Both the position numbers and the translations under genes were made by a program. A stretch of DNA of 64,000 nt from the NCBI GenBank assembly GCA_025808555.1, contig CP075526.1, forward strand, positions 1,194,712-1,258,711. The letters run 5' to 3'. Source of the DNA: Anaerolineales bacterium (GTDB lineage: Bacteria; Chloroflexota; Anaerolineae; Anaerolineales; UBA11579). The notes beneath the pieces were generated by a model. The model made no database searches, had not been told where the DNA came from, and saw nothing but the letters and a program-made list of their open reading frames with translations. Positions 1 through 64,000 of this stretch are shown here, in pieces. The first letter of the stretch is position 1, and each line of letters opens with the position of its first letter.

Positions 1-647
1 CGCCGTATCTGGTTTATGTCAACGCCGATATTATCTTTTATCCAAGCTTCTTGCAGTCCTTGCGGCAAGCCGCCGCTCAGGCGCCTGATTTTGTGCTTCT
101 GGGCCGCCGCTATGATCTCGATATCACTCAGTCGCTGGAATTCTCGGCCGGTTGGGATAGTCGGCTACGGGCCGACATGCACGCCCGTGGCAAGCTGCAC
201 AGCCGCGGCGGCAGCGATTATTTCGCCTTCCGGCGCCATCTGTATACTGGCATGCCTACCTTCGCCATTGGCCGGGCGGGCTGGGACAATTGGATGATGT
301 ATGAGGCCAATCGCCGCAAGTGGCAAGCCATCGATTGCAGCGCGGATATAGAGATCGTGCACCAAAACCACAACTATGCCCATCTCAATAGTGAGCACGG
401 CCACCAGCGTCACATCGAGACCGATGAGAATACGATGCTGGGCGGCGGCATGCGCAATATGTACATGTTGCTGGATGTGCCCTATGAGCTGGTGAATGGC
501 AAAGTGCGCCGCGCAGGGTTGTCTGCCATCCGTGTACTTCGCAGCATTGAGCGCTGGCTGCAGCCGAACGCCATCGAGGGCCGCGGCTTGCGCTGGCGCA
601 TCATGCGCCAGGTGCGCAACCTGCGCTTCGCTTTGGGAGGCCGTTAG
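1..647 (+). CDS. Glycosyltransferase-like protein, C-terminal part (5' end outside window)
   Basis: The frame is open from the left edge (first complete codon at base 3) to a TAG at 645-647, so the start lies outside the window. The visible part opens with a VYVNADIIF segment, which resembles the acidic DxD-type nucleotide-sugar site of GT-A glycosyltransferases. It continues with conserved-looking YLxxGMPTFAIGRAGWDNW and HQNHNYAH stretches and ends in a basic tail. Proteins of this shape are common in polysaccharide loci, and the next gene, 2 bases downstream, is a clear GT2. A role in transferring a sugar to a growing surface glycan is inferred. The donor, acceptor and complete length cannot be told from this fragment. 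Confidence 0.6.
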   Translation, partial: PYLVYVNADIIFYPSFLQSLRQAAAQAPDFVLLGRRYDLDITQSLEFSAGWDSRLRADMHARGKLHSRGGSDYFAFRRHLYTGMPTFAIGRAGWDNWMMYEANRRKWQAIDCSADIEIVHQNHNYAHLNSEHGHQRHIETDENTMLGGGMRNMYMLLDVPYELVNGKVRRAGLSAIRVLRSIERWLQPNAIEGRGLRWRIMRQVRNLRFALGGR

Positions 648-649
648 CC

Positions 650-1618
650 ATGCGCGTCGGCCAGAACCCGATCAAATCTGTGGAAAGCATCGCTCCGCCT
701 GCCCCGGTGACAGTCGTGGTCATCAGCTACATCCCGTTCCTCAGCGGCTACTACACACATAACCTTGAGCTGCTCAAGCTGTGCCTGGGTAGCCTACACG
801 CCAACACCGAGGGCGCCTACGACCTGATGCTGTTTGACAACGGCTCGTGCGCCGAGGTGCGCGAGTACCTGCTGGCCGAACAGACCGCAGGCCGCATCCA
901 GTACCTCACACTGTCGGAGCGCAATCTCGGCAAGCCGGCGGCCTGGAACATCTGCTTTGCAGCCGCGCCGGGTGAGTTCATCGCTTATGCGGATGCGGAT
1001 GTATATTTCTATAACGGCTGGCTAGCCAGCAGTCTGGATGCACTGCGTACCCTGCCGCAAGCCGGCATGGTGACCGCCATGCCCATGCTCACGCCGCAAA
1101 AATACTCCACAGCTACGGTCAAATGGGCCAAGGGGCAGCGCGGCGCCAAACTTGAAACAGGTCAGTTGTTCAGCTGGGATGATTTTTGGAAGCACGTCCG
1201 CAGCCTGGGCAACAGCGAGGAGCACGGGCGCGCCTTTTTCAAAGACAACAAGGCCGTACGCCTCAGCTACAAGAAACGCCAATACTGGGTCGGCGCCGCC
1301 CACTTCCAATTCACGGCGCGCAAGCGTATCTTGCAGGAAGTTTTGCCCATCCCGGCTGAGCGGCCAATGGGCCGCGTGCGCCTGCTGGACGAGGCCATCA
1401 ATGCGCGCGGCTACCTGCGCCTATCCACCGCCGAGTGGCATGTGCAGCATATGGGCAACCAACTGCCTGCTGCAGGGGACCTGTTGGGTGGCACTCTGCC
1501 CGTGGCTCCCATAGTGCAGAAACGCACATCCGCCATCTGGGGCTGGGCGCCGCTGCGCAAGCTGCTGCAGTGGCTCAACGGTTGGAGCTTTGACCGCTTG
1601 CATCGTACACAAAAATGA
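650..1618 (+). CDS. Family 2 glycosyltransferase
   Basis: This 322-residue protein has the GT-A fold pattern of family GT2. An N-terminal VTVVVISYIPFLSGYY strand-loop starts the nucleotide-binding half, followed by LMLFDNGS, then ERNLGKPAAWNICF, and the metal-binding acidic motif YADADVYF near residue 110. A soluble cytoplasmic enzyme acting on a lipid-linked or membrane-associated glycan is expected, since no membrane segment is visible. It starts 2 bases after the preceding gene and its stop overlaps the next start by 4 bases, so it belongs to the long polysaccharide operon. The donor sugar and linkage are not predictable from the sequence. Confidence 0.85.
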   Translation: MRVGQNPIKSVESIAPPAPVTVVVISYIPFLSGYYTHNLELLKLCLGSLHANTEGAYDLMLFDNGSCAEVREYLLAEQTAGRIQYLTLSERNLGKPAAWNICFAAAPGEFIAYADADVYFYNGWLASSLDALRTLPQAGMVTAMPMLTPQKYSTATVKWAKGQRGAKLETGQLFSWDDFWKHVRSLGNSEEHGRAFFKDNKAVRLSYKKRQYWVGAAHFQFTARKRILQEVLPIPAERPMGRVRLLDEAINARGYLRLSTAEWHVQHMGNQLPAAGDLLGGTLPVAPIVQKRTSAIWGWAPLRKLLQWLNGWSFDRLHRTQK

Positions 1619-3057
1619 CACAACGTATCTTTATTAGCGCAGATCACGGCCTGGCCATCGTTTATTTCTTGCAAAGCGATGTCCTGCGCACTTTGCTCGA
1701 CGACGGCGTCGAGGTCGTGCTACTCACCGATGACGAGATCGTCGAACGCATTCGCAATCGCTTTGCTCAGCCCGGCCTGATCATCGAAGGGCTGCGACTC
1801 AAACAGGTCAAGCAGTATTTTCAGACGCGCTCCTATGGCGTTCAATGGTGGCTGGACTTTTTGCGCCGCGCGGGAGCGTCCAATCGCATCAACCTTGAGG
1901 CGGTAGATAGCTACATCAGTCAGGTGAAGGATGAGGCGCATTCGCGCCGCAAACTACTCTTCCCTTTTATGCAACTGGCCGTCGCCATCCTGCGCCGCAG
2001 CCGCCGGGCGCGCGGTTGGTTGCAGCGCGCTCAGCAACGCTTTACGCCGGATATCTACGGCGACCTGTTCGCCAAGTACCAGCCCAGCCTGGTGGTCGCC
2101 AGTACGCCCGGTTGGCGCTATGACCGCTACTTGCTGCGCGAGGCGGCTGCCCACAGCATACCCACCGCGTCTGTCATTGTTGGTTGGGACAATTCGAGCA
2201 GTTACAGCCTGCCCGGCGCACCGGTGGATTGGATCACCTGCTGGTCTGAGATCCAGAAGCAGGAGCTGGTCGATGGCTCGGATTGGGATCCGGCGCGTGT
2301 GCATATTGGCGGCATTCCCTCCTATGACGGCTACTTCAAACAGGAGTGGGTGCTGCCGCGGGCTGAGTATTTCCAAGCCCATGGGCTTGACCCGCAGCGT
2401 AAGCTGATCTCTTTCGCCAGCAGTTTCATCACCTTCTCGCCCAATATTCAGGATATCGAGGCGCTGGCCGATCTAGTTTCCGGCGGGCAACTAACCGAGC
2501 CCAGCCAGCTGCTGGTACGCTTGCACCCCAATCACTTCATGGATGTGCCGCGGTTTGCGCAGGAGCGCGAAGCCATCTTCGCCTTAGCAAAGAAGCACCC
2601 GCATGTTCATGTAGTGGAGCCGGTTGCGCTGGGTGGCTCGCTGGGCCATTATTCAGGGGAAGATATGCACGAGAAATCGTCGATGATGGCCCACTCAGAC
2701 GTGTTTGTTACCGTTTACTCCACCATGGTAGTCGAAGCCTCAGCCCACAAGACGCCAGTGGTAAGCGCATGCATTGACTCGCCTGAAGGCTGGCCGGGCA
2801 ACTTCACCCTGCCGCTTTCACGCATTGGTGATTGGCCTACCCACTCGCGCTTCCGCAATTCCTCCGCGGGTCGTGTGGCCTATGACAGTGACCAGTTGCG
2901 CGATGCGCTCAACTTTTACCTGACCCATCCCGGCGCCGATGCTGAGGAGCGCGCTGCCTTTATTGCACGTGAATGCACCTTCACCGATGCCAGCGCCGGC
3001 CAGCGCACGGGCGCCTACCTGCTCTCGTGCCTGGGCCAGACTAGAGGCCGCGAATGA
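1615..3057 (+). CDS. GT-B-like / CDP-glycerol glycerophosphotransferase-like protein
   Basis: A 480-residue protein that begins RIFISADHGLAIVYFL and contains a two-domain GT-B-like layout. The first half has YQPSLVVASTPGWRYDRYLLREA and VGWDNSS; the second has SFASSFITFSP, LLVRLHPNHFMDVPRF, a VFVTVYSTMVVEA stretch and TPVVSACID. The RLHPN and STMVVEA elements resemble CDP-glycerol glycerophosphotransferases and UDP-GlcNAc 2-epimerase-fold proteins, where the second sits near the donor nucleotide. It overlaps both neighbours by 4 bases, so it is translationally coupled in the glycan operon. It could transfer a sugar or a polyol phosphate. The family assignment is by pattern only; the substrate is unknown. 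Confidence 0.6.
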   Translation: MTQRIFISADHGLAIVYFLQSDVLRTLLDDGVEVVLLTDDEIVERIRNRFAQPGLIIEGLRLKQVKQYFQTRSYGVQWWLDFLRRAGASNRINLEAVDSYISQVKDEAHSRRKLLFPFMQLAVAILRRSRRARGWLQRAQQRFTPDIYGDLFAKYQPSLVVASTPGWRYDRYLLREAAAHSIPTASVIVGWDNSSSYSLPGAPVDWITCWSEIQKQELVDGSDWDPARVHIGGIPSYDGYFKQEWVLPRAEYFQAHGLDPQRKLISFASSFITFSPNIQDIEALADLVSGGQLTEPSQLLVRLHPNHFMDVPRFAQEREAIFALAKKHPHVHVVEPVALGGSLGHYSGEDMHEKSSMMAHSDVFVTVYSTMVVEASAHKTPVVSACIDSPEGWPGNFTLPLSRIGDWPTHSRFRNSSAGRVAYDSDQLRDALNFYLTHPGADAEERAAFIARECTFTDASAGQRTGAYLLSCLGQTRGRE

Positions 3058-3962
3058 GCTTGCCGTTGCGCAAAGCCATGCGCGCCATTACAGGCAAGGA
3101 GACACAGTCCCGCATCGCGCTGCCCCCACTCTCCGCTGTTGAATTGGCCGAGGTCAAAGAGTTCTTCCCGCTCCAGAAATTCTTTGTGCTCGGGCAGCCG
3201 CATTCCGGCGGAGCGGTGTTGGCGCGCTTGCTCAATGTGCACCCAGACCTGTATTGCGGCACGCAGGCACACTTTTTCACTAGTCAACCCGTGCTCAGTG
3301 AGCTATTTGCGCAATCTGAAGAGGTGGCTGCGCCGCCCACCACGGCTGCTTTGCGGGCCATGGCCGATTTTTTGCTCGAGCGCCAGGCACACCCGTTGGG
3401 CAAGACCGTTGTAGGCGACCAAAGTCCCAATGAATTAGGCGCCCGTGCCGTGGAGGAGATGGCCGCCTTTTATCCCGATGCAAACTTGATCCACATTGTG
3501 CGCGATGGCCGCGATGTGCTCGTAAAGCAACGCCTGCAAGAGCTCACCGGCAGTGATGTCTCCGCGCCCCGCCGCGAGCGCAACCGCCCGGCTGACAATG
3601 TAGCCATCTTTGCTCCAGGCTGGCTGGCAGATGCCGCTGCCCAGTGGGCAACTGGTGTGAATGAGACTGACCGCCTGGGGCACCAGTTCTATGGCGAGAG
3701 CTACTACTCTTTGCGCTATGAAGACCTGCTGGCACGGCCGTTCGATATGCTCGCCAAGGTGTGGGCATTCCTGGGACTAAGTGCGGATGGGCTAGAAGCC
3801 AAGGTTTCCGGCGAGATCGCGCAAGAAGACATTGCTCTGGAAAAGAGCGCTCAACCTGTGTGGCGTCAATTCTTTACACCGGGCGACAAGAACATCTTCA
3901 AAGAGCGCACCGGCGCGGCTTTATTGAAGTGGGGCTATGAGGCTGGGGCTGACTGGTCATGA
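3054..3962 (+). CDS. Sulfotransferase family protein
   Basis: This 302-residue protein has both PAPS-binding elements of sulfotransferases: a P-loop-like FVLGQPHSGGAVLARLLNVHP (5'-phosphosulfate loop, near residues 42-60; the usual K/R is replaced by a less basic loop) and the 3'-phosphate loop IHIVRDGRDV near residue 145. A further SLRYEDLLARP segment near the C-terminus is also typical of the family. It would move a sulfuryl group from PAPS to a hydroxyl or amine of a sugar, here probably in the surface glycan made by the surrounding operon. No PAPS-synthesis gene lies in the window. Related domains sometimes use other acceptors, so the substrate stays open. Confidence 0.75.
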   Translation: MSLPLRKAMRAITGKETQSRIALPPLSAVELAEVKEFFPLQKFFVLGQPHSGGAVLARLLNVHPDLYCGTQAHFFTSQPVLSELFAQSEEVAAPPTTAALRAMADFLLERQAHPLGKTVVGDQSPNELGARAVEEMAAFYPDANLIHIVRDGRDVLVKQRLQELTGSDVSAPRRERNRPADNVAIFAPGWLADAAAQWATGVNETDRLGHQFYGESYYSLRYEDLLARPFDMLAKVWAFLGLSADGLEAKVSGEIAQEDIALEKSAQPVWRQFFTPGDKNIFKERTGAALLKWGYEAGADWS

Positions 3963-4951
3963 AGATCCTGATCGCCGGGTATGGCTCCATCGGCAAACGC
4001 CACTTTGATAACTTGCGCGCCCTGGGTGTAAAAGACTTTGTGTTCCTGCGCAGCAACAACAGCAAATTGGATACAAGCGAACTGGCGGAATACCCTGTGG
4101 AGCACACGGTTGCAGCCGCTCTGGCGCACGAGCCCAACGCGGTCGTGGTTGCCAACCCCACCGCGCTGCACCTCGATGTTGCCATCCCCGCCGCGTCCCA
4201 AGGCTGCAGCCTGCTGCTTGAGAAGCCGCTCAGCCATAGTATGGAGCGCATCTATGAATTGCAAGCTGCCGTGGCTGCAGGCGGCAGCCGCGTGCTGGTG
4301 GGCTTCCAATGGCGCTTCCATCCCACCCTGCAGATCGCAACAGAGATCTTGCGTTCGGGCCAACTTGGCCGGGTGCTTTCCGCTCGTGCCCACTGGGGTG
4401 AGTATTTGCCAAACTGGCATCCTTATGAAGACTACCGCCAGAGCTACAGCGCCCGCGCAGACCTGGGCGGCGGTGTGGTATTGACCCTGTGCCACCCGTT
4501 TGACTATTTGCGTTGGCTGCTGGGCGAAGCGACTGGTTTGTGGGCTATGCTGAGCCACAGTGGCGAGCTGGAGATCGCTGTTGAGGACCAGGCTGAGATT
4601 GGGCTTGAATTCGCCAGCGGGGCGCTGGCCAGCGTCCATCTGGATTATGTGCAGCAGCCGCCCAGCCACACTTTGCAGATCGTTTGCACCCAGGGCCGGT
4701 TGGAGTGGGATGCAGGCACCGGCACGCTGCTACAGATCGACGCCAGGGGTGAACAACGCGAGTTTGCGCCTGAGGCAGGCTTTGAACGCAATCATTTGTT
4801 TATTGCCCAGACGCGCCACTTTTTGGAGGTGACACAAGGTTCTGCGCAACCGGTGTGCTCCCTACAGGATGGCGTGCGCGCCTTGGAGATCGCCCTTGCG
4901 GCCCATCAGGCGCATCAAAGGGGCGTGCGCATAGAGCTGGATCTGCCATGA
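3959..4951 (+). CDS. Gfo/Idh/MocA family oxidoreductase
   Basis: A 330-residue NAD(P)-dependent oxidoreductase. The N-terminal Rossmann motif is KILIAGYGSIGKRHFDNL, followed by AVVVANPTALHLD and the EKPLS motif (residues about 88-92) that carries the catalytic lysine of this family. The C-terminal half has the beta-sheet substrate domain, with QWRFHPTLQ and LGGGVVLTLCHPFDYLRWLLG. The length is normal for the family. The start overlaps the sulfotransferase stop by 4 bases. Together with the downstream SDR and NeuA/NeuB genes it probably oxidises or reduces a sugar precursor of the polysaccharide. Gfo/Idh and SDR genes also sit beside neuA/neuB homologues in flagellar glycan loci of Campylobacter (ptm genes). 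Confidence 0.85.
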   Translation: MKILIAGYGSIGKRHFDNLRALGVKDFVFLRSNNSKLDTSELAEYPVEHTVAAALAHEPNAVVVANPTALHLDVAIPAASQGCSLLLEKPLSHSMERIYELQAAVAAGGSRVLVGFQWRFHPTLQIATEILRSGQLGRVLSARAHWGEYLPNWHPYEDYRQSYSARADLGGGVVLTLCHPFDYLRWLLGEATGLWAMLSHSGELEIAVEDQAEIGLEFASGALASVHLDYVQQPPSHTLQIVCTQGRLEWDAGTGTLLQIDARGEQREFAPEAGFERNHLFIAQTRHFLEVTQGSAQPVCSLQDGVRALEIALAAHQAHQRGVRIELDLP

Positions 4952-4963
4952 TAAAATCCGCCA

Positions 4964-4990
4964 TGGCCTGCAAAAACAGGCCACTTTCGT
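4964..4990 (+). terminator. Hairpin between the oxidoreductase and SDR genes (possible weak terminator)
   Basis: TGGCCTG at 4964-4970 and CAGGCCA at 4977-4983 form a perfect 7-bp stem with an A-rich six-base loop, followed by the T-rich CTTTCGTTT. It fills the only sizeable gap (65 bases) in an otherwise overlapping run of genes, so it may attenuate or separate transcription units. The broken T tract makes strong termination unlikely. Confidence 0.45.
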
Positions 4991-5016
4991 TTCAAGAGCG
5001 GTTTAAGGGCTAACCC

Positions 5017-5829
5017 ATGTCCAGCATTCAATCTGCATTCGATCTCAGCGGCCGCGTGGCGCTGGTCACTGGCGCCGTAGGGCTGCTTGGCAGTCAGTTC
5101 TGCCGCACCCTGGTGCAGGCTGGCGCCTCGGTAGCCCTGGTAGACCTCAACGAAGCCAAGCTGGCTGCCCTGCACGCCGAGCTTGGTGAAGCCAGCCTGT
5201 CTGTAGCCAGCAACGTCAGCGATAAAGCTGCCGTGCAAGCCGCGGTGCAAGCCACTGTGGCGAAGTTTGGCCGCCTGGATATCCTCGTTAATAGCGCCGC
5301 GCTCGACCCCAAGTTTGATGCCGGTGAAGTAGGTAAGCACAACAGCTCGTTTGAAGAATACAGCCTGGAGAATTGGAACAATTCCCTCTCGGTTAATCTC
5401 ACTGGCGCGTTCCTGTTCAGTCAGGCGGCAGTGCCGCACATGCTTTCTCAGAAGGGTGGGGTCATCATCAATATCTGCTCCACGTACGGCTTGGGCGGGC
5501 CTGACCAGCGTATTTACCAGCGCGAGGGTCATCCGCCTTCCTTCAAGCCGGTGGATTACACCGTTACCAAAGCCGGCATCCTGGGCCTCACCAAATATCT
5601 GGCGACCTACTACGGCACGCAGAACATCCGCGTGAATGCGCTCACCCCCGGCGGCGTGCGCAACACGCAAGACGAAGAGTTCGTCAAAGCCTATTCCGCC
5701 CGTGCTGCCATGGGCCGCATGGCCCAGCAGGATGAAATGAACGGCGCGCTGTTGTTCCTGGCCTCCGACGCTTCGAGCTATATGACAGGTGCGAATTTAG
5801 TCGTCGATGGCGGCTGGACGGCATGGTAG
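5017..5829 (+). CDS. SDR family oxidoreductase (PtmA-like) in nonulosonate branch
   Basis: A 270-residue classical short-chain dehydrogenase. The NAD(P)-binding TGAVGLLGSQF motif lies near residue 18, the NSAALD motif near residue 95, a catalytic Ser in ICSTYG and the YTVTK catalytic Tyr/Lys pair near residue 185. The C-terminus, NLVVDGGWTAW, is of the type seen in SDRs encoded beside CMP-nonulosonate synthetases. It lies directly upstream of, and overlaps by 7 bases, the NeuA-like gene, so a step in making or modifying a nonulosonic acid or its hexosamine precursor is likely. An AAGGG ribosome-binding site precedes the ATG. The exact substrate is not predictable. Confidence 0.85.
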   Translation: MSSIQSAFDLSGRVALVTGAVGLLGSQFCRTLVQAGASVALVDLNEAKLAALHAELGEASLSVASNVSDKAAVQAAVQATVAKFGRLDILVNSAALDPKFDAGEVGKHNSSFEEYSLENWNNSLSVNLTGAFLFSQAAVPHMLSQKGGVIINICSTYGLGGPDQRIYQREGHPPSFKPVDYTVTKAGILGLTKYLATYYGTQNIRVNALTPGGVRNTQDEEFVKAYSARAAMGRMAQQDEMNGALLFLASDASSYMTGANLVVDGGWTAW

Positions 5830-7073
5830 CAATGAAGTCTAGCAAGCCTGAAGTCTTGGCCATCATTCCGGCCCGCGGCGGCTCCAAGAGCATTCCGCGC
5901 AAAAATGTGCGCCTGTTCGCCGGGCACCCGCTGCTGGCATTCAGCATCGCCGCCGCCCTGCAAGCGGAAACCGTGACGCGCACCATCATCTCCACCGATG
6001 ATGAGGATATGGCCCGCATTGCGCGTGAGCTTGGGGCCGAGGCGCCTTTCATCCGCCCGGCGGAGTTTGCCCAGGACAACACGCTAGACCTGCCGGTGTT
6101 TGAGCATGCGCTCACCTGGCTCGCCAAGAACGAAGGCTACAAGCCGCAGATCGTGGTGCAGCTGCGCCCCACCTCTCCCTTGCGCCCGCGCGGCCTAGTG
6201 GATGAGGCCGTGCAGCTGTTGCTCAAGAACCCCAAAGCCGATTCGGCCCGCGGGGTAGTGCCCAGCGGCCAAAACCCCCACAAGATGTGGCGCGTGGATG
6301 CCAATGGGCAGATGCAGCCGCTGCTCAAGGTCAAGGGGATCGGGGAACCCTACAACGCCCCGCGCCAAAACCTGCCCGCCACCTATTGGCAGACCGGCCA
6401 TGTTGATGCAATTCGCAGTTCAGTCATCCTAAACAAACACTCCATGAGCGGCGAGATGATACTGCCCGTGTTGGTAGACCCGCGCTACAGCGTGGACATT
6501 GACACCATGAATGACTGGCAGCGTGGTGAATGGCTGGCCACCTCGGGGGAATTGGACGCCGTGTGGCCTGGCCCTCTGCCACGCCCGTACCCCAAGCAGG
6601 TCAAGCTGCTGGTGCTGGATTTTGACGGGGTGCTGAGCGACAACCGCGTCTGGATGGATGAGAACGGCAAGGAATCGATCGCTGCCAACCGTAGTGACAG
6701 TCTGGGGCTTGAGAAACTGAAGCAAAGCGGCGTGCAGGTCTTCGTGCTTTCGCGTGAGGGCAACCCCGTTGTGGCCCGTCGCTGCGAGAAGCTCCAGATT
6801 GGCTATCGCCAGGGGATCAAGGAAAAAGGCGAGGCATTGCGCCAGCTACTGGCGGAGCTGAGTGTGCCTGCGGAAGCTACTTTATTCCTCGGCAACGACA
6901 CCAATGATCTACCGTGCTTCCCCATCGCGGGCTGCGCTGTGGCCGTGGCCGATTCGCACCCCGCTGTGTTGCGCCAGGCCGACCAGCGTCTCACGCAGCG
7001 CGGTGGGCATGGCGCAGTGCGCGAGCTTTGTGATTTAATCATGGCGATAAACGCCCAAAGGACGAACGAATGA
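5823..7073 (+). CDS. CMP-nonulosonate synthetase fused to KdsC-type HAD phosphatase
   Basis: A 416-residue two-domain protein. Residues about 8-235 are an acylneuraminate cytidylyltransferase: IIPARGGSKSIPRKNVR is the CTP-binding signature, followed by STDDEDMA and QLRPTSPLR. Residues about 258-410 are a KdsC-like HAD phosphatase with intact motifs: DFDGVLSD (motif I), the VLSRE serine (II), KEKGEAL lysine (III) and GNDTNDLPCF (IV). The first domain couples CTP to a sialic-type acid; the second should remove a phosphate, plausibly from a nonulosonate 9-phosphate. The order resembles vertebrate CMAS, which also carries a KdsC-like C-terminal domain. The ATG at 5823 overlaps the SDR gene; an alternative ATG lies at 5832. 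Confidence 0.88.
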   Translation: MVAMKSSKPEVLAIIPARGGSKSIPRKNVRLFAGHPLLAFSIAAALQAETVTRTIISTDDEDMARIARELGAEAPFIRPAEFAQDNTLDLPVFEHALTWLAKNEGYKPQIVVQLRPTSPLRPRGLVDEAVQLLLKNPKADSARGVVPSGQNPHKMWRVDANGQMQPLLKVKGIGEPYNAPRQNLPATYWQTGHVDAIRSSVILNKHSMSGEMILPVLVDPRYSVDIDTMNDWQRGEWLATSGELDAVWPGPLPRPYPKQVKLLVLDFDGVLSDNRVWMDENGKESIAANRSDSLGLEKLKQSGVQVFVLSREGNPVVARRCEKLQIGYRQGIKEKGEALRQLLAELSVPAEATLFLGNDTNDLPCFPIAGCAVAVADSHPAVLRQADQRLTQRGGHGAVRELCDLIMAINAQRTNE

Positions 7074-7942
7074 CTCGAGAATTAAAGCTTGGCAAACGCA
7101 TGGTGGGGGATGGCCACCCGGTGTATATCGTCGGTGAGATCGGCATCAACCACAATGGCAGCCTGGATGTTGCCAAGCAATTGATCGATCTGGCCAAGTG
7201 GGCCGGGGCGGATGCTATCAAGTTCCAGAAGCGCACGCCAGAATTGGCTGTGCCGCCCGACCAGCGCGACAAGATGCGCGAGACCCCGTGGGGCTACATC
7301 AGCTACATGGATTACCGTAATAAAGTTGAGTTCGGCGAGAAGGAATATGCCGAGATCGATGCGCACTGCAAGGCCAAGGGCATTGACTGGTTCGTCTCTG
7401 TGTGGGACGAGCCGGCTGTTGATTTCATGGAGAAGTTTGACACGCCTTGCTACAAGATTCCCTCGGCGTCCCTGACCGATCATGCCCTGCTGGACCATGT
7501 GCGCAAGACTGGCCGTCCGGTGGTGCTCTCCACAGGCATGTCTACCATGGAGCAGATCGACGAAGCCATTAAGCATGTGGATATGGGCAACACCATGCTC
7601 ACTCACACCACCAGCACCTATCCCTGTGAGCCGGATGAGCTGAATCTGCGCATGATCGAAACCCTGCGCCAAAAGTTTGCCTGCCCAGTGGGCTACTCTG
7701 GCCACGAGGTCGGGTTAGTGCTTTCTGCGGTGGCTGTGGCCCTCGGTTCCTGCTTTATTGAGCGCCACATCACGCTTGACCGTGCCATGTGGGGCAGCGA
7801 CCAGGCCGCCTCGGTGGAACCGGGCGGCTTGCAGAAGTTGGTGAAATACATCCGTGTCACCGAGCAAGCCCTGGGTGACGGCGTAAAGCGCGTATACGAT
7901 AGCGAGAAGCCCTCCCTCGAGAAGCTGCGCCGCGCCAAGTAA
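7070..7942 (+). CDS. N-acetylneuraminate synthase (NeuB) family protein without SAF domain
   Basis: A 290-residue TIM-barrel protein that condenses PEP with an amino or neutral hexose (or its phosphate) to a nine-carbon sialic-type acid. Family signatures are present in order: VGEIGINHNGS, DAIKFQKR, KIPSASLTDHALL, LSTGMSTMEQID, LTHTTSTYPC, GYSGHEVG and ERHITLDRAMWGSDQAASVEP. NeuB, LegI and PseI proteins are usually about 335-350 residues and end in an antifreeze-like SAF domain that caps the neighbouring active site. Here the protein stops just after the barrel (LEKLRRAK). The start overlaps the NeuA/phosphatase stop by 4 bases. Sialic, legionaminic, pseudaminic or KDN-type product cannot be distinguished. 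Confidence 0.87.
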   Translation: MTRELKLGKRMVGDGHPVYIVGEIGINHNGSLDVAKQLIDLAKWAGADAIKFQKRTPELAVPPDQRDKMRETPWGYISYMDYRNKVEFGEKEYAEIDAHCKAKGIDWFVSVWDEPAVDFMEKFDTPCYKIPSASLTDHALLDHVRKTGRPVVLSTGMSTMEQIDEAIKHVDMGNTMLTHTTSTYPCEPDELNLRMIETLRQKFACPVGYSGHEVGLVLSAVAVALGSCFIERHITLDRAMWGSDQAASVEPGGLQKLVKYIRVTEQALGDGVKRVYDSEKPSLEKLRRAK

Positions 7943-7972
7943 TTTTTGCCGCTCTACGCGGCTGGGTTCACT

Positions 7973-9562
7973 GTGCTCAAGCGAATAGCCAACAAACTCC
8001 AACGCGCACCCGCTACGTTGCGTAGCCGGGTGCGTTTGGCGCGCACCGCCCGCGCCGTAGCGGCCGCCGAGCAGGCGCAGCACAAGCCGGTGGTGTTCTT
8101 CAATGCCTCTACGCGCCTGGGCCATCTCAGCCAGAATGCGGCGTTTTCGCTGCTGGCCTCGTGGGGCTTGCGTCTGGAAGGCGTGCCCGTTTTGCACTTC
8201 GTGTGCAACGCGGGCATGAGCCGCTGCGTGCTGGGCACCAACCCGGACGATGCCACCCAGGCGCCGCCGTGCGCGGCCTGCATGGCCCAATCGCGCCGGA
8301 TGTATGCCGGTGCGCAGGCGCAGGGGTTCGGCTACCAGCCCGACGCCGCTTTGATCGCTCGCCTGCAGTCCTTGAGCGTTGATGATTTGCTGGCTGTGGA
8401 GTACGGCGGCTTACCGCTCGGCCACTTGGTGCTGCCCTCGCTGCGTTGGGCGTTGCGCCGCCATGACTTGGCAGACGATGAGCCCACGCGTATCTTGTTG
8501 CGCGAATACATCCTCTCCGCCAACAATGTGGCCCGTGAGTTTGCTGCCTTCATAGATGGCAGGGACCTGCTGGCTGTGGTGGTTTTCAATGGCATCATGT
8601 TCCCTGAGGCTGTGGCGCGCCAGATCGCTTTGCAGCGCGGCTTGCGCGTGATAACGCATGAAGTCGGCCTGCAGCCGCTGAGTGCGTTCTTTACTGCAGG
8701 CGAAGCCACGGCCTATCCCATGGAAATCCCTGAGAGTTTTCAACTGGGTGAAGCAGAAAACCATCGGTTGGACAATTACCTAAGTCGCCGTTTCAAAGGC
8801 GATTTCAGCATGGCCGGCATCCGCTTCTGGCAAGATATTCAAGCGCTGGACGAAGCCTTTCTGGCAAAAGCAGCCCAGTTCGATAAGTTGGTGCCAGTCT
8901 TTACCAATGTCATTTTTGATACCAGTCAGGTACATGCCAATGTGCTGTTCACGGACATGTTCGCCTGGCTTGATCATGTAGCCGAGCTCATCCAAACCAA
9001 TCCGCGCACGTTGTTCGTCATCCGCGCCCATCCAGATGAGATGCGCCCTGGCTCCACCAAGCAGAGCCGCCAAAGCGTAGCTGAGTGGGTGCAGGCGCGC
9101 GGCTTGCTGGCTTTGCCCAATGTTGTCTTCATCCCACCGACGGACTATGTGGACTCGTACGCATTGATCGCTAAAGCGCACTTTGTCATGCTCTACAACT
9201 CTTCGATCGGGCTGGAAGCTTCTATCATGGGCAAGCCGGCTCTCTGCGCTGGGGCGGCTCGCTACACGCAATACCCTACGTTGTATTTTCCTGCCAGTCT
9301 GAGTGAATACAAGCACCAGGCCGAAGCTTTCCTGGCCGCCGACAAAGTGCCGCAGCCGGAGGCTTTTGTACATGAGGCACGGCGTGTGCTCTACTTCCAG
9401 CTTTTCAGGACCAGCCTGCCTTTTGAGCGCTTTGTGGAGCCCACTAGTATGGGCTATGTGAACCTGCGGGACTTCCCTTTTAACGCTTTGCGCGTCGAGC
9501 AGTCGCCGGCCATCAAAACGGTGCGTGACGGCTTGGTGGAACACAAGCCCTTTCTGGTATAA
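7973..9562 (+). CDS. Capsule-polysaccharide-type (GT-B-like) protein with four-cysteine cluster
   Basis: About 529 residues. The GTG at 7973 is taken as start; an in-frame TTG at 7946 would add nine residues, and no clear ribosome-binding site decides. The C-terminal half has LFVIRAHPDEMRPGS, then LPNVVFIPPTDYVDSYALI and MLYNSSIGLEASIMGKPAL, a pattern of KpsC/KpsS-like and other capsule transferases whose donor site lies in this half. The N-terminal half has LGHLSQN and an unusual cluster with cysteines at about residues 78, 85, 100 and 103 (CNAGMSRC ... PPCAAC), which could bind a metal or an iron-sulfur cluster. No membrane segment is seen. A role as transferase of a CMP-activated sugar is a guess from context. 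Confidence 0.6.
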   Translation: MLKRIANKLQRAPATLRSRVRLARTARAVAAAEQAQHKPVVFFNASTRLGHLSQNAAFSLLASWGLRLEGVPVLHFVCNAGMSRCVLGTNPDDATQAPPCAACMAQSRRMYAGAQAQGFGYQPDAALIARLQSLSVDDLLAVEYGGLPLGHLVLPSLRWALRRHDLADDEPTRILLREYILSANNVAREFAAFIDGRDLLAVVVFNGIMFPEAVARQIALQRGLRVITHEVGLQPLSAFFTAGEATAYPMEIPESFQLGEAENHRLDNYLSRRFKGDFSMAGIRFWQDIQALDEAFLAKAAQFDKLVPVFTNVIFDTSQVHANVLFTDMFAWLDHVAELIQTNPRTLFVIRAHPDEMRPGSTKQSRQSVAEWVQARGLLALPNVVFIPPTDYVDSYALIAKAHFVMLYNSSIGLEASIMGKPALCAGAARYTQYPTLYFPASLSEYKHQAEAFLAADKVPQPEAFVHEARRVLYFQLFRTSLPFERFVEPTSMGYVNLRDFPFNALRVEQSPAIKTVRDGLVEHKPFLV

Positions 9563-9569
9563 GACAAGT

Positions 9570-9809
9570 ATGCAGGATACGAATTTTTTGAGGCTTCGAT
9601 CTGTATTTATTGATGTCTTCAAGGCTGCGCCCGAAGACATCACCCCTGATCTGCAATTTGGCGAGTTACCCGCCTGGGATTCAATGGGGCATATGGACCT
9701 CATGGTTGGGCTGGAAACCGCCTTCGGGATTGAAATTACTGCCGAAACCATCAGCACCCTCATTAGTGTGCCGGCCATCCTGGCCCATATTCAGAGCAAG
9801 CATGGCTGA
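9570..9809 (+). CDS. Acyl carrier protein
   Basis: A 79-residue four-helix carrier protein. It has the phosphopantetheine attachment motif WDSMGHMDLMVGLE with the serine at residue 38; DSM replaces the more usual DSL. The last helices (TAETISTLISVPAILAHI) are typical. The ATG at 9570 lies 7 bases after the preceding stop, and the gene overlaps the next one by 8 bases. It is not beside fatty-acid genes. The neighbour is a carrier-protein ligase of the aminoacyl type, so this ACP most likely carries an aminoacyl thioester rather than a fatty acid. A holo-ACP synthase is not encoded in the window. Confidence 0.92.
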   Translation: MQDTNFLRLRSVFIDVFKAAPEDITPDLQFGELPAWDSMGHMDLMVGLETAFGIEITAETISTLISVPAILAHIQSKHG

Positions 9810-10983
9810 GCACCTCTCTCTCAAGCCTAGTATTCCCATCCCAGCCCATCTAGTAGGTCAGGTGCAGGCCAAGCTGGCATATGTCGACGAGGCCATCGCC
9901 TCGGCCAGCATCGCCCCTGATGGCGGCCGCATCGACCTGCAGCTGCGCGCTCCCGCCCCCGCCGACCTGGAAGCCAAGATCCAAAGTGTGGTTACGGACA
10001 TGGCCAGCGGGAATGCGAAACCAAAAGTGGAGGTGCTGGAAGATTACCTTCAGCGCCCCGTGCCTCATTCAACTGATCCCATGCCGGAGCTTGAGCAGCG
10101 TGGTGAGGTGCACCGCGAAACTACGGGCGTATACAGCTTCGGGCCGCTGTTGGCCAACCTTATCAGCGTGTTCGAAGACTATTTTCTGGAGCTGGCCGCC
10201 GAATTTGGCGCTGCCCCGCAGCGTTTTCCGACGCTCATCTCGGCCGAGATGCTGGGGCGCGTCGGTTACTTCCGTGCTTTCCCGCACTCGCTGACCTTCG
10301 CCACCCACCTCCGCGAGGATCTGCACATCATCAGCGACTTCGCAGAGCATGCCGCCTATGAGCCTACCGGCTTGAACGCGTCGATGGAATCGTTCTCCAA
10401 GATCCAGGCGTTGCTCTCCCCGGCGGTGTGCTACCACTTCTACTTTGGCCTGGCCGATAAACCCTTGCCGGGCGGCCAGCTGGCTGCCACTGCGGTCGGT
10501 CATTGCTTCCGCTACGAATCCAGCAATCTCAACAGCCTCGAACGCCTGTGGGATTTCACCATGCGCGAGATCATCTTCGTTGGCCCGGCTGACTATGTGC
10601 TGGACAATCGCGAAGCCGCCCGCAAGAAAGTAACCCCCTGGCTGGCCGAACTTGGGCTGGCATACATGGTGGAGAGCGCTAACGATCCCTTTTTCGTTGG
10701 CGAGTTCCGCAAGCAAACCGCCTTCCAGAACGCCTTCCAACTCAAGTACGAGATCCGCGCCCGCTTGCCTTTCAAAGGCAGCACGCTGGCGGTGGGTTCG
10801 TACAACTATCACCAGGATTTCTTTGGCCGCCATCTCAAGATCACGCTGCCTGACGGCAAACCTGCTCACACCGGCTGTGTGGCATTTGGTCTCGAACGTT
10901 TGGCGTATGCCTTCTTGGCCCAATATGGGCTCGACCCAGCGCAGTGGCCGGCCATCGTGCGGGAGGCGCGCGCATGGGGGTAA
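9802..10983 (+). CDS. Amino acid:[carrier protein] ligase (class II aaRS-like, atypical SerRS family)
   Basis: A 393-residue homologue of the bacterial aa:CP ligases described from Bradyrhizobium (Bll0957 type). These activate glycine or alanine with ATP and load it on the phosphopantetheine arm of a dedicated carrier protein instead of a tRNA. Residues 110-393 carry the class II core: motif 2 around HCFRYES (234-240), TMREIIFVG, ANDPFF, SYNYHQDFFG and motif 3 FGLERLA (362-368). The three residues that bind zinc in this family and in methanogen SerRS appear at Cys210, Glu256 and Cys359. About 100 extra N-terminal residues are of unknown role. The tRNA-binding domain is absent. The ATG at 9802 overlaps the ACP gene by 8 bases, which supports the ACP as partner. 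Confidence 0.85.
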   Translation: MAEHLSLKPSIPIPAHLVGQVQAKLAYVDEAIASASIAPDGGRIDLQLRAPAPADLEAKIQSVVTDMASGNAKPKVEVLEDYLQRPVPHSTDPMPELEQRGEVHRETTGVYSFGPLLANLISVFEDYFLELAAEFGAAPQRFPTLISAEMLGRVGYFRAFPHSLTFATHLREDLHIISDFAEHAAYEPTGLNASMESFSKIQALLSPAVCYHFYFGLADKPLPGGQLAATAVGHCFRYESSNLNSLERLWDFTMREIIFVGPADYVLDNREAARKKVTPWLAELGLAYMVESANDPFFVGEFRKQTAFQNAFQLKYEIRARLPFKGSTLAVGSYNYHQDFFGRHLKITLPDGKPAHTGCVAFGLERLAYAFLAQYGLDPAQWPAIVREARAWG

Positions 10984-11441
10984 CTATCCGCGCTGGGGGT
11001 GTGGAAGATCTGCCCGGCGCGGCTGCGCTCTGGAAGCAACTGGATGCGTATCATCGCAGTCTTGGCCTGGCTTTTCCTGAAGTAGAGAATGCCCCACAAA
11101 AATGGGCCGAGAGCTTTCAGCGCACTCTCGGGCGTTTTAGCTTTCTGTGGCTGGCTGAACAAGATGGGCAGGCGCTGGGTTTTTTGATGGCGCGGGTGAA
11201 ACAAAGCCCGGCTTATCTGGGCGGTCAGCAAGTTGGCGAGATCAGTGACCTGTACGTAAAAGAGGCAGCCCGCGGCGGCGGGCTGGCTGCTCAACTGGCC
11301 CAAACTGCCATGCAGAAGTTTACTGAGCTGGGCGTGCATTCCGTCGAAGTGCAGGTGCAGGCTGGCAATGAAGCTGGCCTGGCTTTCTGGCGCAAGCAAG
11401 GCTTTGCGCTGGATCTTACGCTGGTGCGCAAGGTGCTCTGA
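10974..11441 (+). CDS. GNAT family N-acyltransferase
   Basis: A 155-residue GNAT domain with the usual order: beta1 VTIRAGGVEDLPGAAALW, the central FLWLAEQDGQALGFLMA hairpin, the acyl-CoA (or acyl-ACP) loop EISDLYVKEAARGGGLAAQLAQ near residues 85-105 (Q/RxxGxG/A type), and NEAGLAFWRKQGF. The ATG at 10974 overlaps the aa:CP ligase gene by 10 bases and its TGA shares one base with the next ATG, so the proteins are made together. GNATs normally use acetyl-CoA. In this setting, transfer of the aminoacyl group from the neighbouring ACP to an amino sugar is possible but is inference. Confidence 0.85.
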   Translation: MGVTIRAGGVEDLPGAAALWKQLDAYHRSLGLAFPEVENAPQKWAESFQRTLGRFSFLWLAEQDGQALGFLMARVKQSPAYLGGQQVGEISDLYVKEAARGGGLAAQLAQTAMQKFTELGVHSVEVQVQAGNEAGLAFWRKQGFALDLTLVRKVL

Positions 11442-12214
11442 TGGCGCTACCAGCCCTCACTCGCCAACAATTGGATGGTGTTCTCCAAGCCCTCGGCATC
11501 CAGGCCGGCGATGGCCTGCTCATTCACTCTGCCGTGCAGTTCCTCGGCAAGCCGGAAGGCGGCCTTGTTACTTATCTTGAGGCGTTGCAAGGCGCAATTG
11601 GCCAGCATGGCACTCTGGTAGTGCCAACCTTCTCCTTCGAGTTTGCCAAGACCGGCCAATACGACCCGGCCACCACACCCTCACAGGGCATGGGGGTCTT
11701 CTCAGAATTTGTGCGCCAGCAGCCCGGAGCGTACCGTACGCTCCACCCCATGCAGTCCGTCGCCGCGCTGGGAGCGCTGGCCGGCGACTTGGCCCAGCGC
11801 GATACTCCCTCCGCTTTTGATGATGGCTCGACGTTTGACCGCATGCTGCAGGCAGATTTCAAGCTTTTGCTGTTAGGCGCAGATATTCAAGCCGCCTCCA
11901 TGGTGCACTATAGTGAGCAGCGCGCACCTGTCCCTTATCGCTACTGGAAGGAATTCCCCGGCAAGATCAAAATCGATGGCGCTTGGCAGCCGCGCAGCTA
12001 CCGCATGTTCGTGCGTGATATGGATATTGATCCCCACTTGCGTCTGGCGCCTATTGAGCAAGCGCTGCGCGCCAATGGTGATTGGCGTACGCAAACTCTC
12101 AATCACGGCAGCCTCTCAGTCTGCCGCTTGCAGGATTTTGTGACTGCTACGGATGCCTTGCTGCGGGTAGACCCTTGGGCCTTGGTCAGCAACCGCCCGG
12201 AGACAGCCCACTAA
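11441..12214 (+). CDS. AAC(3)-fold (antibiotic_NAT) N-acyltransferase
   Basis: A 257-residue protein of the aminoglycoside N(3)-acetyltransferase fold. Family landmarks are GDGLLIHSAVQFLG near residue 23, GTLVVPTFSFEF near residue 56, the TLHPMQSVAALG segment with its conserved His near residue 100, and LLLLGADIQAASMVHYSEQ. Proteins of this fold acylate an amino group using acyl-CoA; members in polysaccharide loci modify amino sugars rather than antibiotics. The gene is joined to its neighbours by one-base ATG/TGA and TAATG junctions. Resistance is not the likely role here. Acylation of a sugar amine, possibly with an ACP-bound amino acid, fits the module, but the donor is unproven. Confidence 0.8.
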   Translation: MALPALTRQQLDGVLQALGIQAGDGLLIHSAVQFLGKPEGGLVTYLEALQGAIGQHGTLVVPTFSFEFAKTGQYDPATTPSQGMGVFSEFVRQQPGAYRTLHPMQSVAALGALAGDLAQRDTPSAFDDGSTFDRMLQADFKLLLLGADIQAASMVHYSEQRAPVPYRYWKEFPGKIKIDGAWQPRSYRMFVRDMDIDPHLRLAPIEQALRANGDWRTQTLNHGSLSVCRLQDFVTATDALLRVDPWALVSNRPETAH

Positions 12215-13551
12215 TGGCCAGCATGATGCAACTCATCGAGGAGTTGTGGTTCCTGAAGCGTGACCTGATCTCGGATGACTACGATCGAGCCTTGCATCGC
12301 CTGGCGCAAGAAGTGCCCATGACGATCCATGAAGTGCCCAGTGGCACGAAAGTGTGGAGCTGGACTGTGCCAGAGAAGTGGACCTGTCACGAGGCCTATC
12401 TCGAAACACTGCAAGGTCATCGCTTACTTGACTATGCTGACCATCCTCTGCATGTCGTCTCGTATTCGCTACCGTTCGAAGGTGAGGTCAGCCGCGAAGA
12501 GCTATTGGCGCACCTGAATGTACATCCAGCCCACCCAGACGCCATTCCCTACGTCTTTAAGTATTACCAGCGTGATTGGGGTTTATGCGCCAGCCAAAAC
12601 CTACGCGATTCGCTCACTGATGAGCGTTATCGCGTTGTAATTCGCTCTGAATTCACGCTCGGCACGCTGAAAATTGGCGAAGTCTATATCCCCGGCCAGC
12701 GCCCGGAGAACTTCGTGCTCGCTGCCCACTTGGACCATCCCGCCATGGTGAATGATGACCTCACGGGCGTGGTGGTCGGTGTGGAAGTGGCCCGTCGTCT
12801 GTTGGCGGCGGCCGCTGCCGGGCATGCGCCGTACTACGGCGTACGCCTGCTGCTGTTCCCTGAAACCCAGGGTTCGATCGCCTACCTCAGCCAGCACGAG
12901 AGCGAGATTCCGAATATGCTCGGGGGCCTCTTTCTCGAGATGCTGGGCAATGATGCACCCCACGCTCTACAGCAATCCTTCCAGCCCTTCAGCGCCGCTG
13001 ACCGCGCCCTCGTGAATGCGTTGGCGGGCGCCGAGCCCGGCGCTTATGTGGGCGGCTTCCGAACCGTCATTGATAACGACGAGCGCCAGTTCAACGCCCC
13101 CGGTGTGCGCGTGCCCATGCTTTCGCTCTCGCGGGTGGTGGATCCGCATCTGCCCGGCTCGCGCTTTGCCCCTTACCCTGAGTACCACTCCAGCCTGGAT
13201 ACGCCTGCCATCGTCTCGCAGGAGCGGTTGAAACAGTCAGTAGAGCTGGTGCTTAAGCTTATTGATGCATTTATGCACAACCGCTACGTGGTCAACCACT
13301 TTAAGGGCGAAGTCTTCGCCTCCGGCTACGGCCTCTGGGTGGATTACAAGAGCGATGCCGCCGGGCACAAACGCCGCTTTGAGATCATGGATCGCTGTGA
13401 CGGCACGCGCCGTGTGGCCGATATTGCTGATGAGCTGCACCTCAGCTTTCAGGAGGTCTGGCAGGTGATTGCCCTATTGGTTGAAAAAGGGCTGGTATCG
13501 CTTAGCAACGTACCCCAACCTACCGATCCCCACCACGCGCCGCCGCAGTAG
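12214..13551 (+). CDS. Aminopeptidase-like zinc protein (DUF2172/DUF4910 type) with C-terminal winged helix
   Basis: A 445-residue protein built like the aminopeptidase-like family found in many surface-glycan loci: an M28-like core interrupted by an inserted domain, then a winged-helix tail. Probable zinc ligands are His172 (AAHLDHP), Asp181 (NDDLTG), Glu217 (FPETQGS) and His325 (EYHSSLD). The tail has CDGTRRVADIADELHLSFQEV, a helix-turn-helix-like stretch. The start ATG shares a base with the preceding TAA. No signal peptide is visible, so it acts in the cytoplasm. It could hydrolyse an amide on an aminoacyl-sugar intermediate. In this family hydrolase activity is poorly documented, so the catalytic claim is inference. 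Confidence 0.75.
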   Translation: MASMMQLIEELWFLKRDLISDDYDRALHRLAQEVPMTIHEVPSGTKVWSWTVPEKWTCHEAYLETLQGHRLLDYADHPLHVVSYSLPFEGEVSREELLAHLNVHPAHPDAIPYVFKYYQRDWGLCASQNLRDSLTDERYRVVIRSEFTLGTLKIGEVYIPGQRPENFVLAAHLDHPAMVNDDLTGVVVGVEVARRLLAAAAAGHAPYYGVRLLLFPETQGSIAYLSQHESEIPNMLGGLFLEMLGNDAPHALQQSFQPFSAADRALVNALAGAEPGAYVGGFRTVIDNDERQFNAPGVRVPMLSLSRVVDPHLPGSRFAPYPEYHSSLDTPAIVSQERLKQSVELVLKLIDAFMHNRYVVNHFKGEVFASGYGLWVDYKSDAAGHKRRFEIMDRCDGTRRVADIADELHLSFQEVWQVIALLVEKGLVSLSNVPQPTDPHHAPPQ

Positions 13552-13569
13552 CGCTGGTAATATTCTTAA

Positions 13570-14541
13570 ATGCCCACCGGCAAGCCCCGAAGCACAAAAA
13601 AAACACCGCACATCTCCATTATCGTCCGCGCTCTAAATGAAGAGAAACACCTTGGCCGCCTGCTAACCGCCATCGCGAGCCAAAGCCTGCCCAACCCTGA
13701 AGTCATCCTGGTCGACTCCGGCTCCACTGACCGCACACTGGCCATTGCGCGCCGTCATAGGGCCAAAATTGTGCACATCAAGCCGCAAGACTTCACCTTT
13801 GGCCGCTCACTTAACCTGGGCATCCGCAAAGCCAGCGGCGATGTGATGGTGCTTGCCAGCGCCCATGTCTTCCCCGAGCACGATGATTGGCTCAGGAACC
13901 TCGTGGCCCCGTTTGCAGACCCCCAGGTGGCCATGGCCTACGGCAAACAGCGCGGCACGGACGAGAGCCAGTTTTCGGAAAGCCAGCACTTCCGCAAGTG
14001 GTTTCCTGAGCACTCCACTCCGGCCCAGCCGCACGGCTTTGCCAATAACGCCAACTCGGCGCTGCGCAAGAGCGTCTGGGAGACCATACCCTTTGATGAA
14101 GAATTGACCGGGTTGGAAGACTTGGCATGGGCCAGTACGGCCCATGCTGAGGGCTACAAAATTGCCTACGTGGCCGAGGCCGGCGTGTACCATGTACATA
14201 ATGAGACCGCAGCCCAGATCATGAACCGTCACCGTCGTGAAGCCATAGCCCTGCGGCAGATCTTGCCCGCCAGCACTTTCAGCTTTGTCAATTTGCTAAG
14301 CCTTTTCGTGCGAAACACACTGTCAGACTATGCCGCCGCATTGCGCCAGGGGCAGTTTTTACGCCAGATGATCAACATCCCGCGCTTTCGTTTTCTGCAA
14401 TACTGGGGCACCTACCGCGGCTACCGTGACCCCGCCCAGCCCAGCAGCCAACTCAAGCGTGTCTTCTACTACCCGCCGGATGCACTGGAGCCGCGCCTTG
14501 CGACGTCACAAAGCGCGCGCCCGCGGGATAAATCAGCCTAG
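13570..14541 (+). CDS. Family 2 glycosyltransferase (rhamnosyltransferase-like)
   Basis: A 323-residue GT-A enzyme. The N-terminal half contains ISIIVRALNEEKHLGRLL, VILVDSGSTDRT, GRSLNLGIRKASGD and VLASAHVFPEHDDW, the last standing where the DxD metal site usually lies, so the canonical acidic pair is partly replaced. Further on are NANSALRKSVWE, a likely acceptor-side base region at GLEDLAWASTAHAEG, and the YHVHNET segment seen in rhamnosyl- and related transferases. No membrane segment is apparent. The gene starts 18 bases after the aminopeptidase-like gene. Donor and acceptor are unknown. Confidence 0.83.
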   Translation: MPTGKPRSTKKTPHISIIVRALNEEKHLGRLLTAIASQSLPNPEVILVDSGSTDRTLAIARRHRAKIVHIKPQDFTFGRSLNLGIRKASGDVMVLASAHVFPEHDDWLRNLVAPFADPQVAMAYGKQRGTDESQFSESQHFRKWFPEHSTPAQPHGFANNANSALRKSVWETIPFDEELTGLEDLAWASTAHAEGYKIAYVAEAGVYHVHNETAAQIMNRHRREAIALRQILPASTFSFVNLLSLFVRNTLSDYAAALRQGQFLRQMINIPRFRFLQYWGTYRGYRDPAQPSSQLKRVFYYPPDALEPRLATSQSARPRDKSA

Positions 14542-14544
14542 CCT

Positions 14545-15231
14545 ATGCCTATGAACACGCCAAGAATCGTCGCCCTTGTTCCCATGCGAGACCAGTCCGA
14601 GCGCGTGCCTGGCAAGAATTACCGCGCTCTGGCGGGAGCGCCGCTGTTCCATCACATTCTGCGTGCCTTGCAGGCCAGCCGCGGTATCGCCGAGATCGCC
14701 GTGGATACCGACAGCCCCAGCATTAAGGCTGGGCTGGCGGAGCACTTTCCGGCCGTGCGCGTGATCGAGCGCCCTGAACACCTGCGCGCCGGCGAAGTGC
14801 CCATGAACGAGATCCTGCTGCACGATACAGCCCAAATTCCAGCTGACTTCTATTTGCAGACCCACAGCACCAATCCCTTGCTGCGTAGTGAAACTATCGG
14901 GCGCGCCATTGATGCCTTTGTTGCCGCGTTGCCCAAGGTAGATTCGCTATTCAGTGTGACTGGCCTGCAGACCCGCTTCTATGATGCCGAAGGTAAGGCC
15001 GTGAATCACAACCCCAAAGAGCTCCTGCGCACCCAGGACCTGCCGCCCGTTTACGAAGAAAATTCGTGCATTTACATCTTTAGCCGCGCCAGCCTGGCTC
15101 AACACAGCCACCGTATTGGCGCCAGCCCACTCATGTTCCCCATCCCGCGCAATGAGGCCTGGGATATTGACGAAGAGCTTGATTTCCAAATTGCCGACTT
15201 TTTGATGCAGCAGCGACAGAAGACCTCATGA
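14545..15231 (+). CDS. Second CMP-sugar synthetase (acylneuraminate cytidylyltransferase family)
   Basis: A 228-residue single-domain cytidylyltransferase. The CTP-binding signature ALVPMRDQSERVPGKNYR replaces the usual IPARxGSKxxxxKN. Other family pieces are AVDTDSPSIK, YLQTHSTNPLLR and NEAWDIDEELDFQIAD. It lacks the phosphatase domain of the paralogue at 5823-7073, so the locus encodes two different CMP-sugar activating enzymes. The following dehydrogenase starts within its last codons (4-base overlap), suggesting they share a pathway. The altered signature suggests an acid sugar other than Neu5Ac, but the product cannot be named. Confidence 0.82.
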   Translation: MPMNTPRIVALVPMRDQSERVPGKNYRALAGAPLFHHILRALQASRGIAEIAVDTDSPSIKAGLAEHFPAVRVIERPEHLRAGEVPMNEILLHDTAQIPADFYLQTHSTNPLLRSETIGRAIDAFVAALPKVDSLFSVTGLQTRFYDAEGKAVNHNPKELLRTQDLPPVYEENSCIYIFSRASLAQHSHRIGASPLMFPIPRNEAWDIDEELDFQIADFLMQQRQKTS

Positions 15232-16205
15232 CCAAAACCATTTTGCTTTCCGCACCTTACATGCTGCCCACCGTAGAGCGCTTTCGCCCCGTGTTTGCGC
15301 ATTATGGCCTAGAGCTCATAGTCCCGAAAGTAGAAGAGCGCATGGAGGCCGAGCAGATCCTACAGTATGCCGGCCAGTTTGACGGCGCAGTCTGCGGCGA
15401 TGACCGCTACACCGCCGAAGTGCTGGCGGCCTGCGCCCCGCGTCTGAAGGTGATCTCCAAATGGGGTACCGGTATCGACTCGATCGACCGGGTGGCTGCC
15501 GCCGAACTCGGCATCCAGATCCGCAATACGCCGGATGCCTTCACAGACCCAGTGGCCGACTCGGTTATGGCAGGCGTGCTCAGCTTTGCTCGCCAGACGC
15601 CCTGGCTGGATAAGGCCATCAAGGCCGGCGAGTGGAGGAAGCTGCCCGGCCGCTCCCTGTTCGAATGCACACTGGGTGTGATCGGGGTGGGGCGTATTGG
15701 CAAAGCCGTCGTCCGCCGAGCGCGCGGTTTTGGCATGCGCCTGCTGGGCTACGATACCGCCGACGTGCCGGATAGTTTTCTGGCTGAGACAGGTGTAGAT
15801 ATGGTCTCGCTGGAGGAGCTGCTGTCTCAGGCAGACTTTGTCAGCCTCAATGCAGACCTCAACCCCACCAGCCATCACATTCTCAACGCGCAGACGATCG
15901 CGCACCTGCAACCGCATGCCGTGGTGATCAACACCGCCCGCGGCCCGCTGGTGGATGAGCCTGCCCTCATCGCCGCGTTGCAGGCGGGCAAGCTGGCCGG
16001 CGCCATGCTGGATGTGTTTGAGCACGAGCCTTTGCCAGCGGATAGCCCGCTGCGCAGCATGGACAATGTGCTGCTGGCGCCGCACAACTCCAATGCCAGC
16101 CCCTTTTCCTGGGAGCGCGTGCATTGGAACACCATCCGCAATCTACTCGACGGGCTGGGAATTGCTGCCGATGATTTAGACCCGGCAGACTACCCGCCCC
16201 GCTAA
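15228..16205 (+). CDS. D-isomer-specific 2-hydroxyacid dehydrogenase (SerA-like catalytic domain)
   Basis: A 325-residue protein with the D-2-hydroxyacid dehydrogenase layout. Near residue 80 is SKWGTGIDSID, and the NAD-binding motif LGVIGVGRIGKAVVRRA lies near residue 147. The catalytic Arg is in INTARGPLVDEPAL, followed by a Glu in HEPLPADSP and a His in APHNSN. It lacks the ACT or ASB regulatory domains of biosynthetic 3-phosphoglycerate dehydrogenases, and the context is glycan synthesis. It is therefore likely to work on a 2-keto or 2-hydroxy acid sugar precursor together with the flanking cytidylyltransferase and SDR genes. The substrate is unknown. Confidence 0.82.
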   Translation: MTKTILLSAPYMLPTVERFRPVFAHYGLELIVPKVEERMEAEQILQYAGQFDGAVCGDDRYTAEVLAACAPRLKVISKWGTGIDSIDRVAAAELGIQIRNTPDAFTDPVADSVMAGVLSFARQTPWLDKAIKAGEWRKLPGRSLFECTLGVIGVGRIGKAVVRRARGFGMRLLGYDTADVPDSFLAETGVDMVSLEELLSQADFVSLNADLNPTSHHILNAQTIAHLQPHAVVINTARGPLVDEPALIAALQAGKLAGAMLDVFEHEPLPADSPLRSMDNVLLAPHNSNASPFSWERVHWNTIRNLLDGLGIAADDLDPADYPPR

Positions 16206-16214
16206 AATCAGCTT

Positions 16215-16976
16215 ATGACCAGCCCCCGTCACGTTGTTATCACCGGAGCCGCAGGCGGCATTGGCCGCGCCTGCGTAGAGCACTACCACCAGCTAGGCTG
16301 GCGTGTTTGGGCTATTGACCAGGCTCAGCCTACCCCCGCTTTGCCCGACGGTGTCACCTTCATCGGCGTTGACCTTGCGGTTGCGGGCGAGGTGGACGCT
16401 GTCGTAGACCAGCTCACCCAGCAGCTCGGCGGCCATTTACATGTGCTCGTCAACAACGCCGCGTTGCAAGTCGCCAAGTCCTTGGCCGCCACCAGCGCAG
16501 ACGAATGGGACCGGGTGCACGCCATCAACTTGCGTGCACCCTTCCTGCTCGCGCGCGATCTATATCCGGCCTTGGCCGCCGCGCGTGGCGCGGTGGTGAA
16601 CGTCAGCTCCGTACATGCCTTCGCCACCTCAGCTGATATTGGCGCCTATGCCAGCTCCAAGGGTGGCCTGTTGGCGCTGACCCGCGCCATGGCCATTGAA
16701 TTTGCTAAGGATGGCGTGCGCGCCAATGCCATCTTGCCGGGCGCCACGGATACACCCATGCTGCAGGCTGGGTTGGACCGCGGCCATGTGCAAGGTGCTG
16801 ATATGCAGCAGCGCAAAGCGGACCTGGCCGGCAAAATTCTGCTTAAGCGCCTGGCCACACCCGAAGAGATCGCCCGCAGCATTTACTTCCTGGGCGATGG
16901 GGAAGCGTCTGGCTACATTACCGGCCAGTCTCTGGTGGTGGATGGCGGTGCGCTGGCGCGGCTCAGCACAGAATGA
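16215..16976 (+). CDS. SDR family oxidoreductase
   Basis: A 253-residue classical SDR. VITGAAGGIGRACVEHY is the cofactor loop, VNNAALQ the structural motif, VNVSSVHAFA carries the catalytic Ser, and YASSK the Tyr/Lys pair. The C-terminus GQSLVVDGGALARL is typical. It starts 9 bases after the 2-hydroxyacid dehydrogenase gene and overlaps the next gene by 4 bases. It is only distantly similar to the SDR at 5017-5829, so the two probably act on different intermediates. Its grouping with the second CMP-sugar synthetase suggests a dedicated route to a second activated acid sugar. Confidence 0.83.
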   Translation: MTSPRHVVITGAAGGIGRACVEHYHQLGWRVWAIDQAQPTPALPDGVTFIGVDLAVAGEVDAVVDQLTQQLGGHLHVLVNNAALQVAKSLAATSADEWDRVHAINLRAPFLLARDLYPALAAARGAVVNVSSVHAFATSADIGAYASSKGGLLALTRAMAIEFAKDGVRANAILPGATDTPMLQAGLDRGHVQGADMQQRKADLAGKILLKRLATPEEIARSIYFLGDGEASGYITGQSLVVDGGALARLSTE

Positions 16977-17785
16977 GTTCTTTCAAACAGCGCATCAAGC
17001 AAGCCACGCCGCAGCCGCTCTGGCAGGCGGGCAGCGCCGGCCTGCTGGCGCTGCGCCATGCCGCCGCCTGGCCGGCGGCAACTCTGCATCCCTGGCGGCG
17101 GGAAAGCATTGCCCGCCTGGGCGCCCTCAAAGATAGCCAGCGTGGTAAACGCGCTTTTATACTCGGCAATGGGCCTAGCTTGCGCAGCACGGATGTCAGT
17201 AAGCTTAAACATGAGCTGACCTTTGGCATGAACCGCGTTTATCTGGCGTTCCCCGAGTGGGGCTTTGCCACCAGCTACTTTGTGTGCGTCAATGACCTCG
17301 TCATTGAACAAACTGTGCCAGAGATCCGGGCGTTGCAGATGCCCAAGTTCCTCTCCTGGCGTTCGCGCCGCTTCATTCAGCCAGACGAGCACACTATGTT
17401 CCTGCACAGCACCTACGACGGCCCCACCTTTGCCACCGATGCTCGTCGCCGTCTATGGGAAGGCGCCACGGTAACCTACGTAGCTTTGCAATTGGCGTAT
17501 TACATGGGTTTTGAAACCGTCATTCTTATTGGTGTTGACCATAACTTCAGTGCCAAGGGCACACCCAACACCACCGTAACCTCTCAGGGCGAGGATAAGG
17601 ATCATTTCAGCGCCGGCTACTTCGGCGCCGGTTTCCGCTGGCAGCTGCCTGATCTGGATACTTCGGAGCGCTCATACTCCATGGCGCGCCAGGCCTACGA
17701 GGCCGATGGGCGCCAGGTGCTGGATGCCACGATCGGAGGTAAGCTCACAGTCTTCCCGAAGGTTGAATATAATTCGCTCTTCTAG
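16973..17785 (+). CDS. DUF115/MptE-like protein, possible GT42-type sialyltransferase relative
   Basis: A 270-residue protein with RAFILGNGPSLRSTDVSKL (GNGPSL at residues 65-70), TFGMNRVYLAFPEW, a central WEGATVTYVALQLAYYMGF and VILIGVDHNF. This arrangement matches the DUF115 / 6-hydroxymethylpterin diphosphokinase MptE-like group. It is also reminiscent of GT42 sialyltransferases such as Campylobacter Cst, which bind CMP-sialate with a similar GNGPSL loop and a later G(I/V)D segment. With two CMP-sugar synthetases and a NeuB homologue in the same operon, transfer of a nonulosonic acid is an attractive role. DUF115 proteins elsewhere are motility accessory factors linked to flagellin glycosylation. 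Function is unproven. Confidence 0.6.
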   Translation: MSSFKQRIKQATPQPLWQAGSAGLLALRHAAAWPAATLHPWRRESIARLGALKDSQRGKRAFILGNGPSLRSTDVSKLKHELTFGMNRVYLAFPEWGFATSYFVCVNDLVIEQTVPEIRALQMPKFLSWRSRRFIQPDEHTMFLHSTYDGPTFATDARRRLWEGATVTYVALQLAYYMGFETVILIGVDHNFSAKGTPNTTVTSQGEDKDHFSAGYFGAGFRWQLPDLDTSERSYSMARQAYEADGRQVLDATIGGKLTVFPKVEYNSLF

Positions 17786-17791
17786 CCCCAC

Positions 17792-19315
17792 ATGAGCCTC
17801 CGAAAAGCTTCGCAACCTCGCCCATCCCTTCTGGAACCTTCTTCGCGTACAGCAAAGATCCTGCTTGCGGTGCTCCTGCTGCTTGGCTTCGCCTTGCGCA
17901 TGCTGGATCTCACGGATCCCCCGCTCGATTTTCACACCACGCGCCAGTTGCATGGCGCTATCGTGGCTCGCAGTATCTACTTTGAAATGCACCCGGATCC
18001 CGATCCAGCCGTCCAGGAGCGCATGGTGAGTATGCGCAACGTGGTCGGCGAACTCGAACCGCCCATTCTGGAAACCATCGTGGCTTTTGGCTATAGCCTG
18101 GTGGGTGGGCCACAGCTCTGGGTTGCCCGGATCGTCAATTCGTTAGCGTGGATCCTGGCAGGCATTCCCCTCTATGGGCTCGCCCGCCGCCTGGGTGGCC
18201 GCCTTCCCGCGTTGCTTGCGGTAGCCTATTTCAGCTTTTTGCCATTTGCCGCCCAGGCTAGTCGCTCCTTCCAGCCAGACCCGCTGATGGTGGCTCTGTT
18301 GGTGTTGGCGGCTTATGCCGCGTATCGCTGGTCTCAGCAGCAAGAGTGGAAGTGGGTCCTCATTGCCGGGGCTAGTGCCGGCCTGGCTGTGTTAGTCAAA
18401 ATTGTGGCCGTGTTTATTGTCATGGGCTTCATGCTGGCTTTAGTGTTGTCTACGCTTGGGTTCAAGACCGCATTGCGCAATCGCCAGGTGTGGGTTATGG
18501 CACTGCTCAGTGCGCTGCCCGCTGCAGGCTACTACCTGCTCAACATAGGCGACACCTCAGGCTCTTATCTGCAAGATTGGATCCTTGCTCTTTTGCCACA
18601 AGCGTTTGCTCCCTCGTTCTACATCTTTTGGGTGAAGATGCTGGAAGGCCTTTTTAGCAGCGGAGCCTTGCTGGCCGCTGGCATCGGCACGTTGTTAGCA
18701 CCACGCCACCCGCGCGGCATGCTGGTCGGGATTTGGATCGGCTATGTGGCCTATGGCATCTTGCTGCCGCATCAAACCACCACCCACTCGTACTACCATC
18801 TGCAACTTGTGCCCGTCATCGCTCTGGGCATGGTTGCTGCCCTCGGCACGTTGCACGAGAAACTACAGCAGCAAGCACGCCTGTGGCAGGCGCTGGCCCT
18901 GGCGGTCGTGCTCGGTGTGCTCGTACATTCGGCGTGGATCTTCCGCTCCACCTTGTTTGCTGCTGACTATCGCGAAGCGCCTGCCTATTGGGAGCGCGTA
19001 GGCGCCGCAATTCCAAATGATGGCAACACCATCGGCCTGGTGGATGGCTACGGCTATCTGCTCAACTATTATGGCGGCTGGAATTTGCGCTTATGGCCTA
19101 TTACGGCTGAGTTTGATCTGGCTGAGATGCGCGGCAGCGACTGGGGCAGCTTTGAAGACTATTTTGAAGATCGCACTGCAGATGTGCAGTATTTCCTTAT
19201 CACCGAATTTGGGGAATTTGAGCGCCAGGCCGAGCTCAAAGCCTATCTCGAAGCCAATGCCCGCGTGTATGTGCGGACTCAAGATTTCATCATCTACGAT
19301 CTGGGAGCCAAGTAA
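17792..19315 (+). CDS. GT39/ArnT-like membrane glycosyltransferase
   Basis: A 507-residue integral membrane protein. About 10-11 hydrophobic segments begin with ILLAVLLLLGFALRML. The first extracytoplasmic loop has the acidic-aromatic LTDPPLDFHTTRQLHG sequence, matching the position of the catalytic DE/DxR loop of GT-C enzymes such as PMT and ArnT. A soluble C-terminal tail of about 120 residues follows. GT-C enzymes use polyprenyl-phosphate sugars outside the membrane, so this protein may add a decoration to the glycan or to a protein. The stop shares a base with the next ATG (TAATG), so it is coupled to the GT2 pair downstream. Confidence 0.75.
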   Translation: MSLRKASQPRPSLLEPSSRTAKILLAVLLLLGFALRMLDLTDPPLDFHTTRQLHGAIVARSIYFEMHPDPDPAVQERMVSMRNVVGELEPPILETIVAFGYSLVGGPQLWVARIVNSLAWILAGIPLYGLARRLGGRLPALLAVAYFSFLPFAAQASRSFQPDPLMVALLVLAAYAAYRWSQQQEWKWVLIAGASAGLAVLVKIVAVFIVMGFMLALVLSTLGFKTALRNRQVWVMALLSALPAAGYYLLNIGDTSGSYLQDWILALLPQAFAPSFYIFWVKMLEGLFSSGALLAAGIGTLLAPRHPRGMLVGIWIGYVAYGILLPHQTTTHSYYHLQLVPVIALGMVAALGTLHEKLQQQARLWQALALAVVLGVLVHSAWIFRSTLFAADYREAPAYWERVGAAIPNDGNTIGLVDGYGYLLNYYGGWNLRLWPITAEFDLAEMRGSDWGSFEDYFEDRTADVQYFLITEFGEFERQAELKAYLEANARVYVRTQDFIIYDLGAK

Positions 19316-20244
19316 TGGCTTCTTCCGATCAGCCACTTGTTTCCATAATTACTCCTTCGTACAACCAGGCTGCCTTTCTTGAAGATACGATCCTGTCAGT
19401 TACTGGGCAGGATTACCCTAATTTGGAATACTTTGTCGTTGACGGTGGCTCAAACGACGGTAGCGTGGAGCTTATCAAGCGCTATGCCAACAAACTGGAC
19501 TGGTGGGTATCCGAGCCAGACCAGGGTCAGGCCGATGCTATCAACAAGGGCTTGGCACGCACCAAGGGGGAATTTGTCGCCTGGCTCAACTCTGATGATT
19601 TCTATCGCCCGGGCGCAGTGGCGCAGGCCGTGGCTGCATTGCAGCAAAATCCTCAGGCGGGCATAGTCTACGCCGATCTGGATTCCATAGATCGCACCGG
19701 CCGCATCTTCAACACCATCCACTATCGCCAGTTCTCCCTGCTTGATCTGCTTTCCTTTGAGATCATCGGTCAGCCCACCGTGTTCATGCGCCGGGCTGTC
19801 CTGCAGCAGGCCGGCCCGCTGGATGCAAGCTACCGTTATCTGCTTGACCACCAGCTCTGGCTGCGTATGCTGCAGCAAGCCCCGGCCATGTATGTGCCCG
19901 CGGTGTGGGCCGCCGCCCGCCACCATGCCAGCGCCAAGAACGTGGGCGAGGCGGCCGGTTTCGGCCGCGAGGCCATGCGCATCCTGGCTTGGGCCGGCAG
20001 CCAGCCGCACATGCGCGAGCTCATTGCCGCCCACCACCGCCAAGTGTTGGCTGGCGCGCACGTATTTGACGCCCGCTATCTGCTCGATGGCGGCCAGGCC
20101 GCTGCGGCCTTGCGCTCCTTCGGGCGGGTAGCCAGCTTGCAGCCTGGACGCTTGCTGCGCCATTTGCCGCGTATCTTCTTCGCTTTCCTTAGCTTGTTTG
20201 GGTTGGGCGGTTTGCGCCGTGTTTTTCAGCGCCGGGAATATTGA
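19315..20244 (+). CDS. Family 2 glycosyltransferase (first of a tandem pair)
   Basis: A 309-residue GT-A enzyme: VSIITPSYNQAAFLEDTI, YFVVDGGSNDGSVELIKRYA, WWVSEPDQGQADAINKG and the metal-binding WLNSDDFY motif near residue 90. After the catalytic domain (about residues 1-220) it has a C-terminal extension of about 85 residues with a hydrophobic, amphipathic end (FFAFLSLFGLGGL) that could rest on the membrane. The N-terminal half is nearly the same, motif by motif, as the next gene, so the two arose by duplication. The donor is unknown. Confidence 0.87.
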   Translation: MASSDQPLVSIITPSYNQAAFLEDTILSVTGQDYPNLEYFVVDGGSNDGSVELIKRYANKLDWWVSEPDQGQADAINKGLARTKGEFVAWLNSDDFYRPGAVAQAVAALQQNPQAGIVYADLDSIDRTGRIFNTIHYRQFSLLDLLSFEIIGQPTVFMRRAVLQQAGPLDASYRYLLDHQLWLRMLQQAPAMYVPAVWAAARHHASAKNVGEAAGFGREAMRILAWAGSQPHMRELIAAHHRQVLAGAHVFDARYLLDGGQAAAALRSFGRVASLQPGRLLRHLPRIFFAFLSLFGLGGLRRVFQRREY

Positions 20245-20245
20245 T

Positions 20246-21016
20246 ATGGTTCAACCGCTGGTCACCATCGTCACGCCTTCGTATAACCAGGCACAGTATC
20301 TGCAGCACACGATTGAGTCCGTGCTGTCTCAAGATTATGCAAACATCCAGTACATAATAGTGGATGGTGGTTCTACCGACGGCAGCGTCGATCTCATCAA
20401 GCGCTATGCCAGCCAGTTGCACTGGTGGGTCTCGGAGCCGGACCAGGGCCAGGCGGATGCCATCAACAAGGGCTTTGCGCGCGCCCGCGGTCAGTACCAG
20501 GCTTGGATCAATGCCGATGACATCTTGCTAGCGCACGCTATCCGTGAAGCCGTAGAGTTCCTTGAGCAGCATCCAGAAGTAGGCTTGGTCTATGGCGATA
20601 CCGAGTTCATCGACGCGGCGGGCAAGCCGCGCGGCCGCTTCCCCGCCGCCCAGACCGACTATGCGCGTATGTTGCGCGGCTATGTACACATTCCGCAACA
20701 GGCCACCGTATGGCGCGGCAACCTGTGGCGCCCGCTGGACGCCAGTCTGCAGTTCGCCATGGATTACGACCTGTGGGTGAATATTGCCAAGCGCAGTCGT
20801 CTGCGCTATCTGCCGCGGCTTTGGGCCCAGTTCCGCTTACATGCTGATTCCAAGACCCTGCAGAACGATATGCGCGCCTGGGAAGACATGCTGCGTGTTC
20901 ACAAACGTGAGGGCGGCGGCTATTTTTCGCTTATGCGCGCTAAATATTGGTTGCGTAAGCTATTATTTCCCCTGTTGCGCGCCCGCCGCCAACGTCAGGC
21001 CGGCATTGCTGAATAA
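20246..21016 (+). CDS. Family 2 glycosyltransferase (second of a tandem pair)
   Basis: A 256-residue paralogue of the preceding protein. Shared pieces are TPSYNQAQYLQHTI, IIVDGGSTDGSVDLIKRYA and WWVSEPDQGQADAINKG; the metal site is WINADDIL instead of WLNSDDFY. It is shorter, ending in a basic tail (LLRARRQRQAGIAE) instead of the hydrophobic extension. The ATG at 20246 lies 1 base after the preceding TGA. An upstream in-frame start at 20198 would lie inside the preceding gene and is rejected. Divergence in the C-terminal half suggests the two enzymes use different acceptors. Confidence 0.87.
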   Translation: MVQPLVTIVTPSYNQAQYLQHTIESVLSQDYANIQYIIVDGGSTDGSVDLIKRYASQLHWWVSEPDQGQADAINKGFARARGQYQAWINADDILLAHAIREAVEFLEQHPEVGLVYGDTEFIDAAGKPRGRFPAAQTDYARMLRGYVHIPQQATVWRGNLWRPLDASLQFAMDYDLWVNIAKRSRLRYLPRLWAQFRLHADSKTLQNDMRAWEDMLRVHKREGGGYFSLMRAKYWLRKLLFPLLRARRQRQAGIAE

Positions 21017-21019
21017 CAT

Positions 21020-21763
21020 ATGGCTAAAAAACGCGAAACTCTCCCCGCTGACCCTCTGGCTGAAATTCTGGCGGCCTGGCGCCTTTGGCTGCTGGGCGCG
21101 CTACTGGGCGCTGTGCTGGCCTGGGGCGTCTACCAGCTTTGGCCGCCAAACTACCGCGCCCGCGCTACCGTAGTGGTGGACGCCAATCTGGAAGAGGCCT
21201 GGCAATACTTCCCCGAGCGTGACCTGTTCCATTTCCTTTTCCGTGAGACCGAGCGCATGGAAGAGCTGGCCTGGTCTGACCAGGTGCTAGCTGTGGTGGC
21301 TGAGATTGTGCCCGGCTACAGCGTGCAGGAACTGCGCAGTCGCGTGCTTGGACTAAGCCATCCATCGGATGGTGGTTGGCGTTTTTACGCCACCTCGCCT
21401 GATCCAGCCACTGCTCAAGCACTGGCCTCCAGCTGGGCGCAGGCCTTCGTCAATGCGGTGCAGGCCGCCGCCGTGGCTTCGCCGGATTTGCAGGCGGCCC
21501 GTGCCCGCATGAGCGAGTTACTGGCCGTGGAACCTCCCGATGAGTCTGCCTTGTTCGAGCTCATGACGGAAATGCAATTTCTAGCCGAGCACACCCAGGG
21601 CATCTCCATGTACACGGAGCTTTACGTCAGCCAGGCCGCCGAGCTACCCGTGCAGCGCAATGTCAGCCTGGCTACCTACATGTTGCTCGGCTCTGTGGCT
21701 GGTGCGCTGGCTGCCCCGCTGTACGTGCTGCTGACGCCGGCCCGCTTGCGCCCGGTGCGCTAA
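21020..21763 (+). CDS. Wzz-like polysaccharide co-polymerase / chain-length protein
   Basis: A 247-residue protein with one membrane segment near each end: LWLLGALLGAVLAWGVYQLW near residue 25 and MLLGSVAGALAAPLYVLL near residue 220. The extracytoplasmic part between them includes NYRARATVVVDANLEE, typical of the start of a Wzz domain. Wzz proteins set the length of polymerised O-antigen or capsule chains. Here no tyrosine kinase domain is attached and no separate kinase is nearby. The gene is 4 bases after the GT2 and shares one base with the polymerase/ligase-like gene that follows, which supports this role. Confidence 0.7.
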   Translation: MAKKRETLPADPLAEILAAWRLWLLGALLGAVLAWGVYQLWPPNYRARATVVVDANLEEAWQYFPERDLFHFLFRETERMEELAWSDQVLAVVAEIVPGYSVQELRSRVLGLSHPSDGGWRFYATSPDPATAQALASSWAQAFVNAVQAAAVASPDLQAARARMSELLAVEPPDESALFELMTEMQFLAEHTQGISMYTELYVSQAAELPVQRNVSLATYMLLGSVAGALAAPLYVLLTPARLRPVR

Positions 21764-23307
21764 TGGATGCCTGGCTGTCCACCGGCAACCTCAAACGCGC
21801 CTCGCAGGCTTTGTGGGCATTGGTCCTGTTTGGCCTGCCCATCACCACCTTCCGCTACATCCCCGGCCCGCTGGGCCTGGCGCAGATCAAGCCTTTCTCC
21901 ATGCTGCCGCTGGCCCTGCTTTTGCCAGTGTTACTGTTGTTGCACTTTCGCCAGCGCCGGCTACCGCTGCCGGTCAACTTACGTCCCCTCCTGGTGTTCC
22001 TCCTTTTCGCCGCCGCGTCCAGCGCCATCGCCATCTTGTATGCGCCTGAACCCTTACGCGGCGCCGAGGTGGATGGCCGCATTCTGCGCGGTTGGATGTC
22101 GCTGCTTGTTGGACTAGCCTTCTTCGTCGCCGCCTTCTGGATGAATCGCACCCGTCAGGATGTGCATTTCTCGCTGCGTTGGTTGTACGCAGGCTTGGCC
22201 GTCACCATTCTGTGGAGTTTTGTGCAGGCCCTCGCCATTCACACTGAACTGGTAACCTCGGCCTGGGCCAATTCGGTACAGCTTGCTTTTTCCGAGCACC
22301 CGTTATTTACTCAGCGGGTGAGCGGCCTGGCGTATGAGCCTTCGTGGCTGGCCGACCAACTGGTGGGTTTGTACATGCCGTTCTTGTTCGCCGCACTGCT
22401 GTTGCGTAGCTCGCTGACCCACTGGCGTTGGTTGGAGCCAGTGTTGTTGCTGCTCAGTCTGGGTGTGCTGTTGCTCACCTATTCACGCGGCGGCCTGCTG
22501 GTAGCACTCGTATGCGCCGGTGCGGTGCTGGCGCTGGTGGGACGCGGCGCGCTGCAACGCGCTTGGGATTGGTATCGTGCGCCGTTCCGTCGTGCGCCGT
22601 TCCGCCGTACGCCGTTCCGTCGTGCCCCGCGTGCCCAATTTCGCCGCGGCCAATCCCGTAGCCTAAAATCGAGCGGCCAAAAACAGCCGGCTGCTTTGGC
22701 CTTGCGCTTCGGCCTGGTGTTGGCCGCCATTGCCGCCCTGGTCGCCGCTGGCAGCTTCCTCGCCAGTTATGACTACATCACCAGCCTGTGGGAACCCAGC
22801 GAGAATGAAGAGCGCAATCTGGTTGAGTACGTCATCGACATCAGCGCCGGCCCGCGTTTGGCCTACGCGGTTGCCGGCTATCACGTCTTCGAAGTGGCTC
22901 CGCTGACTGGGGTAGGGCTGGGTGCTAGCGGCCTGTACCTGTTCCCTGAGTTCCCCGACTGGTCCTACACCATCCCAGAGATCGCCCGCCAGCTCAGCCC
23001 TGATTCGACCATCATCCCTAATATCAAGAACTTGCATATTCGCCTGCTGGCCGAGACCGGGCTGCCTGGTTTCTGGTTCTTCATGGTGTTCTTTATTTCT
23101 TTCCTGGCTTTATTGCGTCACATGTGGCGCTCAGGTGATGGCTTCTATCGCTTCGTTGCCGTGGCAGGCTTGTTCGCCTGGCTGGCAACCTTGATGCGCA
23201 ATTTCACCCAGGATTCATTCACCTTCCCTATCATGTGGGTTATATTCGGCCTCCTGGCTGGGGTGTACCCACAACAGCCTGACCAACTGAAAGGGCTAAA
23301 TGAATAG
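21763..23307 (+). CDS. O-antigen ligase/polymerase (WaaL/Wzy_C-like) membrane protein
   Basis: A 514-residue protein with roughly 10-12 hydrophobic segments. The Wzy_C region has LLTYSRGGLLVALVCAGAVL and a long extracytoplasmic loop around VIDISAGPRLAYAVAGYHVFEVAPLTG, VGLGASGLY and IKNLHIRLLAETGLPG, the pattern of O-antigen ligases and polymerases (Arg and His in the loop matter for catalysis in the family). A cytoplasmic basic insertion near residues 270-300 contains a fivefold-periodic FRR repeat encoded by three 15-bp DNA repeats. It either polymerises the repeat units or ligates the finished chain; sequence alone does not separate these. It overlaps the metalloprotease gene by 8 bases. 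Confidence 0.75.
   Translation: MDAWLSTGNLKRASQALWALVLFGLPITTFRYIPGPLGLAQIKPFSMLPLALLLPVLLLLHFRQRRLPLPVNLRPLLVFLLFAAASSAIAILYAPEPLRGAEVDGRILRGWMSLLVGLAFFVAAFWMNRTRQDVHFSLRWLYAGLAVTILWSFVQALAIHTELVTSAWANSVQLAFSEHPLFTQRVSGLAYEPSWLADQLVGLYMPFLFAALLLRSSLTHWRWLEPVLLLLSLGVLLLTYSRGGLLVALVCAGAVLALVGRGALQRAWDWYRAPFRRAPFRRTPFRRAPRAQFRRGQSRSLKSSGQKQPAALALRFGLVLAAIAALVAAGSFLASYDYITSLWEPSENEERNLVEYVIDISAGPRLAYAVAGYHVFEVAPLTGVGLGASGLYLFPEFPDWSYTIPEIARQLSPDSTIIPNIKNLHIRLLAETGLPGFWFFMVFFISFLALLRHMWRSGDGFYRFVAVAGLFAWLATLMRNFTQDSFTFPIMWVIFGLLAGVYPQQPDQLKGLNE
22579..22623 (+). repeat. Three tandem 15-bp repeats within the O-antigen ligase-like gene
   Basis: Units at 22579-22593, 22594-22608 and 22609-22623 read GCGCCGTTCCGTCGT with one or two changes each. 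They are in frame and encode the pentad A-P-F-R-R (one copy T-P-F-R-R), giving a strongly basic cytoplasmic loop. The high identity suggests recent slippage. Confidence 0.85.
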
Positions 23308-25291
23308 ACGAACCTTGTTAATTCTGGCGATCGTGCTGGTTTCTCTGCTGATCGCCTGCATCGCATGCGCCGCCGTGGGCGGCCTGGGCTTCTTGTGGTT
23401 CTGGGAGAGCGAGCTCGATCTGCCCGCTGATTACACCGGGCCAAATACGCAGGCGCCAACCCCCAACGTGGTCATCAACAATGACCCTGCGTCGGATGAA
23501 ACCCTGCGTGTGCTCGAGCAAACCATCGTGCCGGAGAATGATCCGGCCGATATCGCCAGCCGCCTGCAAGGCATCCTCAGCATTCCAGACTCCGTACCCT
23601 ACGCTGGTCCCTCTAGCGTTGGTGATCAGAAGAGCTTCTATGTCACCAACAGCGACACCAATGAGACTTCGCTGCGAAACGCCACCCTGCGCTATGCTGG
23701 CGATATCGTCTACTTCTGGATCGAGAACGGCGTGAACTTTGACCAGGGCGATCTGGAGCGCTTGGCGCGTGCCTTTGAGACCCAGATGTACCCTATCAAC
23801 CGCAGCTTCTTCGGCAGCGAGTGGTCACCTGGTATCGATAACGACCCGCACATCTACATCCTCTACACCACCGGAATGGGTTTCAATGTGGCGGGCTACT
23901 TCTCCTCGGCCGATGAAATTCACCCCATCGCCCGCCCGGATTCCAACGCCCACGAGATGTTCCTCATCAACGCTGGCAACAGCCCGCTGGATGATGAGTA
24001 CACCTATGGCGTGCTGGCTCATGAGTATCAGCACATGATTCACTGGAACACAGACCGCAATGAAACCAGTTGGCTCAACGAGGGGTTGTCTGAGCTGGCT
24101 ACCTTGCTAAACGGCTACGTGCACACCGGCTTCATTCAGCAATATGCTAGCAACCCTGATCACCAGTTGAATGACTGGCCCAACCATGACTACACAACAC
24201 CGTACTATGGCGCTGCCTTTTCCTTCGTCACTTACTTTTTGGAACGCTTTGGTAACGAGGCCACCCAGGCCCTGGTAGCCGATCCCGCCAACGGACTAGA
24301 CTCCATTGACAATGTGCTGCTTCTTGAAGCTGCCACCGATGGAATCACCGGCCAGCAGATCCTGGCGGATGATGTCGTGCTGGACTGGGTGATAACCAAT
24401 TACCTTAATGATGCTGGCGTTGCCGATGGCCGCTACCACTACCGTCAGTACGGGGATGAGGTCTATGTGCGCACCTATGCCACCGAGACTGTCAGCGATT
24501 GCCCCAGCGCCCCGCAAACTCGTGATGTCAAGCAGTATGGCGTGGACTACATCACCATCACCTGCAGCGGCACCCTCAACTTCAGCGGCTCCACCAGCAC
24601 CCAGTTGATCCCGCAAGACGCCTACTCTGGCCGTTATGCCTTCTGGTCAAACAAAGGCGATGAGTCTGATATGACCCTGACGCGTGAATTTGACCTGCGC
24701 GAGGTCAGCGGCCCCGTGAGCCTGGACTACTACATTTGGTACAACATCGAAGAAGACTGGGATTATGGGTACGTGCTCGCTTCCACCAATGGCGGCGTCA
24801 CGTGGGACTTTTTGCAAACCCCTAACGGCACAGGCTCCAACCCCACCGGCGGCAACTATGGCTGGGGCTACACCGGCTTCTCCGGCGGGTCGGAGCCCGG
24901 CTCCTGGATCAAGGAGAGCGTGGACATCTCGGCCTATGCTGGCCAGCAGGTGCTCCTGCGCTTCGAATACATCACCGATGCCGCCGTAAATGGCGAAGGC
25001 TTCATGGTGGATGATGTTTCCATCCCGGCCATTAACTACTTCGAAGACTTTGAGAGCGGCAGCGGCGGCTGGGAAGCGGCCGGCTTTGCCCGCATCGAGA
25101 ATGCCCTGCCGCAGAGTTTCCGCCTGGCGCTCATTCACCACGGCGCTACGCCTACCGTCGAGATCCTCGACGTGCCGGCAGGGAATACGTTGCAGGTTGA
25201 TCTACAGGGTGACGATGAGGTGACGCTTGTGGTGATGGGCGCTACCCGTTTCACCCGCCAAGCCGCCGCCTACCAATTCTGGTTTGAATAG
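23300..25291 (+). CDS. Secreted gluzincin metalloprotease with C-terminal MAM-like domain
   Basis: A 663-residue protein with an N-terminal membrane segment (LLILAIVLVSLLIACIACAA) that acts as signal peptide or anchor. The catalytic zinc site is LAHEYQHMIHW near residue 240 (HExxH), followed by WLNEGLSELA, whose glutamate is the expected third ligand. The C-terminal half includes a Trp/Gly-rich jelly-roll stretch (YYIWYNIEEDWDYGYV, then SGGSEPGSWIKESVDISAYAG, then EGFMVDDVSI) like the tail domains of immune inhibitor A-type and M30-like proteases. It should act outside the cell. It is the last gene of the locus, overlaps the ligase gene by 8 bases and is followed by a strong terminator. Its link to the glycan is unclear. 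Confidence 0.75.
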   Translation: MNRRTLLILAIVLVSLLIACIACAAVGGLGFLWFWESELDLPADYTGPNTQAPTPNVVINNDPASDETLRVLEQTIVPENDPADIASRLQGILSIPDSVPYAGPSSVGDQKSFYVTNSDTNETSLRNATLRYAGDIVYFWIENGVNFDQGDLERLARAFETQMYPINRSFFGSEWSPGIDNDPHIYILYTTGMGFNVAGYFSSADEIHPIARPDSNAHEMFLINAGNSPLDDEYTYGVLAHEYQHMIHWNTDRNETSWLNEGLSELATLLNGYVHTGFIQQYASNPDHQLNDWPNHDYTTPYYGAAFSFVTYFLERFGNEATQALVADPANGLDSIDNVLLLEAATDGITGQQILADDVVLDWVITNYLNDAGVADGRYHYRQYGDEVYVRTYATETVSDCPSAPQTRDVKQYGVDYITITCSGTLNFSGSTSTQLIPQDAYSGRYAFWSNKGDESDMTLTREFDLREVSGPVSLDYYIWYNIEEDWDYGYVLASTNGGVTWDFLQTPNGTGSNPTGGNYGWGYTGFSGGSEPGSWIKESVDISAYAGQQVLLRFEYITDAAVNGEGFMVDDVSIPAINYFEDFESGSGGWEAAGFARIENALPQSFRLALIHHGATPTVEILDVPAGNTLQVDLQGDDEVTLVVMGATRFTRQAAAYQFWFE

Positions 25292-25310
25292 ACGCAAGCG
25301 AAATAAAAAA

Positions 25311-25335
25311 GGCCGCCCTTAGGGCGGCCTTTTTT
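25311..25335 (+). terminator. Bidirectional intrinsic terminator ending the polysaccharide operon
   Basis: GGCCGCCC at 25311-25318 and GGGCGGCC at 25322-25329 form a perfect 8-bp stem with a TTA loop. It is flanked by A6 on the left and T6 on the right, so it can stop both the + strand operon and the convergent gene at 25349-25591. Confidence 0.93.
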
Positions 25336-25348
25336 GTTGCACTACGTT

Positions 25349-25591
25349 CTAGCGGTCTTCCAGCGGGATCTCACGCACAGGGTTGCGCATGGAACTCAGC
25401 TGGCGCTCCAGTTCATAACGGCGCTCGCCGGCCGCCTCGCTCAACTCATCGCGCACGCGGTTCCAGCGGTTGCGCAGCTCACCGCGCAGGTCCTCGCCTG
25501 AGCTTGGGGCGGCCAGAATGGCGATGCTGCTGCCGATCAGCGCTCCGCTCACGACCCCCAGTAGAAAAGCAAAGAATTGCCTCATCGTCAT
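25349..25591 (-). CDS. YtxH domain-containing small membrane protein
   Basis: An 80-residue protein. The N-terminal hydrophobic, glycine-rich segment FFAFLLGVVSGALIGSSIAILAAPSSGEDLR is the YtxH signature (membrane segment followed by APxSGxxLR). The rest is an amphipathic, charged helix. YtxH proteins are linked to general stress responses in Firmicutes, but their biochemical role is unknown. An AAGGAG ribosome-binding site lies just upstream, and a TATAAT -10 sequence is seen at 25616-25621 on this strand. It is a single-gene unit ending at the shared terminator. Confidence 0.85.
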   Translation of the reverse strand: MTMRQFFAFLLGVVSGALIGSSIAILAAPSSGEDLRGELRNRWNRVRDELSEAAGERRYELERQLSSMRNPVREIPLEDR

Positions 25592-25652
25592 TTTCTCCTT
25601 GATCCGATTGCGTAAATTATAACGAGCAAGAGGCCGCCAGCGTACGCCGCGC

Positions 25653-25761
25653 TATAATTAACTTGCTGCTTGGACCCCATTTTGGGGCCGAGACGGTAGT
25701 GTGCAGGGTGCCAAAATGGCGCAATTGCATATGCCGCCTTTCAAGCTGGGGCGGTTTTTTT
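25653..25761 (+). promoter_or_regulatory. Structured 5' leader of the pan/coa operon with terminator-like hairpin (candidate pan RNA)
   Basis: A TATAAT -10 (25653-25658, no clear -35) should start transcription near 25665. The leader then has CCATTTTGG at 25677-25685, perfectly complementary to CCAAAATGG at 25711-25719, and a small CCG-AGA-CGG hairpin inside. A second hairpin follows: CCGCCTT / GGGGCGG with two G-U pairs, near 25734-25754. Seven T residues follow it at 25755-25761, then a GGGAGG ribosome-binding site at 25781 and the panB ATG. An aptamer-like element plus terminator suggests transcription attenuation. The pan RNA motif is known upstream of panB, panC and panD genes, including in Chloroflexi; I could not check the consensus. 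Confidence 0.55.
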
Positions 25762-25790
25762 ATCCCCAGCGCTATTGTGCGGGAGGTTTG

Positions 25791-26675
25791 ATGTCTACAG
25801 AGGCGCCTAAGAAAGCGGCAACCGCCAGCCGCCCCAAAGTCACCACGCGCACCTTCAGGCAAATGAAGAAAGACGGCCAGCCAATCACCATGCTGACCGC
25901 CTATGACTACCCCACCGCCCTGGCCCAGGAGCGCGCCGGGGTGGACGCCATTCTGGTGGGCGATTCGCTGGGCATGGTCGTGCTGGGCTATCCCAATACG
26001 CTGCCTGTCACCATGGAAGATATGCTCCACCACTGCAAGGCCGTGGCGCGTGGCGCCCAGACGCCGATGCTGATCGGCGATCTGCCCTTCATGTCCTACC
26101 AGGTGTCTGTTCAGCAGGCCGTTGCCAACGCTGGGCGCTTCTTGCAGGAAGCCGGCATGGACGCCGTCAAGCTGGAGGGTGGTCAGGAGCGCGCTGAAGC
26201 CGTGCGCCAGATCGTAGCCGCCGGCATTCCGGTCATGGGCCATCTGGGTCTTACGCCGCAGAGCGTCAATACGCTCGGCGGCTTCCGCCCACAAGCTCGC
26301 ACCAAGTCGGCCGCCCGCAAGCTGATCGAAGATGCCCTAGCCCTGCAGGAGGCTGGCGCCTTCAGCGTGGTGCTCGAGTCTGTGCCAGACCGCCTGGCCG
26401 AGTGGGTCTCCAAAAAGCTCACCATCCCCACCATCGGCATTGGCGCTGGCGTGGGCTGTGACGGCCAGGTGCTCGTCACGCATGATCTGCTTGGTTTGTT
26501 CGATCGCTTCACCCCCAAATTCGTTAAAAAATATGCCGATATGCACACCACCATGGTGGATGCTTTTGGCGTATTTATCAAAGAGGTGCGGGACCACAGT
26601 TTTCCCACTGATGAACACAGCGTACCTATCAAAGACGAAGCCTGGGATGCGCTGCTCAAGGAGTTGGGAGAGTAA
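25791..26675 (+). CDS. panB: 3-methyl-2-oxobutanoate hydroxymethyltransferase (PanB)
   Basis: A 294-residue cytoplasmic TIM-barrel enzyme that adds a hydroxymethyl group from 5,10-methylene-THF to alpha-ketoisovalerate, giving ketopantoate. Family landmarks are ITMLTAYDYPTA, LVGDSLGMVVLGYPNTLPVTMEDM (magnesium-binding Asp), DLPFMSYQ, AVKLEGG, GHLGLTPQSVNTLGGF and the catalytic Glu region VVLESVP. The ATG at 25791 is chosen because GGGAGG stands 4 bases before it and the protein then has a normal length. An in-frame start at 25701 would lie inside the structured leader. The gene is followed directly by panE. Confidence 0.96.
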   Translation: MSTEAPKKAATASRPKVTTRTFRQMKKDGQPITMLTAYDYPTALAQERAGVDAILVGDSLGMVVLGYPNTLPVTMEDMLHHCKAVARGAQTPMLIGDLPFMSYQVSVQQAVANAGRFLQEAGMDAVKLEGGQERAEAVRQIVAAGIPVMGHLGLTPQSVNTLGGFRPQARTKSAARKLIEDALALQEAGAFSVVLESVPDRLAEWVSKKLTIPTIGIGAGVGCDGQVLVTHDLLGLFDRFTPKFVKKYADMHTTMVDAFGVFIKEVRDHSFPTDEHSVPIKDEAWDALLKELGE

Positions 26676-27572
26676 GTGTCCGTGCTCATCGTAGGCAGCG
26701 GCGCGCTGGCATGCTTGTTCGCCGCCCGTCTGGCGGCCACAGGCGAGCAAGTGGACCTGCTCGCCACCTGGCCTGAAGGGTTGCACGCCCTGCAAAGTTC
26801 CGGCGTCACGCTGGAAGTGGATGGCACGCGTACCACCTATCCCGTGCGCGCCAGCAATGACCTGGAGGTTTTCGCAGGTGCGCGCCGCGCCCTGGTACTA
26901 GTCAAGGCCTGGCAAACGCTCCGCGCCTCCCAGCAACTGCAGGCTTGCCTTGCACCGGACGGGGTTGCCCTCACATTGCAAAACGGTCTCGGCAATCAGG
27001 AAGAGTTGGAGCGCGTGCTCGGCGCGGCGCGTGTTGCTATCGGCGTCATCACTACCGGAGCCACCTTGGTGGCCCCCGGGGTCGTGCGCTGGGGCGGCGA
27101 GGGGGTGATCTCGCTCGGAGCCCATCCCGCGCAGGCCGAGTTTGCGTCGTTGTTCACCGCGTCCGGTTTCCAGGTCAATATCGGGCAGGATGTGACATCG
27201 CTGCAATGGAGCAAGCTGGTCATCAACGCCGCCATCAACCCGCTCACCGCGCTGCTCGCCGTCCCCAACGGCGAGCTACTCACTCGTCCCGCCGCGGCGG
27301 AGCTCAGCGCTCAACTGGCCGCTGAGGCTGCCGCGGTTGCCGCTGCCCTAAACGTCCCGCTCACTTTTTCCGACCCAGTTGCCGCAGCCCAAGATGTGGC
27401 CCGTCGCACCGCAGCCAATCACTCTTCCATGTATCAGGATGCCCAGCGCGGCGCGCTGACCGAGGTAGACGCTATCAGTGGCGCCATCGTGCGTGCCGGC
27501 CAGCAGGCCGGCGTGCCCACGCCTGCCACCGAGACCATCTGGAAACTGGTACAAGCGCTGAGGCCGGCATGA
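26676..27572 (+). CDS. panE: 2-dehydropantoate 2-reductase (PanE)
   Basis: A 298-residue NADPH-dependent ketopantoate reductase. It has the N-terminal cofactor loop VLIVGSGALACLFAARL, LVLVKAWQT, LQNGLGNQEEL, a TTGAT segment, the catalytic lysine in SLQWSKLVINAAINPLTALL near residue 175, and the C-terminal helical domain with NHSSMYQDAQRGALTEVD. The start is a GTG immediately after the panB TAA, with no gap. The stop overlaps the panC start by 4 bases. It supplies pantoate for the next enzyme. Confidence 0.93.
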   Translation: MSVLIVGSGALACLFAARLAATGEQVDLLATWPEGLHALQSSGVTLEVDGTRTTYPVRASNDLEVFAGARRALVLVKAWQTLRASQQLQACLAPDGVALTLQNGLGNQEELERVLGAARVAIGVITTGATLVAPGVVRWGGEGVISLGAHPAQAEFASLFTASGFQVNIGQDVTSLQWSKLVINAAINPLTALLAVPNGELLTRPAAAELSAQLAAEAAAVAAALNVPLTFSDPVAAAQDVARRTAANHSSMYQDAQRGALTEVDAISGAIVRAGQQAGVPTPATETIWKLVQALRPA

Positions 27573-28402
27573 AGACTGTCACCACTCTCGCCGAGTTACG
27601 CACCGCCCGTGCCGCCTTGCCGGGCACTATTGGTTTTGTGCCCACCATGGGCTATTTGCATGCCGGGCATATCTCGCTGGTGCAGCTTGCCAAGCAGCAA
27701 TGCCAATCGGTCGTGGTCAGTATCTTCGTCAACCCGGCCCAGTTCGGCCCCAATGAAGATTTGTCCGCCTACCCACGTGACATTCCACGTGATCTGCAAA
27801 TGTTGCAAGATGCCGGGGTGGACTTGGTATGGCTGCCAACGCCCGAGGTCATGTATCCGCCCGGTTTCCAAACCTGGATCGATCTGGAAAATATCACTCA
27901 GCCATTGGAGGGCGGTATGCGCCCCGGCCACTTCCGCGGCGTTGCCACGGTGGTGGCCAAGCTGTTCAATGCCGTACAGCCGGGTAAAGCCTTTTTCGGC
28001 CAGAAGGACGCCCAGCAAGTCGCTGTGATCCAGCGCATGGTGATCGACATTAACTTTCCGCTCGAGATCGTGGTCGGCCCCACCCAGCGCGAGGCCGATG
28101 GCCTGGCGCTCTCCAGCCGCAATAAATATCTCAACGAGGCCGAACGGGCAGCCGCCCCTGTACTGTACCGTGCCCTACAGGCCGCCCGCACCACCTACGC
28201 CGCCGGCGAGCGCAATGCCGCGGTCCTGCGCGCGCTTATGCAAAACACCATTGAACACGAACCATTGGCTCGTGTTCAATACGTCTCATGCGCCGATCCG
28301 CTCACCCTGCACGAGCTGGACACGATCACCGAGGGCGCGTTGCTCTCGATGGCCGTGTATTTTGGCAAAACACGCCTGATCGACAACATTATTTTGGACT
28401 AG
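27569..28402 (+). CDS. panC: Pantothenate synthetase (PanC)
   Basis: A 277-residue ATP-dependent ligase joining pantoate and beta-alanine. It has VPTMGYLHAGHISLV with the HxGH nucleotide-binding motif, FVNPAQFGPNEDL, the FFGQKDAQQVAVIQRM stretch, and the KMSKS-like LALSSRNKYL. The length is normal. The beta-alanine-forming panD gene is not in the window. An AAGG motif lies before the following coaX gene, 13 bases downstream. Confidence 0.96.
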   Translation: MKTVTTLAELRTARAALPGTIGFVPTMGYLHAGHISLVQLAKQQCQSVVVSIFVNPAQFGPNEDLSAYPRDIPRDLQMLQDAGVDLVWLPTPEVMYPPGFQTWIDLENITQPLEGGMRPGHFRGVATVVAKLFNAVQPGKAFFGQKDAQQVAVIQRMVIDINFPLEIVVGPTQREADGLALSSRNKYLNEAERAAAPVLYRALQAARTTYAAGERNAAVLRALMQNTIEHEPLARVQYVSCADPLTLHELDTITEGALLSMAVYFGKTRLIDNIILD

Positions 28403-28415
28403 AAAGGCAATTTCT

Positions 28416-29180
28416 ATGCTTCTCGCCGTAGATATTGGCAATACCAACGTCACTTTAGGTCTGTACGATGGCGATACCCTTGGACCGCGCTGGCGCGTGG
28501 CCACCAACCATAGCAGCATGCCGGATGAGTACGGCTTGCAGTTCATTGGCATGTTCCAGCACGCTGGCATCCCCATCAGCCAGCTCACCGGCATCTGCAT
28601 GGCCTCGGTCGTCCCGCCGCTGACCGGCAAGATCGTCGAAGCCTGTCGCACCTATTTGCAGAAGGACCCGCTGGTTGTGGACGCCGGCGTGAAGACCGGC
28701 GTGCGGGTCCTCTACGAAGATCCGCGCACCGTCGGCGCTGACCGCATTGTAGATGCTGCCGCCGTACAGCACCTCTACGGCGGCCCTGCCTGCGTGGTGG
28801 ATTTTGGCACCGGCACCACCTTTGACGCCATCACCGCCAGCGGCGAATACCTGGGCGGGGCCATCGCCCCCGGCATCGGCATCGCCGCCGAAGCGCTGTT
28901 CTCGCGTGCGGCCAAGCTCTCCCGCGTAGACCTGCAGCGCCCGCCTGGCCCCATTGGGCGCAACACCACCCACGCCATGCAGTCTGGCCTGCTCTTTGGT
29001 TATGTTGGCCTGGTGGAAGGCCTGGTGGCCCGCTTCCGCGCTGAGCTTGGGCCGGAGATGAAGGTGATCGGCACAGGCGGCCTGGCCGAGATCATCGCCA
29101 AGGAAACAGACGTGATCCAGATCCTTGCTCCCTGGCTCACCTTGGATGGGTTGCGCATTATCTGGGGGCTCAACCAGTAA
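28416..29180 (+). CDS. coaX: Type III pantothenate kinase (CoaX)
   Basis: A 254-residue ASKHA-fold kinase phosphorylating pantothenate, the first committed CoA step. Motifs are MLLAVDIGNTNVTLGLY (phosphate 1), VGADRIVDAAA, VVDFGTGTTFDAI (phosphate 2) and GGAIAPGIGIAAEAL. Type III kinases are insensitive to CoA feedback in characterised cases. The stop codon shares one base with the next ATG. It completes a run from ketoisovalerate to 4'-phosphopantothenate within one operon. Confidence 0.95.
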   Translation: MLLAVDIGNTNVTLGLYDGDTLGPRWRVATNHSSMPDEYGLQFIGMFQHAGIPISQLTGICMASVVPPLTGKIVEACRTYLQKDPLVVDAGVKTGVRVLYEDPRTVGADRIVDAAAVQHLYGGPACVVDFGTGTTFDAITASGEYLGGAIAPGIGIAAEALFSRAAKLSRVDLQRPPGPIGRNTTHAMQSGLLFGYVGLVEGLVARFRAELGPEMKVIGTGGLAEIIAKETDVIQILAPWLTLDGLRIIWGLNQ

Positions 29181-30064
29181 TGGCTAAACCCATCGCCTTC
29201 GCCACAGATACCGAGTGGCCGCAGCTGATTCCCAGCGACCAGTTAGCACAGGCTGCGCTGACTGAATTGGGCGCAGCAGTAGCCCCTGTGATCTGGGATG
29301 CAGACGTGGACTGGGCGCAGTACCGCGCCGTCGTTATTCGCTCCACATGGGATTACCATATCCGCGCTGCGGAGTTCACGGCCTGGCTGAATGCGCTAGA
29401 AAGGGCCGGTGTGCCGGTTTTGAATCCTCTGCCTGTTATTCGCTGGAATATGCACAAGCGCTACTTAGCCGAGCTGGAAGCTGACGGCATCCGTATTGTG
29501 CCCTCCCTGTGGCTGGCGCAAGGCCAGCCACAGCCCTATGCCGCCGTGCAGCAGCGCGGCTGGACCCAGGCCGCCCTTAAGCCGCTGGTCTCAGCTGACT
29601 CGTACCATACCTACGTCATCGAAGACGAGGCCGAGTGGAACACCCACCAGCCCGAAGTCCTTGCCCTTGGTGACGCGGTCGTGCAGGAGTTCATGCCAGA
29701 GGTGCAATCCGTAGGGGAGTACTCGCTACTCTTCTTCGGGGATCAATATAGCCACGCCGTACTCAAGACGCCAAAATCCGGCGACTTTCGCACCCAGATG
29801 GGCTATGGCGCCAGCACTGAGGCCGTAGAAGCCTCGCCAGAATTGATTGCACAAGCCGCGCGCGTTCTGGAAACTGTAAGCAATCTACTGGGTGCGCAGA
29901 CGCAGCACAGGCCGCTGGCCTATGCTCGCGTGGATGGTATTCTGCGAGAAGATGCGTTCTACCTCATGGAGCTTGAACTGATCGAGCCTAATCTGTTTCT
30001 TGATTACAGCCCGGGGGCGGCGCAACACTTTGCCCGCACACTGTTGGCCCAACTGGAGAACTGA
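29180..30064 (+). CDS. ATP-grasp domain protein of unknown substrate inside the CoA operon
   Basis: A 294-residue protein related to glutathione synthetase/RimK-like ATP-grasp ligases of the short type that includes cycloserine-pathway DcsG. It starts PIAFATDTEWPQLIPSDQLA, has VVIRSTWDYHIRAAEF and VLNPLPVIRWNMHKRYLAEL (typical of this group), VVQEFMPEVQSVGEYSLLFFG in the ATP-binding half, and metal-ligand-like RVDGI and ELELIEPNLFLDYSPGAA at the end. It is joined to coaX and coaBC by one-base overlaps, so it is made with them. A carboxylate-amine ligation connected to pantothenate or CoA metabolism is inferred only from position. Confidence 0.75.
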   Translation: MAKPIAFATDTEWPQLIPSDQLAQAALTELGAAVAPVIWDADVDWAQYRAVVIRSTWDYHIRAAEFTAWLNALERAGVPVLNPLPVIRWNMHKRYLAELEADGIRIVPSLWLAQGQPQPYAAVQQRGWTQAALKPLVSADSYHTYVIEDEAEWNTHQPEVLALGDAVVQEFMPEVQSVGEYSLLFFGDQYSHAVLKTPKSGDFRTQMGYGASTEAVEASPELIAQAARVLETVSNLLGAQTQHRPLAYARVDGILREDAFYLMELELIEPNLFLDYSPGAAQHFARTLLAQLEN

Positions 30065-31266
30065 TGCTGCCACTCGCCTCCAAACGTATTGTCCTCGGCG
30101 TCACCGGCTCGATCGCCTGTTACAAGGCTGCCGATCTGGCCTCCAAACTCACCCAGCTGGGCGCCGAGGTGGATGTCATCCTGACCACTGCTGCCGAGCA
30201 CTTCATCAAGCCGCTTACCTTCCAGTCGGTTACTGGCCGCCGCGCCTACGTGGATGCTGACCTGTGGGGCCCCGAAGGCCACGTGTTGCACGTGAAACTG
30301 GGCAAAGAGGCAAACCTGCTCCTAATCGCTCCCGCCACTGCCAACACGCTCTCCAAACTGGCCGTCGGCCAGGCTGATAACTTGCTCACCCTGACCGCTC
30401 TGGCCGCCACCACGCCGCTGATGCTGGCCCCTGCCATGGACGGTGGCATGTATGACCACCCGGCCACCCAAGCCAGTCTGGAAACCTTACGCGCCCGTGG
30501 CGCACACATCCATGGCCCGGTCAGCGGCCACCTGGCCTCTGGCCTCAGTGGGGTCGGCCGCATGCTGGAGCCGGCCGAGCTGGCTGGTTATGCTCGTGTA
30601 GCGCTGGCCGTCGGCGGGCCGCTGGCTGGCCGCCGCGTGCTGGTCACTGCTGGCGGTACACAAGAGCCGATCGACCCCGTGCGCGTGATCGCCAATCGCT
30701 CCTCCGGCAAGCAGGGCTATGCGCTGGCCCAGGCCGCGCTGGATATGGGCGCCCAGGTGACCCTGGTTTCCGGACCCACCGCGCTAACCCCACCGGTTGG
30801 CGCTCAACTGGTGCACGTGCAAACTGCAGTTGAAATGCGCGATGCGGTGCTGAAGCATGCCGCAAGGGCGGATATGCTGCTGATGGCTGCCGCCGTGGCA
30901 GACTTTCGCCCCAGTAGCGCGGCTGCGAAGAAGATCAAGCGCGCCGAAGGCGTGCCTAGCGTGGAATTGGCCGCTAACCCGGACATCCTGAAAGAGGTCA
31001 GCCAGCAGCCCAACAAGCCGCGCGTGCTGGTGGGCTTTGCAGCTGAAAGCAATGACCTGCTCGCCAACGCGCAAGGCAAGCTGGCTTCAAAAGGGCTTGA
31101 CATGATCGTAGCCAACGATGTCAGCGCCCAGGATGCTGGCTTTGAGGTGGATACCAACCGCGTCATCCTGCTATCCAAAGACGGCAGCCAGCACGAGTTG
31201 CCTTTGCTGACCAAGTACGAAGTCGCTCGTCATGTGCTCGGGCACACGTTGAGTTTCCTTAAATAA
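30064..31266 (+). CDS. coaBC: Bifunctional phosphopantothenoylcysteine decarboxylase / phosphopantothenate-cysteine ligase (CoaBC)
   Basis: A 400-residue fusion. The N-terminal FMN-dependent CoaC part (residues about 5-180) has VLGVTGSIACYKAADLA, PATANTLSKLAVG and APAMDGGMY; the last is the PxMNxxM motif with Asp in place of Asn. The SGHLASG loop has Ser where E. coli Dfp has its Cys158. The CoaB part (about 190-400) has VLVTAGGTQEPIDPVRVIANRS and MAAAVADFRP. The two enzymes ligate cysteine to phosphopantothenate and decarboxylate the product to phosphopantetheine. It is the last gene of the operon, followed by a terminator. Confidence 0.94.
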   Translation: MLPLASKRIVLGVTGSIACYKAADLASKLTQLGAEVDVILTTAAEHFIKPLTFQSVTGRRAYVDADLWGPEGHVLHVKLGKEANLLLIAPATANTLSKLAVGQADNLLTLTALAATTPLMLAPAMDGGMYDHPATQASLETLRARGAHIHGPVSGHLASGLSGVGRMLEPAELAGYARVALAVGGPLAGRRVLVTAGGTQEPIDPVRVIANRSSGKQGYALAQAALDMGAQVTLVSGPTALTPPVGAQLVHVQTAVEMRDAVLKHAARADMLLMAAAVADFRPSSAAAKKIKRAEGVPSVELAANPDILKEVSQQPNKPRVLVGFAAESNDLLANAQGKLASKGLDMIVANDVSAQDAGFEVDTNRVILLSKDGSQHELPLLTKYEVARHVLGHTLSFLK

Positions 31267-31269
31267 AAA

Positions 31270-31296
31270 GACCCGCAACTGCGGGTCTTTTTTTTT
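31270..31296 (+). terminator. Intrinsic terminator of the pan/coa operon
   Basis: GACCCGCA at 31270-31277 pairs perfectly with TGCGGGTC at 31280-31287, followed by T9. A upstream runs make it usable in the opposite direction as well, for the convergent operon that ends at 31310. Confidence 0.93.
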
Positions 31297-31309
31297 GAGT
31301 CTGTTCGCA

Positions 31310-31891
31310 TCACGCGTTCATGCGCAGTCTGCGCGCCGTGAAGACGATCGCCAGCAGCAGCATGGCTCCCATGGCCAAAATGCCCGGCCCGCCGATGTCA
31401 TCCGCCAGGCCGCTTTGCGGCAGTGCGCTTGGCGTGGCGGTTGGCGCAGTGGTGGCAGTCGCTTCCCCCGGGTCCGTGGTGGCTGCGGCCTGCTCCTGCG
31501 CCAGGGCCGCCTGGGTCAGCAGCGCCTCCACCGTTTGCGTGGCGGCCGGGTTGCTGGTGAACAGCGGTGTCACCGGCGTGTTGGTGGCAGTAGGCGGCAC
31601 CGGTGTGCGTGTAGCGGTTGCGGTGCGCGTGGGGGTGTTTTGCGCAGTGGCCGTGTTGCTTGGTTGCTGGGTCTGTACGATCTGGGTGTTGGTTACCTGG
31701 GCTGCACCTTCATCCGGCGCGGCGCGTTGCTGCTGGGGCAGGATGACCAGCGCATATACAGCCAGCGCGATCAAGGCAAGCAGCATGAGGCCGCCCAGAA
31801 TGCCGGCAACTACAAGAAAATTGCGGCCGCCTGAACGTTTTGGCGGTTCAGGCTGCTCAGATGGCAGATCCAGATCGGCGTCGTCTAGCAT
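31310..31891 (-). CDS. Surface protein with Pro/Thr-rich linker and LPxTG-like C-terminus
   Basis: A 193-residue protein with an acidic N-terminus and a membrane segment at about 24-50. A linker of roughly 100 residues rich in Thr, Pro, Ala and Gln follows (PTRTATATRTPVPPTATNTP). Then comes LPQSG at 157-161, a second hydrophobic stretch (169-185) and a basic RRLR end. The LPQSG-hydrophobic-basic arrangement looks like a sortase signal with Ser in place of Thr. The start lies 12 bases after the KOW-containing gene, so it closes the MutL operon. No sortase is encoded in the window. A cell-envelope location is likely; the function is unknown. Confidence 0.65.
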   Translation of the reverse strand: MLDDADLDLPSEQPEPPKRSGGRNFLVVAGILGGLMLLALIALAVYALVILPQQQRAAPDEGAAQVTNTQIVQTQQPSNTATAQNTPTRTATATRTPVPPTATNTPVTPLFTSNPAATQTVEALLTQAALAQEQAAATTDPGEATATTAPTATPSALPQSGLADDIGGPGILAMGAMLLLAIVFTARRLRMNA

Positions 31892-31903
31892 TGCAGCTTA
31901 TTT

Positions 31904-32956
31904 TTACCCTAGAAGCTCGATGTTTGCCAGCGGCACCCGGCCCCGCCCGCCGTCTGCCAGGGTCAGCTCGGCTGCTGGGCCGCGCAACTGGCTCTCGTAG
32001 ATCACATTCTCGCGCAATTCGATGATCTCGCCCAGCTGACCTTTGTACCTGCCAGACAGCACGCGTACCGTCTGCCCGATGCGGAAGCTTTGAATTTCCA
32101 CCGGCTGGGGTGGGTGGCCCGCATCTGTCAGTGGAATGATGACTTCAGGTCGTTCCCCTGTGTGCGGATTGTTGGCTTGTGCATTAAGCGCCACCGCGGT
32201 TCCCTCATGCATTGAAAGCAACTTGAGAGCATCGCTATTGAGTGGAATTTTGCCAAAGCCCTCCAAAACAGCGATGGGATACTCCATCTTTTCGGCAACC
32301 GGCAGCAGGCGGGTGGCCATGCTGCCCAGGATCAGGCCGCGGATCGGCACTTGCCCGGCCAGCTCCAGCGCCTGGCGCTGGCTGCAGTGGCCCGCCACCA
32401 GGATCGCGCCGCGCAGGCTCATATCGATCTGGTCGGCCGTCAATTGGTGTTGCGGGCCGTCTGCCACCATGTGCAGGTTGCCTTCCGCCACTAAGTCGTT
32501 GCCCCACAAACACTGCACCCACGCACAAATGCATTCCAGGGTCACGCTTTGCCCCGGGTCAATATCGATCACCAGGCCCGGCAGGCGTGCCTGCACCTGG
32601 GCGCTCTCATCGCTGATCTGCAGCAGGATCTGGCCCTCGCTGATCGCGGCGATCTTGCCAGCGGCTGGGGCGCGCAGCTGGCGGCTGGCCAGCCCGCGGC
32701 TGCCAGCCAATATGGCGCCCCCTTCCACCTCTTCGCCCACCACCCGCTGGATCAGTTTGCTGACGCGGTTGGCGGGCATGCCGAGGGCGCGGGTGGCATC
32801 AAGCATGATGTGCTGCTTGTGCAGCCCTGTGCGGGCGATCACATCCGTGGCGCGCAAGCGGTCGCCCAAGCCTACTATGATGAGCCCTTCCACCGGCAGT
32901 TGGCGCGTGCGCCGCAACGTGGTCAATGGCTGGATGTATGTGATGGGAGCCAGCAT
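31904..32956 (-). CDS. Uncharacterised protein with C-terminal KOW-like motif, MutL-operon associated
   Basis: A 350-residue soluble protein with no recognised enzyme motif. The middle contains IDMSLRGAILVAGHCSQRQALELA and VPIRGLILGSMATRLLPVAEKMEYPIAVLEGFGKIPLN, suggestive of a regular alpha/beta fold. Near residue 300 is FRIGQTVRVLSGRYKGQLGEIIEL, a KOW-like beta-barrel motif as in NusG and ribosomal proteins. The ATG overlaps the MutL stop by one base (TAATG), so the two proteins are coupled. I do not recognise the family; in context it may be a cytoplasmic partner of the MutL ATPase. Confidence 0.75.
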   Translation of the reverse strand: MLAPITYIQPLTTLRRTRQLPVEGLIIVGLGDRLRATDVIARTGLHKQHIMLDATRALGMPANRVSKLIQRVVGEEVEGGAILAGSRGLASRQLRAPAAGKIAAISEGQILLQISDESAQVQARLPGLVIDIDPGQSVTLECICAWVQCLWGNDLVAEGNLHMVADGPQHQLTADQIDMSLRGAILVAGHCSQRQALELAGQVPIRGLILGSMATRLLPVAEKMEYPIAVLEGFGKIPLNSDALKLLSMHEGTAVALNAQANNPHTGERPEVIIPLTDAGHPPQPVEIQSFRIGQTVRVLSGRYKGQLGEIIELRENVIYESQLRGPAAELTLADGGRGRVPLANIELLG

Positions 32957-34719
32957 TATTGGCCCCCCGTCAGCGTGCGTTCCCAGGTCTGCAGCAGTTC
33001 CTGACGCTTGTTGAACCCTGTCGGCATTTGGATCGGCCGGCCGCGTGTGTCAAAAATAAGCCCAAAGGCGCCGCCCACCACCCGGCGGATCCAGCCGCCG
33101 CGCCCTGCGCCGAGGCCAATGTTCATGTTCTGTAATGGCTGCACGAACAGGTCGGCTGCCTTGCCCGGCGCCAGCGGCAGCATGGTGATGCCGCCTTCGG
33201 GGATCTCAACCACTTCTTCCTTCTGCCCTTCGCGCACCATTTGCACGCGCAGCACGGTGCTTCCCGTGCGGGCGGAGCCCACCGGCACAATCACGGTGCC
33301 CAGGTTCATGAATGCGTTGGATTCCAGCACTTGCACGGCCAGCACTGCATCCACCGCGGCTGCCGCGCCTAACGACGCGGCCAGATTGTTCTGATCCAGA
33401 ATGATGGTGACAATACCCACGGGCTGCACCGCATCCAGCACCGCCAGCAGGCTTTGCTCTAGGCGCGGATGGCGCGTCAAGGTGCTGCCAGAGACCAGAA
33501 TGCGGTCAAACCACGGCACCGTGCCCATCAGCGGATAGATGGCGTGGGCGGGGAACATGGGTAGGCTCTTGCCGATCGCCAGGCGCACCACCTGGCGGGC
33601 GGCGGCCATCTCGATTGCAAGCTCGTGCGGGGTGGAGGGTAGCGTTTGTGGCAGCAGTGGCTTGTTATACAAATAATCAAGCACAAACTCATCGGGGATG
33701 TCGTAAGGCAGCCAGCGCGTGATCTGCTGCAGCTGCGTTTCGGCCAGCATGCCCGCCAGCCCGCGGCCCATGCCCAGGTTCGGAAAACTGCGCACTTCCA
33801 GCTCGCCGCCAAACGCGGAGGCCACCGTGGTGCTGGAGGCCCCCAGGTCCACTCCCAGCATGCCCTTGGGCGCATCGATCACCGTGCTCAAAAAGCGCAC
33901 CGTGCGCCCAAATGCCTGCGCCGCATGGCTCAGGCGCGTCTCGGCCAGCTGGTTGAGCAGGCGCAGGCCACCCAGCTTCTCAGCCTGCACTTCGTAGATC
34001 AACTGACTCATCGCCGCCTCGGCCGGGCCAGGGTTCTCCTGGTCCAGGCTGGGGCGGATGTTGGCGGCCTTGTACACTTTGGTGAGCGGCGCCAGCAGCG
34101 CGTCGATCTCGCTCTGCAGATTTTCATTGCCAACGAACAGGATCGGCGGGCGGGCGCTCTCTGGCAGCAGCTTCAGCGCCAGGGCCAAGTAATTGGCCAG
34201 CCGCACTACCGAGCGCGAAGCGCCCCGATGGGTGCCGCCAGCCACCACGATCAGATCCGGCAGGTTCTTTGAGACCGCATCAATCACTTTCTCGGGACTG
34301 CGGCGGTCGCCCAGGCTCAGGCTGTCCACGATCTCACAGTGGAACGAATCCACCAGGTTGTTGACGCTATGCAGCGATACGCCTTCCAGTAGGCCTACAG
34401 TGATGACGCGCAACGGCGGGCCGGCCGAGAACGTTGCGGTGAGCGCGTTGGCCCCGGTGTTGCCCTCCGCGTCCGGCGCCAGCAGCAGGCCGCGCTCGTT
34501 GAGCAGCTGGCGGCCGGTGATCTCCTGCAGTTGGCTCAAGGCCTGCAGCACGCCATGATTGGTATCAAAGGTTGGCGCGCCGGCTGTGGTCGCCGCTTCG
34601 CCCGCGGCAATAAAGCGATAGCGGCCTTCGACCGCGTCAAAGAACTGGGCGCGGGTGTTCACGCTGCCCAGATCGATGGCCACCAGTGAGCTCGAGATTT
34701 GCGGGCGGCCTTCGCTCAT
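32956..34719 (-). CDS. MutL-type (GlmL family) ASKHA ATPase-like protein
   Basis: A 587-residue protein of the GlmL/MutL family named after a gene beside glutamate mutase in Clostridium. The ASKHA fold shows two phosphate loops: LVAIDLGSVNTRAQFFDA at the start and MLGVDLGASSTTVASAF in the middle. Other conserved-looking stretches are VRSFPNLGMGRGLAGML, TRWLPYDIPDEFVLDYLYNKP and ILVSGSTLTRHP. The ATG at 34719 overlaps the upstream gene's TGA (ATGA); the in-frame start at 34851 lies inside that gene and is rejected. No glutamate mutase subunit is nearby, so the family name is not a function here. It sits among membrane proteins of the same operon. Confidence 0.85.
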   Translation of the reverse strand: MSEGRPQISSSLVAIDLGSVNTRAQFFDAVEGRYRFIAAGEAATTAGAPTFDTNHGVLQALSQLQEITGRQLLNERGLLLAPDAEGNTGANALTATFSAGPPLRVITVGLLEGVSLHSVNNLVDSFHCEIVDSLSLGDRRSPEKVIDAVSKNLPDLIVVAGGTHRGASRSVVRLANYLALALKLLPESARPPILFVGNENLQSEIDALLAPLTKVYKAANIRPSLDQENPGPAEAAMSQLIYEVQAEKLGGLRLLNQLAETRLSHAAQAFGRTVRFLSTVIDAPKGMLGVDLGASSTTVASAFGGELEVRSFPNLGMGRGLAGMLAETQLQQITRWLPYDIPDEFVLDYLYNKPLLPQTLPSTPHELAIEMAAARQVVRLAIGKSLPMFPAHAIYPLMGTVPWFDRILVSGSTLTRHPRLEQSLLAVLDAVQPVGIVTIILDQNNLAASLGAAAAVDAVLAVQVLESNAFMNLGTVIVPVGSARTGSTVLRVQMVREGQKEEVVEIPEGGITMLPLAPGKAADLFVQPLQNMNIGLGAGRGGWIRRVVGGAFGLIFDTRGRPIQMPTGFNKRQELLQTWERTLTGGQ

Positions 34720-35441
34720 GGCGCACCCAACAACGCGGAAAGCGTTGAATACAAAAAGTCCAGCCGTTCGGTCAGCGCCCCCATGCCTGAAAGCAGCACA
34801 CCGCTGAACAGCGTGGCCAGTGTGATCGCAATGAAGAGGCTGCCCGCCCAAGCCAGCACATCCACCAGAACATTGCGCAGCGGCGCCTGCTTGCCGCGTG
34901 CCTCAGCCCCGAAATGGAAATAGGCCAGCGTGCTCACCATCGCCAGAAGAGCCAGCATGCCCTGCAGAATGATCTGCAGGCTCTCGCCGTAATAGCCGCC
35001 CTGCAGCGCCAGATCAAAACCGGCCACATCAAAGATCTGCGCGCTGCCGTTGATCTGGGGCAGCAACGTGCCCTGGATGGCGCCGCCGATCGCCAGCGCC
35101 GCGCCCACGCCCACCAGCATCGCCGTTACCGGGTTGCCTAAGCGCGCCGTGCGCGGCGAGAGCTTGGTGAGCAGCAACGCGCTCAGGCCCAGGCGCATGC
35201 CCACATCCACCGGGTCGAGGCTGCTCGCCCCGCTGGTCAGCTCGATCACCGGGAAGATGAGTTGCGGCAATATCACATCCTGCACCGCGATCGCCCCGGC
35301 ATACCCGGCCGCAGCGCCGATGAAAATGTGCAGCACCAGACGGAACACGGGGTGGTCGCCAAAGATATACGAAAGCGTGACCAGCGTCAGCGCCGCCGCC
35401 AGCAGGATGCCGATCTGGGTCAGCAGGTCGGCCGGTATCAT
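34716..35441 (-). CDS. Multi-spanning membrane protein in the MutL operon
   Basis: A 241-residue protein with about seven hydrophobic segments: LLTQIGILLAAALTLVTLSYIFG, LVLHIFIGAAAGYAGAIAV, AMLVGVGAALAIGGAI, IILQGMLALLAMVSTLAYF and WAGSLFIAITLATLFSGVLLSG among them. The ATG at 35441 overlaps the preceding stop in an ATGA junction and is preferred over an upstream in-frame start. It resembles in size and layout the 204-residue protein at 36982-37596, and the pair may form a membrane core. The family is not recognised. Confidence 0.8.
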   Translation of the reverse strand: MIPADLLTQIGILLAAALTLVTLSYIFGDHPVFRLVLHIFIGAAAGYAGAIAVQDVILPQLIFPVIELTSGASSLDPVDVGMRLGLSALLLTKLSPRTARLGNPVTAMLVGVGAALAIGGAIQGTLLPQINGSAQIFDVAGFDLALQGGYYGESLQIILQGMLALLAMVSTLAYFHFGAEARGKQAPLRNVLVDVLAWAGSLFIAITLATLFSGVLLSGMGALTERLDFLYSTLSALLGAP

Positions 35442-36979
35442 GCCTTCTTCTCCGTGGGTGTATGGATCAGGCGGCCGTATAACCCACCCAGCACAATGAT
35501 CAGCACCGCCGCTCCGAGCTGATAGCTGTACGAGTCCCAATAGGTGACGCTCAAGCTGTCGCGCGCTCGCAATCGTTCATAGTGCGCGCCGCCACTGACC
35601 CCGGCCACCAGCGCCTCGACCTGGCTGGGCTGCATGTTCAAATAGGCGCGCAACACGGGGGCGGCCTGTGCGCTGCTCACCACCAGCAGGCCCTTGCTTA
35701 GCTCGGGTGTGGCTTGCTCCAACCAAGTGCGCGCATCCTCGCCTTCGCTCACCACCAGCAGCACCAGTGCAAAATCATCCAGGCCTTGAATCCCCTGCAG
35801 GCTGCTGCGTTGCCAGGGCTGTGCGAACGTGGCCGGGGCTGAGAGCGTGGCTTGGCGCGGGTTGCTGGCAAAGCTGCGTACCGCCGCCATGCCGCCCGGC
35901 AGGTAGCCCAGCGAGACGTAGTCCTTGCTGGCCACCAGCGGCACTTGGGCAAAGTCGCTTTGCAGCATGCGCTCTACTAAACCTGGGCCGGTGGGCTGGG
36001 TCGAAACAAAGGTCAGGCGCGCCTGGCGGTCAAGCAAATGGCTGATGACCGGGTTGGCCGCCGCGCGCAGCTCGCCATATAGGGCCGGCTGCACATCGAA
36101 TACCACCAACACGGGCGCAGCGGCGGGCAGCACATCAATGGCATTGAACATGGCGGTGCCGCCCGGTAGCGCCTCAGGCTCCGGCCGCGGCGAACGCATC
36201 TGCCCGCCCAGCAGTGGCGCCAGGGCTGCAGCCAGCATGGCGCCTGCCATCAGCAGGTTCAGCAGCCGCGCCGGCCGGCGGGTATCGCCGGCCAGGTCAG
36301 CTTTGGGCTGCCCCTCATTGGCGATCAGGCTCTGTAGCATAGCTGCATGGCGGAACTGGCCCTCGCTGACCTCCAGCCGGGTGGAGAACACAGGCGCCTT
36401 GCCGATCTTGGCCACCTCCGGCTCAGCGGGTAGCACGCCGCTCAATCCGGCCAGTGGGCCGGCATTCTCGACTTCTGCCGGGGTAAGCGGCTCCATGTTT
36501 TCGTAGTTGTCGTAGAAGGCTCCGCTGGAAACCGGCTCGGCATCAGTTGGGCCTTGCAGCCAGCTGGGTAGATCGCTGGTGGGTGCCGCAGCGGCGTCTC
36601 CAAAAGCTGGCGTTGCCTCCGGTTCATCTTCGTCAAATTCGTCTGCCTCGGGCTCCAGCCAGTCAGGCAGCGCGTCTTCTGCCTCGGACTCTTCGCTGTC
36701 CTCAAGGGCAGACGCTTCCAGACGCCTGCTCTCCAGCCGGAATGGCTTATTGGGCTGCGTGTCCGTCAGGGCGCGTTCGCTCTCAACGTCGTCTTCGCCG
36801 CTGTGGCGCCGGCGGATATCTGCCAGCCAGTCTGGCTCAGACTCTGGGTTGGCTTGGGACTCTGCTGCGTTATCGGCCTCAGCGGCCGCGTCCTCGGCGG
36901 CCTGCTCGCTCTGCTTTTGACGTAGCGCCTTAAGCCAGTCTGGCAGGTTCTCTTCAGGGTCGTGATGGGGCGTGCTCAT
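35438..36979 (-). CDS. Membrane-anchored protein with repeated LPDWL motifs and extracytoplasmic domain
   Basis: A 513-residue protein. The N-terminal 240 residues are acidic and probably disordered, with a Trp motif four times: NLPDWLKAL, EPDWLADI, ALPDWLEPE and DLPSWLQGP. A membrane segment (LLNLMAGAMLAAALAPLLGG) follows near 245-265. Then comes a folded domain of about 210 residues with PVLVVFDVQPALYGEL and ARLTFVSTQPTGPGLVERML, alpha/beta in character, and a final membrane segment (LGAAVLIIVLGGLYGRLI). It overlaps the next gene by 4 bases. The motif repeats suggest docking sites for a cytoplasmic partner. Function unknown. Confidence 0.75.
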   Translation of the reverse strand: MSTPHHDPEENLPDWLKALRQKQSEQAAEDAAAEADNAAESQANPESEPDWLADIRRRHSGEDDVESERALTDTQPNKPFRLESRRLEASALEDSEESEAEDALPDWLEPEADEFDEDEPEATPAFGDAAAAPTSDLPSWLQGPTDAEPVSSGAFYDNYENMEPLTPAEVENAGPLAGLSGVLPAEPEVAKIGKAPVFSTRLEVSEGQFRHAAMLQSLIANEGQPKADLAGDTRRPARLLNLLMAGAMLAAALAPLLGGQMRSPRPEPEALPGGTAMFNAIDVLPAAAPVLVVFDVQPALYGELRAAANPVISHLLDRQARLTFVSTQPTGPGLVERMLQSDFAQVPLVASKDYVSLGYLPGGMAAVRSFASNPRQATLSAPATFAQPWQRSSLQGIQGLDDFALVLLVVSEGEDARTWLEQATPELSKGLLVVSSAQAAPVLRAYLNMQPSQVEALVAGVSGGAHYERLRARDSLSVTYWDSYSYQLGAAVLIIVLGGLYGRLIHTPTEKKA

Positions 36980-36981
36980 GG

Positions 36982-37596
36982 TTAGGCCCCATATGGGCGG
37001 TCAGCCCCGATAAGGATGCGTACTCCGGTGGTGATGGTGCCCAGCGCCACGCCGATCAATAAGCCGCGCATCGCGCCCAGCGCCAATACGTTGTTGATAT
37101 ACGGGTTGACCACGCGGGTGAAATACGGCAACTCCACGCCAAACAGAGGGCCGGCCCCCACCAGCAACAGCAACAGGGTGGCGATGAAGACGATGTTCAT
37201 CAGTTCCGTGCGCTGCTGGAATACGCGCGCCGCTGCCAGCGTGAGGCTGACGGCCAACACGGCCATCAAGCTGGTCTCGATCGGCACCACCAGGTAATTG
37301 AATATCCATTCGGCTGTGGCGCTGTCGCTGCCTTGCAGCAATGTGACCGCAAATGTCACAACCATCGCAATGATCAGGACCGCACTGTACACAGGCTTCT
37401 CGCGCCCGCGTATCCGTTGCCAGTGCACCTGGGCCAGGTTCAGCAGGCCCAGCAACAGCGCCATCGCTGCCAGCAGCATGGCCCAGTTCAGGATCCGGTT
37501 GCGGAAGTCAGCCAGGTCGGGAATAAAGATACCCAGCATCACCAGTAAGCCGAAGCTGATCGCCACAGCCGTGGAAATGGGCGCGCGTAACTTCAC
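36982..37596 (-). CDS. Multi-spanning membrane protein in the MutL operon
   Basis: A 204-residue protein with about six hydrophobic segments, including ISTAVAISFGLLVMLGIFIPDL, ILNWAMLLAAMALLLGLLNL, LIIAMVVTFAVTLLQG, ETSLMAVLAVSLTLAAARVF, IVFIATLLLLLVGAGPLFG and AMRGLLIGVALGTITTGVRILIG. It overlaps the DUF6754 gene by 4 bases and lies 2 bases before the LPDWL-motif gene. No catalytic motif is visible. A structural role in a membrane complex is inferred from the operon. Confidence 0.8.
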   Translation of the reverse strand: MKLRAPISTAVAISFGLLVMLGIFIPDLADFRNRILNWAMLLAAMALLLGLLNLAQVHWQRIRGREKPVYSAVLIIAMVVTFAVTLLQGSDSATAEWIFNYLVVPIETSLMAVLAVSLTLAAARVFQQRTELMNIVFIATLLLLLVGAGPLFGVELPYFTRVVNPYINNVLALGAMRGLLIGVALGTITTGVRILIGADRPYGA

Positions 37597-38333
37597 TGGC
37601 CACCGCCCAACAGCGGCGAAACCGCCGTGATCATGATGAGAACGATCACCACCCAGCGCAGCACATCCTGCGTGCGCAGGCTGGCTTCGTGCGCCGCGCC
37701 TGCGTTGGTATACGCGCCAGCCGCATACAGCTCTTCGCCCAATAGCGGCTCGTGCGCCGCCGCGAACAGCACGGCTTGCGCGCTCAGGTCGTTGCTGCCG
37801 CCCAGGCTGAAGCCTTCAGTGCGCTGCGCCGCATCGGCGATCAGACCCGCCTCTGCGCCGAACGAGCCCACCATCGCGGTGGAGAGTGCGGCGCGGTCCA
37901 GCACCGAGGGCAGGGTGCCTGCCGCGTACGAGAACGGCGTCACGCCCGTGGTCTGCGCCAAACCAAAATTGAATTGGTCACGGATCCCCAATCGCTGATA
38001 GGTGCCGCGCAACGTATCCTGCGCCAGCAGCATCAGCGTGCCTTCGCCGCTGGTCGCCACGGGTGGCAGGTCACTGTCGGCGGCGATCTCGGCCAATTGT
38101 TGCAGCAGCGTCAGCCCGGCCAGCGCCGCGGCGCTTTGCGGACCAAGCAGGCCGCCATGGCCCAGGTTGACCTGCAAGCGTGAGCCGTCTTCGACTGAAA
38201 GCTCAATGCTGCGTTGCAAACGTTGGATGGCGGGGATGTGGCGCAGCGTGCGGCGCTTGCCGCCCTTCCATACCGAAAAGAGCAGAATCAATGCCGCAAC
38301 CAGGGCCACGATCGCCAGTGGGGATGGGATCAT
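37593..38333 (-). CDS. DUF6754-like membrane protein
   Basis: A 246-residue protein with one membrane helix at the N-terminus (SPLAIVALVAALILLFSVW) and one at the C-terminus (VLRWVVIVLIMITAVSPLLGG). The central domain has RRTLRHIPAIQRLQRSIELSVEDGSRLQVNLGHGGLLGP, GEGTLMLLAQDTLRG, ALSTAMVGSFGAEAGLIADAA and EPLLGEELYAAGAYTNA, which I recognise as the DUF6754 pattern. The biochemical role of this family is not known. Its ATG overlaps the stop of the small gene upstream (ATGA). Confidence 0.78.
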   Translation of the reverse strand: MIPSPLAIVALVAALILLFSVWKGGKRRTLRHIPAIQRLQRSIELSVEDGSRLQVNLGHGGLLGPQSAAALAGLTLLQQLAEIAADSDLPPVATSGEGTLMLLAQDTLRGTYQRLGIRDQFNFGLAQTTGVTPFSYAAGTLPSVLDRAALSTAMVGSFGAEAGLIADAAQRTEGFSLGGSNDLSAQAVLFAAAHEPLLGEELYAAGAYTNAGAAHEASLRTQDVLRWVVIVLIMITAVSPLLGGGQ

Positions 38334-38590
38334 TGGCGCGGCTCTCGCAGAGTGTTGACCAGTTGTGCGCGTTGCTGCGGGTCTTCCAGCATGGCCGCAA
38401 GCTCACGCACGCCTTGATCAGGCGTCCATGCTGCCAGCAGCGGCTCGGCCACATACAGGCCTTGCGCCGCCAGGCTGGCGAACGCGCCGCCGTGCTCCAA
38501 AAGAGCGGCCGCCAGGCTGCCCAGGCCCCATTGCTGAATCTGCTTAATAAGTGGGTTGCGCTTCTGAGGGGTACTTGTTAATGAAAGCAC
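38330..38590 (-). CDS. Small hypothetical protein, first gene of the MutL operon (possibly leaderless GTG start)
   Basis: An 86-residue protein if read from the GTG at 38590. The sequence includes NPLIKQIQQWGLGSLAAALLEHGGAFASLAAQGLYVAEPLLAAW and a charged, helical end (VRELAAMLEDPQQRAQLVNTLREP), with no membrane segment. A longer reading from a GTG at 38617 would place the start inside the predicted promoter (-35 at 38620-38625, -10 at 38597-38602), so the GTG at 38590, 7 bases after the -10, is preferred. That would make the mRNA leaderless. The stop overlaps the next start in an ATGA junction, which supports it being a real gene. Function unknown. Confidence 0.6.
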   Translation of the reverse strand: MLSLTSTPQKRNPLIKQIQQWGLGSLAAALLEHGGAFASLAAQGLYVAEPLLAAWTPDQGVRELAAMLEDPQQRAQLVNTLREPRQ

Positions 38591-38596
38591 AGGTGG

Positions 38597-38625
38597 ATTG
38601 TATATGCCGCATTTCACAGGGTCAA
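38597..38625 (-). promoter_or_regulatory. Sigma70-type promoter of the MutL operon
   Basis: On the minus strand, TTGACC (38625-38620) is followed after exactly 17 bases by TACAAT (38602-38597). Both match the consensus in four or five positions. The expected start of transcription, about 7 bases after the -10, falls at the GTG at 38590. Confidence 0.75.
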
Positions 38626-38670
38626 GCGAGAGCGCACGGCGAGTTCTGCACGATCTGATTTGGCTTGGAT

Positions 38671-38676
38671 TAATAT
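38671..38676 (+). promoter_or_regulatory. -10 element for the PH-like gene, probably leaderless transcript
   Basis: TAATAT at 38671-38676 lies 6 bases before the ATG at 38683, with no ribosome-binding site between. Transcription would start at or next to the ATG. No convincing -35 is seen. Confidence 0.45.
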
Positions 38677-38682
38677 AGGCGT

Positions 38683-39597
38683 ATGGCGCAAGCTACCCAT
38701 GCCTCTCTGCAATTTGACCCGCCGCGCCGCCGCGGCACCGGCCTGCATGTGTCGGCGGCCTTGCTCGTGCTCACTACGGCTGGCGTGCTGTTCCTGTTGG
38801 CCCTGGCCCAGCCGCCAGGGGTGGTGGGCATCGTTCTGCTGGTGGCTGGCTCGCTGATCTGCTTGCTGCTGCCACTGCTGTTTTACCGCCTGTACTGTTT
38901 GCACAAGTCTGGCTACTGGATCAGCCGCGATGGGTTGCGCCTGCGTTGGGGTTTACGCGCTGTTGATCTGCCCTACGATGCGATCGTTGATATTGCTCGC
39001 TGGGGCGAGCTTGAGACGCCGCCGCCGCTGCCCCGCGCCATCTGGCCCGGCTCTGTGCTGGGCCAGGTGCAGGATACTGAGCTGGGCACGGTGGAATACA
39101 TGGCCTCCGACAAGAACCGCCTTGTGCTACTCGGCACGGCTGAGCGCGTATATGTCCTCAGCCCGGAGAAGGATGCCCAGTTCGTTTCCGCCATCAAGCG
39201 CGAATCCTTGCGCGGCAGCCTGCGCCCCCTGCGGGCGCGCTCCACTGCCCCCAGCTTCGTCCTCGTGGAGGCCTGGGCGCTGCCCCTGCCGCGCCGTCTG
39301 ATGGCGTTTGGCGCTGGCGCAGCCCTGCTTTTGCTGCTCCTGGTCGGCTTCCTCGGGCCAAGCCTGCCTGCGGTGAACCTGGGCTTCGGACCGGACGGTA
39401 CCCAGCTGCCCAGCGTGGCCGGCAGCCAGCTTTTGCTGCTCCCGGGCCTGAATTTGCTCTTCTACGTGGGCAATTTGTTGCTGGGCTTGCTTTTCTTCCG
39501 AGAACCGCAAGGAGATAGCCTGTCCGTTCTACTGTGGGGTAGCAGCCTGGTGACCAGCGGCCTGTTTTTGGCAGCCATTATTGTGAGCATCCTGTAA
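38683..39597 (+). CDS. Membrane protein with bacterial PH-like domain
   Basis: A 304-residue protein with two hydrophobic segments near the N-terminus (LHVSAALLVLTTAGVLFLLALA and IVLLVAGSLICLLLPLLFYRLY). A PH-like beta domain at about 80-185 follows (YWISRDGLRLRWGLRAVDLPYDAIVDIARW, then NRLVLLGTAERVYVLSPEKDAQFVSAI). Three further membrane segments are in the C-terminal third. This matches the bPH type of membrane protein, whose role is mostly unknown. It is transcribed away from the MutL operon; the 90-base gap holds both promoters. Confidence 0.75.
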   Translation: MAQATHASLQFDPPRRRGTGLHVSAALLVLTTAGVLFLLALAQPPGVVGIVLLVAGSLICLLLPLLFYRLYCLHKSGYWISRDGLRLRWGLRAVDLPYDAIVDIARWGELETPPPLPRAIWPGSVLGQVQDTELGTVEYMASDKNRLVLLGTAERVYVLSPEKDAQFVSAIKRESLRGSLRPLRARSTAPSFVLVEAWALPLPRRLMAFGAGAALLLLLLVGFLGPSLPAVNLGFGPDGTQLPSVAGSQLLLLPGLNLLFYVGNLLLGLLFFREPQGDSLSVLLWGSSLVTSGLFLAAIIVSIL

Positions 39598-39599
39598 GG

Positions 39600-39629
39600 T
39601 TATCCACACAAACAGACGAGTTATCCACA
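39600..39629 (+). promoter_or_regulatory. Two perfect DnaA boxes
   Basis: TTATCCACA occurs at 39600-39608 and again at 39621-39629, in the same orientation and 21 bases (two helical turns) apart. Each matches the consensus DnaA box fully. They fill the 35-base gap before the DUF92 gene. Confidence 0.8.
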
Positions 39630-39632
39630 ATT

Positions 39633-40466
39633 ATGTTCGAGATCTTTCTGGCGGTTGACTGGCAGCAACTCGCTATCGGTATGGCCATTGCCGCCGGCCT
39701 GGCGGCGGCCGCCTGGCGCCTGCGCATGCTGGCCCCCAGCGGGGCACTGGCGGCTGTGCTGCTGGGCGGGCTCACCTTTGGCATCGGTGGCTTTCCCGCT
39801 GCCATCGTGCTGGTGGCCTTCTTCGTCTCCTCCAGCGTCCTCACTCGCCTCTTCTCCAAACGCAAGAAGGCGCTCGCCAAGACCTTCTCCAAGGGCGGCC
39901 AGCGTGATTGGGCCCAGGTGCTCGCCAACGGCGGCCCGGCCTTGCTGGCGCTCGCCCTCGGCGCGCTCGGCTGGCTTCCCGATGGCATTGCTTGGCCGGC
40001 CTTCGCCGCCGCCCTGGCTGGCGCCACGGCGGATACTTGGGCCACGGAACTTGGCGTGCTCAGCCCTGGCCAGCCGCAGCTCATCACCACCGGCCAGCGC
40101 GTGCCCAAGGGCACGTCTGGCGGGGTTTCGCTGGTGGGCAGCCTGGCCGCGGCTGGCGGCGCGCTGCTGATCGCTCTCGTGGCTGGCTTTGTAGGAGCGG
40201 GTTTCATGCAGGCAGGCTTCCTGTTCTCGGTGCTGTTGGCTGGCATCCTTGGCTCGTACTTTGACTCACTTATCGGCGCTACCGTGCAGGCGATCTACTA
40301 CTGCCCTGACTGCAAAAAGGAGACCGAGCAGCACCCTCTGCACAGTTGTGGCACGGCTACCACGCGCCGCCGCGGCTGGGCCTGGATGAGCAACGATTGG
40401 GTCAATTTTCTCAGCGGCTTGTTCAGCATTCTGGCGCTGTTGGCCGCAGCTACATTCTTGCTGTGA
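39633..40466 (+). CDS. DUF92 family membrane protein (VTE6/phytol-phosphate-kinase-like)
   Basis: A 277-residue protein with about six or seven membrane segments and the DUF92/TIGR00297 pattern: RMLAPSGALAAVLLGGLTFGIGGFPAA, KRDWAQVLANGG-like QRDWAQVLANGGPAL, ATADTWATELGVLSPGQPQLITTGQRVPKGTSGGVS and GSYFDSLIGATVQAIYYCPDC. Plant VTE6 of this family phosphorylates phytyl phosphate, and bacterial members may act on polyprenyl phosphates; the activity here is not known. A Cys pair with a later His/Cys (CPDCKKETEQHPLHSCG) near residue 225 may bind zinc. No ribosome-binding site precedes the ATG; two DnaA boxes do. Confidence 0.85.
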   Translation: MFEIFLAVDWQQLAIGMAIAAGLAAAAWRLRMLAPSGALAAVLLGGLTFGIGGFPAAIVLVAFFVSSSVLTRLFSKRKKALAKTFSKGGQRDWAQVLANGGPALLALALGALGWLPDGIAWPAFAAALAGATADTWATELGVLSPGQPQLITTGQRVPKGTSGGVSLVGSLAAAGGALLIALVAGFVGAGFMQAGFLFSVLLAGILGSYFDSLIGATVQAIYYCPDCKKETEQHPLHSCGTATTRRRGWAWMSNDWVNFLSGLFSILALLAAATFLL

Positions 40467-40486
40467 GATAATCGCCGCGCCCCGTT

Positions 40487-41668
40487 ATGAATAAACCTCG
40501 CGTCCCCATGTCCTCGCCGGATCTCACCGCGGCTGAACGCGCCGCAGTGATGCAGGTGATGGAATCGCCCGTGCTCAGCATGGGCCAGCACACCAGCGGC
40601 TTTGAAGCTGAGGTCAGCGCCTACGTGGGCAGCAAGCATGCCATCGCGGTCAACTCCGGCACCGCCGGTTTGCACCTGTGCGTGCGCGCCGCCGGCATCG
40701 GCACCGGGGATGTGGTGCTGACTACGCCGTTCTCCTTCGTCGCTTCCACCAATGTGTTGCTGTACGAGAATGCCGTGCCGGTCTTCGTAGATATTGACCC
40801 GCGCACCGGCAATATTGACCCGGCCTTACTGCAGCAAGCCGCCGCCGACCTGCGCACCGGCGGCGATGCCGCCGCCCGCTGGCTGCCGCGCCGCGGCGCA
40901 GCCGGAGCCCAGGCTGCCAAAGCCGTGCTGGCCGTGGACGTCTTTGGCCAGCCGGCCGACTACGCTGCCATCCAGCCCACTGCAGACGAATACGCGCTGA
41001 CGCTTATCGAAGATTCGTGCGAGGCGCTGGGCGCAACCTACAAGGGAACAGCGGCTGGTCGTTTCGGCCAATCCGGCGTGTTCGCCTTCTATCCCAATAA
41101 GCAAATGACCACCGGTGAGGGCGGCATCATCGTCACCGATGATGACGAGGCTGCCGCATTGATGCGCGCTCTGCGCAACCAGGGCCGCGCCGAAGGCGAC
41201 ACCTGGCTCGAGCACACCTACCTGGGCTACAACTATCGCATCACTGAAATGAGCGCGGCCCTCGGCCGCGTGCAATTGCAGCGCCTCGATGAGATGGTCG
41301 CCCGTCGCGGCCAGGTGGCCGCCTGGTATGCCGAGCGTTTGCAAGACTTTGAGTTGGTGGAGACACCCGAGGTGATGCCCGCCACTACGCGCATGAGCTG
41401 GTTCGTCTATGTGGTCCGCCTGGCCCCGCAGATCGACCGCCAGCGCGTCATCGCCAACCTGGCTGAAGCAGGCGTTCCCGTGCGCCCATACTTCGCCCCC
41501 ATCCATTTGCAAAAATACATACGTGATCGTTTTGGCTATCAGCCGGGCGATTTCCCCATCACCGAAGACCTGGGTGCCCGCAGCCTGGCCTTGCCCTTCT
41601 CCAGCGTGATGACCGCAGATCAGGTTGACCTGGTCTGCGAACAGCTACAAAAAGCCGTCTTGGCCTAA
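40487..41668 (+). CDS. DegT/DnrJ/EryC1/StrS family aminotransferase
   Basis: A 393-residue PLP-dependent enzyme of the sugar aminotransferase family. Landmarks are AVNSGTAGLHLCVRAAG (phosphate binding), TTPFSFVASTNV, IEDSCEALGATY (Asp to PLP nitrogen), the catalytic lysine in FYPNKQMTTGEGGIIV near residue 205, and YNYRITEMSAALG. It would aminate a keto-sugar nucleotide such as a 4-keto-6-deoxy sugar. A short insertion (RTGGDAAARWLPRRGAAGA) is present between residues 120 and 145. It stands alone between a DUF92 gene and a terminator and is 17 kb from the polysaccharide locus. Confidence 0.9.
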   Translation: MNKPRVPMSSPDLTAAERAAVMQVMESPVLSMGQHTSGFEAEVSAYVGSKHAIAVNSGTAGLHLCVRAAGIGTGDVVLTTPFSFVASTNVLLYENAVPVFVDIDPRTGNIDPALLQQAAADLRTGGDAAARWLPRRGAAGAQAAKAVLAVDVFGQPADYAAIQPTADEYALTLIEDSCEALGATYKGTAAGRFGQSGVFAFYPNKQMTTGEGGIIVTDDDEAAALMRALRNQGRAEGDTWLEHTYLGYNYRITEMSAALGRVQLQRLDEMVARRGQVAAWYAERLQDFELVETPEVMPATTRMSWFVYVVRLAPQIDRQRVIANLAEAGVPVRPYFAPIHLQKYIRDRFGYQPGDFPITEDLGARSLALPFSSVMTADQVDLVCEQLQKAVLA

Positions 41669-41674
41669 TAAAAA

Positions 41675-41698
41675 CGCCCGGGTGACCGGGCGTTTTTT
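41675..41698 (+). terminator. Intrinsic terminator after the aminotransferase gene
   Basis: CGCCCGG at 41675-41681 and CCGGGCG at 41686-41692 form a perfect stem with a GTGA loop, followed by T6. An A4 run precedes it, so it can also serve the convergent gene ending at 41702. Confidence 0.93.
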
Positions 41699-41701
41699 CG
41701 T

Positions 41702-42376
41702 TCAGGGTATTTGTTTGAAATTGATCAGTATCAGGTTCTGATTGCATTCAGCACGCGTGCTGAATGCTGTCGAACTCGAAAGCGGTTCGCCGTTCTCGTT
41801 CAGCAGCACGATTTGCAGTGCATTCTCGCTGGCTAGCGGGGCATTGCCCAACTGGATCTCGTAATAAGCGCCTGCGCCATACTGCGTCGCCGCACCGGTC
41901 AGACCCAGCTTGTCCACCGCCTCATTGTTGAGCGTGCCCGCCACCTGCACGCGGACGCCAGTTAGCGGCACATCATCCAGCCCGAACACCTGGCCGAACA
42001 CGCCCATGAAGTTGCACGCCTGCTCGGGGCGGAACAGGGTCGCGTCCAGATAGGCCGGGCTGCCGTCTTGCAGGTTGTAGATCAGCGGCTGCACGGTGGG
42101 CGAGGGTTCCGGTGTGGCGCTCGGCTGCGCCGTCGCCTCGGCGGTCGGCTCCAGTGTTGCCGTTGGCAACACTGAGGTCTGCGTGGGTGCGATCGTCGCC
42201 GTTACCGGGGGCAGCGGATTCCACTCACTCTCCGGGTCGAGGAACAGCTGCAAAAAGTAGCCGCCCGAACACAGCGAGGCCAGCAGGGCTAGCAGGCTGC
42301 CTACATTAAGCACCGCCGAGCCAAATTTGCCTTTGGGCTTGCGTGGCTTCTCTTCTTTGAAGTCGAACTCGTCCAT
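41702..42376 (-). CDS. Membrane-anchored protein with Pro/Thr linker and Ig-like extracytoplasmic domain
   Basis: A 224-residue protein: basic N-terminus (KEEKPRKPKGKFGS), one membrane segment (VLNVGSLLALLASLCSGGYFLQLFL) at about 22-46, then a Thr/Pro/Ala-rich linker (residues about 55-95) and a C-terminal domain. That domain contains ACNFMGVFGQVFGLDDVPLTGVRVQVAGTLNN and AYYEIQLGNAPLASENALQIVLLNENG, probably a carboxypeptidase-regulatory/Ig-like beta sandwich. Two cysteines (C in ACNF and AECNQN) could form a disulfide. Orientation would place the domain outside the cell. Function unknown. Confidence 0.75.
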   Translation of the reverse strand: MDEFDFKEEKPRKPKGKFGSAVLNVGSLLALLASLCSGGYFLQLFLDPESEWNPLPPVTATIAPTQTSVLPTATLEPTAEATAQPSATPEPSPTVQPLIYNLQDGSPAYLDATLFRPEQACNFMGVFGQVFGLDDVPLTGVRVQVAGTLNNEAVDKLGLTGAATQYGAGAYYEIQLGNAPLASENALQIVLLNENGEPLSSSTAFSTRAECNQNLILINFKQIP

Positions 42377-42430
42377 TCTCGCTCCCGGCTGGCATGCTAC
42401 CGCCAGCTCAAGTCTATATATCAGCGTCTC

Positions 42431-43300
42431 TTACGGCAATCGAATTTCGATTGTCGAACCTGAGCGTTGCTGGCTTAGCCAGTCTTGCACCGCCTGGGTT
42501 TGCAGCACCAGGCGGGCTTGTGGGCTCAGCGGGCGCTCGGTCTCGCGCCCCAGCACCTCGATCAGGTGAAAGCCCAGGCTGCTCTCCACCACGCCACTGT
42601 ACTCACCCGGTTGCAGTGCAAAGGCGGCATCTTCCACTTCGGGCTGCAGCAGGTAGCCACGCGGGAACCAGCCTAGCGTGCCCAGGCGCCGTGGGTCATT
42701 GTTCTGCACCACGCTTTCAAAACTGGCGCCGTCTTGCAGCTGCGCCAACAAGCGCTCCGCTGAGAACTGGTCTGGCAGCAGCACCTGGCGGGCCTGCACT
42801 TGCTCGGCCGTGGCTGGCACGCCCGCACTGATCTCCGCCACCATGTGCGCCGCTTCCAGTTCCAGGCGCAACTCCTCACGGTAGCTAGCCTGGCTCAGGC
42901 CGTATTTCGCCAGCCAGCTGTCAAAGGTGGCCTGGCCGCCAGCCTGCTCGATCACGCTGGCCAGTCGCTCGTCCAGCAGGGCCTCGTCGGCCACAAAGCC
43001 GGCATTGCGGGCAGCCTGGGCCAGCAGCAGGCGGTCCACCAGGCTATCGATGACGGTTTGGCGTGCATCCGTTGTTGCCAGAAGTGTGCCAGTTTGGCTT
43101 TGCGCCTCCTGAAACATTCGCATATTGGCATTAAAGCTTTCAGCGGTAATGCCTTCGCCGTTCACCTGCGCAGCGAACTGCGGCGGCGTGGCGGTGGCCG
43201 CCTCTGGCATTTGCAGGGTGGCTTGTGGCGTGCTGGGCCCGCGTCCGCCGCATGCCGCCAGCAGCAGCACGAGAGCAAAAGAGAGAATGGGTTTTTGCAT
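42431..43300 (-). CDS. PpiC/SurA-type peptidyl-prolyl isomerase lipoprotein
   Basis: A 289-residue lipoprotein. The signal peptide QKPILSFALVLLLAACGG has a lipobox with Cys17. Residues about 45-170 form a SurA_N-like helical region (AAQVNGEGITAESFNANM, IDSLVDRLLLAQAARNAGF). A parvulin domain follows: QARQVLLPDQFSAERLLAQLQDGASFESVV, LGTLGWFPRGYLLQPEVEDAAFALQPGEYSGVVESSLGFHLIEVL. It should help fold or export proteins outside the membrane. An in-frame upstream extension to 44095 overlaps the divergent PlsC gene and is rejected. A TATAAT -10 sequence for this gene lies at 43311-43316 on the minus strand. Confidence 0.88.
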   Translation of the reverse strand: MQKPILSFALVLLLAACGGRGPSTPQATLQMPEAATATPPQFAAQVNGEGITAESFNANMRMFQEAQSQTGTLLATTDARQTVIDSLVDRLLLAQAARNAGFVADEALLDERLASVIEQAGGQATFDSWLAKYGLSQASYREELRLELEAAHMVAEISAGVPATAEQVQARQVLLPDQFSAERLLAQLQDGASFESVVQNNDPRRLGTLGWFPRGYLLQPEVEDAAFALQPGEYSGVVESSLGFHLIEVLGRETERPLSPQARLVLQTQAVQDWLSQQRSGSTIEIRLP

Positions 43301-43402
43301 GGGAGCGGAAATTATACAGTCCAGGCATGTGTAGCATCTCTGCTTTTCGTGCAGATACTGCACAGAGCAGGACATGTTTCCTTGATAGAATGCCCCTTCA
43401 CT

Positions 43403-44086
43403 ATGAATTACGACCAGTTGCTGCGCTTTGTAGACTTTGCTCTCAAGCATCTTTGCGATGTCACCCTCAAGGGTGTTGAGAAGCTTCCTCGCACCGGTGC
43501 TGCCATTGTCGCCATTAACCACCTTGGCTTCCTTGACCCAGCCCTCGGGCTGGTGTGTATTCGCCGCGCGGATATGACCGGCTGGGTGGCAGATAAGCAT
43601 AAAAAGAACCCGCTGTACTCCTTCTTCATCAAAGTGGCAGACGGCATCTGGCTGGACCGCGAAAATGTCGACATGAACGCCTTGCGCAAAGCCCTGCAGG
43701 CCCTCAAAGAGGGCCGCCTGTTCGGCTTGGCACCCGAGGGCACCCGCAGCCCAACTCACGCCATGCTCAAAGCCAAGGAGGGTGCGTCCTACTTGGCTAT
43801 ATCCAGCGGCGCGCCCATTTACCCTATGGCCATCACCGGCACGGAGGATTCCGCGGGCGACTGGCTGCGCCTGCGCAAGCCGGTCCTGACCGCCACCATT
43901 GGGGACCCATTCACCTTGCCGCCGTTCACGCCTGGCAACCGCCAAGCCGAATTGGAGCGCGGCACGGATGAGATCATGTGCCGTATTGCCGTGATGCTGC
44001 CCGAGAAATATCGCGGTTACTACGCCGACCATCCCCGCTTGAAGGAATTGCTGGCCGAGCAGGCCGCCGTGGCCGCTCCAGCTTGA
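43403..44086 (+). CDS. plsC: 1-acyl-sn-glycerol-3-phosphate acyltransferase (PlsC-like)
   Basis: A 227-residue acyltransferase forming phosphatidic acid from lysophosphatidic acid. Motif I is AINHLGFLDPA (a variant NHxxxxD), motif III is FGLAPEGTRSP, and the motif IV-like APIYPMAITGTED follows. It is peripheral to the membrane; no long hydrophobic helix is seen. The ATG at 43403 is chosen because the family begins here; a longer in-frame reading from 42800 runs antisense through the PpiC gene. The -35 of the pheST promoter overlaps the last codons. Confidence 0.85.
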   Translation: MNYDQLLRFVDFALKHLCDVTLKGVEKLPRTGAAIVAINHLGFLDPALGLVCIRRADMTGWVADKHKKNPLYSFFIKVADGIWLDRENVDMNALRKALQALKEGRLFGLAPEGTRSPTHAMLKAKEGASYLAISSGAPIYPMAITGTEDSAGDWLRLRKPVLTATIGDPFTLPPFTPGNRQAELERGTDEIMCRIAVMLPEKYRGYYADHPRLKELLAEQAAVAAPA

Positions 44087-44110
44087 CACTGGCAATCTTT
44101 AGCGCATAAT
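44083..44110 (+). promoter_or_regulatory. Promoter of pheS-pheT
   Basis: TTGACA at 44083-44088 (perfect -35, overlapping the plsC stop codon) is followed after 16 bases by CATAAT at 44105-44110 (one mismatch). Transcription should start near 44117, at the beginning of the T-box leader. Confidence 0.8.
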
Positions 44111-44116
44111 AGGCGC

Positions 44117-44404
44117 ACATCGCAATATAAGACGTTGACAGAGGAAAGTAGGCGCAGCCAATTGCTGCCCAGGGAGGCGCGGCCCAGACTGCAAGCCCGC
44201 CCAGTGACCTGTGCTGAAGTTCCCTCTCGAGTCGTTTTGGTGAATGCCAGGCTTACAGCCTGCTAGTAGCTGAAACCGTACTCCCACGATACAGGGAAAG
44301 CCATACGCCACCATGTGGCCGTTGGCTGAGTGGTAGCCGTTATGCGGCTGCAATCTGGGTGGTACCGCGGAGCTCCCGTCCCTTGAGTGGACTGGAGTTT
44401 TTTT
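44117..44404 (+). promoter_or_regulatory. T-box riboswitch (tRNA-Phe) controlling pheS-pheT
   Basis: A leader of about 290 bases. Stem I begins with a GAGGAAAGTAGG segment (44141-44152; the AGTA element of T-box leaders), and its 3' side has GAAGTTCCCTC, giving a specifier codon TTC (Phe) at 44220-44222. The conserved T-box TGGGTGGTACCGCG is at 44356-44369; the base after TGG is T, which would pair with the A discriminator of tRNA-Phe. The terminator follows: CTCCCGTCC (44373-44381) with GGACTGGAG (44389-44397), one mismatch, and T7. Uncharged tRNA-Phe should stabilise the antiterminator and switch the operon on. Confidence 0.9.
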
Positions 44405-44423
44405 GTTTTTTGGAGGCATTTGA

Positions 44424-45476
44424 ATGGAGAATTTGCAGAACATACGTGAGCAGGCACTGGCCGCGCTCAACGCCGTGCAGGATGAGGCTGCGCTGGAACA
44501 ATGGAAGGTGGCCCAGCTGGGCCGCAACGCGGCTATAACCCAGGCAATGAAGAGCCTGGGCCAGCTCAGCGCTGAAGAACGCCCACTGGCCGGCAAGCAG
44601 GCCAACGAGGTCAAGCTGGCGCTGGAAGCTGCCTTTGAAGAGAAGCGCGCCGCGCTGCAAGGTGCGCGCCTGCGCGAGTCGCTCAGCAGCGAGAAGCTGG
44701 ATGTGACCCTGCCCGGCCGCGCTCTGGCGCTTGGCCGCCTGCACCCCATCACGCAGACCCTGCGCCGTATCAACGCCATCTTTGCTCAAATGGGCTTTCA
44801 GGTCTATCGCTCGCGGGATGTTGAGACGGATGAATACAACTTCCTGTTGCTCAACTTCCCTCCCAATCATCCGGCGCGCGAGATGCAGGATTCGTTTTAC
44901 GTAGAAGGCGGCGACCCGGAGAACCCGACCCTGTTGCGCACTCACACCTCGGCCGGCCAGATCCATGCCATGCGTGAATACGCCGCCAAGGATCCGGGTA
45001 ACCCGCCGCCCATCCGCATTGTGCTGCCGGGCATGTGCTACCGCTTTGAGCAGGTCTCCTCACGCTCTGAAGTGCAGTTCACCCAGGTCGAAGGCCTCGC
45101 TGTTGGAGAGAACATCACCTTCGGCGACCTCAAGGGAACGCTCACTGATTTTGCCCAGCGCTTCTTCAACGCCAATGTGCGCACACGCTTCCGTGCCTCG
45201 CATTTTCCCTTCACCGAGCCCAGTGCTGAGATGGATGTGGAATGCTTCGTGTGCAGCGGCAAGGGCTGCTCGGTGTGCAAGCACAGTGGCTGGCTGGAGA
45301 TCCTTGGCAGCGGCATGGTGCACCCCAATGTGCTGCGCAACGGCGGCTATGACCCGGAGAAATATTCCGGCTTTGCCTTCGGTATGGGCCCAGAGCGCCT
45401 GACCATGTTGCGCTACCGCATCGAGGATATTCGCTATTTCTGGCGCAACGATATGCGCTTCTTGGAGCAGTTCTAA
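44424..45476 (+). CDS. pheS: Phenylalanine-tRNA ligase alpha subunit
   Basis: A 350-residue class II synthetase subunit. An N-terminal coiled-coil (residues about 1-85: MENLQNIREQALAALNAVQDE) binds tRNA. The catalytic core has GFQVYRSRDVETDEYNF, LLRTHTSAGQIHAM (motif 2 region), GMCYRFE, FTQVEGLAVGENI, GSGMVHPNVLRNGGYDPEKYSG and motif 3 AFGMGPERLTMLRY. A cysteine cluster (CFVCSGKGCSVCKHSGWLEI) is typical of bacterial PheS. It charges tRNA-Phe as an alpha2beta2 enzyme with PheT. GGAGG lies 9-10 bases before the ATG. The stop shares a base with the pheT ATG. Confidence 0.97.
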   Translation: MENLQNIREQALAALNAVQDEAALEQWKVAQLGRNAAITQAMKSLGQLSAEERPLAGKQANEVKLALEAAFEEKRAALQGARLRESLSSEKLDVTLPGRALALGRLHPITQTLRRINAIFAQMGFQVYRSRDVETDEYNFLLLNFPPNHPAREMQDSFYVEGGDPENPTLLRTHTSAGQIHAMREYAAKDPGNPPPIRIVLPGMCYRFEQVSSRSEVQFTQVEGLAVGENITFGDLKGTLTDFAQRFFNANVRTRFRASHFPFTEPSAEMDVECFVCSGKGCSVCKHSGWLEILGSGMVHPNVLRNGGYDPEKYSGFAFGMGPERLTMLRYRIEDIRYFWRNDMRFLEQF

Positions 45477-48004
45477 TGAAAACGCCTCTTTCCTGGCTCA
45501 AAGAGTTTGTTGACCTTGACGGCATCAATCTTGAGGAGCTCGCTCACACCTTGACCGTGGCCGGCCTTGAGGTCGAAGAGATTCACTACATCGGCCTGCC
45601 CATGCCATCTGGTCTGCAGCAAACCAAGGTCAGCGGGCTCTCTTGGGATTCCGAGAAGTTGGTCGTGGCCGAAATTCGTGAAGTTGGTCCGCACCCCAAT
45701 GCTGACCGTCTAGTGCTGTGCCGTCTGTTTGATGGCCAGCAAGAGCACACCGTCCTCACCGGCGCACCGAATCTATTCGAGTACCGCGACAAAGGCGAAC
45801 TCAAGCCGCCCTTGAAAGTGGCCTATGCCAAAGAAGGCGCCGAGATCTATGACGGCCACCAGGAAGGCATGCACAAGACGGTGCTCAAGCGTACCAAGAT
45901 CCGCGGGGTGGATTCGTACTCGATGGTCTGCTCTGCCAAGGAGCTTGGCATTTCTGAGGAGCACGAAGGCATCATCTTTTTGCCCGAGGACACGCAGGCC
46001 GGTACCCCACTGGCTGATGTGCTCGGTGATGCCGTGCTCACCATCGCCATTACGCCCAATATCGCCCGTGACGCCAATGTGTACGGCGTGGCGCGTGAGA
46101 TCGCAGCCCTCACCGGCCGCAAGCTCAAGTCCATGCCTACCGCTGTCAAGGCGGCTGGCCCCAGCATCAAAGGCAAGGTCAAGATCGATATCCAGGACAA
46201 AGAGCTCAACCCGCGCTTTGTGCTTGGGCTCATCAAAGATGTGGAGATCGGCCCCAGCCCGGCCTGGGTGCAGCAACGCCTGCGCCTGGCGGGTATGCGC
46301 CCGATCAACAACATCGTTGACGCCACCAACTACGCCATGCTGGAGCTTGGCGAGCCGCTGCACGCCTTCGATTACGACGTGCTGGTGCAGCGTGCCAAAG
46401 GCAAAACGCCGACCATCATCACTCGCCCGGCCAAGCAGGGCGAAACCCTCACCACCTTGGATGGCGTGGAACACAAGCTGGATGATTTCACCGTGCTGGT
46501 TTGCGACACCGCCGGCTCGCTTTCCATCGGCGGGGTCATGGGCGGCCTCGAGTCCGAAGTCACTGAGAATACGCGCAATGTACTGCTCGAAGGCGCGTCG
46601 TGGAACTTTATCAATGTCCGCAAAACGCTGGTGGCCCAGCGCATGTCCTCCGAGGCGGCCTATCGCTTCTCGCGCGGCGTGCACCCTGCCATGGCGCCGC
46701 GCGGCGTCAGCCGCGGCCTGGAGCTGATGCGCCAGTGGGCGGGCGGCGTAGTGAACGAAGGCCTGGTAGACAAGTACCCCAAGCCTGCCAAGGATGTTCA
46801 GGTCGAGATCAGCTCGGCTGACGCGCAGCGCTGGCTCGGCGTGGCCCTCACCAACAAGCAGATCGGCGACATCCTCAAGAAACTCGGCTTCACGGTTGCC
46901 GCGCACGGCAAAAGCCTGCTGGTCACCGTGCCCGACCACCGAATGGATATTGAAACCGGCGTGGTCGGCAAGGCTGACCTGATGGAAGAGGTCGCCCGCA
47001 TCTACGGCTACGACAACATCCCCGCCACCCGCATTGCCGACCCGTTGCCCCCGCAGCATGGCAACCCCAAGCTTGAACTTGAAGAACGCGTGAAGGATGC
47101 CCTGGCGCGCATGGGCATTCAGGAGGTCATGACCTATCGCCTTACCGCGCCAGAAATTGAAGCGCGCCGCCTGCCGCCTGGCACCCCGCCGGACGACAAG
47201 CCGTACGTCAAGCTGGCCAACGTCATCTCGCAGGAGCGCACGGTGCTGCGCAAGAGCCTGCTCTCTTCTGTGCTGGAAATTGCTGAGCGCAATGCTCGCA
47301 TGCGCCAGCGCATCGCCCTTTTCGAGGTTGGCCCCGTCTTCCACGCCTCAGAGGAGACTCTGCCGGACGAGCTCCAGCGCCTCGTGGTGGTGCTCGGCGG
47401 CCAGCAGCAGCCAGCCGGCTGGCAGACTGCCGATAGCGCCGCCTATGACTTCTATGCCGCCAAAGGCGTGGTGGCTGAGCTTCTGTCCGGCCTCGGCCTG
47501 CATGGCCTGAAGTACGAGACCGGCGCGCACCCCAGTTTCCACCCCGGTAAATGCGCCCGCGTCCTGGCCGGCGAGCGCCAGCTGGCCGTCTTCGGCGAGC
47601 TACATCCGCAGGTCCACAGCCAGTACGACCTGGGCACCCACACCTTGCAGGCCATCACACTCAACCTGGATGTGCTGGGCGAACTGGTGCCCGAGCGCTT
47701 CGACTCGCGCCCGGTGCCGCAATACCCGCCGGTGATCGAGGACCTGGCGCTGGTGGTGGACGAAAGCCTGCCTGCCGGGCAGGTCGAGGCCATGATCGCC
47801 CAGACCGGCGGCAACCTACTTGCCGATGTAGCCCTCTTTGATGTCTATCGCGGCGAGAACATCGGCGCGGGCAAAAAGAGCCTGGCCTACCAGCTCACCT
47901 ATCAGCACCCCGAGCGCACGCTAACGGACGACGAAGTCGCCAAGCTGCGCGAGCGCATTGTTCGCCGTATTACCCAGGAACTGGGCGCACAACTGCGTGC
48001 TTAG
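45476..48004 (+). CDS. pheT: Phenylalanine-tRNA ligase beta subunit
   Basis: An 842-residue beta subunit. It has the N-terminal core PLSWLKEFVDLDGINLEEL, a tRNA-binding OB domain (about 50-165: VVAEIREVGPHPNADRLVLC), the B3/B4 editing domain (LRLAGMRPINNIVDATNYAMLELGEPLHAFD), the B5 domain, the inactive class II-like core (MEEVARIYGYDNIPA) and the C-terminal FDX-ACB anticodon domain (PPVIEDLALVVDESLPAGQV, then KSLAYQLTYQHPERTLTDDEV). The length is about 40 residues more than E. coli PheT. It is under the T-box with pheS. Confidence 0.97.
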   Translation: MKTPLSWLKEFVDLDGINLEELAHTLTVAGLEVEEIHYIGLPMPSGLQQTKVSGLSWDSEKLVVAEIREVGPHPNADRLVLCRLFDGQQEHTVLTGAPNLFEYRDKGELKPPLKVAYAKEGAEIYDGHQEGMHKTVLKRTKIRGVDSYSMVCSAKELGISEEHEGIIFLPEDTQAGTPLADVLGDAVLTIAITPNIARDANVYGVAREIAALTGRKLKSMPTAVKAAGPSIKGKVKIDIQDKELNPRFVLGLIKDVEIGPSPAWVQQRLRLAGMRPINNIVDATNYAMLELGEPLHAFDYDVLVQRAKGKTPTIITRPAKQGETLTTLDGVEHKLDDFTVLVCDTAGSLSIGGVMGGLESEVTENTRNVLLEGASWNFINVRKTLVAQRMSSEAAYRFSRGVHPAMAPRGVSRGLELMRQWAGGVVNEGLVDKYPKPAKDVQVEISSADAQRWLGVALTNKQIGDILKKLGFTVAAHGKSLLVTVPDHRMDIETGVVGKADLMEEVARIYGYDNIPATRIADPLPPQHGNPKLELEERVKDALARMGIQEVMTYRLTAPEIEARRLPPGTPPDDKPYVKLANVISQERTVLRKSLLSSVLEIAERNARMRQRIALFEVGPVFHASEETLPDELQRLVVVLGGQQQPAGWQTADSAAYDFYAAKGVVAELLSGLGLHGLKYETGAHPSFHPGKCARVLAGERQLAVFGELHPQVHSQYDLGTHTLQAITLNLDVLGELVPERFDSRPVPQYPPVIEDLALVVDESLPAGQVEAMIAQTGGNLLADVALFDVYRGENIGAGKKSLAYQLTYQHPERTLTDDEVAKLRERIVRRITQELGAQLRA

Positions 48005-48025
48005 GTAGCGAGGGATCTAACGAAT

Positions 48026-48063
48026 ACAAGGTAAGAGCTAGTGATCGCTAGCTCTTATCTTGT
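48026..48063. terminator. Long hairpin between convergent pheT and methionine operons
   Basis: Bases 48026-48041 and 48048-48063 form a 16-bp stem with a single G-T pair and a six-base TGATCG loop; the inner ten pairs are TAAGAGCTAG/CTAGCTCTTA. There is no long T tract on either side. It covers the stop codon and last codons of the minus-strand gene ending at 48038. It probably stops or slows transcription from both sides. Confidence 0.6.
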
Positions 48064-49906
48064 CGATCAGCTCGGCCGCCAGGTCGTAACGGCTGAAGGG
48101 CGGCATGAGGTAGACGCCTTGTCCCCAACTTCTTATTTCTTCGATGATCTCGGCGGCGATCTTGATACCCTCGGCCGCGGTCTTTTCCTTGTTGCCGGCC
48201 CCCTCAATGCGGGAGTGGATTTCCTCAGGGATCGAGATACCCGGTACCTCATTGTTGAGGAAGGTGCTATGGCGCACGCTGAACAACGGCAGCACGCCCA
48301 CCAGCACCGGCTTTTGCAACGGTTGGCCGGAATCGGCCAGGCGTTGCAAGAATTCACGCGCCTTGGCTGGCTCATACACTGGCTGGGTCAAAAAGAAATC
48401 AGCGCCGTTGGCCAGCTTGCGCTTGAGCAGCTTGATCTCGCGTTCCGGGTCAGGCGGCGCCAGGTTGAGCGCCGCTCCCACAAAGAAAGAGGTCGGCTGG
48501 CCGATCTCTGCCCCCGCATGGTCTACGCCCGAGTTAAAGCCTTGCTTGATGAGTTTGATCAGGCCGGTAGGGGCCAGGTCGTAATTGTCCATTGCATCGG
48601 GATAATCGCCGATCGCGGTCGGGTCGCCCATCACCACGAACACATTGCGGATGCCGAGCACATGTGCTGCCAACAGGTCGCCCTGCACACGCAGCAGGTT
48701 GCGGCCGCGGGTGGGGAAGTGCAGCGTCGTGTCGATCTGCACCTCGCGCTGGATCACATCGCACACCGCCCACGGGCTCATGCGCATGCGCGCCATCGGG
48801 CTGTCGGCCACGTTGATGACGTCGGCCCCGGCGTCCTCTAGCAGCTCTGCGCCGCGGCGCAGCTTGCTGGTGGAGAGGCCGCGCGGCGGGTCCATCTCCA
48901 CTGCCACCACAAAGCGCCCTCTGGCGAACTTCTCAGCCAGCTCGGAACCCTTGTCCGTGCCGGTCACCTTTTCGGTACGCTCGATGATGCGCAGCTGGCC
49001 GTTCTCTACCGGTTCCACTGATTGCGGGTCATCCAGCGCGGCGCGCATGGCCTTGATGTGCGCCGGCGTGCTGCCACAGCAGCCACCCACAATGCTGGCC
49101 CCGGCGCGGGCGAAGGCCTGGGCATACTGGCCGAAGTATTCCGGCCCGGCCGGGTACAGAATGCGCCCGGCAGCCTGCTCCGGCCAGCCAGCATTCGGCA
49201 TCACCGAGAATTTGGCGCCCGGCACCGCCTCTTGCATCTGCTTGAGGATGCGAAGCAGTTGCGCCGGGCCGCCGGAGCAGTTGATGCCGATGATGTCGGA
49301 TCCAGCTTCGTGCATCTTCATTGCCACTTTGCTGGGCGTGTCGCCCAGCAAAGTGCGGTCATCCCGCGTAAAGGTCATCGAAGCCAGCACGGGCAGCTCA
49401 GTCAACGCCTTGGCGGCCTGAACTGCTTCGCGCACCTCGTATAGATCGGTCATGGTTTCGATGATCAAGAGATCCGGTTTGCCCAGCAGCAGGCCGTGGA
49501 TCTGCTCTTCGAACGCAGCACGGGCTTCCTCGGGCTGTACCCGCCCGAAGGGGGCCAGGCGCACACCTAGCGGGCCAATGTCGCCGGCCACCCACACCGG
49601 GCGCCCGGCGCCCTCGGCCGCTTTGCGCGCCAGCTCCACGCCGCGCTGGTTGATCTCGGCTACTTGCTCTTCCAGGCCATGCTCGGTCAGGCGGTAGCGG
49701 TTGGCGCCAAAGGTGTTGGTCATCACGATCTCTGCGCCGGCGGCAATGTATTCAGCATGAATACTGGTGACCAGTTCCGGGTCTACCAAGTTGAGCTCAT
49801 CGAAGCTGCGCGCAAACGCTACGCCGCGTTCATGCAGCACGGTACCCATGGCGCCGTCTGCCAGGAGGGGGGTAGGCCCACCAAGTGCTTTCAGAAAATC
49901 TGACAT
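48038..49906 (-). CDS. Bifunctional homocysteine S-methyltransferase / methylenetetrahydrofolate reductase
   Basis: A 622-residue fusion like B. subtilis YitJ. Residues about 1-300 form the homocysteine methyltransferase barrel; zinc-binding cysteines are in IIGINCSGGPAQLL and VGGCCGSTPAHI. Residues about 320-620 are a MetF-type FAD barrel: VVAVEMDPPRGLSTSKL, ADVINVADSPMARMRMSPWAV, HFPTRGRNLLRVQGDLLAAHVLGIRNVFVVMGDP and ADFFLTQPVYEP. It makes 5-methyl-THF and may methylate homocysteine with it or another donor. It starts 3 bases after the metH stop, so both are under the SAM-I riboswitch upstream. Its end lies in a long hairpin. Confidence 0.92.
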   Translation of the reverse strand: MSDFLKALGGPTPLLADGAMGTVLHERGVAFARSFDELNLVDPELVTSIHAEYIAAGAEIVMTNTFGANRYRLTEHGLEEQVAEINQRGVELARKAAEGAGRPVWVAGDIGPLGVRLAPFGRVQPEEARAAFEEQIHGLLLGKPDLLIIETMTDLYEVREAVQAAKALTELPVLASMTFTRDDRTLLGDTPSKVAMKMHEAGSDIIGINCSGGPAQLLRILKQMQEAVPGAKFSVMPNAGWPEQAAGRILYPAGPEYFGQYAQAFARAGASIVGGCCGSTPAHIKAMRAALDDPQSVEPVENGQLRIIERTEKVTGTDKGSELAEKFARGRFVVAVEMDPPRGLSTSKLRRGAELLEDAGADVINVADSPMARMRMSPWAVCDVIQREVQIDTTLHFPTRGRNLLRVQGDLLAAHVLGIRNVFVVMGDPTAIGDYPDAMDNYDLAPTGLIKLIKQGFNSGVDHAGAEIGQPTSFFVGAALNLAPPDPEREIKLLKRKLANGADFFLTQPVYEPAKAREFLQRLADSGQPLQKPVLVGVLPLFSVRHSTFLNNEVPGISIPEEIHSRIEGAGNKEKTAAEGIKIAAEIIEEIRSWGQGVYLMPPFSRYDLAAELIDKIRASDH

Positions 49907-49909
49907 CTA

Positions 49910-52900
49910 CTATTCCCGTTCCCGCATCAGTTGCTCCACCCGGCTCTCGCCCACGCTGTAATACTTGGCCTCAGGGTGGTGCAGAATGATCGCCGCGGTG
50001 GACTGTTCCGGCATCAGCTGGAAGCCCTCCGTCAGGCTCATACCCAGCTCACGCCCGGCGGGCAGCAGTTCGAACACCTTGGTGTGGTCATCCACTTCCG
50101 GGATGGCCGGATAACCCCACGAATAGCGCTTGCCTTGCTTGGGCTCGAGCCCAAGTTCGCGCTTGATGTGCCGGTGCAAAAATTCTGCCGTGGCCTCGGC
50201 GGTTTGCACCGCCAGGCCGTGCATGAAATACGCCTCGGTGTAGTCTCCGGTGGCTTGCAGCTTCTCCAGCTCGTCGGTGGCCTGCTGGCCCACTGTCACC
50301 ACTTGCAGGGCCACCACGTCCATGATGCCGCTCTCGACCTGAGCAAAATAGTCGGCCAGGCACAGCAGCTCACCGCTGGGCTGGCGCGGGAAGCTGAAAC
50401 GGGTCAGTTCGGCAGGCTTGCCGGAGCCGATGCTGGCGGGGTCGTACACCAGCAGGTCTTCGCCCTGCGCCTGGGCCGGCCAGTAGCCGTAGACGCCTTG
50501 CGGCTTCAGCCAGCCGGTCTGCTTGGCGTGGCGCTCCATGCGCGCCAGGCGCTCGTCAAATTCCTTGGAGATCTGTTCCCACTCGGCGCCCTGTTTGTTC
50601 TTGGCGCCCCACGAGAGCCGGTACAGCTCGTTCTTGTACAAGCACTCGAACACCAGGTCCAGCGGCATATTGTTCACTACGTGCACGCCCCATTTGGGCG
50701 GCGTGGGAATCTTGGCCGCCGGGCCTACAGCCGAGCGGCCGGTCACCCGCGCCGTGGTGCGCGGCTTGCTCTCGCGCTCCAGTTCTTTGGCCGCCTTGCC
50801 GAACACTTCGTCGATCAGCGCCGTCCGCTTGGGTTCGTCGATCAGCTTGTCCATCGTCTCCAGGCCCTCAAAAGCGTCCTGGCAGTAGAACACGCCCGGC
50901 TGGTAGGGCGCGCCGCCTTCGGTATAAAGGATGCGCCAGCCGAAGCGGCGGTTGATCGCCGCTCCGCCCACCAGCACGGGGTACTTCAACCCGCGCCGTT
51001 GCAGCTCATTGACGATCAGCGGCATTTGCTTGCTGGTGCTCACCAGCAACGCGCTCAAGCCGATGGCCGTGGCGCCTACTTCCTGCGCCTTGCTGATGAT
51101 CGTTTCGGCGGGCACTTGCTTGCCGAGGTCATACACTTCGTACCCGTTGTTGACCAGGATCGTCTTGGTGAGGTTCTTGCCGATGTCGTGCACGTCACCG
51201 TACACGGTCGCCAGCACCACCTTGCCCTTGCTGACGCCCTCCACCTTCTCCAGATAATTCTCCAGATGGTTGACCGATTTCTTCATCACTTCAGCGGATT
51301 GCAGCACGAACGGCAGGATCAGTTCGCCCGCGCCAAACTTGTCGCCGACTTCTTTCATCGCCGGCAGCAAGGTGTTGTTGAGCAAATTGACCGCGGTCTC
51401 GTGGTCGCTTTCATGCGCCTTGCGCCCGATCACTTCGTCAATGGCGTCTTCCACGCCTTCTTTGTGGCGGTGCAGGATGCTCCAGTGCAGCTTCTCCTCC
51501 GAGGTCATGCCCTCGGTGGGATCCTCGGCGCCTTCCTCTTCGCTGGGGGCGCGGTTCTCGTAGAACTCGATCACCTTCTGCAGCGCGTCGGGGCGCTTGT
51601 TGAAGATGAGGTCTTCCATCAGCACGCGCTCTTCTTCGGGGATCTCGGCGTACGGCTTGACCTTGCTGGCATGTACGATCGCCATGTCCAGCCCGGCCTG
51701 CACGCAGAAGTGCAGCATCATGCTGTTCAGCACCGGGCGAGCCGCTTTACTGAGGCCAAAGCTGACGTTGCTCACGCCCAGCGAGGTGAAGCAGCCCGGC
51801 AGCTTCTCTTTGATCTCGCGAATGGCGTTGATCGTCTCCACCGCGCTGTTGTTGAATTCCTCCTGGCCGGTGCTCAACGGGAAGGTGAGCACATCAAACA
51901 CCAGGTCCTCGGGGCGGAAACCGAACTCATCCACCGCAATGTCATGGATGTGCTTGGCCACCTCAAACTTGCGCTCGGCCGTCTTGGCCATGCCGCTCTC
52001 GTCAATCGTCAGGATCAGTACCGCGGCGTTGTGCTCCTTGGCGAGGCGCAGCACCTGGTCCATCTTGGGGCGGCCGGCTTCCAAATGCGTGGAGTTCAGC
52101 AAGCAACGCCCCGGCGCGATCTTGAGGGCGGCTTCCATGACGTCCGGTTCGGTGGAGTCGATCACCAGCGGGGCTTCGATGCCCATCGCCAGCTTCTTGA
52201 CCACTTTGCTCATCAGATACAGCTCGTCCGGCCGCTCGGTCAGCGCCACGCTGACGTCCAGCGTGTGTGCGCCGCCGGCGATCTGCTCGCGCGCCATTTC
52301 CAGAATGCCGTCAAAATCCTCGTTCATCAGCAGGCGCTTGAACTGGCGGCTGCCGGTGGCATTCAACCGTTCGCCGATCAGCAATGGCGGCGGCTCCTGG
52401 ATCATGGTGGTGGCCTGGATCGAGGACGACAAACGCGCCTCGGTCTTGTCGGCGCGCGGGGGGGCAGGGTGCTGGTTCAGCTTTTCGATCAGCTGCTTAA
52501 GGTGCTCTGGCGTGGTGCCACAACAGCCGCCCACAACGCCCACATGATGCTTGTGCACGAACTCGAACATCGCTTCCGCATACGGAGCCGGTTCCAGCGG
52601 ATAGACCGCCTCGCCGTCCACGTTGAGCGGCAGGCCCGCGTTGGGGATCGCCGAAACCGGCAGCTGCGTGTTCTCGCCCAGGAAGCTGATCGGCTGGCGC
52701 ATGTGCTCCGGCCCGGTGGAGCAGTTCAGGCCGATCACATCGATCGGCATGCCTTCCAGGATCGTCAGCGCCGCGGCAATGTCGGTGCCCAGTAGCATGC
52801 GCCCGGTGACGTCCAGCGTCACCTGGCACTGCAGCGGCAGCACTTCGCCGGTGTCCTCGAAGGCTTTCTGGATGCCGTTGATCACGGCCTTAACCTCCAG

Positions 52901-53431
52901 AATGTCCTGCGAGGTCTCGATCAATAGCACGTCCACGCCGCCCTGGATCAGGCCCACCGCCTGTTCGCGGAACAGCTCGACCAGCTCGTCATAGGTGATG
53001 TCGGAGAGGGTCGGGTCGTCCGCGCTGGGCAGCTTGCCGCTGGGGCCCATTGAACCGGCCACAAAGCGCGGCTGCTCGGGCGTGCTGAATTCATCGCACA
53101 GCTTGCGCGCCAGTTGCGCCGCCGCCATGTTGATCTCGATCGTGCGCTCGCCCAGCCCGTATTCGCCCAGCGTCAAGCGGTTGCTGCGGAAGGTGTTGGT
53201 CTCCACCACATCCACGCCTACCTCCAGGTAGGAGCGGTGCACCGCTGCCGGCGCTTCGGGATAGGTGATGTTGAGATAGTCAGGGCAGCCGTTGTACTGC
53301 TCACCGCCGTAATGCTCGGCGGTCAGGTTCATCTTCTGCAGGCTGGTGCCCATGGCGCCGTCATAGACCAAAACGCGCTTGGCCAGCGCATCCAAAAAGC
53401 CACGGCGGGTGTAGGTGCGGTGTGTACTCAA
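49910..53431 (-). CDS. metH: Cobalamin-dependent methionine synthase (MetH)
   Basis: An 1173-residue four-module enzyme. The homocysteine domain (about 1-330) has zinc cysteines in GLNCSTGPEHM and VGGCCGTTPEHL. The pterin domain (about 355-620) begins PLLIGERLNATGSRQFK. The B12 module (about 650-890) has VYGDVHDIGKNLTKTIL, whose His coordinates cobalt, and SALLVSTSKQMP. The SAM-binding activation domain (about 930-1173) has the RYSWGYPAIPEVDDH segment. It methylates homocysteine from 5-methyl-THF. The start is a TTG at 53431, chosen because a perfect AGGAGG (53446-53441) precedes it. It is the first gene behind the SAM-I riboswitch. Confidence 0.96.
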   Translation of the reverse strand: MSTHRTYTRRGFLDALAKRVLVYDGAMGTSLQKMNLTAEHYGGEQYNGCPDYLNITYPEAPAAVHRSYLEVGVDVVETNTFRSNRLTLGEYGLGERTIEINMAAAQLARKLCDEFSTPEQPRFVAGSMGPSGKLPSADDPTLSDITYDELVELFREQAVGLIQGGVDVLLIETSQDILEVKAVINGIQKAFEDTGEVLPLQCQVTLDVTGRMLLGTDIAAALTILEGMPIDVIGLNCSTGPEHMRQPISFLGENTQLPVSAIPNAGLPLNVDGEAVYPLEPAPYAEAMFEFVHKHHVGVVGGCCGTTPEHLKQLIEKLNQHPAPPRADKTEARLSSSIQATTMIQEPPPLLIGERLNATGSRQFKRLLMNEDFDGILEMAREQIAGGAHTLDVSVALTERPDELYLMSKVVKKLAMGIEAPLVIDSTEPDVMEAALKIAPGRCLLNSTHLEAGRPKMDQVLRLAKEHNAAVLILTIDESGMAKTAERKFEVAKHIHDIAVDEFGFRPEDLVFDVLTFPLSTGQEEFNNSAVETINAIREIKEKLPGCFTSLGVSNVSFGLSKAARPVLNSMMLHFCVQAGLDMAIVHASKVKPYAEIPEEERVLMEDLIFNKRPDALQKVIEFYENRAPSEEEGAEDPTEGMTSEEKLHWSILHRHKEGVEDAIDEVIGRKAHESDHETAVNLLNNTLLPAMKEVGDKFGAGELILPFVLQSAEVMKKSVNHLENYLEKVEGVSKGKVVLATVYGDVHDIGKNLTKTILVNNGYEVYDLGKQVPAETIISKAQEVGATAIGLSALLVSTSKQMPLIVNELQRRGLKYPVLVGGAAINRRFGWRILYTEGGAPYQPGVFYCQDAFEGLETMDKLIDEPKRTALIDEVFGKAAKELERESKPRTTARVTGRSAVGPAAKIPTPPKWGVHVVNNMPLDLVFECLYKNELYRLSWGAKNKQGAEWEQISKEFDERLARMERHAKQTGWLKPQGVYGYWPAQAQGEDLLVYDPASIGSGKPAELTRFSFPRQPSGELLCLADYFAQVESGIMDVVALQVVTVGQQATDELEKLQATGDYTEAYFMHGLAVQTAEATAEFLHRHIKRELGLEPKQGKRYSWGYPAIPEVDDHTKVFELLPAGRELGMSLTEGFQLMPEQSTAAIILHHPEAKYYSVGESRVEQLMRERE

Positions 53432-53506
53432 GAAAGTAAGCCTCCTAGAGCCACTCAGCAGTGCAAAGTTTCCTGCGCACTGGCTGCTTGGCTCATTACT
53501 GGCGTT

Positions 53507-53535
53507 AAAGCAAAACGCCTCTCATGCAAGAGGCG
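53507..53535 (-). terminator. Intrinsic terminator of the metH SAM-I riboswitch
   Basis: On the minus strand CGCCTCT and AGAGGCG (53535-53529 and 53522-53516) form a 7-bp stem with a six-base loop, followed by TTTTGCTTT. The upstream GAGGCGATGAAG segment at the end of the aptamer can pair with the stem's CGCCTC to make an antiterminator. SAM binding should therefore turn metH off. Confidence 0.85.
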
Positions 53536-53556
53536 ACTGAAATTAGACTTCATCGC

Positions 53557-53655
53557 CTCATCTTCCAGAATTCGTCTGTCGGATTTGGCACCGTCCGTTT
53601 AATAGGGGGTTGCCGAGGCTTCGTAGGGCCGATTCCCTCCACCTCTCTGGATGAG
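53557..53655 (-). promoter_or_regulatory. SAM-I (S-box) riboswitch aptamer
   Basis: Read on the minus strand, the 99-base segment opens with CTCATCCAGAGAGGTGGAGG and closes with CTGGAAGATGAG, which form P1. Between them are the S-box landmarks GGCCCTACGAAGCCTCGGCAAC (K-turn side; split here as GGCCC...GAAGCC...GGCAACC) and GGTGCCAAATCC. These match the SAM-I consensus closely. It sits between the promoter at 53713-53741 and the metH start, with a terminator directly downstream. Confidence 0.94.
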
Positions 53656-53656
53656 T

Positions 53657-53696
53657 GCGCTGCTGCGCAGCGCGGGCGAACGAAAGCGTGTTCGCC
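53657..53696. repeat. Two adjacent hairpins in the metH 5' leader
   Basis: GCGCTGC-TGC-GCAGCGC (53657-53673) and GGCGAAC-(8)-GTTCGCC (53675-53696) are perfect inverted repeats. They lie between the transcription start and the SAM-I aptamer. The first shares its stem with two other hairpins at 54288 and 54438. Confidence 0.7.
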
Positions 53697-53703
53697 TATT
53701 TAA

Positions 53704-53728
53704 TTGCTGGCGAGTATATCGCCAGCAA
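53704..53728. promoter_or_regulatory. Perfect 10-bp inverted repeat over the metH -10 (candidate operator)
   Basis: TTGCTGGCGA (53704-53713) and TCGCCAGCAA (53719-53728) are separated by GTATA. The centre is the -10 element of the metH promoter, so a protein bound here would block RNA polymerase. Confidence 0.6.
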
Positions 53729-53741
53729 GGGGCAGTGTCAA
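53713..53741 (-). promoter_or_regulatory. Promoter of the metH operon
   Basis: On the minus strand, TTGACA (53741-53736, perfect -35) and TATACT (53718-53713, five of six) are 17 bases apart. Transcription should start near 53706, about 50 bases before the SAM-I aptamer. Confidence 0.85.
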
Positions 53742-53803
53742 ACCAGCCTCAGGCAACTAGTGGCTGAGAATGGTGTTCTATTGCGTAGAACGGAGACTAA
53801 AAA

Positions 53804-54211
53804 ATGGACATTAATTATCTTGCAGTCGTTTTGGCCGCCCTGGCCGCTTTCTTCCTCGGCTTCATTTGGTACACCTTCATCTTCTCCAAGCCCTGGCAAG
53901 CCCTGATCGGCATGGGCTCCAAGGGCAAAGGCAAAGCCAGCACCCAGCAAACACCTGATCTCGGCCGCCTGCTCATCACTTCCTTCGTGCTGGAGCTCGT
54001 TATGGCTTTCACCCTCGCCAGCCTGCTTGGCCGCGGCGCCGGCATGGCGGCTGGCCTGCGTTATGGCTTGATGATCGGTCTCGGTTGGGTCGCCACCGCC
54101 CTTGCCGTCAACTACATGTACGAGGGTCGGCCGCTCAAGCTGTGGCTCATCAACGCTGGCTACAACGTGGTCGTCTTTGCCGTCATGGGTCTCATCATCG
54201 GCGCAATGTAA
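53804..54211 (+). CDS. DUF1761 domain-containing membrane protein
   Basis: A 135-residue protein with four hydrophobic segments and the DUF1761 pattern: NYLAVVLAALAAFFLGFIWYTFIFSKPW at the N-terminus, FVLELVMAFTLASLLG, GLRYGLMIGLGWVATALAVNYMYEGRPLKLWLINAGY and VVFAVMGLIIGAM. The family is of unknown function. A GGAG ribosome-binding site lies about 13 bases upstream. It is transcribed divergently from metH; the 370-base region between holds the metH promoter, operator-like repeat, riboswitch and terminator. It ends at a GC-rich hairpin. Confidence 0.88.
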   Translation: MDINYLAVVLAALAAFFLGFIWYTFIFSKPWQALIGMGSKGKGKASTQQTPDLGRLLITSFVLELVMAFTLASLLGRGAGMAAGLRYGLMIGLGWVATALAVNYMYEGRPLKLWLINAGYNVVVFAVMGLIIGAM

Positions 54212-54231
54212 GTTTGCAGGTATGCAACAAA

Positions 54232-54257
54232 AGAGGCGGCCTACGGGCCGCCTCTTT
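54232..54257 (+). terminator. Terminator-like hairpin after the DUF1761 gene
   Basis: AGAGGCGGCC (54232-54241) and GGCCGCCTCT (54246-54255) form a perfect 10-bp stem with a TACG tetraloop. The T tract is short (TTTGTGTT), and A4 precedes the stem. Confidence 0.75.
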
Positions 54258-54268
54258 GTGTTATCAAC

Positions 54269-54456
54269 CGCAGTTTGCGCAGAAAACCGTCGCGCTGCGT
54301 AGCAGCGCGACATCCGCACCAGGACGCCGAACCCTCATCAGCGAAGGATCCATGTGGCTTATCTTCCAAGTAGAGCGGCTTTTTACAAGTCCGCGTTCCT
54401 CGTGCGGCTATTCACCGCAGTTTGCGGAGCAAACTGCCGCGCTGCGCAGCAGCGCA
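54269..54456. repeat. Two diverged copies of a palindromic intergenic repeat
   Basis: Copy A (about 54269-54310) and copy B (about 54415-54456) share CCGCAGTTTGCG, a spacer and a GCGCTGC-NNN-GCAGCGC hairpin with few changes. In copy B the first half is itself a perfect hairpin (GCAGTTTGC-GGA-GCAAACTGC). A related hairpin stands at 53657. They resemble REP/BIME-type intergenic elements; copy B abuts the RNase Z stop codon. The rest of this 245-base gap shows no gene. Confidence 0.6.
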
Positions 54457-55413
54457 TTACTCCGCTCGCTGCTTTCCCATCTTGACCACCTCGCCCCTGC
54501 GTATCTGGTACGTATCAAAGTCCCGCGCCACGGCCACATTGGGGAACACCGCCTGCGCCTCCGCCAGCACATCGCTCTCGCGGTAGCGGCGCGAGATATG
54601 CGTCAGCAGTAGCTTGCCCACGCCCGCGTCCCGCGCCAGCTCAGCCGCCTGGCGCGCCGTCAGGTGCGCAAACTCGCGCGCCATCTCGCGTTCCTCTTCC
54701 ATATAGGTCGCTTCGATCACCAGCGCGTCCGCCGCGCGGCAGTGTTCCACAATATCGTCCGTGCGCCCGGTATCGCCAATGTGCACCAGCTTGGCGCCCT
54801 TCACCTCATCGCCCAACACCTCATCGGGCTGCACCACCCGGCCGTCCACCAGCGTCACCGCCTGGCCTTGCACTAGGTCGCGGCGTTGCGGGCCGTGCGG
54901 CACGCCCAACGCATCCGCCTTCTCGGGCAGGAACGGGCGCCGCTCCGGCTCCTGGAACACGAAGCCCAGACAGTCTGGCCCGCGGTGGCTCACCGCAAAG
55001 GCGCGGATGTGGAAGTCTTCCGTTTCAAAGATGATCCCCGGCTCCACAGCCCGCAGACTCACGTTCACCGGGTTCTGTTTGCCCTTGGGGATCACGCGTA
55101 CGCCGTACAACAGCGCATCAATGCGTTCCAGCGTCCACTTGCCCGCCATGATCTCGACATCTTCCAGTGTTTCCCAACGCGTAAAGGTGGAGAACAAGCC
55201 CGCCAGGCCCAGAATATGGTCCAGGTGGCCGTGCGTGATCAGGATGTGGTTCAGCCGCTTGAAGCCCAGGCCTGATTTCAGGATCTGGCGCTGGGTGCCC
55301 TCGCCACAGTCCACCAGGAAGCGGTACTCTTCGTGCTTGATGATGTGCGCCGAAAGCCCGCGGTGCACCGAGGGCGCCGAGGCGGATGTGCCTAAAAAGG
55401 TGAATTCGAACAA
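54457..55413 (-). CDS. rnz: Ribonuclease Z
   Basis: A 318-residue metallo-beta-lactamase-fold endonuclease that trims the 3' end of tRNA precursors. It has FEFTFLGTSASAPS at the start, the zinc motif ITHGHLDHILGL (HxHxDH), the flexible-arm region (PKGKQNPVNVSLRAVEPG), AVSHRGPDCLGFVF, KLVHIGDTGRTDDIVEH and LLLTHISRRY. The start is the TTG at 55413, because GAGGAA lies 4-5 bases before it and RNase Z proteins begin at this point. A longer in-frame reading to 55557 adds 48 residues unlike the family. The 245-base gap upstream shows no gene. Confidence 0.93.
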   Translation of the reverse strand: MFEFTFLGTSASAPSVHRGLSAHIIKHEEYRFLVDCGEGTQRQILKSGLGFKRLNHILITHGHLDHILGLAGLFSTFTRWETLEDVEIMAGKWTLERIDALLYGVRVIPKGKQNPVNVSLRAVEPGIIFETEDFHIRAFAVSHRGPDCLGFVFQEPERRPFLPEKADALGVPHGPQRRDLVQGQAVTLVDGRVVQPDEVLGDEVKGAKLVHIGDTGRTDDIVEHCRAADALVIEATYMEEEREMAREFAHLTARQAAELARDAGVGKLLLTHISRRYRESDVLAEAQAVFPNVAVARDFDTYQIRRGEVVKMGKQRAE

Positions 55414-55658
55414 AATTCCTCGCTTGAAGGGATTGTAACTTGACTGCCTAGTCTCCTTGACAACCCAGGTGCGTTCCCCTATAAGCGTGCATTCTGTGGC
55501 ATAAGACTCGCTTGTGGGATGGGTTCCTCCGAATTGCAGATATCTTTTAAGTTGCACCCCCTACCCCCACCGCAAAAACGAACAACATCTTCCCGCTGGA
55601 GTTGTTGCGGTCGCAACGCTCGCGGCGCACTGCGCTATACTCAAAAAAAGAAAGCGAA

Positions 55659-57986
55659 ATGGCTAAAAAGAAGCGCTCTACCAGGAAAAACTCGTCTCAC
55701 GAGCCGCAGTTGCTGCCCACCCTCCAAAACTTCTGGGCCAGCATCTCGCCAGACCGCAAGCTGGATGCCCTCGGCATCCTGCTGGCCGCCGTCGGCGTTT
55801 TGACCTTGCTGCTGGTCTTCTCGGGCTCGCCGGGCAGCTTCGGCGCTGCCTGGCTACGCCTGCTGCGTGGCGGCCTGGGCTGGGGCCTCTATCTCTTCCC
55901 GGTGGCCCTGATTGTGCTCGGCGTTTGGCTGGTGCTGCGCCATTTTGAGCGCATTCCACCCCTGCGTTTGCGCCGCCTGGCCGGCATCGCCCTGCTGTTT
56001 GGCAATACGCTCCTGCTTCTGCACGCCTTCCTCTTCCCCGTCAATGCCGAAGCAGCCATGGAGCTGGCTGCCCAGGGTCTTGGCGGCGGCCGCATCGGCG
56101 CCGGGCTCTATAGCTGGCTGCTTGGCGGCCTTGGTCCCGCCGGCATGTGGGTCAGCGCATTGACCGGCCTGCTGATCGCCGTTCTACTCGCCTTCGACTT
56201 GCCCGCCAGCAGCCTGGTCGCCTGGTTGCCGCCCCTGTTGGCCGCGATTCGTAGCCGCCGCCCGGCCGGCGCCCCCCAAACCGAATGGCAGGCCTACACT
56301 CCTGCTGATCCCATCTATGCCGAGTCCGGCGTGAGCTACGCCAGTCCACCAGCCCCAGCCGTCGCTCCTTCCGCAGTGCCTCAAGTCACTCCGGAGCAAC
56401 AGGCCGAGATCAATAAGCTCGCAGAGCAGATCACGGAAGAGATCGCTGAAGCGGCTATTCCAGCTGCGCAACCCGCTTGGGAGCTGCCCGCCCTGCCCGA
56501 TATGCTCGACCCAGGTGATGTCGTCAGCTTCAGCGCCGATCAGGACCGCCAGCGCGCCGATCTTATCGAAGAGACTCTGCATTCCTTCGGCGCTCCAGCT
56601 CGCGTGGTCGAGATCAACCGCGGCCCCACCATCACCCAGTTCGGCGTAGAGCCGGAATTTGTCGAGACCCGCGGCGGCCGCACACGCGTCCGCGTCGGCA
56701 AGATCGCCGCCCTGGCCGATGATCTCGCCCTGGCGCTGGCCGCCTCGCGCATTCGTGTCCAGGCCCCCGTGCCCGGCAAAGGCTACGTGGGTATCGAAGT
56801 CCCCAATGAGCAGATCGGCCGCGTCGCTTTGCGCGATGTTGTCGAGAGTGAGGCTTTCACCCGCCTGCGTTCGCCATTGCGCTTCGCCCTGGGCCAGGAT
56901 GTGGCCGGCAATGCCGTTTCGGCTGACCTGGCCGCCATGCCGCACTTGCTCATCGCCGGCGCCACCGGCTCCGGTAAATCCGTCTGTGTGAACGCGCTAA
57001 TCTGCTGCCTGTTGCTCAACAACACGCCAGAAACCCTGCGCCTGATCATGATCGACCCCAAGCGCGTCGAGCTGACCGGCTACAACGGCATCCCGCACCT
57101 GCTCACTCCGGTCGTCGTCGAGATCGACCGCGTGGTGGGCATTCTCCAATGGGTCACCCATGAGATGGACAAGCGCTACCAACGCTTCGCCAAGGTGGGC
57201 GCCCGCCACATCATTGATTACAACCAGCGCGTCCAGCAGGATGGCGAGAAGCTACCCTATCTCGTCGTCATAATTGACGAACTGGCCGACCTGATGATGG
57301 TCGCACCCGACCAGACCGAGAAGCTGATCACCCGCATGGCCCAACTGGCGCGCGCCACCGGCATCCATCTGGTGCTGGCCACCCAACGCCCCTCGGTGGA
57401 TGTGGTCACCGGCCTCATCAAGGCCAACTTCCCGGCCCGCATCGCCTTCGCCGTGGCCAGCACCACCGACAGCCGCGTCATCCTGGACCAGCCCGGCGCA
57501 GAGCGCCTGCTGGGCAAGGGTGACATGCTCTTCCAGCCGCCCGATGCACCCGCGGCGGTGCGCCTGCAAGGCGCCTTCCTTGCGGAGAGCGAGATCACGC
57601 GCATCACCACCCATTGGCGCAGCTTCGCCGGTAGCGCGCCCCAGGCGCATGCAGGCGCTGCCCGCACCACCACTGACCACGAGGGCGACGAAGCCCCCGC
57701 CAGCAGCCTGCCGCTCAAGCAAATCCCCATTTGGGAAGAGATCGAAGAGATCCAAAATCAAGGCGAGCAGGACAATATGTTTGACGAAGCGGTCGACCTG
57801 GTGCGCCGCCGCGGCCGCGCCTCCATCTCCATGCTCCAACGCCGCATGCGTATTGGCTACACGCGCTCGGCGCGCATCATTGAGCAGATGGAAGCGCGCG
57901 GCATCATTGGCCCGCAGAAGCCCGGCGCCCAGCACCGCGAGGTGCTGGACTACGGCGGGTCTGCCGCCCCGCCGGTGGGAGAGTAA
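55659..57986 (+). CDS. ftsK: FtsK/SpoIIIE family DNA translocase
   Basis: A 775-residue motor that pumps chromosomal DNA at the division septum. The first 45 residues are basic and are followed by about four membrane segments (residues 50-200: ILLAAVGVLTLLLVF, GWGLYLFPVALIVLGVWLVL, LAGIALLFGNTLLLLHAFLF, LTGLLIAVLLAFDL). A linker comes next, then the alpha domain and the RecA-like beta domain: GATGSGKSVCVN (Walker A), MIDPKRVELTGYNGIPHL and LVVIIDELADLMM (Walker B). The C-terminal gamma winged helix (LFDE-like MFDEAVDLVRRRGRASISMLQRRMRIGYTRSARII) reads KOPS-type DNA. A TATACT -10 lies at 55636. The ATG at 55659 is chosen over 55602. Confidence 0.96.
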   Translation: MAKKKRSTRKNSSHEPQLLPTLQNFWASISPDRKLDALGILLAAVGVLTLLLVFSGSPGSFGAAWLRLLRGGLGWGLYLFPVALIVLGVWLVLRHFERIPPLRLRRLAGIALLFGNTLLLLHAFLFPVNAEAAMELAAQGLGGGRIGAGLYSWLLGGLGPAGMWVSALTGLLIAVLLAFDLPASSLVAWLPPLLAAIRSRRPAGAPQTEWQAYTPADPIYAESGVSYASPPAPAVAPSAVPQVTPEQQAEINKLAEQITEEIAEAAIPAAQPAWELPALPDMLDPGDVVSFSADQDRQRADLIEETLHSFGAPARVVEINRGPTITQFGVEPEFVETRGGRTRVRVGKIAALADDLALALAASRIRVQAPVPGKGYVGIEVPNEQIGRVALRDVVESEAFTRLRSPLRFALGQDVAGNAVSADLAAMPHLLIAGATGSGKSVCVNALICCLLLNNTPETLRLIMIDPKRVELTGYNGIPHLLTPVVVEIDRVVGILQWVTHEMDKRYQRFAKVGARHIIDYNQRVQQDGEKLPYLVVIIDELADLMMVAPDQTEKLITRMAQLARATGIHLVLATQRPSVDVVTGLIKANFPARIAFAVASTTDSRVILDQPGAERLLGKGDMLFQPPDAPAAVRLQGAFLAESEITRITTHWRSFAGSAPQAHAGAARTTTDHEGDEAPASSLPLKQIPIWEEIEEIQNQGEQDNMFDEAVDLVRRRGRASISMLQRRMRIGYTRSARIIEQMEARGIIGPQKPGAQHREVLDYGGSAAPPVGE

Positions 57987-58002
57987 AACAAAAAAGGCAT
58001 CT

Positions 58003-58464
58003 ATGGCAACCGTTAGTTTGCGCCCCATTACGTCTACCAATGTTCGCGAAATTCTTGACCTAAGAGTTTCTCCGGAACAGGAGAAATTTGTTGCGCCCAA
58101 CGCCTATTCCCTCTCGGAAGCGTTGTTTGAGCCGAAAGCGTGGTATCGCGCCGTGTATGCTGATGAAACCCCGGTTGGCTTCATAATGATGGAGGAGGAC
58201 CCCGGGCAGGGGAAGTATTACTTGTGGCGTTTTTTGATCGACGCTAAACATCAAGGCAAGGGGTACGGGTATCAGGCAATTCAATTGCTCATCGAACGGG
58301 TGAAGCAGCTTCCAAACGCAAGGGAGATGACCCTCAGTTACGTCCCGGATGAGCATAGCCCACAGCCGTTTTATCAGAAGCTGGGTTTTGTAGATACCGG
58401 AGAGACTGATGAAGACGAACTGATTATGCGGCTCACTTTTGAGCCTCAGTCGTCCTCATCATAA
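58003..58464 (+). CDS. GNAT family N-acetyltransferase (spermine/spermidine acetyltransferase-like)
   Basis: A 153-residue GNAT. VSLRPITSTNVREILDLRVSPEQEKFVAPNAYSLSEAL is a start typical of diamine/spermidine N-acetyltransferases such as BltD. The acetyl-CoA loop is LWRFLIDAKHQGKGYGYQAIQ (Q/RxxGxG), and EHSPQPFYQKLGFVDTGE closes the fold. The ATG at 58003 lies 17 bases after the ftsK stop. Lower GC and different codon use than ftsK are apparent by eye. Polyamine or small-amine acetylation is the best guess. Confidence 0.85.
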   Translation: MATVSLRPITSTNVREILDLRVSPEQEKFVAPNAYSLSEALFEPKAWYRAVYADETPVGFIMMEEDPGQGKYYLWRFLIDAKHQGKGYGYQAIQLLIERVKQLPNAREMTLSYVPDEHSPQPFYQKLGFVDTGETDEDELIMRLTFEPQSSSS

Positions 58465-58519
58465 GAAGAACGGGGCGGTACATCCACTTGGCCTTTTAGC
58501 TCACATCTTGCAATTCTTC

Positions 58520-59677
58520 CTAAGGCGAGGACATCGGGCGAGAACCAAGCGTCAATTCGAGCTCTAGTTGTTGGTCGGCCCGCAGCACTATTAGCTTTAC
58601 TACGTCCCCTGGGCTGCTGTGGCTCAACAGGTAAGCCGCCAGTTCGGTGGAAGAGTTGAGGTCTTTCCCATTGATCTGGGTGATCAAGTCGCCCTCGATC
58701 AGGCCGGCTTGATCAGCCGGGCCACCGCTCAGCACCTGGCGCACATAGGCCCCGCGCGTATGCTGCAGGCCGGCTTCTTCAGCGATCGCCAGGCTCAGGT
58801 CGGTCAGGCTGGTCATCCCTATAAAGGGATACTCATACAAGCCTTTCTCGATCAGCGATGGCACAATCCGTTGCACAACATTGGCAGAGATGGCAAAGCC
58901 CACGCCAGAGCTCAGCGCTTGATTGTCCTGGTTGTAGTAGAGAGTGCGGATGGCACGGTTGACGCCGATCACTTCGCCGTTCAGATTCAGCAGCGGCCCG
59001 CCGGAGTTGCCGGGGTTGATGGCTGCATCGGTCTGGATCAAGTCGCCTACGGCGAAGATGTTCTCCTCATTCAGCTGAGTGGAATTAAGCCCCGGCAAGG
59101 TGCGCGCCACATTGGATACCACCCCGGTGGACATACTGCCCTCCAGCCCGAACGGGTTGCCGATGGCGACAACCAATTGGCCCACCTTGACTTGCTCCGA
59201 GTCTCCAAACACCAGGGGCACCAGCTGCTCAGGTGGCACGTCCACCTTGATGACCGCCAAGTCCGAATCCACATCAATACCCAGCACCACGGCTGCGGCG
59301 CGCTCGCCGTTGTGGAAAACAACCTCGATCCCGCGTGCCCGGTCAACCACATGCTGGTTGGTCACAATATGCCCGGCCTTGTCGATCACAAAGCCCGCGC
59401 CGTGCCGCAGACCTATCGGCGAGTCTATATCCAACGACACTACGCCCTGGCTGGCGGTCTCATATAAAGAGACCAGCGCTTCTTGCTGGCTGGCCAGGTC
59501 GCTCGAAAGCACGATGCCTGGCATAACAGGTTGTGTAGTATCTGGGAATGTGTGTGGGGTGCCGGTGGAACTTGCCACGGAGTCGTTGCCCCAGTCCACC
59601 GTTATACTGCAGGCGAGGCCCGCACCCGCCAGTGCGGCAGCCAAACAAAGGATCCTTGTGGTCTGCTGGCGCCTCAT
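58520..59677 (-). CDS. HtrA/DegP-like serine protease lipoprotein
   Basis: A 385-residue S1C protease. The signal peptide CLAAALAGAGLAC has a lipobox with Cys23, so the protein is probably membrane-anchored outside the cytoplasm. The catalytic triad is visible: His in IVTNQHVV, Asp in DVDSDLAVIKV and Ser in NPGNSGGPLLN. A single C-terminal PDZ domain (about 290-380) has YPFIGMTSLTDLSLAI, GGPADQAGLIEGDLITQINGK and SPGDVVKLIVLRADQQLEL. It should degrade or refold damaged envelope proteins. A perfect 15-bp terminator hairpin separates it from the paralogue upstream, so it is transcribed on its own. Confidence 0.92.
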   Translation of the reverse strand: MRRQQTTRILCLAAALAGAGLACSITVDWGNDSVASSTGTPHTFPDTTQPVMPGIVLSSDLASQQEALVSLYETASQGVVSLDIDSPIGLRHGAGFVIDKAGHIVTNQHVVDRARGIEVVFHNGERAAAVVLGIDVDSDLAVIKVDVPPEQLVPLVFGDSEQVKVGQLVVAIGNPFGLEGSMSTGVVSNVARTLPGLNSTQLNEENIFAVGDLIQTDAAINPGNSGGPLLNLNGEVIGVNRAIRTLYYNQDNQALSSGVGFAISANVVQRIVPSLIEKGLYEYPFIGMTSLTDLSLAIAEEAGLQHTRGAYVRQVLSGGPADQAGLIEGDLITQINGKDLNSSTELAAYLLSHSSPGDVVKLIVLRADQQLELELTLGSRPMSSP

Positions 59678-59717
59678 TTTTAAGCCCTTGGCGAAACAGA
59701 GAGCACTTATAGCCTAC

Positions 59718-59751
59718 ACCCAAAAACGGCCCGTAAGGGCCGTTTTTGGGT
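59718..59751 (-). terminator. Symmetric intrinsic terminator between the two HtrA genes
   Basis: Bases 59718-59732 and 59737-59751 form a perfect 15-bp stem with a GTAA loop; the lower part is A5/T5, giving a U tract on both strands. It ends transcription from the dnaJ-htrA unit. Confidence 0.9.
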
Positions 59752-59764
59752 CATTCTCATGTTC

Positions 59765-60934
59765 CTATGGCGTTGTTACCGGGCGTGCGCCCAGGGTCAG
59801 CTCGATTTGCATCGTCTGGCCTTCGCGAATGATGTCCAGCATCACCACATCACCCGGGCTGGTATTGCCGAACAGATACGAGATCAGTTGGTCAAAATTC
59901 TTGACCACGCGCCCGTTGATGGCGATGATCATGTCGCCTTCTTGCAAGCCCGCCTGGTCCGATGGACCGCCTTCTACTACACTCGCCACAAGGGCGCCGT
60001 TGTTGTTCTTGAGGCCCAGCTGTTGCGCAGCGGCCAAACTCAAGTTGGAGCTGCTGCTCAGGCCAAGATATGGATACTCATAGGTACCGAACTCGATCAA
60101 GCTAGGCACCACACGCTTGACGATGTTGGCCGAGATGGCAAAGCCGATCCCGGAGTTGAGCGCATCGCCTGTTTCGTTGAAGCTGAACGAGCGAATGGCG
60201 CGGTTCACACCCACCACTTCGCCAAACAGGTTCAGCAGCGGGCCGCCGGAGTTGCCGGGGTTAATGGCTGCATCGGTCTGGATGATGTCGCCGGCACTGA
60301 AGAACTGGTTAGAGTTGGGCGCAAGGTTCATGGACTCAAGGGTGCGACCCTTGCTTGAAACCACGCCCAGGCTCATGCTACCGCTCAGGCCGAACGGGTT
60401 GCCAATCGCAACTACATACTGGCCCACCTGCAACGCATCCGAGTCGCCCAGTTGCACGGGGAACAATTCCTCGGCTGGGGCATCAATGCTGAGCACAGCC
60501 AGATCCGAGTCACGATCCTCACCGATCACTTCGCCCACGGCCTGGAAGCCAGAGGGGAAGGTGACCTCAATATATTGGGCGCCTTCCACAACGTGAAAGT
60601 TGGTGACGATGTGGCCTTGCATGTCAAACACGAAGCCGGAGCCCTGGGCGCCGCCTTGCCCCGACACCGTCGCAATGGACACCACACCTGGGCTCACCGC
60701 GTCATACAGCGAGATCAGTGCCTCCTGCTGCGAAAGCATGTCGCTGGACACTTGCACTTCGGGATTGTTTTGCAGTTGCGGCAGTTGCAGGTTCTCCACC
60801 TGCTCCTGCACTTGGTTGCCAAAATCCTGCAATGCCTCACTGGCATCCGGCAACTGGATCGTGCCGCAGGCCATGGCTGCCAGCACCAGCACGCTGATGA
60901 CTGCAATGAACGAACGATTACGCTGTGTCTTCAT
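59765..60934 (-). CDS. HtrA/DegP-like serine protease lipoprotein (paralogue)
   Basis: A 389-residue paralogue of the neighbouring protease. The signal VISVLVLAAMAC has a lipobox with Cys23. A 50-residue linker rich in Gln, Leu and Asn follows (LQDFGNQVQEQVENLQLPQL), likely a short coiled coil. The triad is His in IVTNFHVV, Asp in DRDSDLAVLSI and Ser in NPGNSGGPLLN. The PDZ domain includes GGPSDQAGLQEGDMIIAING. It starts 15 bases after the DnaJ/CbpA-like gene on the same strand, so chaperone and protease are probably co-expressed. Confidence 0.92.
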   Translation of the reverse strand: MKTQRNRSFIAVISVLVLAAMACGTIQLPDASEALQDFGNQVQEQVENLQLPQLQNNPEVQVSSDMLSQQEALISLYDAVSPGVVSIATVSGQGGAQGSGFVFDMQGHIVTNFHVVEGAQYIEVTFPSGFQAVGEVIGEDRDSDLAVLSIDAPAEELFPVQLGDSDALQVGQYVVAIGNPFGLSGSMSLGVVSSKGRTLESMNLAPNSNQFFSAGDIIQTDAAINPGNSGGPLLNLFGEVVGVNRAIRSFSFNETGDALNSGIGFAISANIVKRVVPSLIEFGTYEYPYLGLSSSSNLSLAAAQQLGLKNNNGALVASVVEGGPSDQAGLQEGDMIIAINGRVVKNFDQLISYLFGNTSPGDVVMLDIIREGQTMQIELTLGARPVTTP

Positions 60935-60949
60935 AGATCCTCTTGTGAG

Positions 60950-61852
60950 TTAGTTGTTCTGCGAAAGTTTCGTTAGAAGCTCTTTATCTTCAGGGTTGGT
61001 GATCTTAGGGACGCGTATGCGCGCCTGGGCGTACAAGTCGCCGCGCGTGCTGGGTTGTTTGAGCTTCGGCATCCCTTTGCCTTTGAGACGGAAGGATTGG
61101 CCGGGCTGCGTGCCGGCGGGCACAGTCAGCACGACTTCACCCTCCAGAGTGGGCACACGTACTTCGCCGCCAGCCGCGGCCGTTGCCAAATCCACCGGCA
61201 CTTCGGTGCGTAGGTCGTCGCCCTCACGCGTAAAGCGCGGGTCGGCGCTCACGTCCACGATCAGGTACAGATCGCTGCCGTTGGCGGCGCCGGCCATGCG
61301 GATCTTGGTGCCGGTTTGGGCACCCGCCGGGATCTTGACCTCAAGGCGTTTGCCATTCAGGCTGAGCAGACGGCTTCCGCCGCGGAAAGCTTCTTCCAGA
61401 CTGATGGTGATGTGTTGCTCGTAGGCCGGGGCAGTACGGGTGCGGGCGCCTTGGCGTGTAGCTGTCTGGCCAAAGCCGCCGCCAAAGATCTGCTCAAAAA
61501 AGTCAGAGAAGTTACCCATGCGCCCGCCGAACACATCGGCAGGGTCAGCATATTCTACGCGCCCGCTGCCATTGCTGCGGCTCCATTGGCCCCAGTCAAA
61601 ACCGCTTGGCTGGCCGCCGCGCTCCCATTGCGTATAGGCGCTGCCCAGGCGGTCATAGTGGGCGCGTTTTTCCGGATCACTGAGCACCTGGTGGGCCTCA
61701 TTGACCTCTTTGAACTTGTCTTCGGCGGTCTTATCGCCCGGGTTTCGGTCTGGGTGGTATTTGAGCGCCAGTTTACGATAGGCTTTTTTGATATCTTCCG
61801 CGCTGGCATCCCGGCCTACCCCAAGCACCTGATAGTAGTCTTTGTAATCCAT
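60950..61852 (-). CDS. DnaJ/CbpA-like J-domain co-chaperone
   Basis: A 300-residue J-protein of the class without a zinc finger. Residues 1-70 are the J domain with [21 protein letters not shown] and the HPD motif in [12 protein letters not shown] Gly/Phe-rich linker follows ([18 protein letters not shown]). The C-terminal client-binding part has [35 protein letters not shown]-like and [16 protein letters not shown]. It stimulates DnaK. The ATG at 61852 is chosen because the J domain begins there; an in-frame start at 61930 adds 26 residues and overlaps the divergent promoter. It is in one unit with the HtrA gene that follows. Confidence 0.92.
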
Positions 61853-61941
61853 AACAGCTCGGGTTCGCTTCTGTAATTCTATGACCCCGTTAAACAGAGT
61901 CAATAAGAGCATTGTTAGAAAGCCAGCCATGCTATTATTCC

Positions 61942-63369
61942 GTGCCTGTGGCTAAGCAAGTGTTGCTGGCTTTGCCAGACAAGACCGAATGCAAGCAGCT
62001 GGCTGAGGGAGTGCTGCAGCCAGCCGGCTACACTGTTACCCTGGTGCACAGTGGCGCCGAATTGCGCCGTCGGCTGGGCGCTGGCAAACTGGACCTGTTG
62101 TTCCTGGGGGATTTTGCAGACATTGATTCTTTCCAGTTAGCCCAGAACCTCAAGACCGATCAACCCACTTTGCCCATCATCTTCCTGGCAAATCAGGCCT
62201 CGCAAGAGCAGTTATTGCGCGGGGTCCAGCTGGGCTTTGTGGAGTATCTGACCCTGCCAGTTGAGCCTGAAGCGCTGTTGGAGGCAGCCAGCCGCGGCCT
62301 GGAGCACAAGCACCGCTGGGAGGGCTGGTTGCGCCGGGAGACCGGGCGCATCACCGGCCCCTTGGCGCGCCGCCTGGCCGAGCTTGAGAGCATCTTGCAG
62401 CAGGTCAATGATGGTGTCATTCTGGTTGACGGCGAGCACAAAGTGCTGATGGTCAACCGCGCCTTCCGCAAGGCATTTGCGCTGGGTAGCAAAGATCCGG
62501 CCGGCCGCCGCCTGCAGGATGTGCTGCCGAATAAGGAGCTGCAGGACTTGCTGCAGAAGCCAGCCACGGCTGAAGCCCGTGCTGAGATCAAGAACCCGTC
62601 TGGCCGCACCTACAACGCGCGTTTGTCGGTCATCCAGGATCTGGGCACGGTGATCAGCCTGCACGACATTACCAACTTGATCGAGCTGGACCATTTGCGT
62701 AAGGACTTTGTCAATACGGTTTCGCATGACCTACGCTCACCGCTCACTGCCATCCTGGGCTACGTGGAACTTATCGAGCGCGCCGGGCCGGTCAACCCCC
62801 AGCAGGCCGAATTCATCCGCCGTGTCAAGACCAGCGTGCATACAACCACTGAATTGATCGACGATCTGCTTGACCTTGGCCGGGTGGAAGTAGGCTTGAT
62901 CGATGAGCTTGCCCCGGTAGATATGCGCGCGATTGTTGAGAAGACGATCGACGCGTTCCAGGCACAGATCGAAGATAAAAAGCTGTCTCTACGAATTGCC
63001 CCCGCAGATGATCTGCCAGCCGTGCTGGGCAGTCATACCCAACTGGGCCAGGTGGCGGCCAACCTGATCGGCAATGCTATCAAGTACACGCCGGCTGGCG
63101 GCGAAGTGCGCATCATGTTGCGCCATGAACAGAAGCAACTCATTTTGCATGTGGCCGATAGCGGTCCGGGTATCCCGCTCGACGAGCAGACCAAGATCTT
63201 TGACCGCTTCTACCGCGCCACCAATGCGCTACCCAGCATCCCCGGCACCGGTTTGGGTCTGGCGATCGTCAAGACCATCGTGGAAAATCACCGCGGCCGT
63301 ATTTGGGTGGATTCGAAACTGGGCGAAGGCAGCATTTTTACCGTCGTGCTGCCGCTGGCAAAAAGTTAA
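61942..63369 (+). CDS. Sensor histidine kinase with degenerate N-terminal receiver domain and PAS domain
   Basis: About 475 residues. Residues 1-120 look like a response-regulator receiver ([28 protein letters not shown]), but the usual phosphoacceptor stretch reads [14 protein letters not shown] and the conserved Lys-Pro is LP, so it is probably not phosphorylated. A PAS domain follows ([22 protein letters not shown]). The kinase core has the H-box [20 protein letters not shown]-box [19 protein letters not shown]1 VADSGPGIP and G2 [10 protein letters not shown]. No membrane segment is seen, so it senses a cytoplasmic signal. The GTG at 61942 (or 61948) is preferred to a TTG at 61912, which overlaps a TATTAT -10. 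No response regulator is adjacent. Confidence 0.88.
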
Positions 63370-63794
63370 CTTAGATTTGCAAGGAAGTTGCGTACGACCT
63401 CGATGGCTTCGCGCTCGTTGGCGTATTCGGCCACCTGCAGACCCGGCATCGTGTTGCCCGTGATCATCTTGGAGACGCGTACCCCCTTGCGAAAAATACA
63501 CAACACTGGCCTTTGGTGCTCCAGGGCATAGCCGATCTCGTAGCCAACGCCGTGGGAGGGTGTGCTGACCTCGGCGATCAGCGTATCGCTCTCATCGATC
63601 CAGCCAGTATCACGGCTGTAGACCGCCACCGGGTCCATGTCCGGCTCCAGACCGGTATGGCCTGTGCCCACGATGCCGGCATTGCCGGCGGTGGGCACCT
63701 CGTGCCCATCGTCCAGCATGGCCTGCACGATGTGACGGTAGGCGGTCTCATCCTGTCGGCCGCCCATGATGGAACAAGCGAAGTAGATCTTCAT
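63366..63794 (-). CDS. DNPH1/Rcl-like nucleotide N-glycoside hydrolase (nucleoside 2-deoxyribosyltransferase family)
   Basis: A 142-residue protein of the nucleoside 2-deoxyribosyltransferase fold, very like eukaryotic DNPH1 (Rcl). It has KIYFACSIMGGRQDETAYRHIVQ, then DTGWIDESDTLIAEVSTPSHGVGYEIGYALEHQRPVLCIFRKG. Rcl-type enzymes split 2'-deoxynucleoside 5'-monophosphates into base and deoxyribose 5-phosphate, a nucleotide-pool cleaning step. Its ATG overlaps the stop of the GalE-like gene upstream, and its stop overlaps that of the sensor kinase in TTAA. Precise substrate is inferred from similarity only. Confidence 0.83.
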   Translation of the reverse strand: MKIYFACSIMGGRQDETAYRHIVQAMLDDGHEVPTAGNAGIVGTGHTGLEPDMDPVAVYSRDTGWIDESDTLIAEVSTPSHGVGYEIGYALEHQRPVLCIFRKGVRVSKMITGNTMPGLQVAEYANEREAIEVVRNFLANLS

Positions 63795-64000
63795 GCGGGG
63801 TTGTAGCCGCGCGGGTGGCTTTGGTGCCAGGCCCAGGCGCTGCTCATGATGTTCTCCAGGCTGGAGTGTACAGTCTGCCAGCCCAGCTCGCGCTGGATCA
63901 GCGCCGGCGAGGCCACCAGGCGGGCGGCGTCGCCCGGGCGGCGCGGGCTGTGCACGGCCGGGATCGGGTGCCCGGTGGCTTTGCGGGCCGCCTCAATGAC
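63791..64000 (-). CDS. galE: UDP-glucose 4-epimerase-like protein, C-terminal end (partial)
   Basis: The last 69 residues of a minus-strand gene that runs off the right edge, with a TGA at 63793-63791. The frame reads VIEAARKATGHPIPAV, then RRPGDAARLVAS, ELGWQTVHSSLENIM and SAWAWHQSHPRGYNP, the C-terminal pattern of GalE and close NAD-dependent sugar-nucleotide epimerases. GalE interconverts UDP-glucose and UDP-galactose. The N-terminal cofactor domain lies outside the window, so the assignment is limited. Its stop overlaps the DNPH1-like start in an ATGA junction. Confidence 0.8.
   Translation of the reverse strand, partial: VIEAARKATGHPIPAVHSPRRPGDAARLVASPALIQRELGWQTVHSSLENIMSSAWAWHQSHPRGYNPA

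Follow-up and report, generated by a model that had tools for sequence, protein, structure and literature searches.

A conserved five-gene cassette of Anaerolineales that may exchange N-aminoacyl groups on a surface nonulosonic acid

We describe five consecutive genes in a 64,000-nucleotide stretch of Anaerolineales DNA (the window, the whole stretch analyzed) that form a conserved unit within a polysaccharide locus and that, with a probability of roughly one half, act as an N-aminoacyl-exchange cassette whose target is a surface amino sugar, a nonulosonic (sialic-like) acid being the likeliest one. All chemical steps, the identity of the amino acid and the acceptor are what we infer from the genes and their surroundings. 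The ligase would activate an amino acid (serine, glycine or alanine being the candidates) and load it onto the phosphopantetheine of the neighboring acyl carrier protein (ACP), while the DUF4910 protein would free an amino group of the sugar by removing its acetyl or would participate in a transacylation there. The freed amine would receive the aminoacyl group of the ACP through the AAC(3)-fold protein; where a GNAT is present, it would acetylate the alpha-amine, and the resulting N-acetyl-aminoacyl group would be of a type that bacterial polysaccharides are known to carry. We put forward only tentatively the full chain, in which an aaRS-derived ligase and its ACP feed a deacylation/re-acylation pair of DUF4910 and AAC(3), the N-acetyl of a nonulosonic acid is exchanged for an N-acetylated amino acid, and the surface glycan of Anaerolineales carries an aminoacyl sialic-like sugar.

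An earlier note on this DNA had described five overlapping open reading frames in a row, and all five indeed lie on the forward strand with overlaps of 8, 10, 1 and 1 bases. The first (9570..9809) encodes a 79-aa ACP (PF00550, 28.5 bits), a candidate aminoacyl carrier protein whose predicted phosphopantetheine site is Ser38, as the note had it, within a WDSM motif. It is followed by a class II aaRS-like amino acid:carrier-protein ligase of 393 aa (9802..10983; Pfam tRNA-synt_2b, 29.6 bits), a GNAT N-acetyltransferase of 155 aa that is an optional part (10974..11441; PF00583, Acetyltransf_1, 64.2 bits) and an AAC(3)-fold acyltransferase of 257 aa, our candidate aminoacyl transferase (11441..12214; PF02522, Antibiotic_NAT, 141.7 bits). 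The last gene (12214..13551, with an alternative start at 12223) encodes a 445-aa DUF4910/DUF2172 M28-like zinc protein with a C-terminal winged-helix region (PF16254, 201.6 bits; PF09940, 104.3 bits). Scans for promoters and terminators returned numbers close to those expected by chance.

The surrounding genes, also on the forward strand, place the cassette in a nonulosonic-acid context. The locus begins with an SDR oxidoreductase (5017..5829; adh_short_C2, 176 bits), whose order is conserved in related loci, followed by a PseF-like CMP-sugar synthase fused to a KdsC-like phosphatase (5823..7073; 152 bits for TIGR03584 and 125 bits for KdsC-like, neither reaching its cut-off), the core of a NeuB-type nonulosonic-acid synthase without SAF domain (7070..7942; PF03102, 259 bits) and a Capsule_synth-like glycosyltransferase (7946..9562; PF05159, 26.6 bits). 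Downstream (13570..17785), a GT2, a second CMP-sugar synthase, a 2-hydroxyacid dehydrogenase, an SDR and an MptE/DUF115 protein keep their order in relatives. NeuB was found within 10 kb upstream of the cassette in 21 of the 25 loci with enough sequence, and elsewhere in the genome in 7/7 cases checked (the four loci without NeuB within 10 kb and three with short contigs). These counts support a nonulosonic acceptor; the four loci also mean that the cassette is not strictly bound to nonulosonic-acid genes, although their genomes have a NeuB elsewhere, and they count against the exchange model.

The scan recovered this ligase type from 46 Anaerolineales loci and one Lindowbacteria locus and from no other taxa; in a class-wide sample, 2 of 298 genomes had matches, the source genome of the window counted. 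Of the 32 Anaerolineales loci with sufficient sequence, 31 have the complete core of ACP, ligase, AAC(3) and DUF4910, in every case on a single strand, and the GNAT gene was present in 40/46 loci. The level of conservation is far above chance. In one locus (L045), the five genes are flanked by trigger factor/ClpP genes on one side and a phage integrase on the other, apart from any sugar locus. The near-complete core and this free-standing block argue for a conserved unit, and the neighborhood survey of Anaerolineales loci bears out its place in a polysaccharide/nonulosonic-acid locus. L045 would also suit a reading in which the aminoacyl-ACP serves another product, be it a lipid, peptide, secondary metabolite or O-aminoacyl group, with the sugar genes as mere neighbors, as would the Streptomyces relatives of the ligase, which are located in assembly-line loci. 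We consider this improbable: the window shows no condensation, ketosynthase or lipid genes near the cassette, the order of the sugar genes is conserved across the family, and every checked genome without NeuB seen nearby has one.

The assignment of the ligase to the amino acid:carrier-protein kind held up. Its closest solved structures by sequence are Bll0957 (3mey, 185 bits) and then the type-2 seryl-tRNA synthetase (SerRS) 3w3s (116 bits). Cys/Glu/Cys of Bll0957 bind zinc, and the proposed zinc ligands Cys210, Glu256 and Cys359 align with these residues and with those of type-2 SerRS and are invariant in 26 homologues. Against NF005479, the NCBIfam family of Bll0957-type ligases, the protein scores 169 bits (curated cut-off 357), and it represents a related subfamily, not the NF005479 equivalog itself. 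The ACP gene adjoins the ligase gene in 42/42 loci whose contig extends to the ACP position, and relatives in Streptomyces, Azospirillum and Priestia have carrier-protein genes alongside; both observations support the exchange model. The carrier-sized neighbor of a Tistrella relative is annotated only as "hypothetical". The source genome has three ACP-like genes, the strongest match lying elsewhere and not in the cassette. The earlier description of the ligase as lacking a tRNA domain holds only in part: about 85 residues are kept at the N-terminus, a portion of which aligns with the type-2 SerRS N-domain in its C-terminal half. This remnant and a core resembling type-2 SerRS (Z about 29-30; AlphaFold model with pLDDT 81.7) could suggest a second SerRS, or an enzyme with tRNA as acceptor. 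That reading is highly implausible, and a second SerRS was rejected, since Bll0957 is the closer match, the genome already has a normal SerRS (464 bits), and scores against type-2 SerRS models are far below their cut-offs (PRK00960, 134/611 bits; TIGR00415, 86/490 bits); the overlap of the ACP and ligase genes also speaks against it. The amino acid cannot be read off the active site, as the zinc and neighboring Phe and Ser positions are common to Bll0957 and Methanopyrus kandleri SerRS and do not discriminate. The context of the closest full-length plasmid relative may be one of serine loading.

Between the two possible transferases, we favor the AAC(3)-fold protein over the GNAT because the GNAT is absent from five loci with sequence available, all of which keep the ligase, ACP and AAC(3); the GNAT may serve to cap the amino acid. 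FrbF is the closest PDB chain to the AAC(3)-fold protein, which conserves H102 (HPxxS; 50/51 alignment rows), H156 and E159, and falls below the NCBIfam cut-off for AAC(3) resistance enzymes (105 bits against 270). AAC(3) and DUF4910 genes are also adjacent in related genomes in loci where neither ligase nor ACP was found, and in three genomes, again with no ligase or ACP found in the locus, they are fused into a single protein. AAC(3) relatives use acetyl-CoA as donor. These observations would fit a division into two halves acting on separate groups of the same sugar, with AAC(3) and DUF4910 installing an ordinary N-acyl group via acyl-CoA, and the ligase, ACP and GNAT installing a separate aminoacyl substituent that the GNAT would transfer. 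A further point in its favor is that the Campylobacter jejuni decoration is made while the AAC(3) gene Cj1296/7 is out of frame (PMC3068675). We regard this division as rather unlikely: the five GNAT-less loci retain the other parts, and a single branch with 100/100 support separates the 42 ligase-linked AAC(3) copies from 11 ligase-less ones. In the DUF4910 tree, copies from two distant clades join the cassette, while AAC(3) follows the ligase. This pattern supports the exchange model, as do the adjacency of AAC(3) and DUF4910 in ligase-less loci, their fusion and their annotated proximity in C. jejuni.

The DUF4910 protein is homologous to CA_C2195 (3k9t, E 1e-56), with a C-terminal region resembling HTH_47 (E 0.001, weaker than the Pfam cut-off). 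Its mono-zinc ligands H/D/H are invariant in 38/38 ligase-linked copies, and the catalytic pair of M28 peptidases is replaced in all 38 (Asp by A/S/H/G, Glu by Pro), and on these residues an ordinary peptidase was rejected. The earlier note had proposed that AAC(3) or the GNAT transfers the aminoacyl group to the sugar, with subsequent trimming or proofreading by DUF4910 on the model of butirosin synthesis. The M28-like fold, the zinc site and the co-occurrence with the ligase agree with this, but the replaced Asp and Glu and the pairing and fusion with AAC(3) where ligase or ACP were not found make trimming distinctly improbable; moreover, acyl decoration in C. jejuni is lost without the relative Cj1295 (PMC3068675). 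Two points weigh against the exchange role that we prefer: DUF4910 also occurs in sugar loci of other than nonulosonic acids without AAC(3), and hydrolysis by this family would require unusual active-site residues (Das et al., PMC4000134).

The earlier note knew of no description of the full set. No such description was found in the literature searched; the core idea, by contrast, is published (Iyer 2010, PMC2922099; Das 2014, PMC4000134), and with the Cj1295 precedent and the prediction of Iyer et al. (2010) the cassette combines known parts in a new way. In the papers considered (PMC2922099, PMC4000134, PMC3068675), neither the cellular function of aaRS-like amino acid:carrier-protein ligases nor the reaction of DUF4910 is settled. 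Since the cassette joins ligase, DUF4910, AAC(3)-fold transferase and nonulosonic acids, both families become testable with five small soluble proteins. If our reading is true, two enzyme families of unexplained purpose would share one testable job, and a possible route to N-aminoacyl sugars is suggested. For sludge granules, the cassette marks Anaerolineales as a possible source of nonulosonic and sulfated glycoconjugates.

Among known systems, the butirosin pathway, in which an ACP bears the amino acid of the side chain until it is handed to an amino sugar, would work like the cassette, presumably with enzymes of other families; DUF4910 is unlikely to correspond to its trimming step. Bll0957-type ligases share the class II core, the Cys/Glu/Cys zinc positions and an adjoining ACP gene with the cassette ligase, but have about a third of core residues in common with it, lack its N-terminal remnant and are partnered by acyl-CoA dehydrogenase, DUF1839 and GH2 instead of AAC(3) and DUF4910. 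Amino acid:carrier-protein ligases have been predicted to aminoacylate surface sugars (Iyer 2010, PMC2922099). For CA_C2195 of Clostridium acetobutylicum, transacylation to an amino sugar was suggested (Das 2014, PMC4000134). Its operon likewise combines DUF4910 with NeuB, an ACP, N-acetyltransferases and an amino-acid ligase, the last being ATP-grasp rather than aaRS-like, and in another gene order. In C. jejuni, where we take Cj1298 to be a GNAT, the stretch Cj1295-Cj1299 resembles the cassette in having DUF4910, AAC(3) and an ACP in a nonulosonic-acid locus. Pseudaminic acid does not gain its 5-N-(di-O-methylglyceroyl) group without Cj1295 (DUF4910; PMC3068675), whose gene adjoins the AAC(3)-like Cj1296/7 in the annotation (PMC3025981), and Cj1299 has been described as an ACP "for the O-linked glycosylation locus" (PMC3749442). 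This system differs in its acyl group and in that the literature examined on it mentions no aminoacyl ligase; the known role is that of Cj1295 and not of Cj1296/7, which lay out of frame in each of the two variants examined (PMC3068675 Table 1), so that acyl transfer there may be the work of a different enzyme, a point against the exchange model. D-alanyl on legionaminic acid in Escherichia coli O161 shows that N-aminoacyl nonulosonic acids exist (PMC10609480), and together with Cj1295 and Cj1299 this precedent supports an exchange of N-acyl for N-aminoacyl groups by the cassette.

Five genes on the + strand of the window form a block in which each overlaps the next, by 8, 10, 1 and 1 bases in turn, matching the overlaps of 1-10 bases described in an earlier note on this DNA. 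They encode an ACP (9570-9809), a class II aaRS-like ligase (9802-10983), a GNAT (10974-11441), an AAC(3)-fold protein (11441-12214) and a DUF4910 protein (12214-13551). On the 5' side this cassette is flanked by an SDR, a PseF-like/KdsC-like fusion, a NeuB-type synthase and a Capsule_synth-type gene, and on the 3' side by a GT2, a second CMP-sugar synthase, a 2-hydroxyacid dehydrogenase, an SDR and an MptE/DUF115 protein. The window's genome carries three NeuB-type synthases within ~42 kb (G000:C1:1160288, 1191679 and 1201892); one lies inside the window and the other two are upstream. Several relatives have a longer NeuB protein, which joins NeuB, SAF and a xylose-isomerase-like barrel (L013:3286-5193 in one related genome). 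Directly 3' of the polysaccharide locus, at 25701-29177, lies a run of pantothenate pathway genes (panB, ketopantoate reductase, panC and type III pantothenate kinase), the pathway that supplies the precursor from which the prosthetic group of ACPs is made. Several sulfotransferases and ATP sulfurylase/APS kinase occur in or beside the same loci (3054-3962 in the window; L012:2152-3891 and neighbours in a relative), which suggests that the glycan of these loci is sulfated.

Within the family, 18 of the 24 genomes carried the ligase; in a class-wide sample that included the window's own genome, 2 of 298 did. Scanning GTDB genomes with short peptide patterns, which more distant relatives would escape, returned 46 loci from Anaerolineales and a single one from Lindowbacteria. 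The relatives that bear names place the window itself in Anaerolineales, Chloroflexota. ACP was not found in four of the 46, AAC(3) in five and DUF4910 in eight; in every such case the contig was cut or little sequence was left. Among the 32 loci with enough sequence, 31 held the ligase, ACP, AAC(3) and DUF4910 genes together, the sole exception (L060) beginning near a contig edge, and all genes lay on the same strand in every complete set (34/34). The co-occurrence across genomes that the earlier note proposed to look for was found for these four core genes. For the GNAT it held in most loci, but five with sequence available lacked the gene; three others carried two copies. At one locus (L045) the five genes are free-standing, with trigger factor/ClpP genes on one side and a phage integrase on the other. 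In Candidatus Lindowbacteria (L070:8410-15459), the ligase and ACP adjoin a formyltransferase, a nucleotidyltransferase, a GHMP kinase and an RmlC-type gene, and AAC(3) and DUF4910 are absent from this stretch; the locus perhaps serves another sugar decoration.

By sequence, the ligase is nearest to the aa:CP ligase Bll0957 (3mey, 185 bits), followed by type-2 SerRS (116 and 89 bits), although its scores do not reach the cut-off of either family. A normal SerRS is encoded separately in the window's genome. The AlphaFold model of the ligase (pLDDT 81.7) superposes on Bll0957 with Z 27.6 across 268 residues and on type-2 SerRS with Z ~29-30. Residues C210, E256 and C359, which the earlier note had named as zinc ligands, proved invariant. 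Its description of the ligase as having no tRNA domain needs qualifying: ~85 N-terminal residues persist from the region that is the tRNA-binding domain in type-2 SerRS. In 4h2w, a Bll0957 engineered for another carrier protein, a single segment of the aligned sequence departs from native Bll0957, and it pairs gap-free with ligase residues ~299-313; this segment would be the carrier-binding helix. The closest full-length plasmid relative of the ligase (37.5% identity) belongs to a Streptomyces locus with a phosphopantetheine protein, a 3-hydroxyacyl-CoA dehydrogenase and an acyl-CoA dehydrogenase, probably an aminomalonyl-type, serine-loading context. An Azospirillum relative of Bll0957 type shares its locus with an ACP, an acyl-CoA dehydrogenase and DUF1839.

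AAC(3) and DUF4910 were also adjacent in related genomes whose locus showed no ligase or ACP, namely in L108-L112, next to NeuB, in L019 and L020, where sugar genes were absent around the pair, and in the short loci L079-L088. Three related Chloroflexota genomes (L077/L106, L078/L107 and L089) encode the two as a single fused protein of ~670-730 aa. In unrooted trees with some long branches, a branch with full support had all 42 ligase-linked AAC(3) rows on the same side, and the ligase-linked DUF4910 rows belonged to two distant clades. AAC(3) thus tracks the ligase, whereas DUF4910 seems to have joined on two separate occasions, and this suggests a need for its reaction. The DUF4910 of four cassettes (L031, L034, L038 and L069) belongs to a distant clade shared with CA_C2195 of Clostridium acetobutylicum, and looks, on its placement, as if it were a replacement. 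Two of these cassettes, L034 and L038, also lack the GNAT and a nearby NeuB. DUF4910 keeps the mono-zinc H/D/H ligands and lacks the M28 catalytic pair, the same pattern as described for CA_C2195 (PMC4000134).

Iyer et al. (2010, PMC2922099) had already predicted that aa:CP ligases transfer amino acids to sugars of the cell surface. Transacylation has been suggested for DUF4910 (Das et al. 2014, PMC4000134), and N-aminoacyl sugars such as D-alanyl legionaminic acid are already known (PMC10609480). Within the open-licence literature we found no description of the ligase together with AAC(3), GNAT and DUF4910, and the earlier note's statement that the full set is undescribed holds to that extent. 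The parts of the cassette are known and their combination is new, and the mechanism can be tested directly. Most likely, the ligase would load an amino acid onto the ACP, DUF4910 would free or trade an amino sugar's N-acyl group, and AAC(3) would place the aminoacyl group on that sugar; the GNAT may then cap the added group.

The strongest external support for this mechanism comes from Campylobacter jejuni, where, as in the cassette, a DUF4910-family gene lies near annotated aminoglycoside N3'-acetyltransferase and ACP genes. Without the DUF4910-family protein Cj1295, C. jejuni makes pseudaminic acid lacking the 5-N-(di-O-methylglyceroyl) group, and removal of the 5-acetyl group is the role that the authors of that study proposed for Cj1295 (PMC3068675). 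One neighbour of Cj1295 is annotated as an aminoglycoside N3'-acetyltransferase (PMC3025981) and another, Cj1299, as the ACP that serves the O-linked glycosylation locus (PMC3749442).
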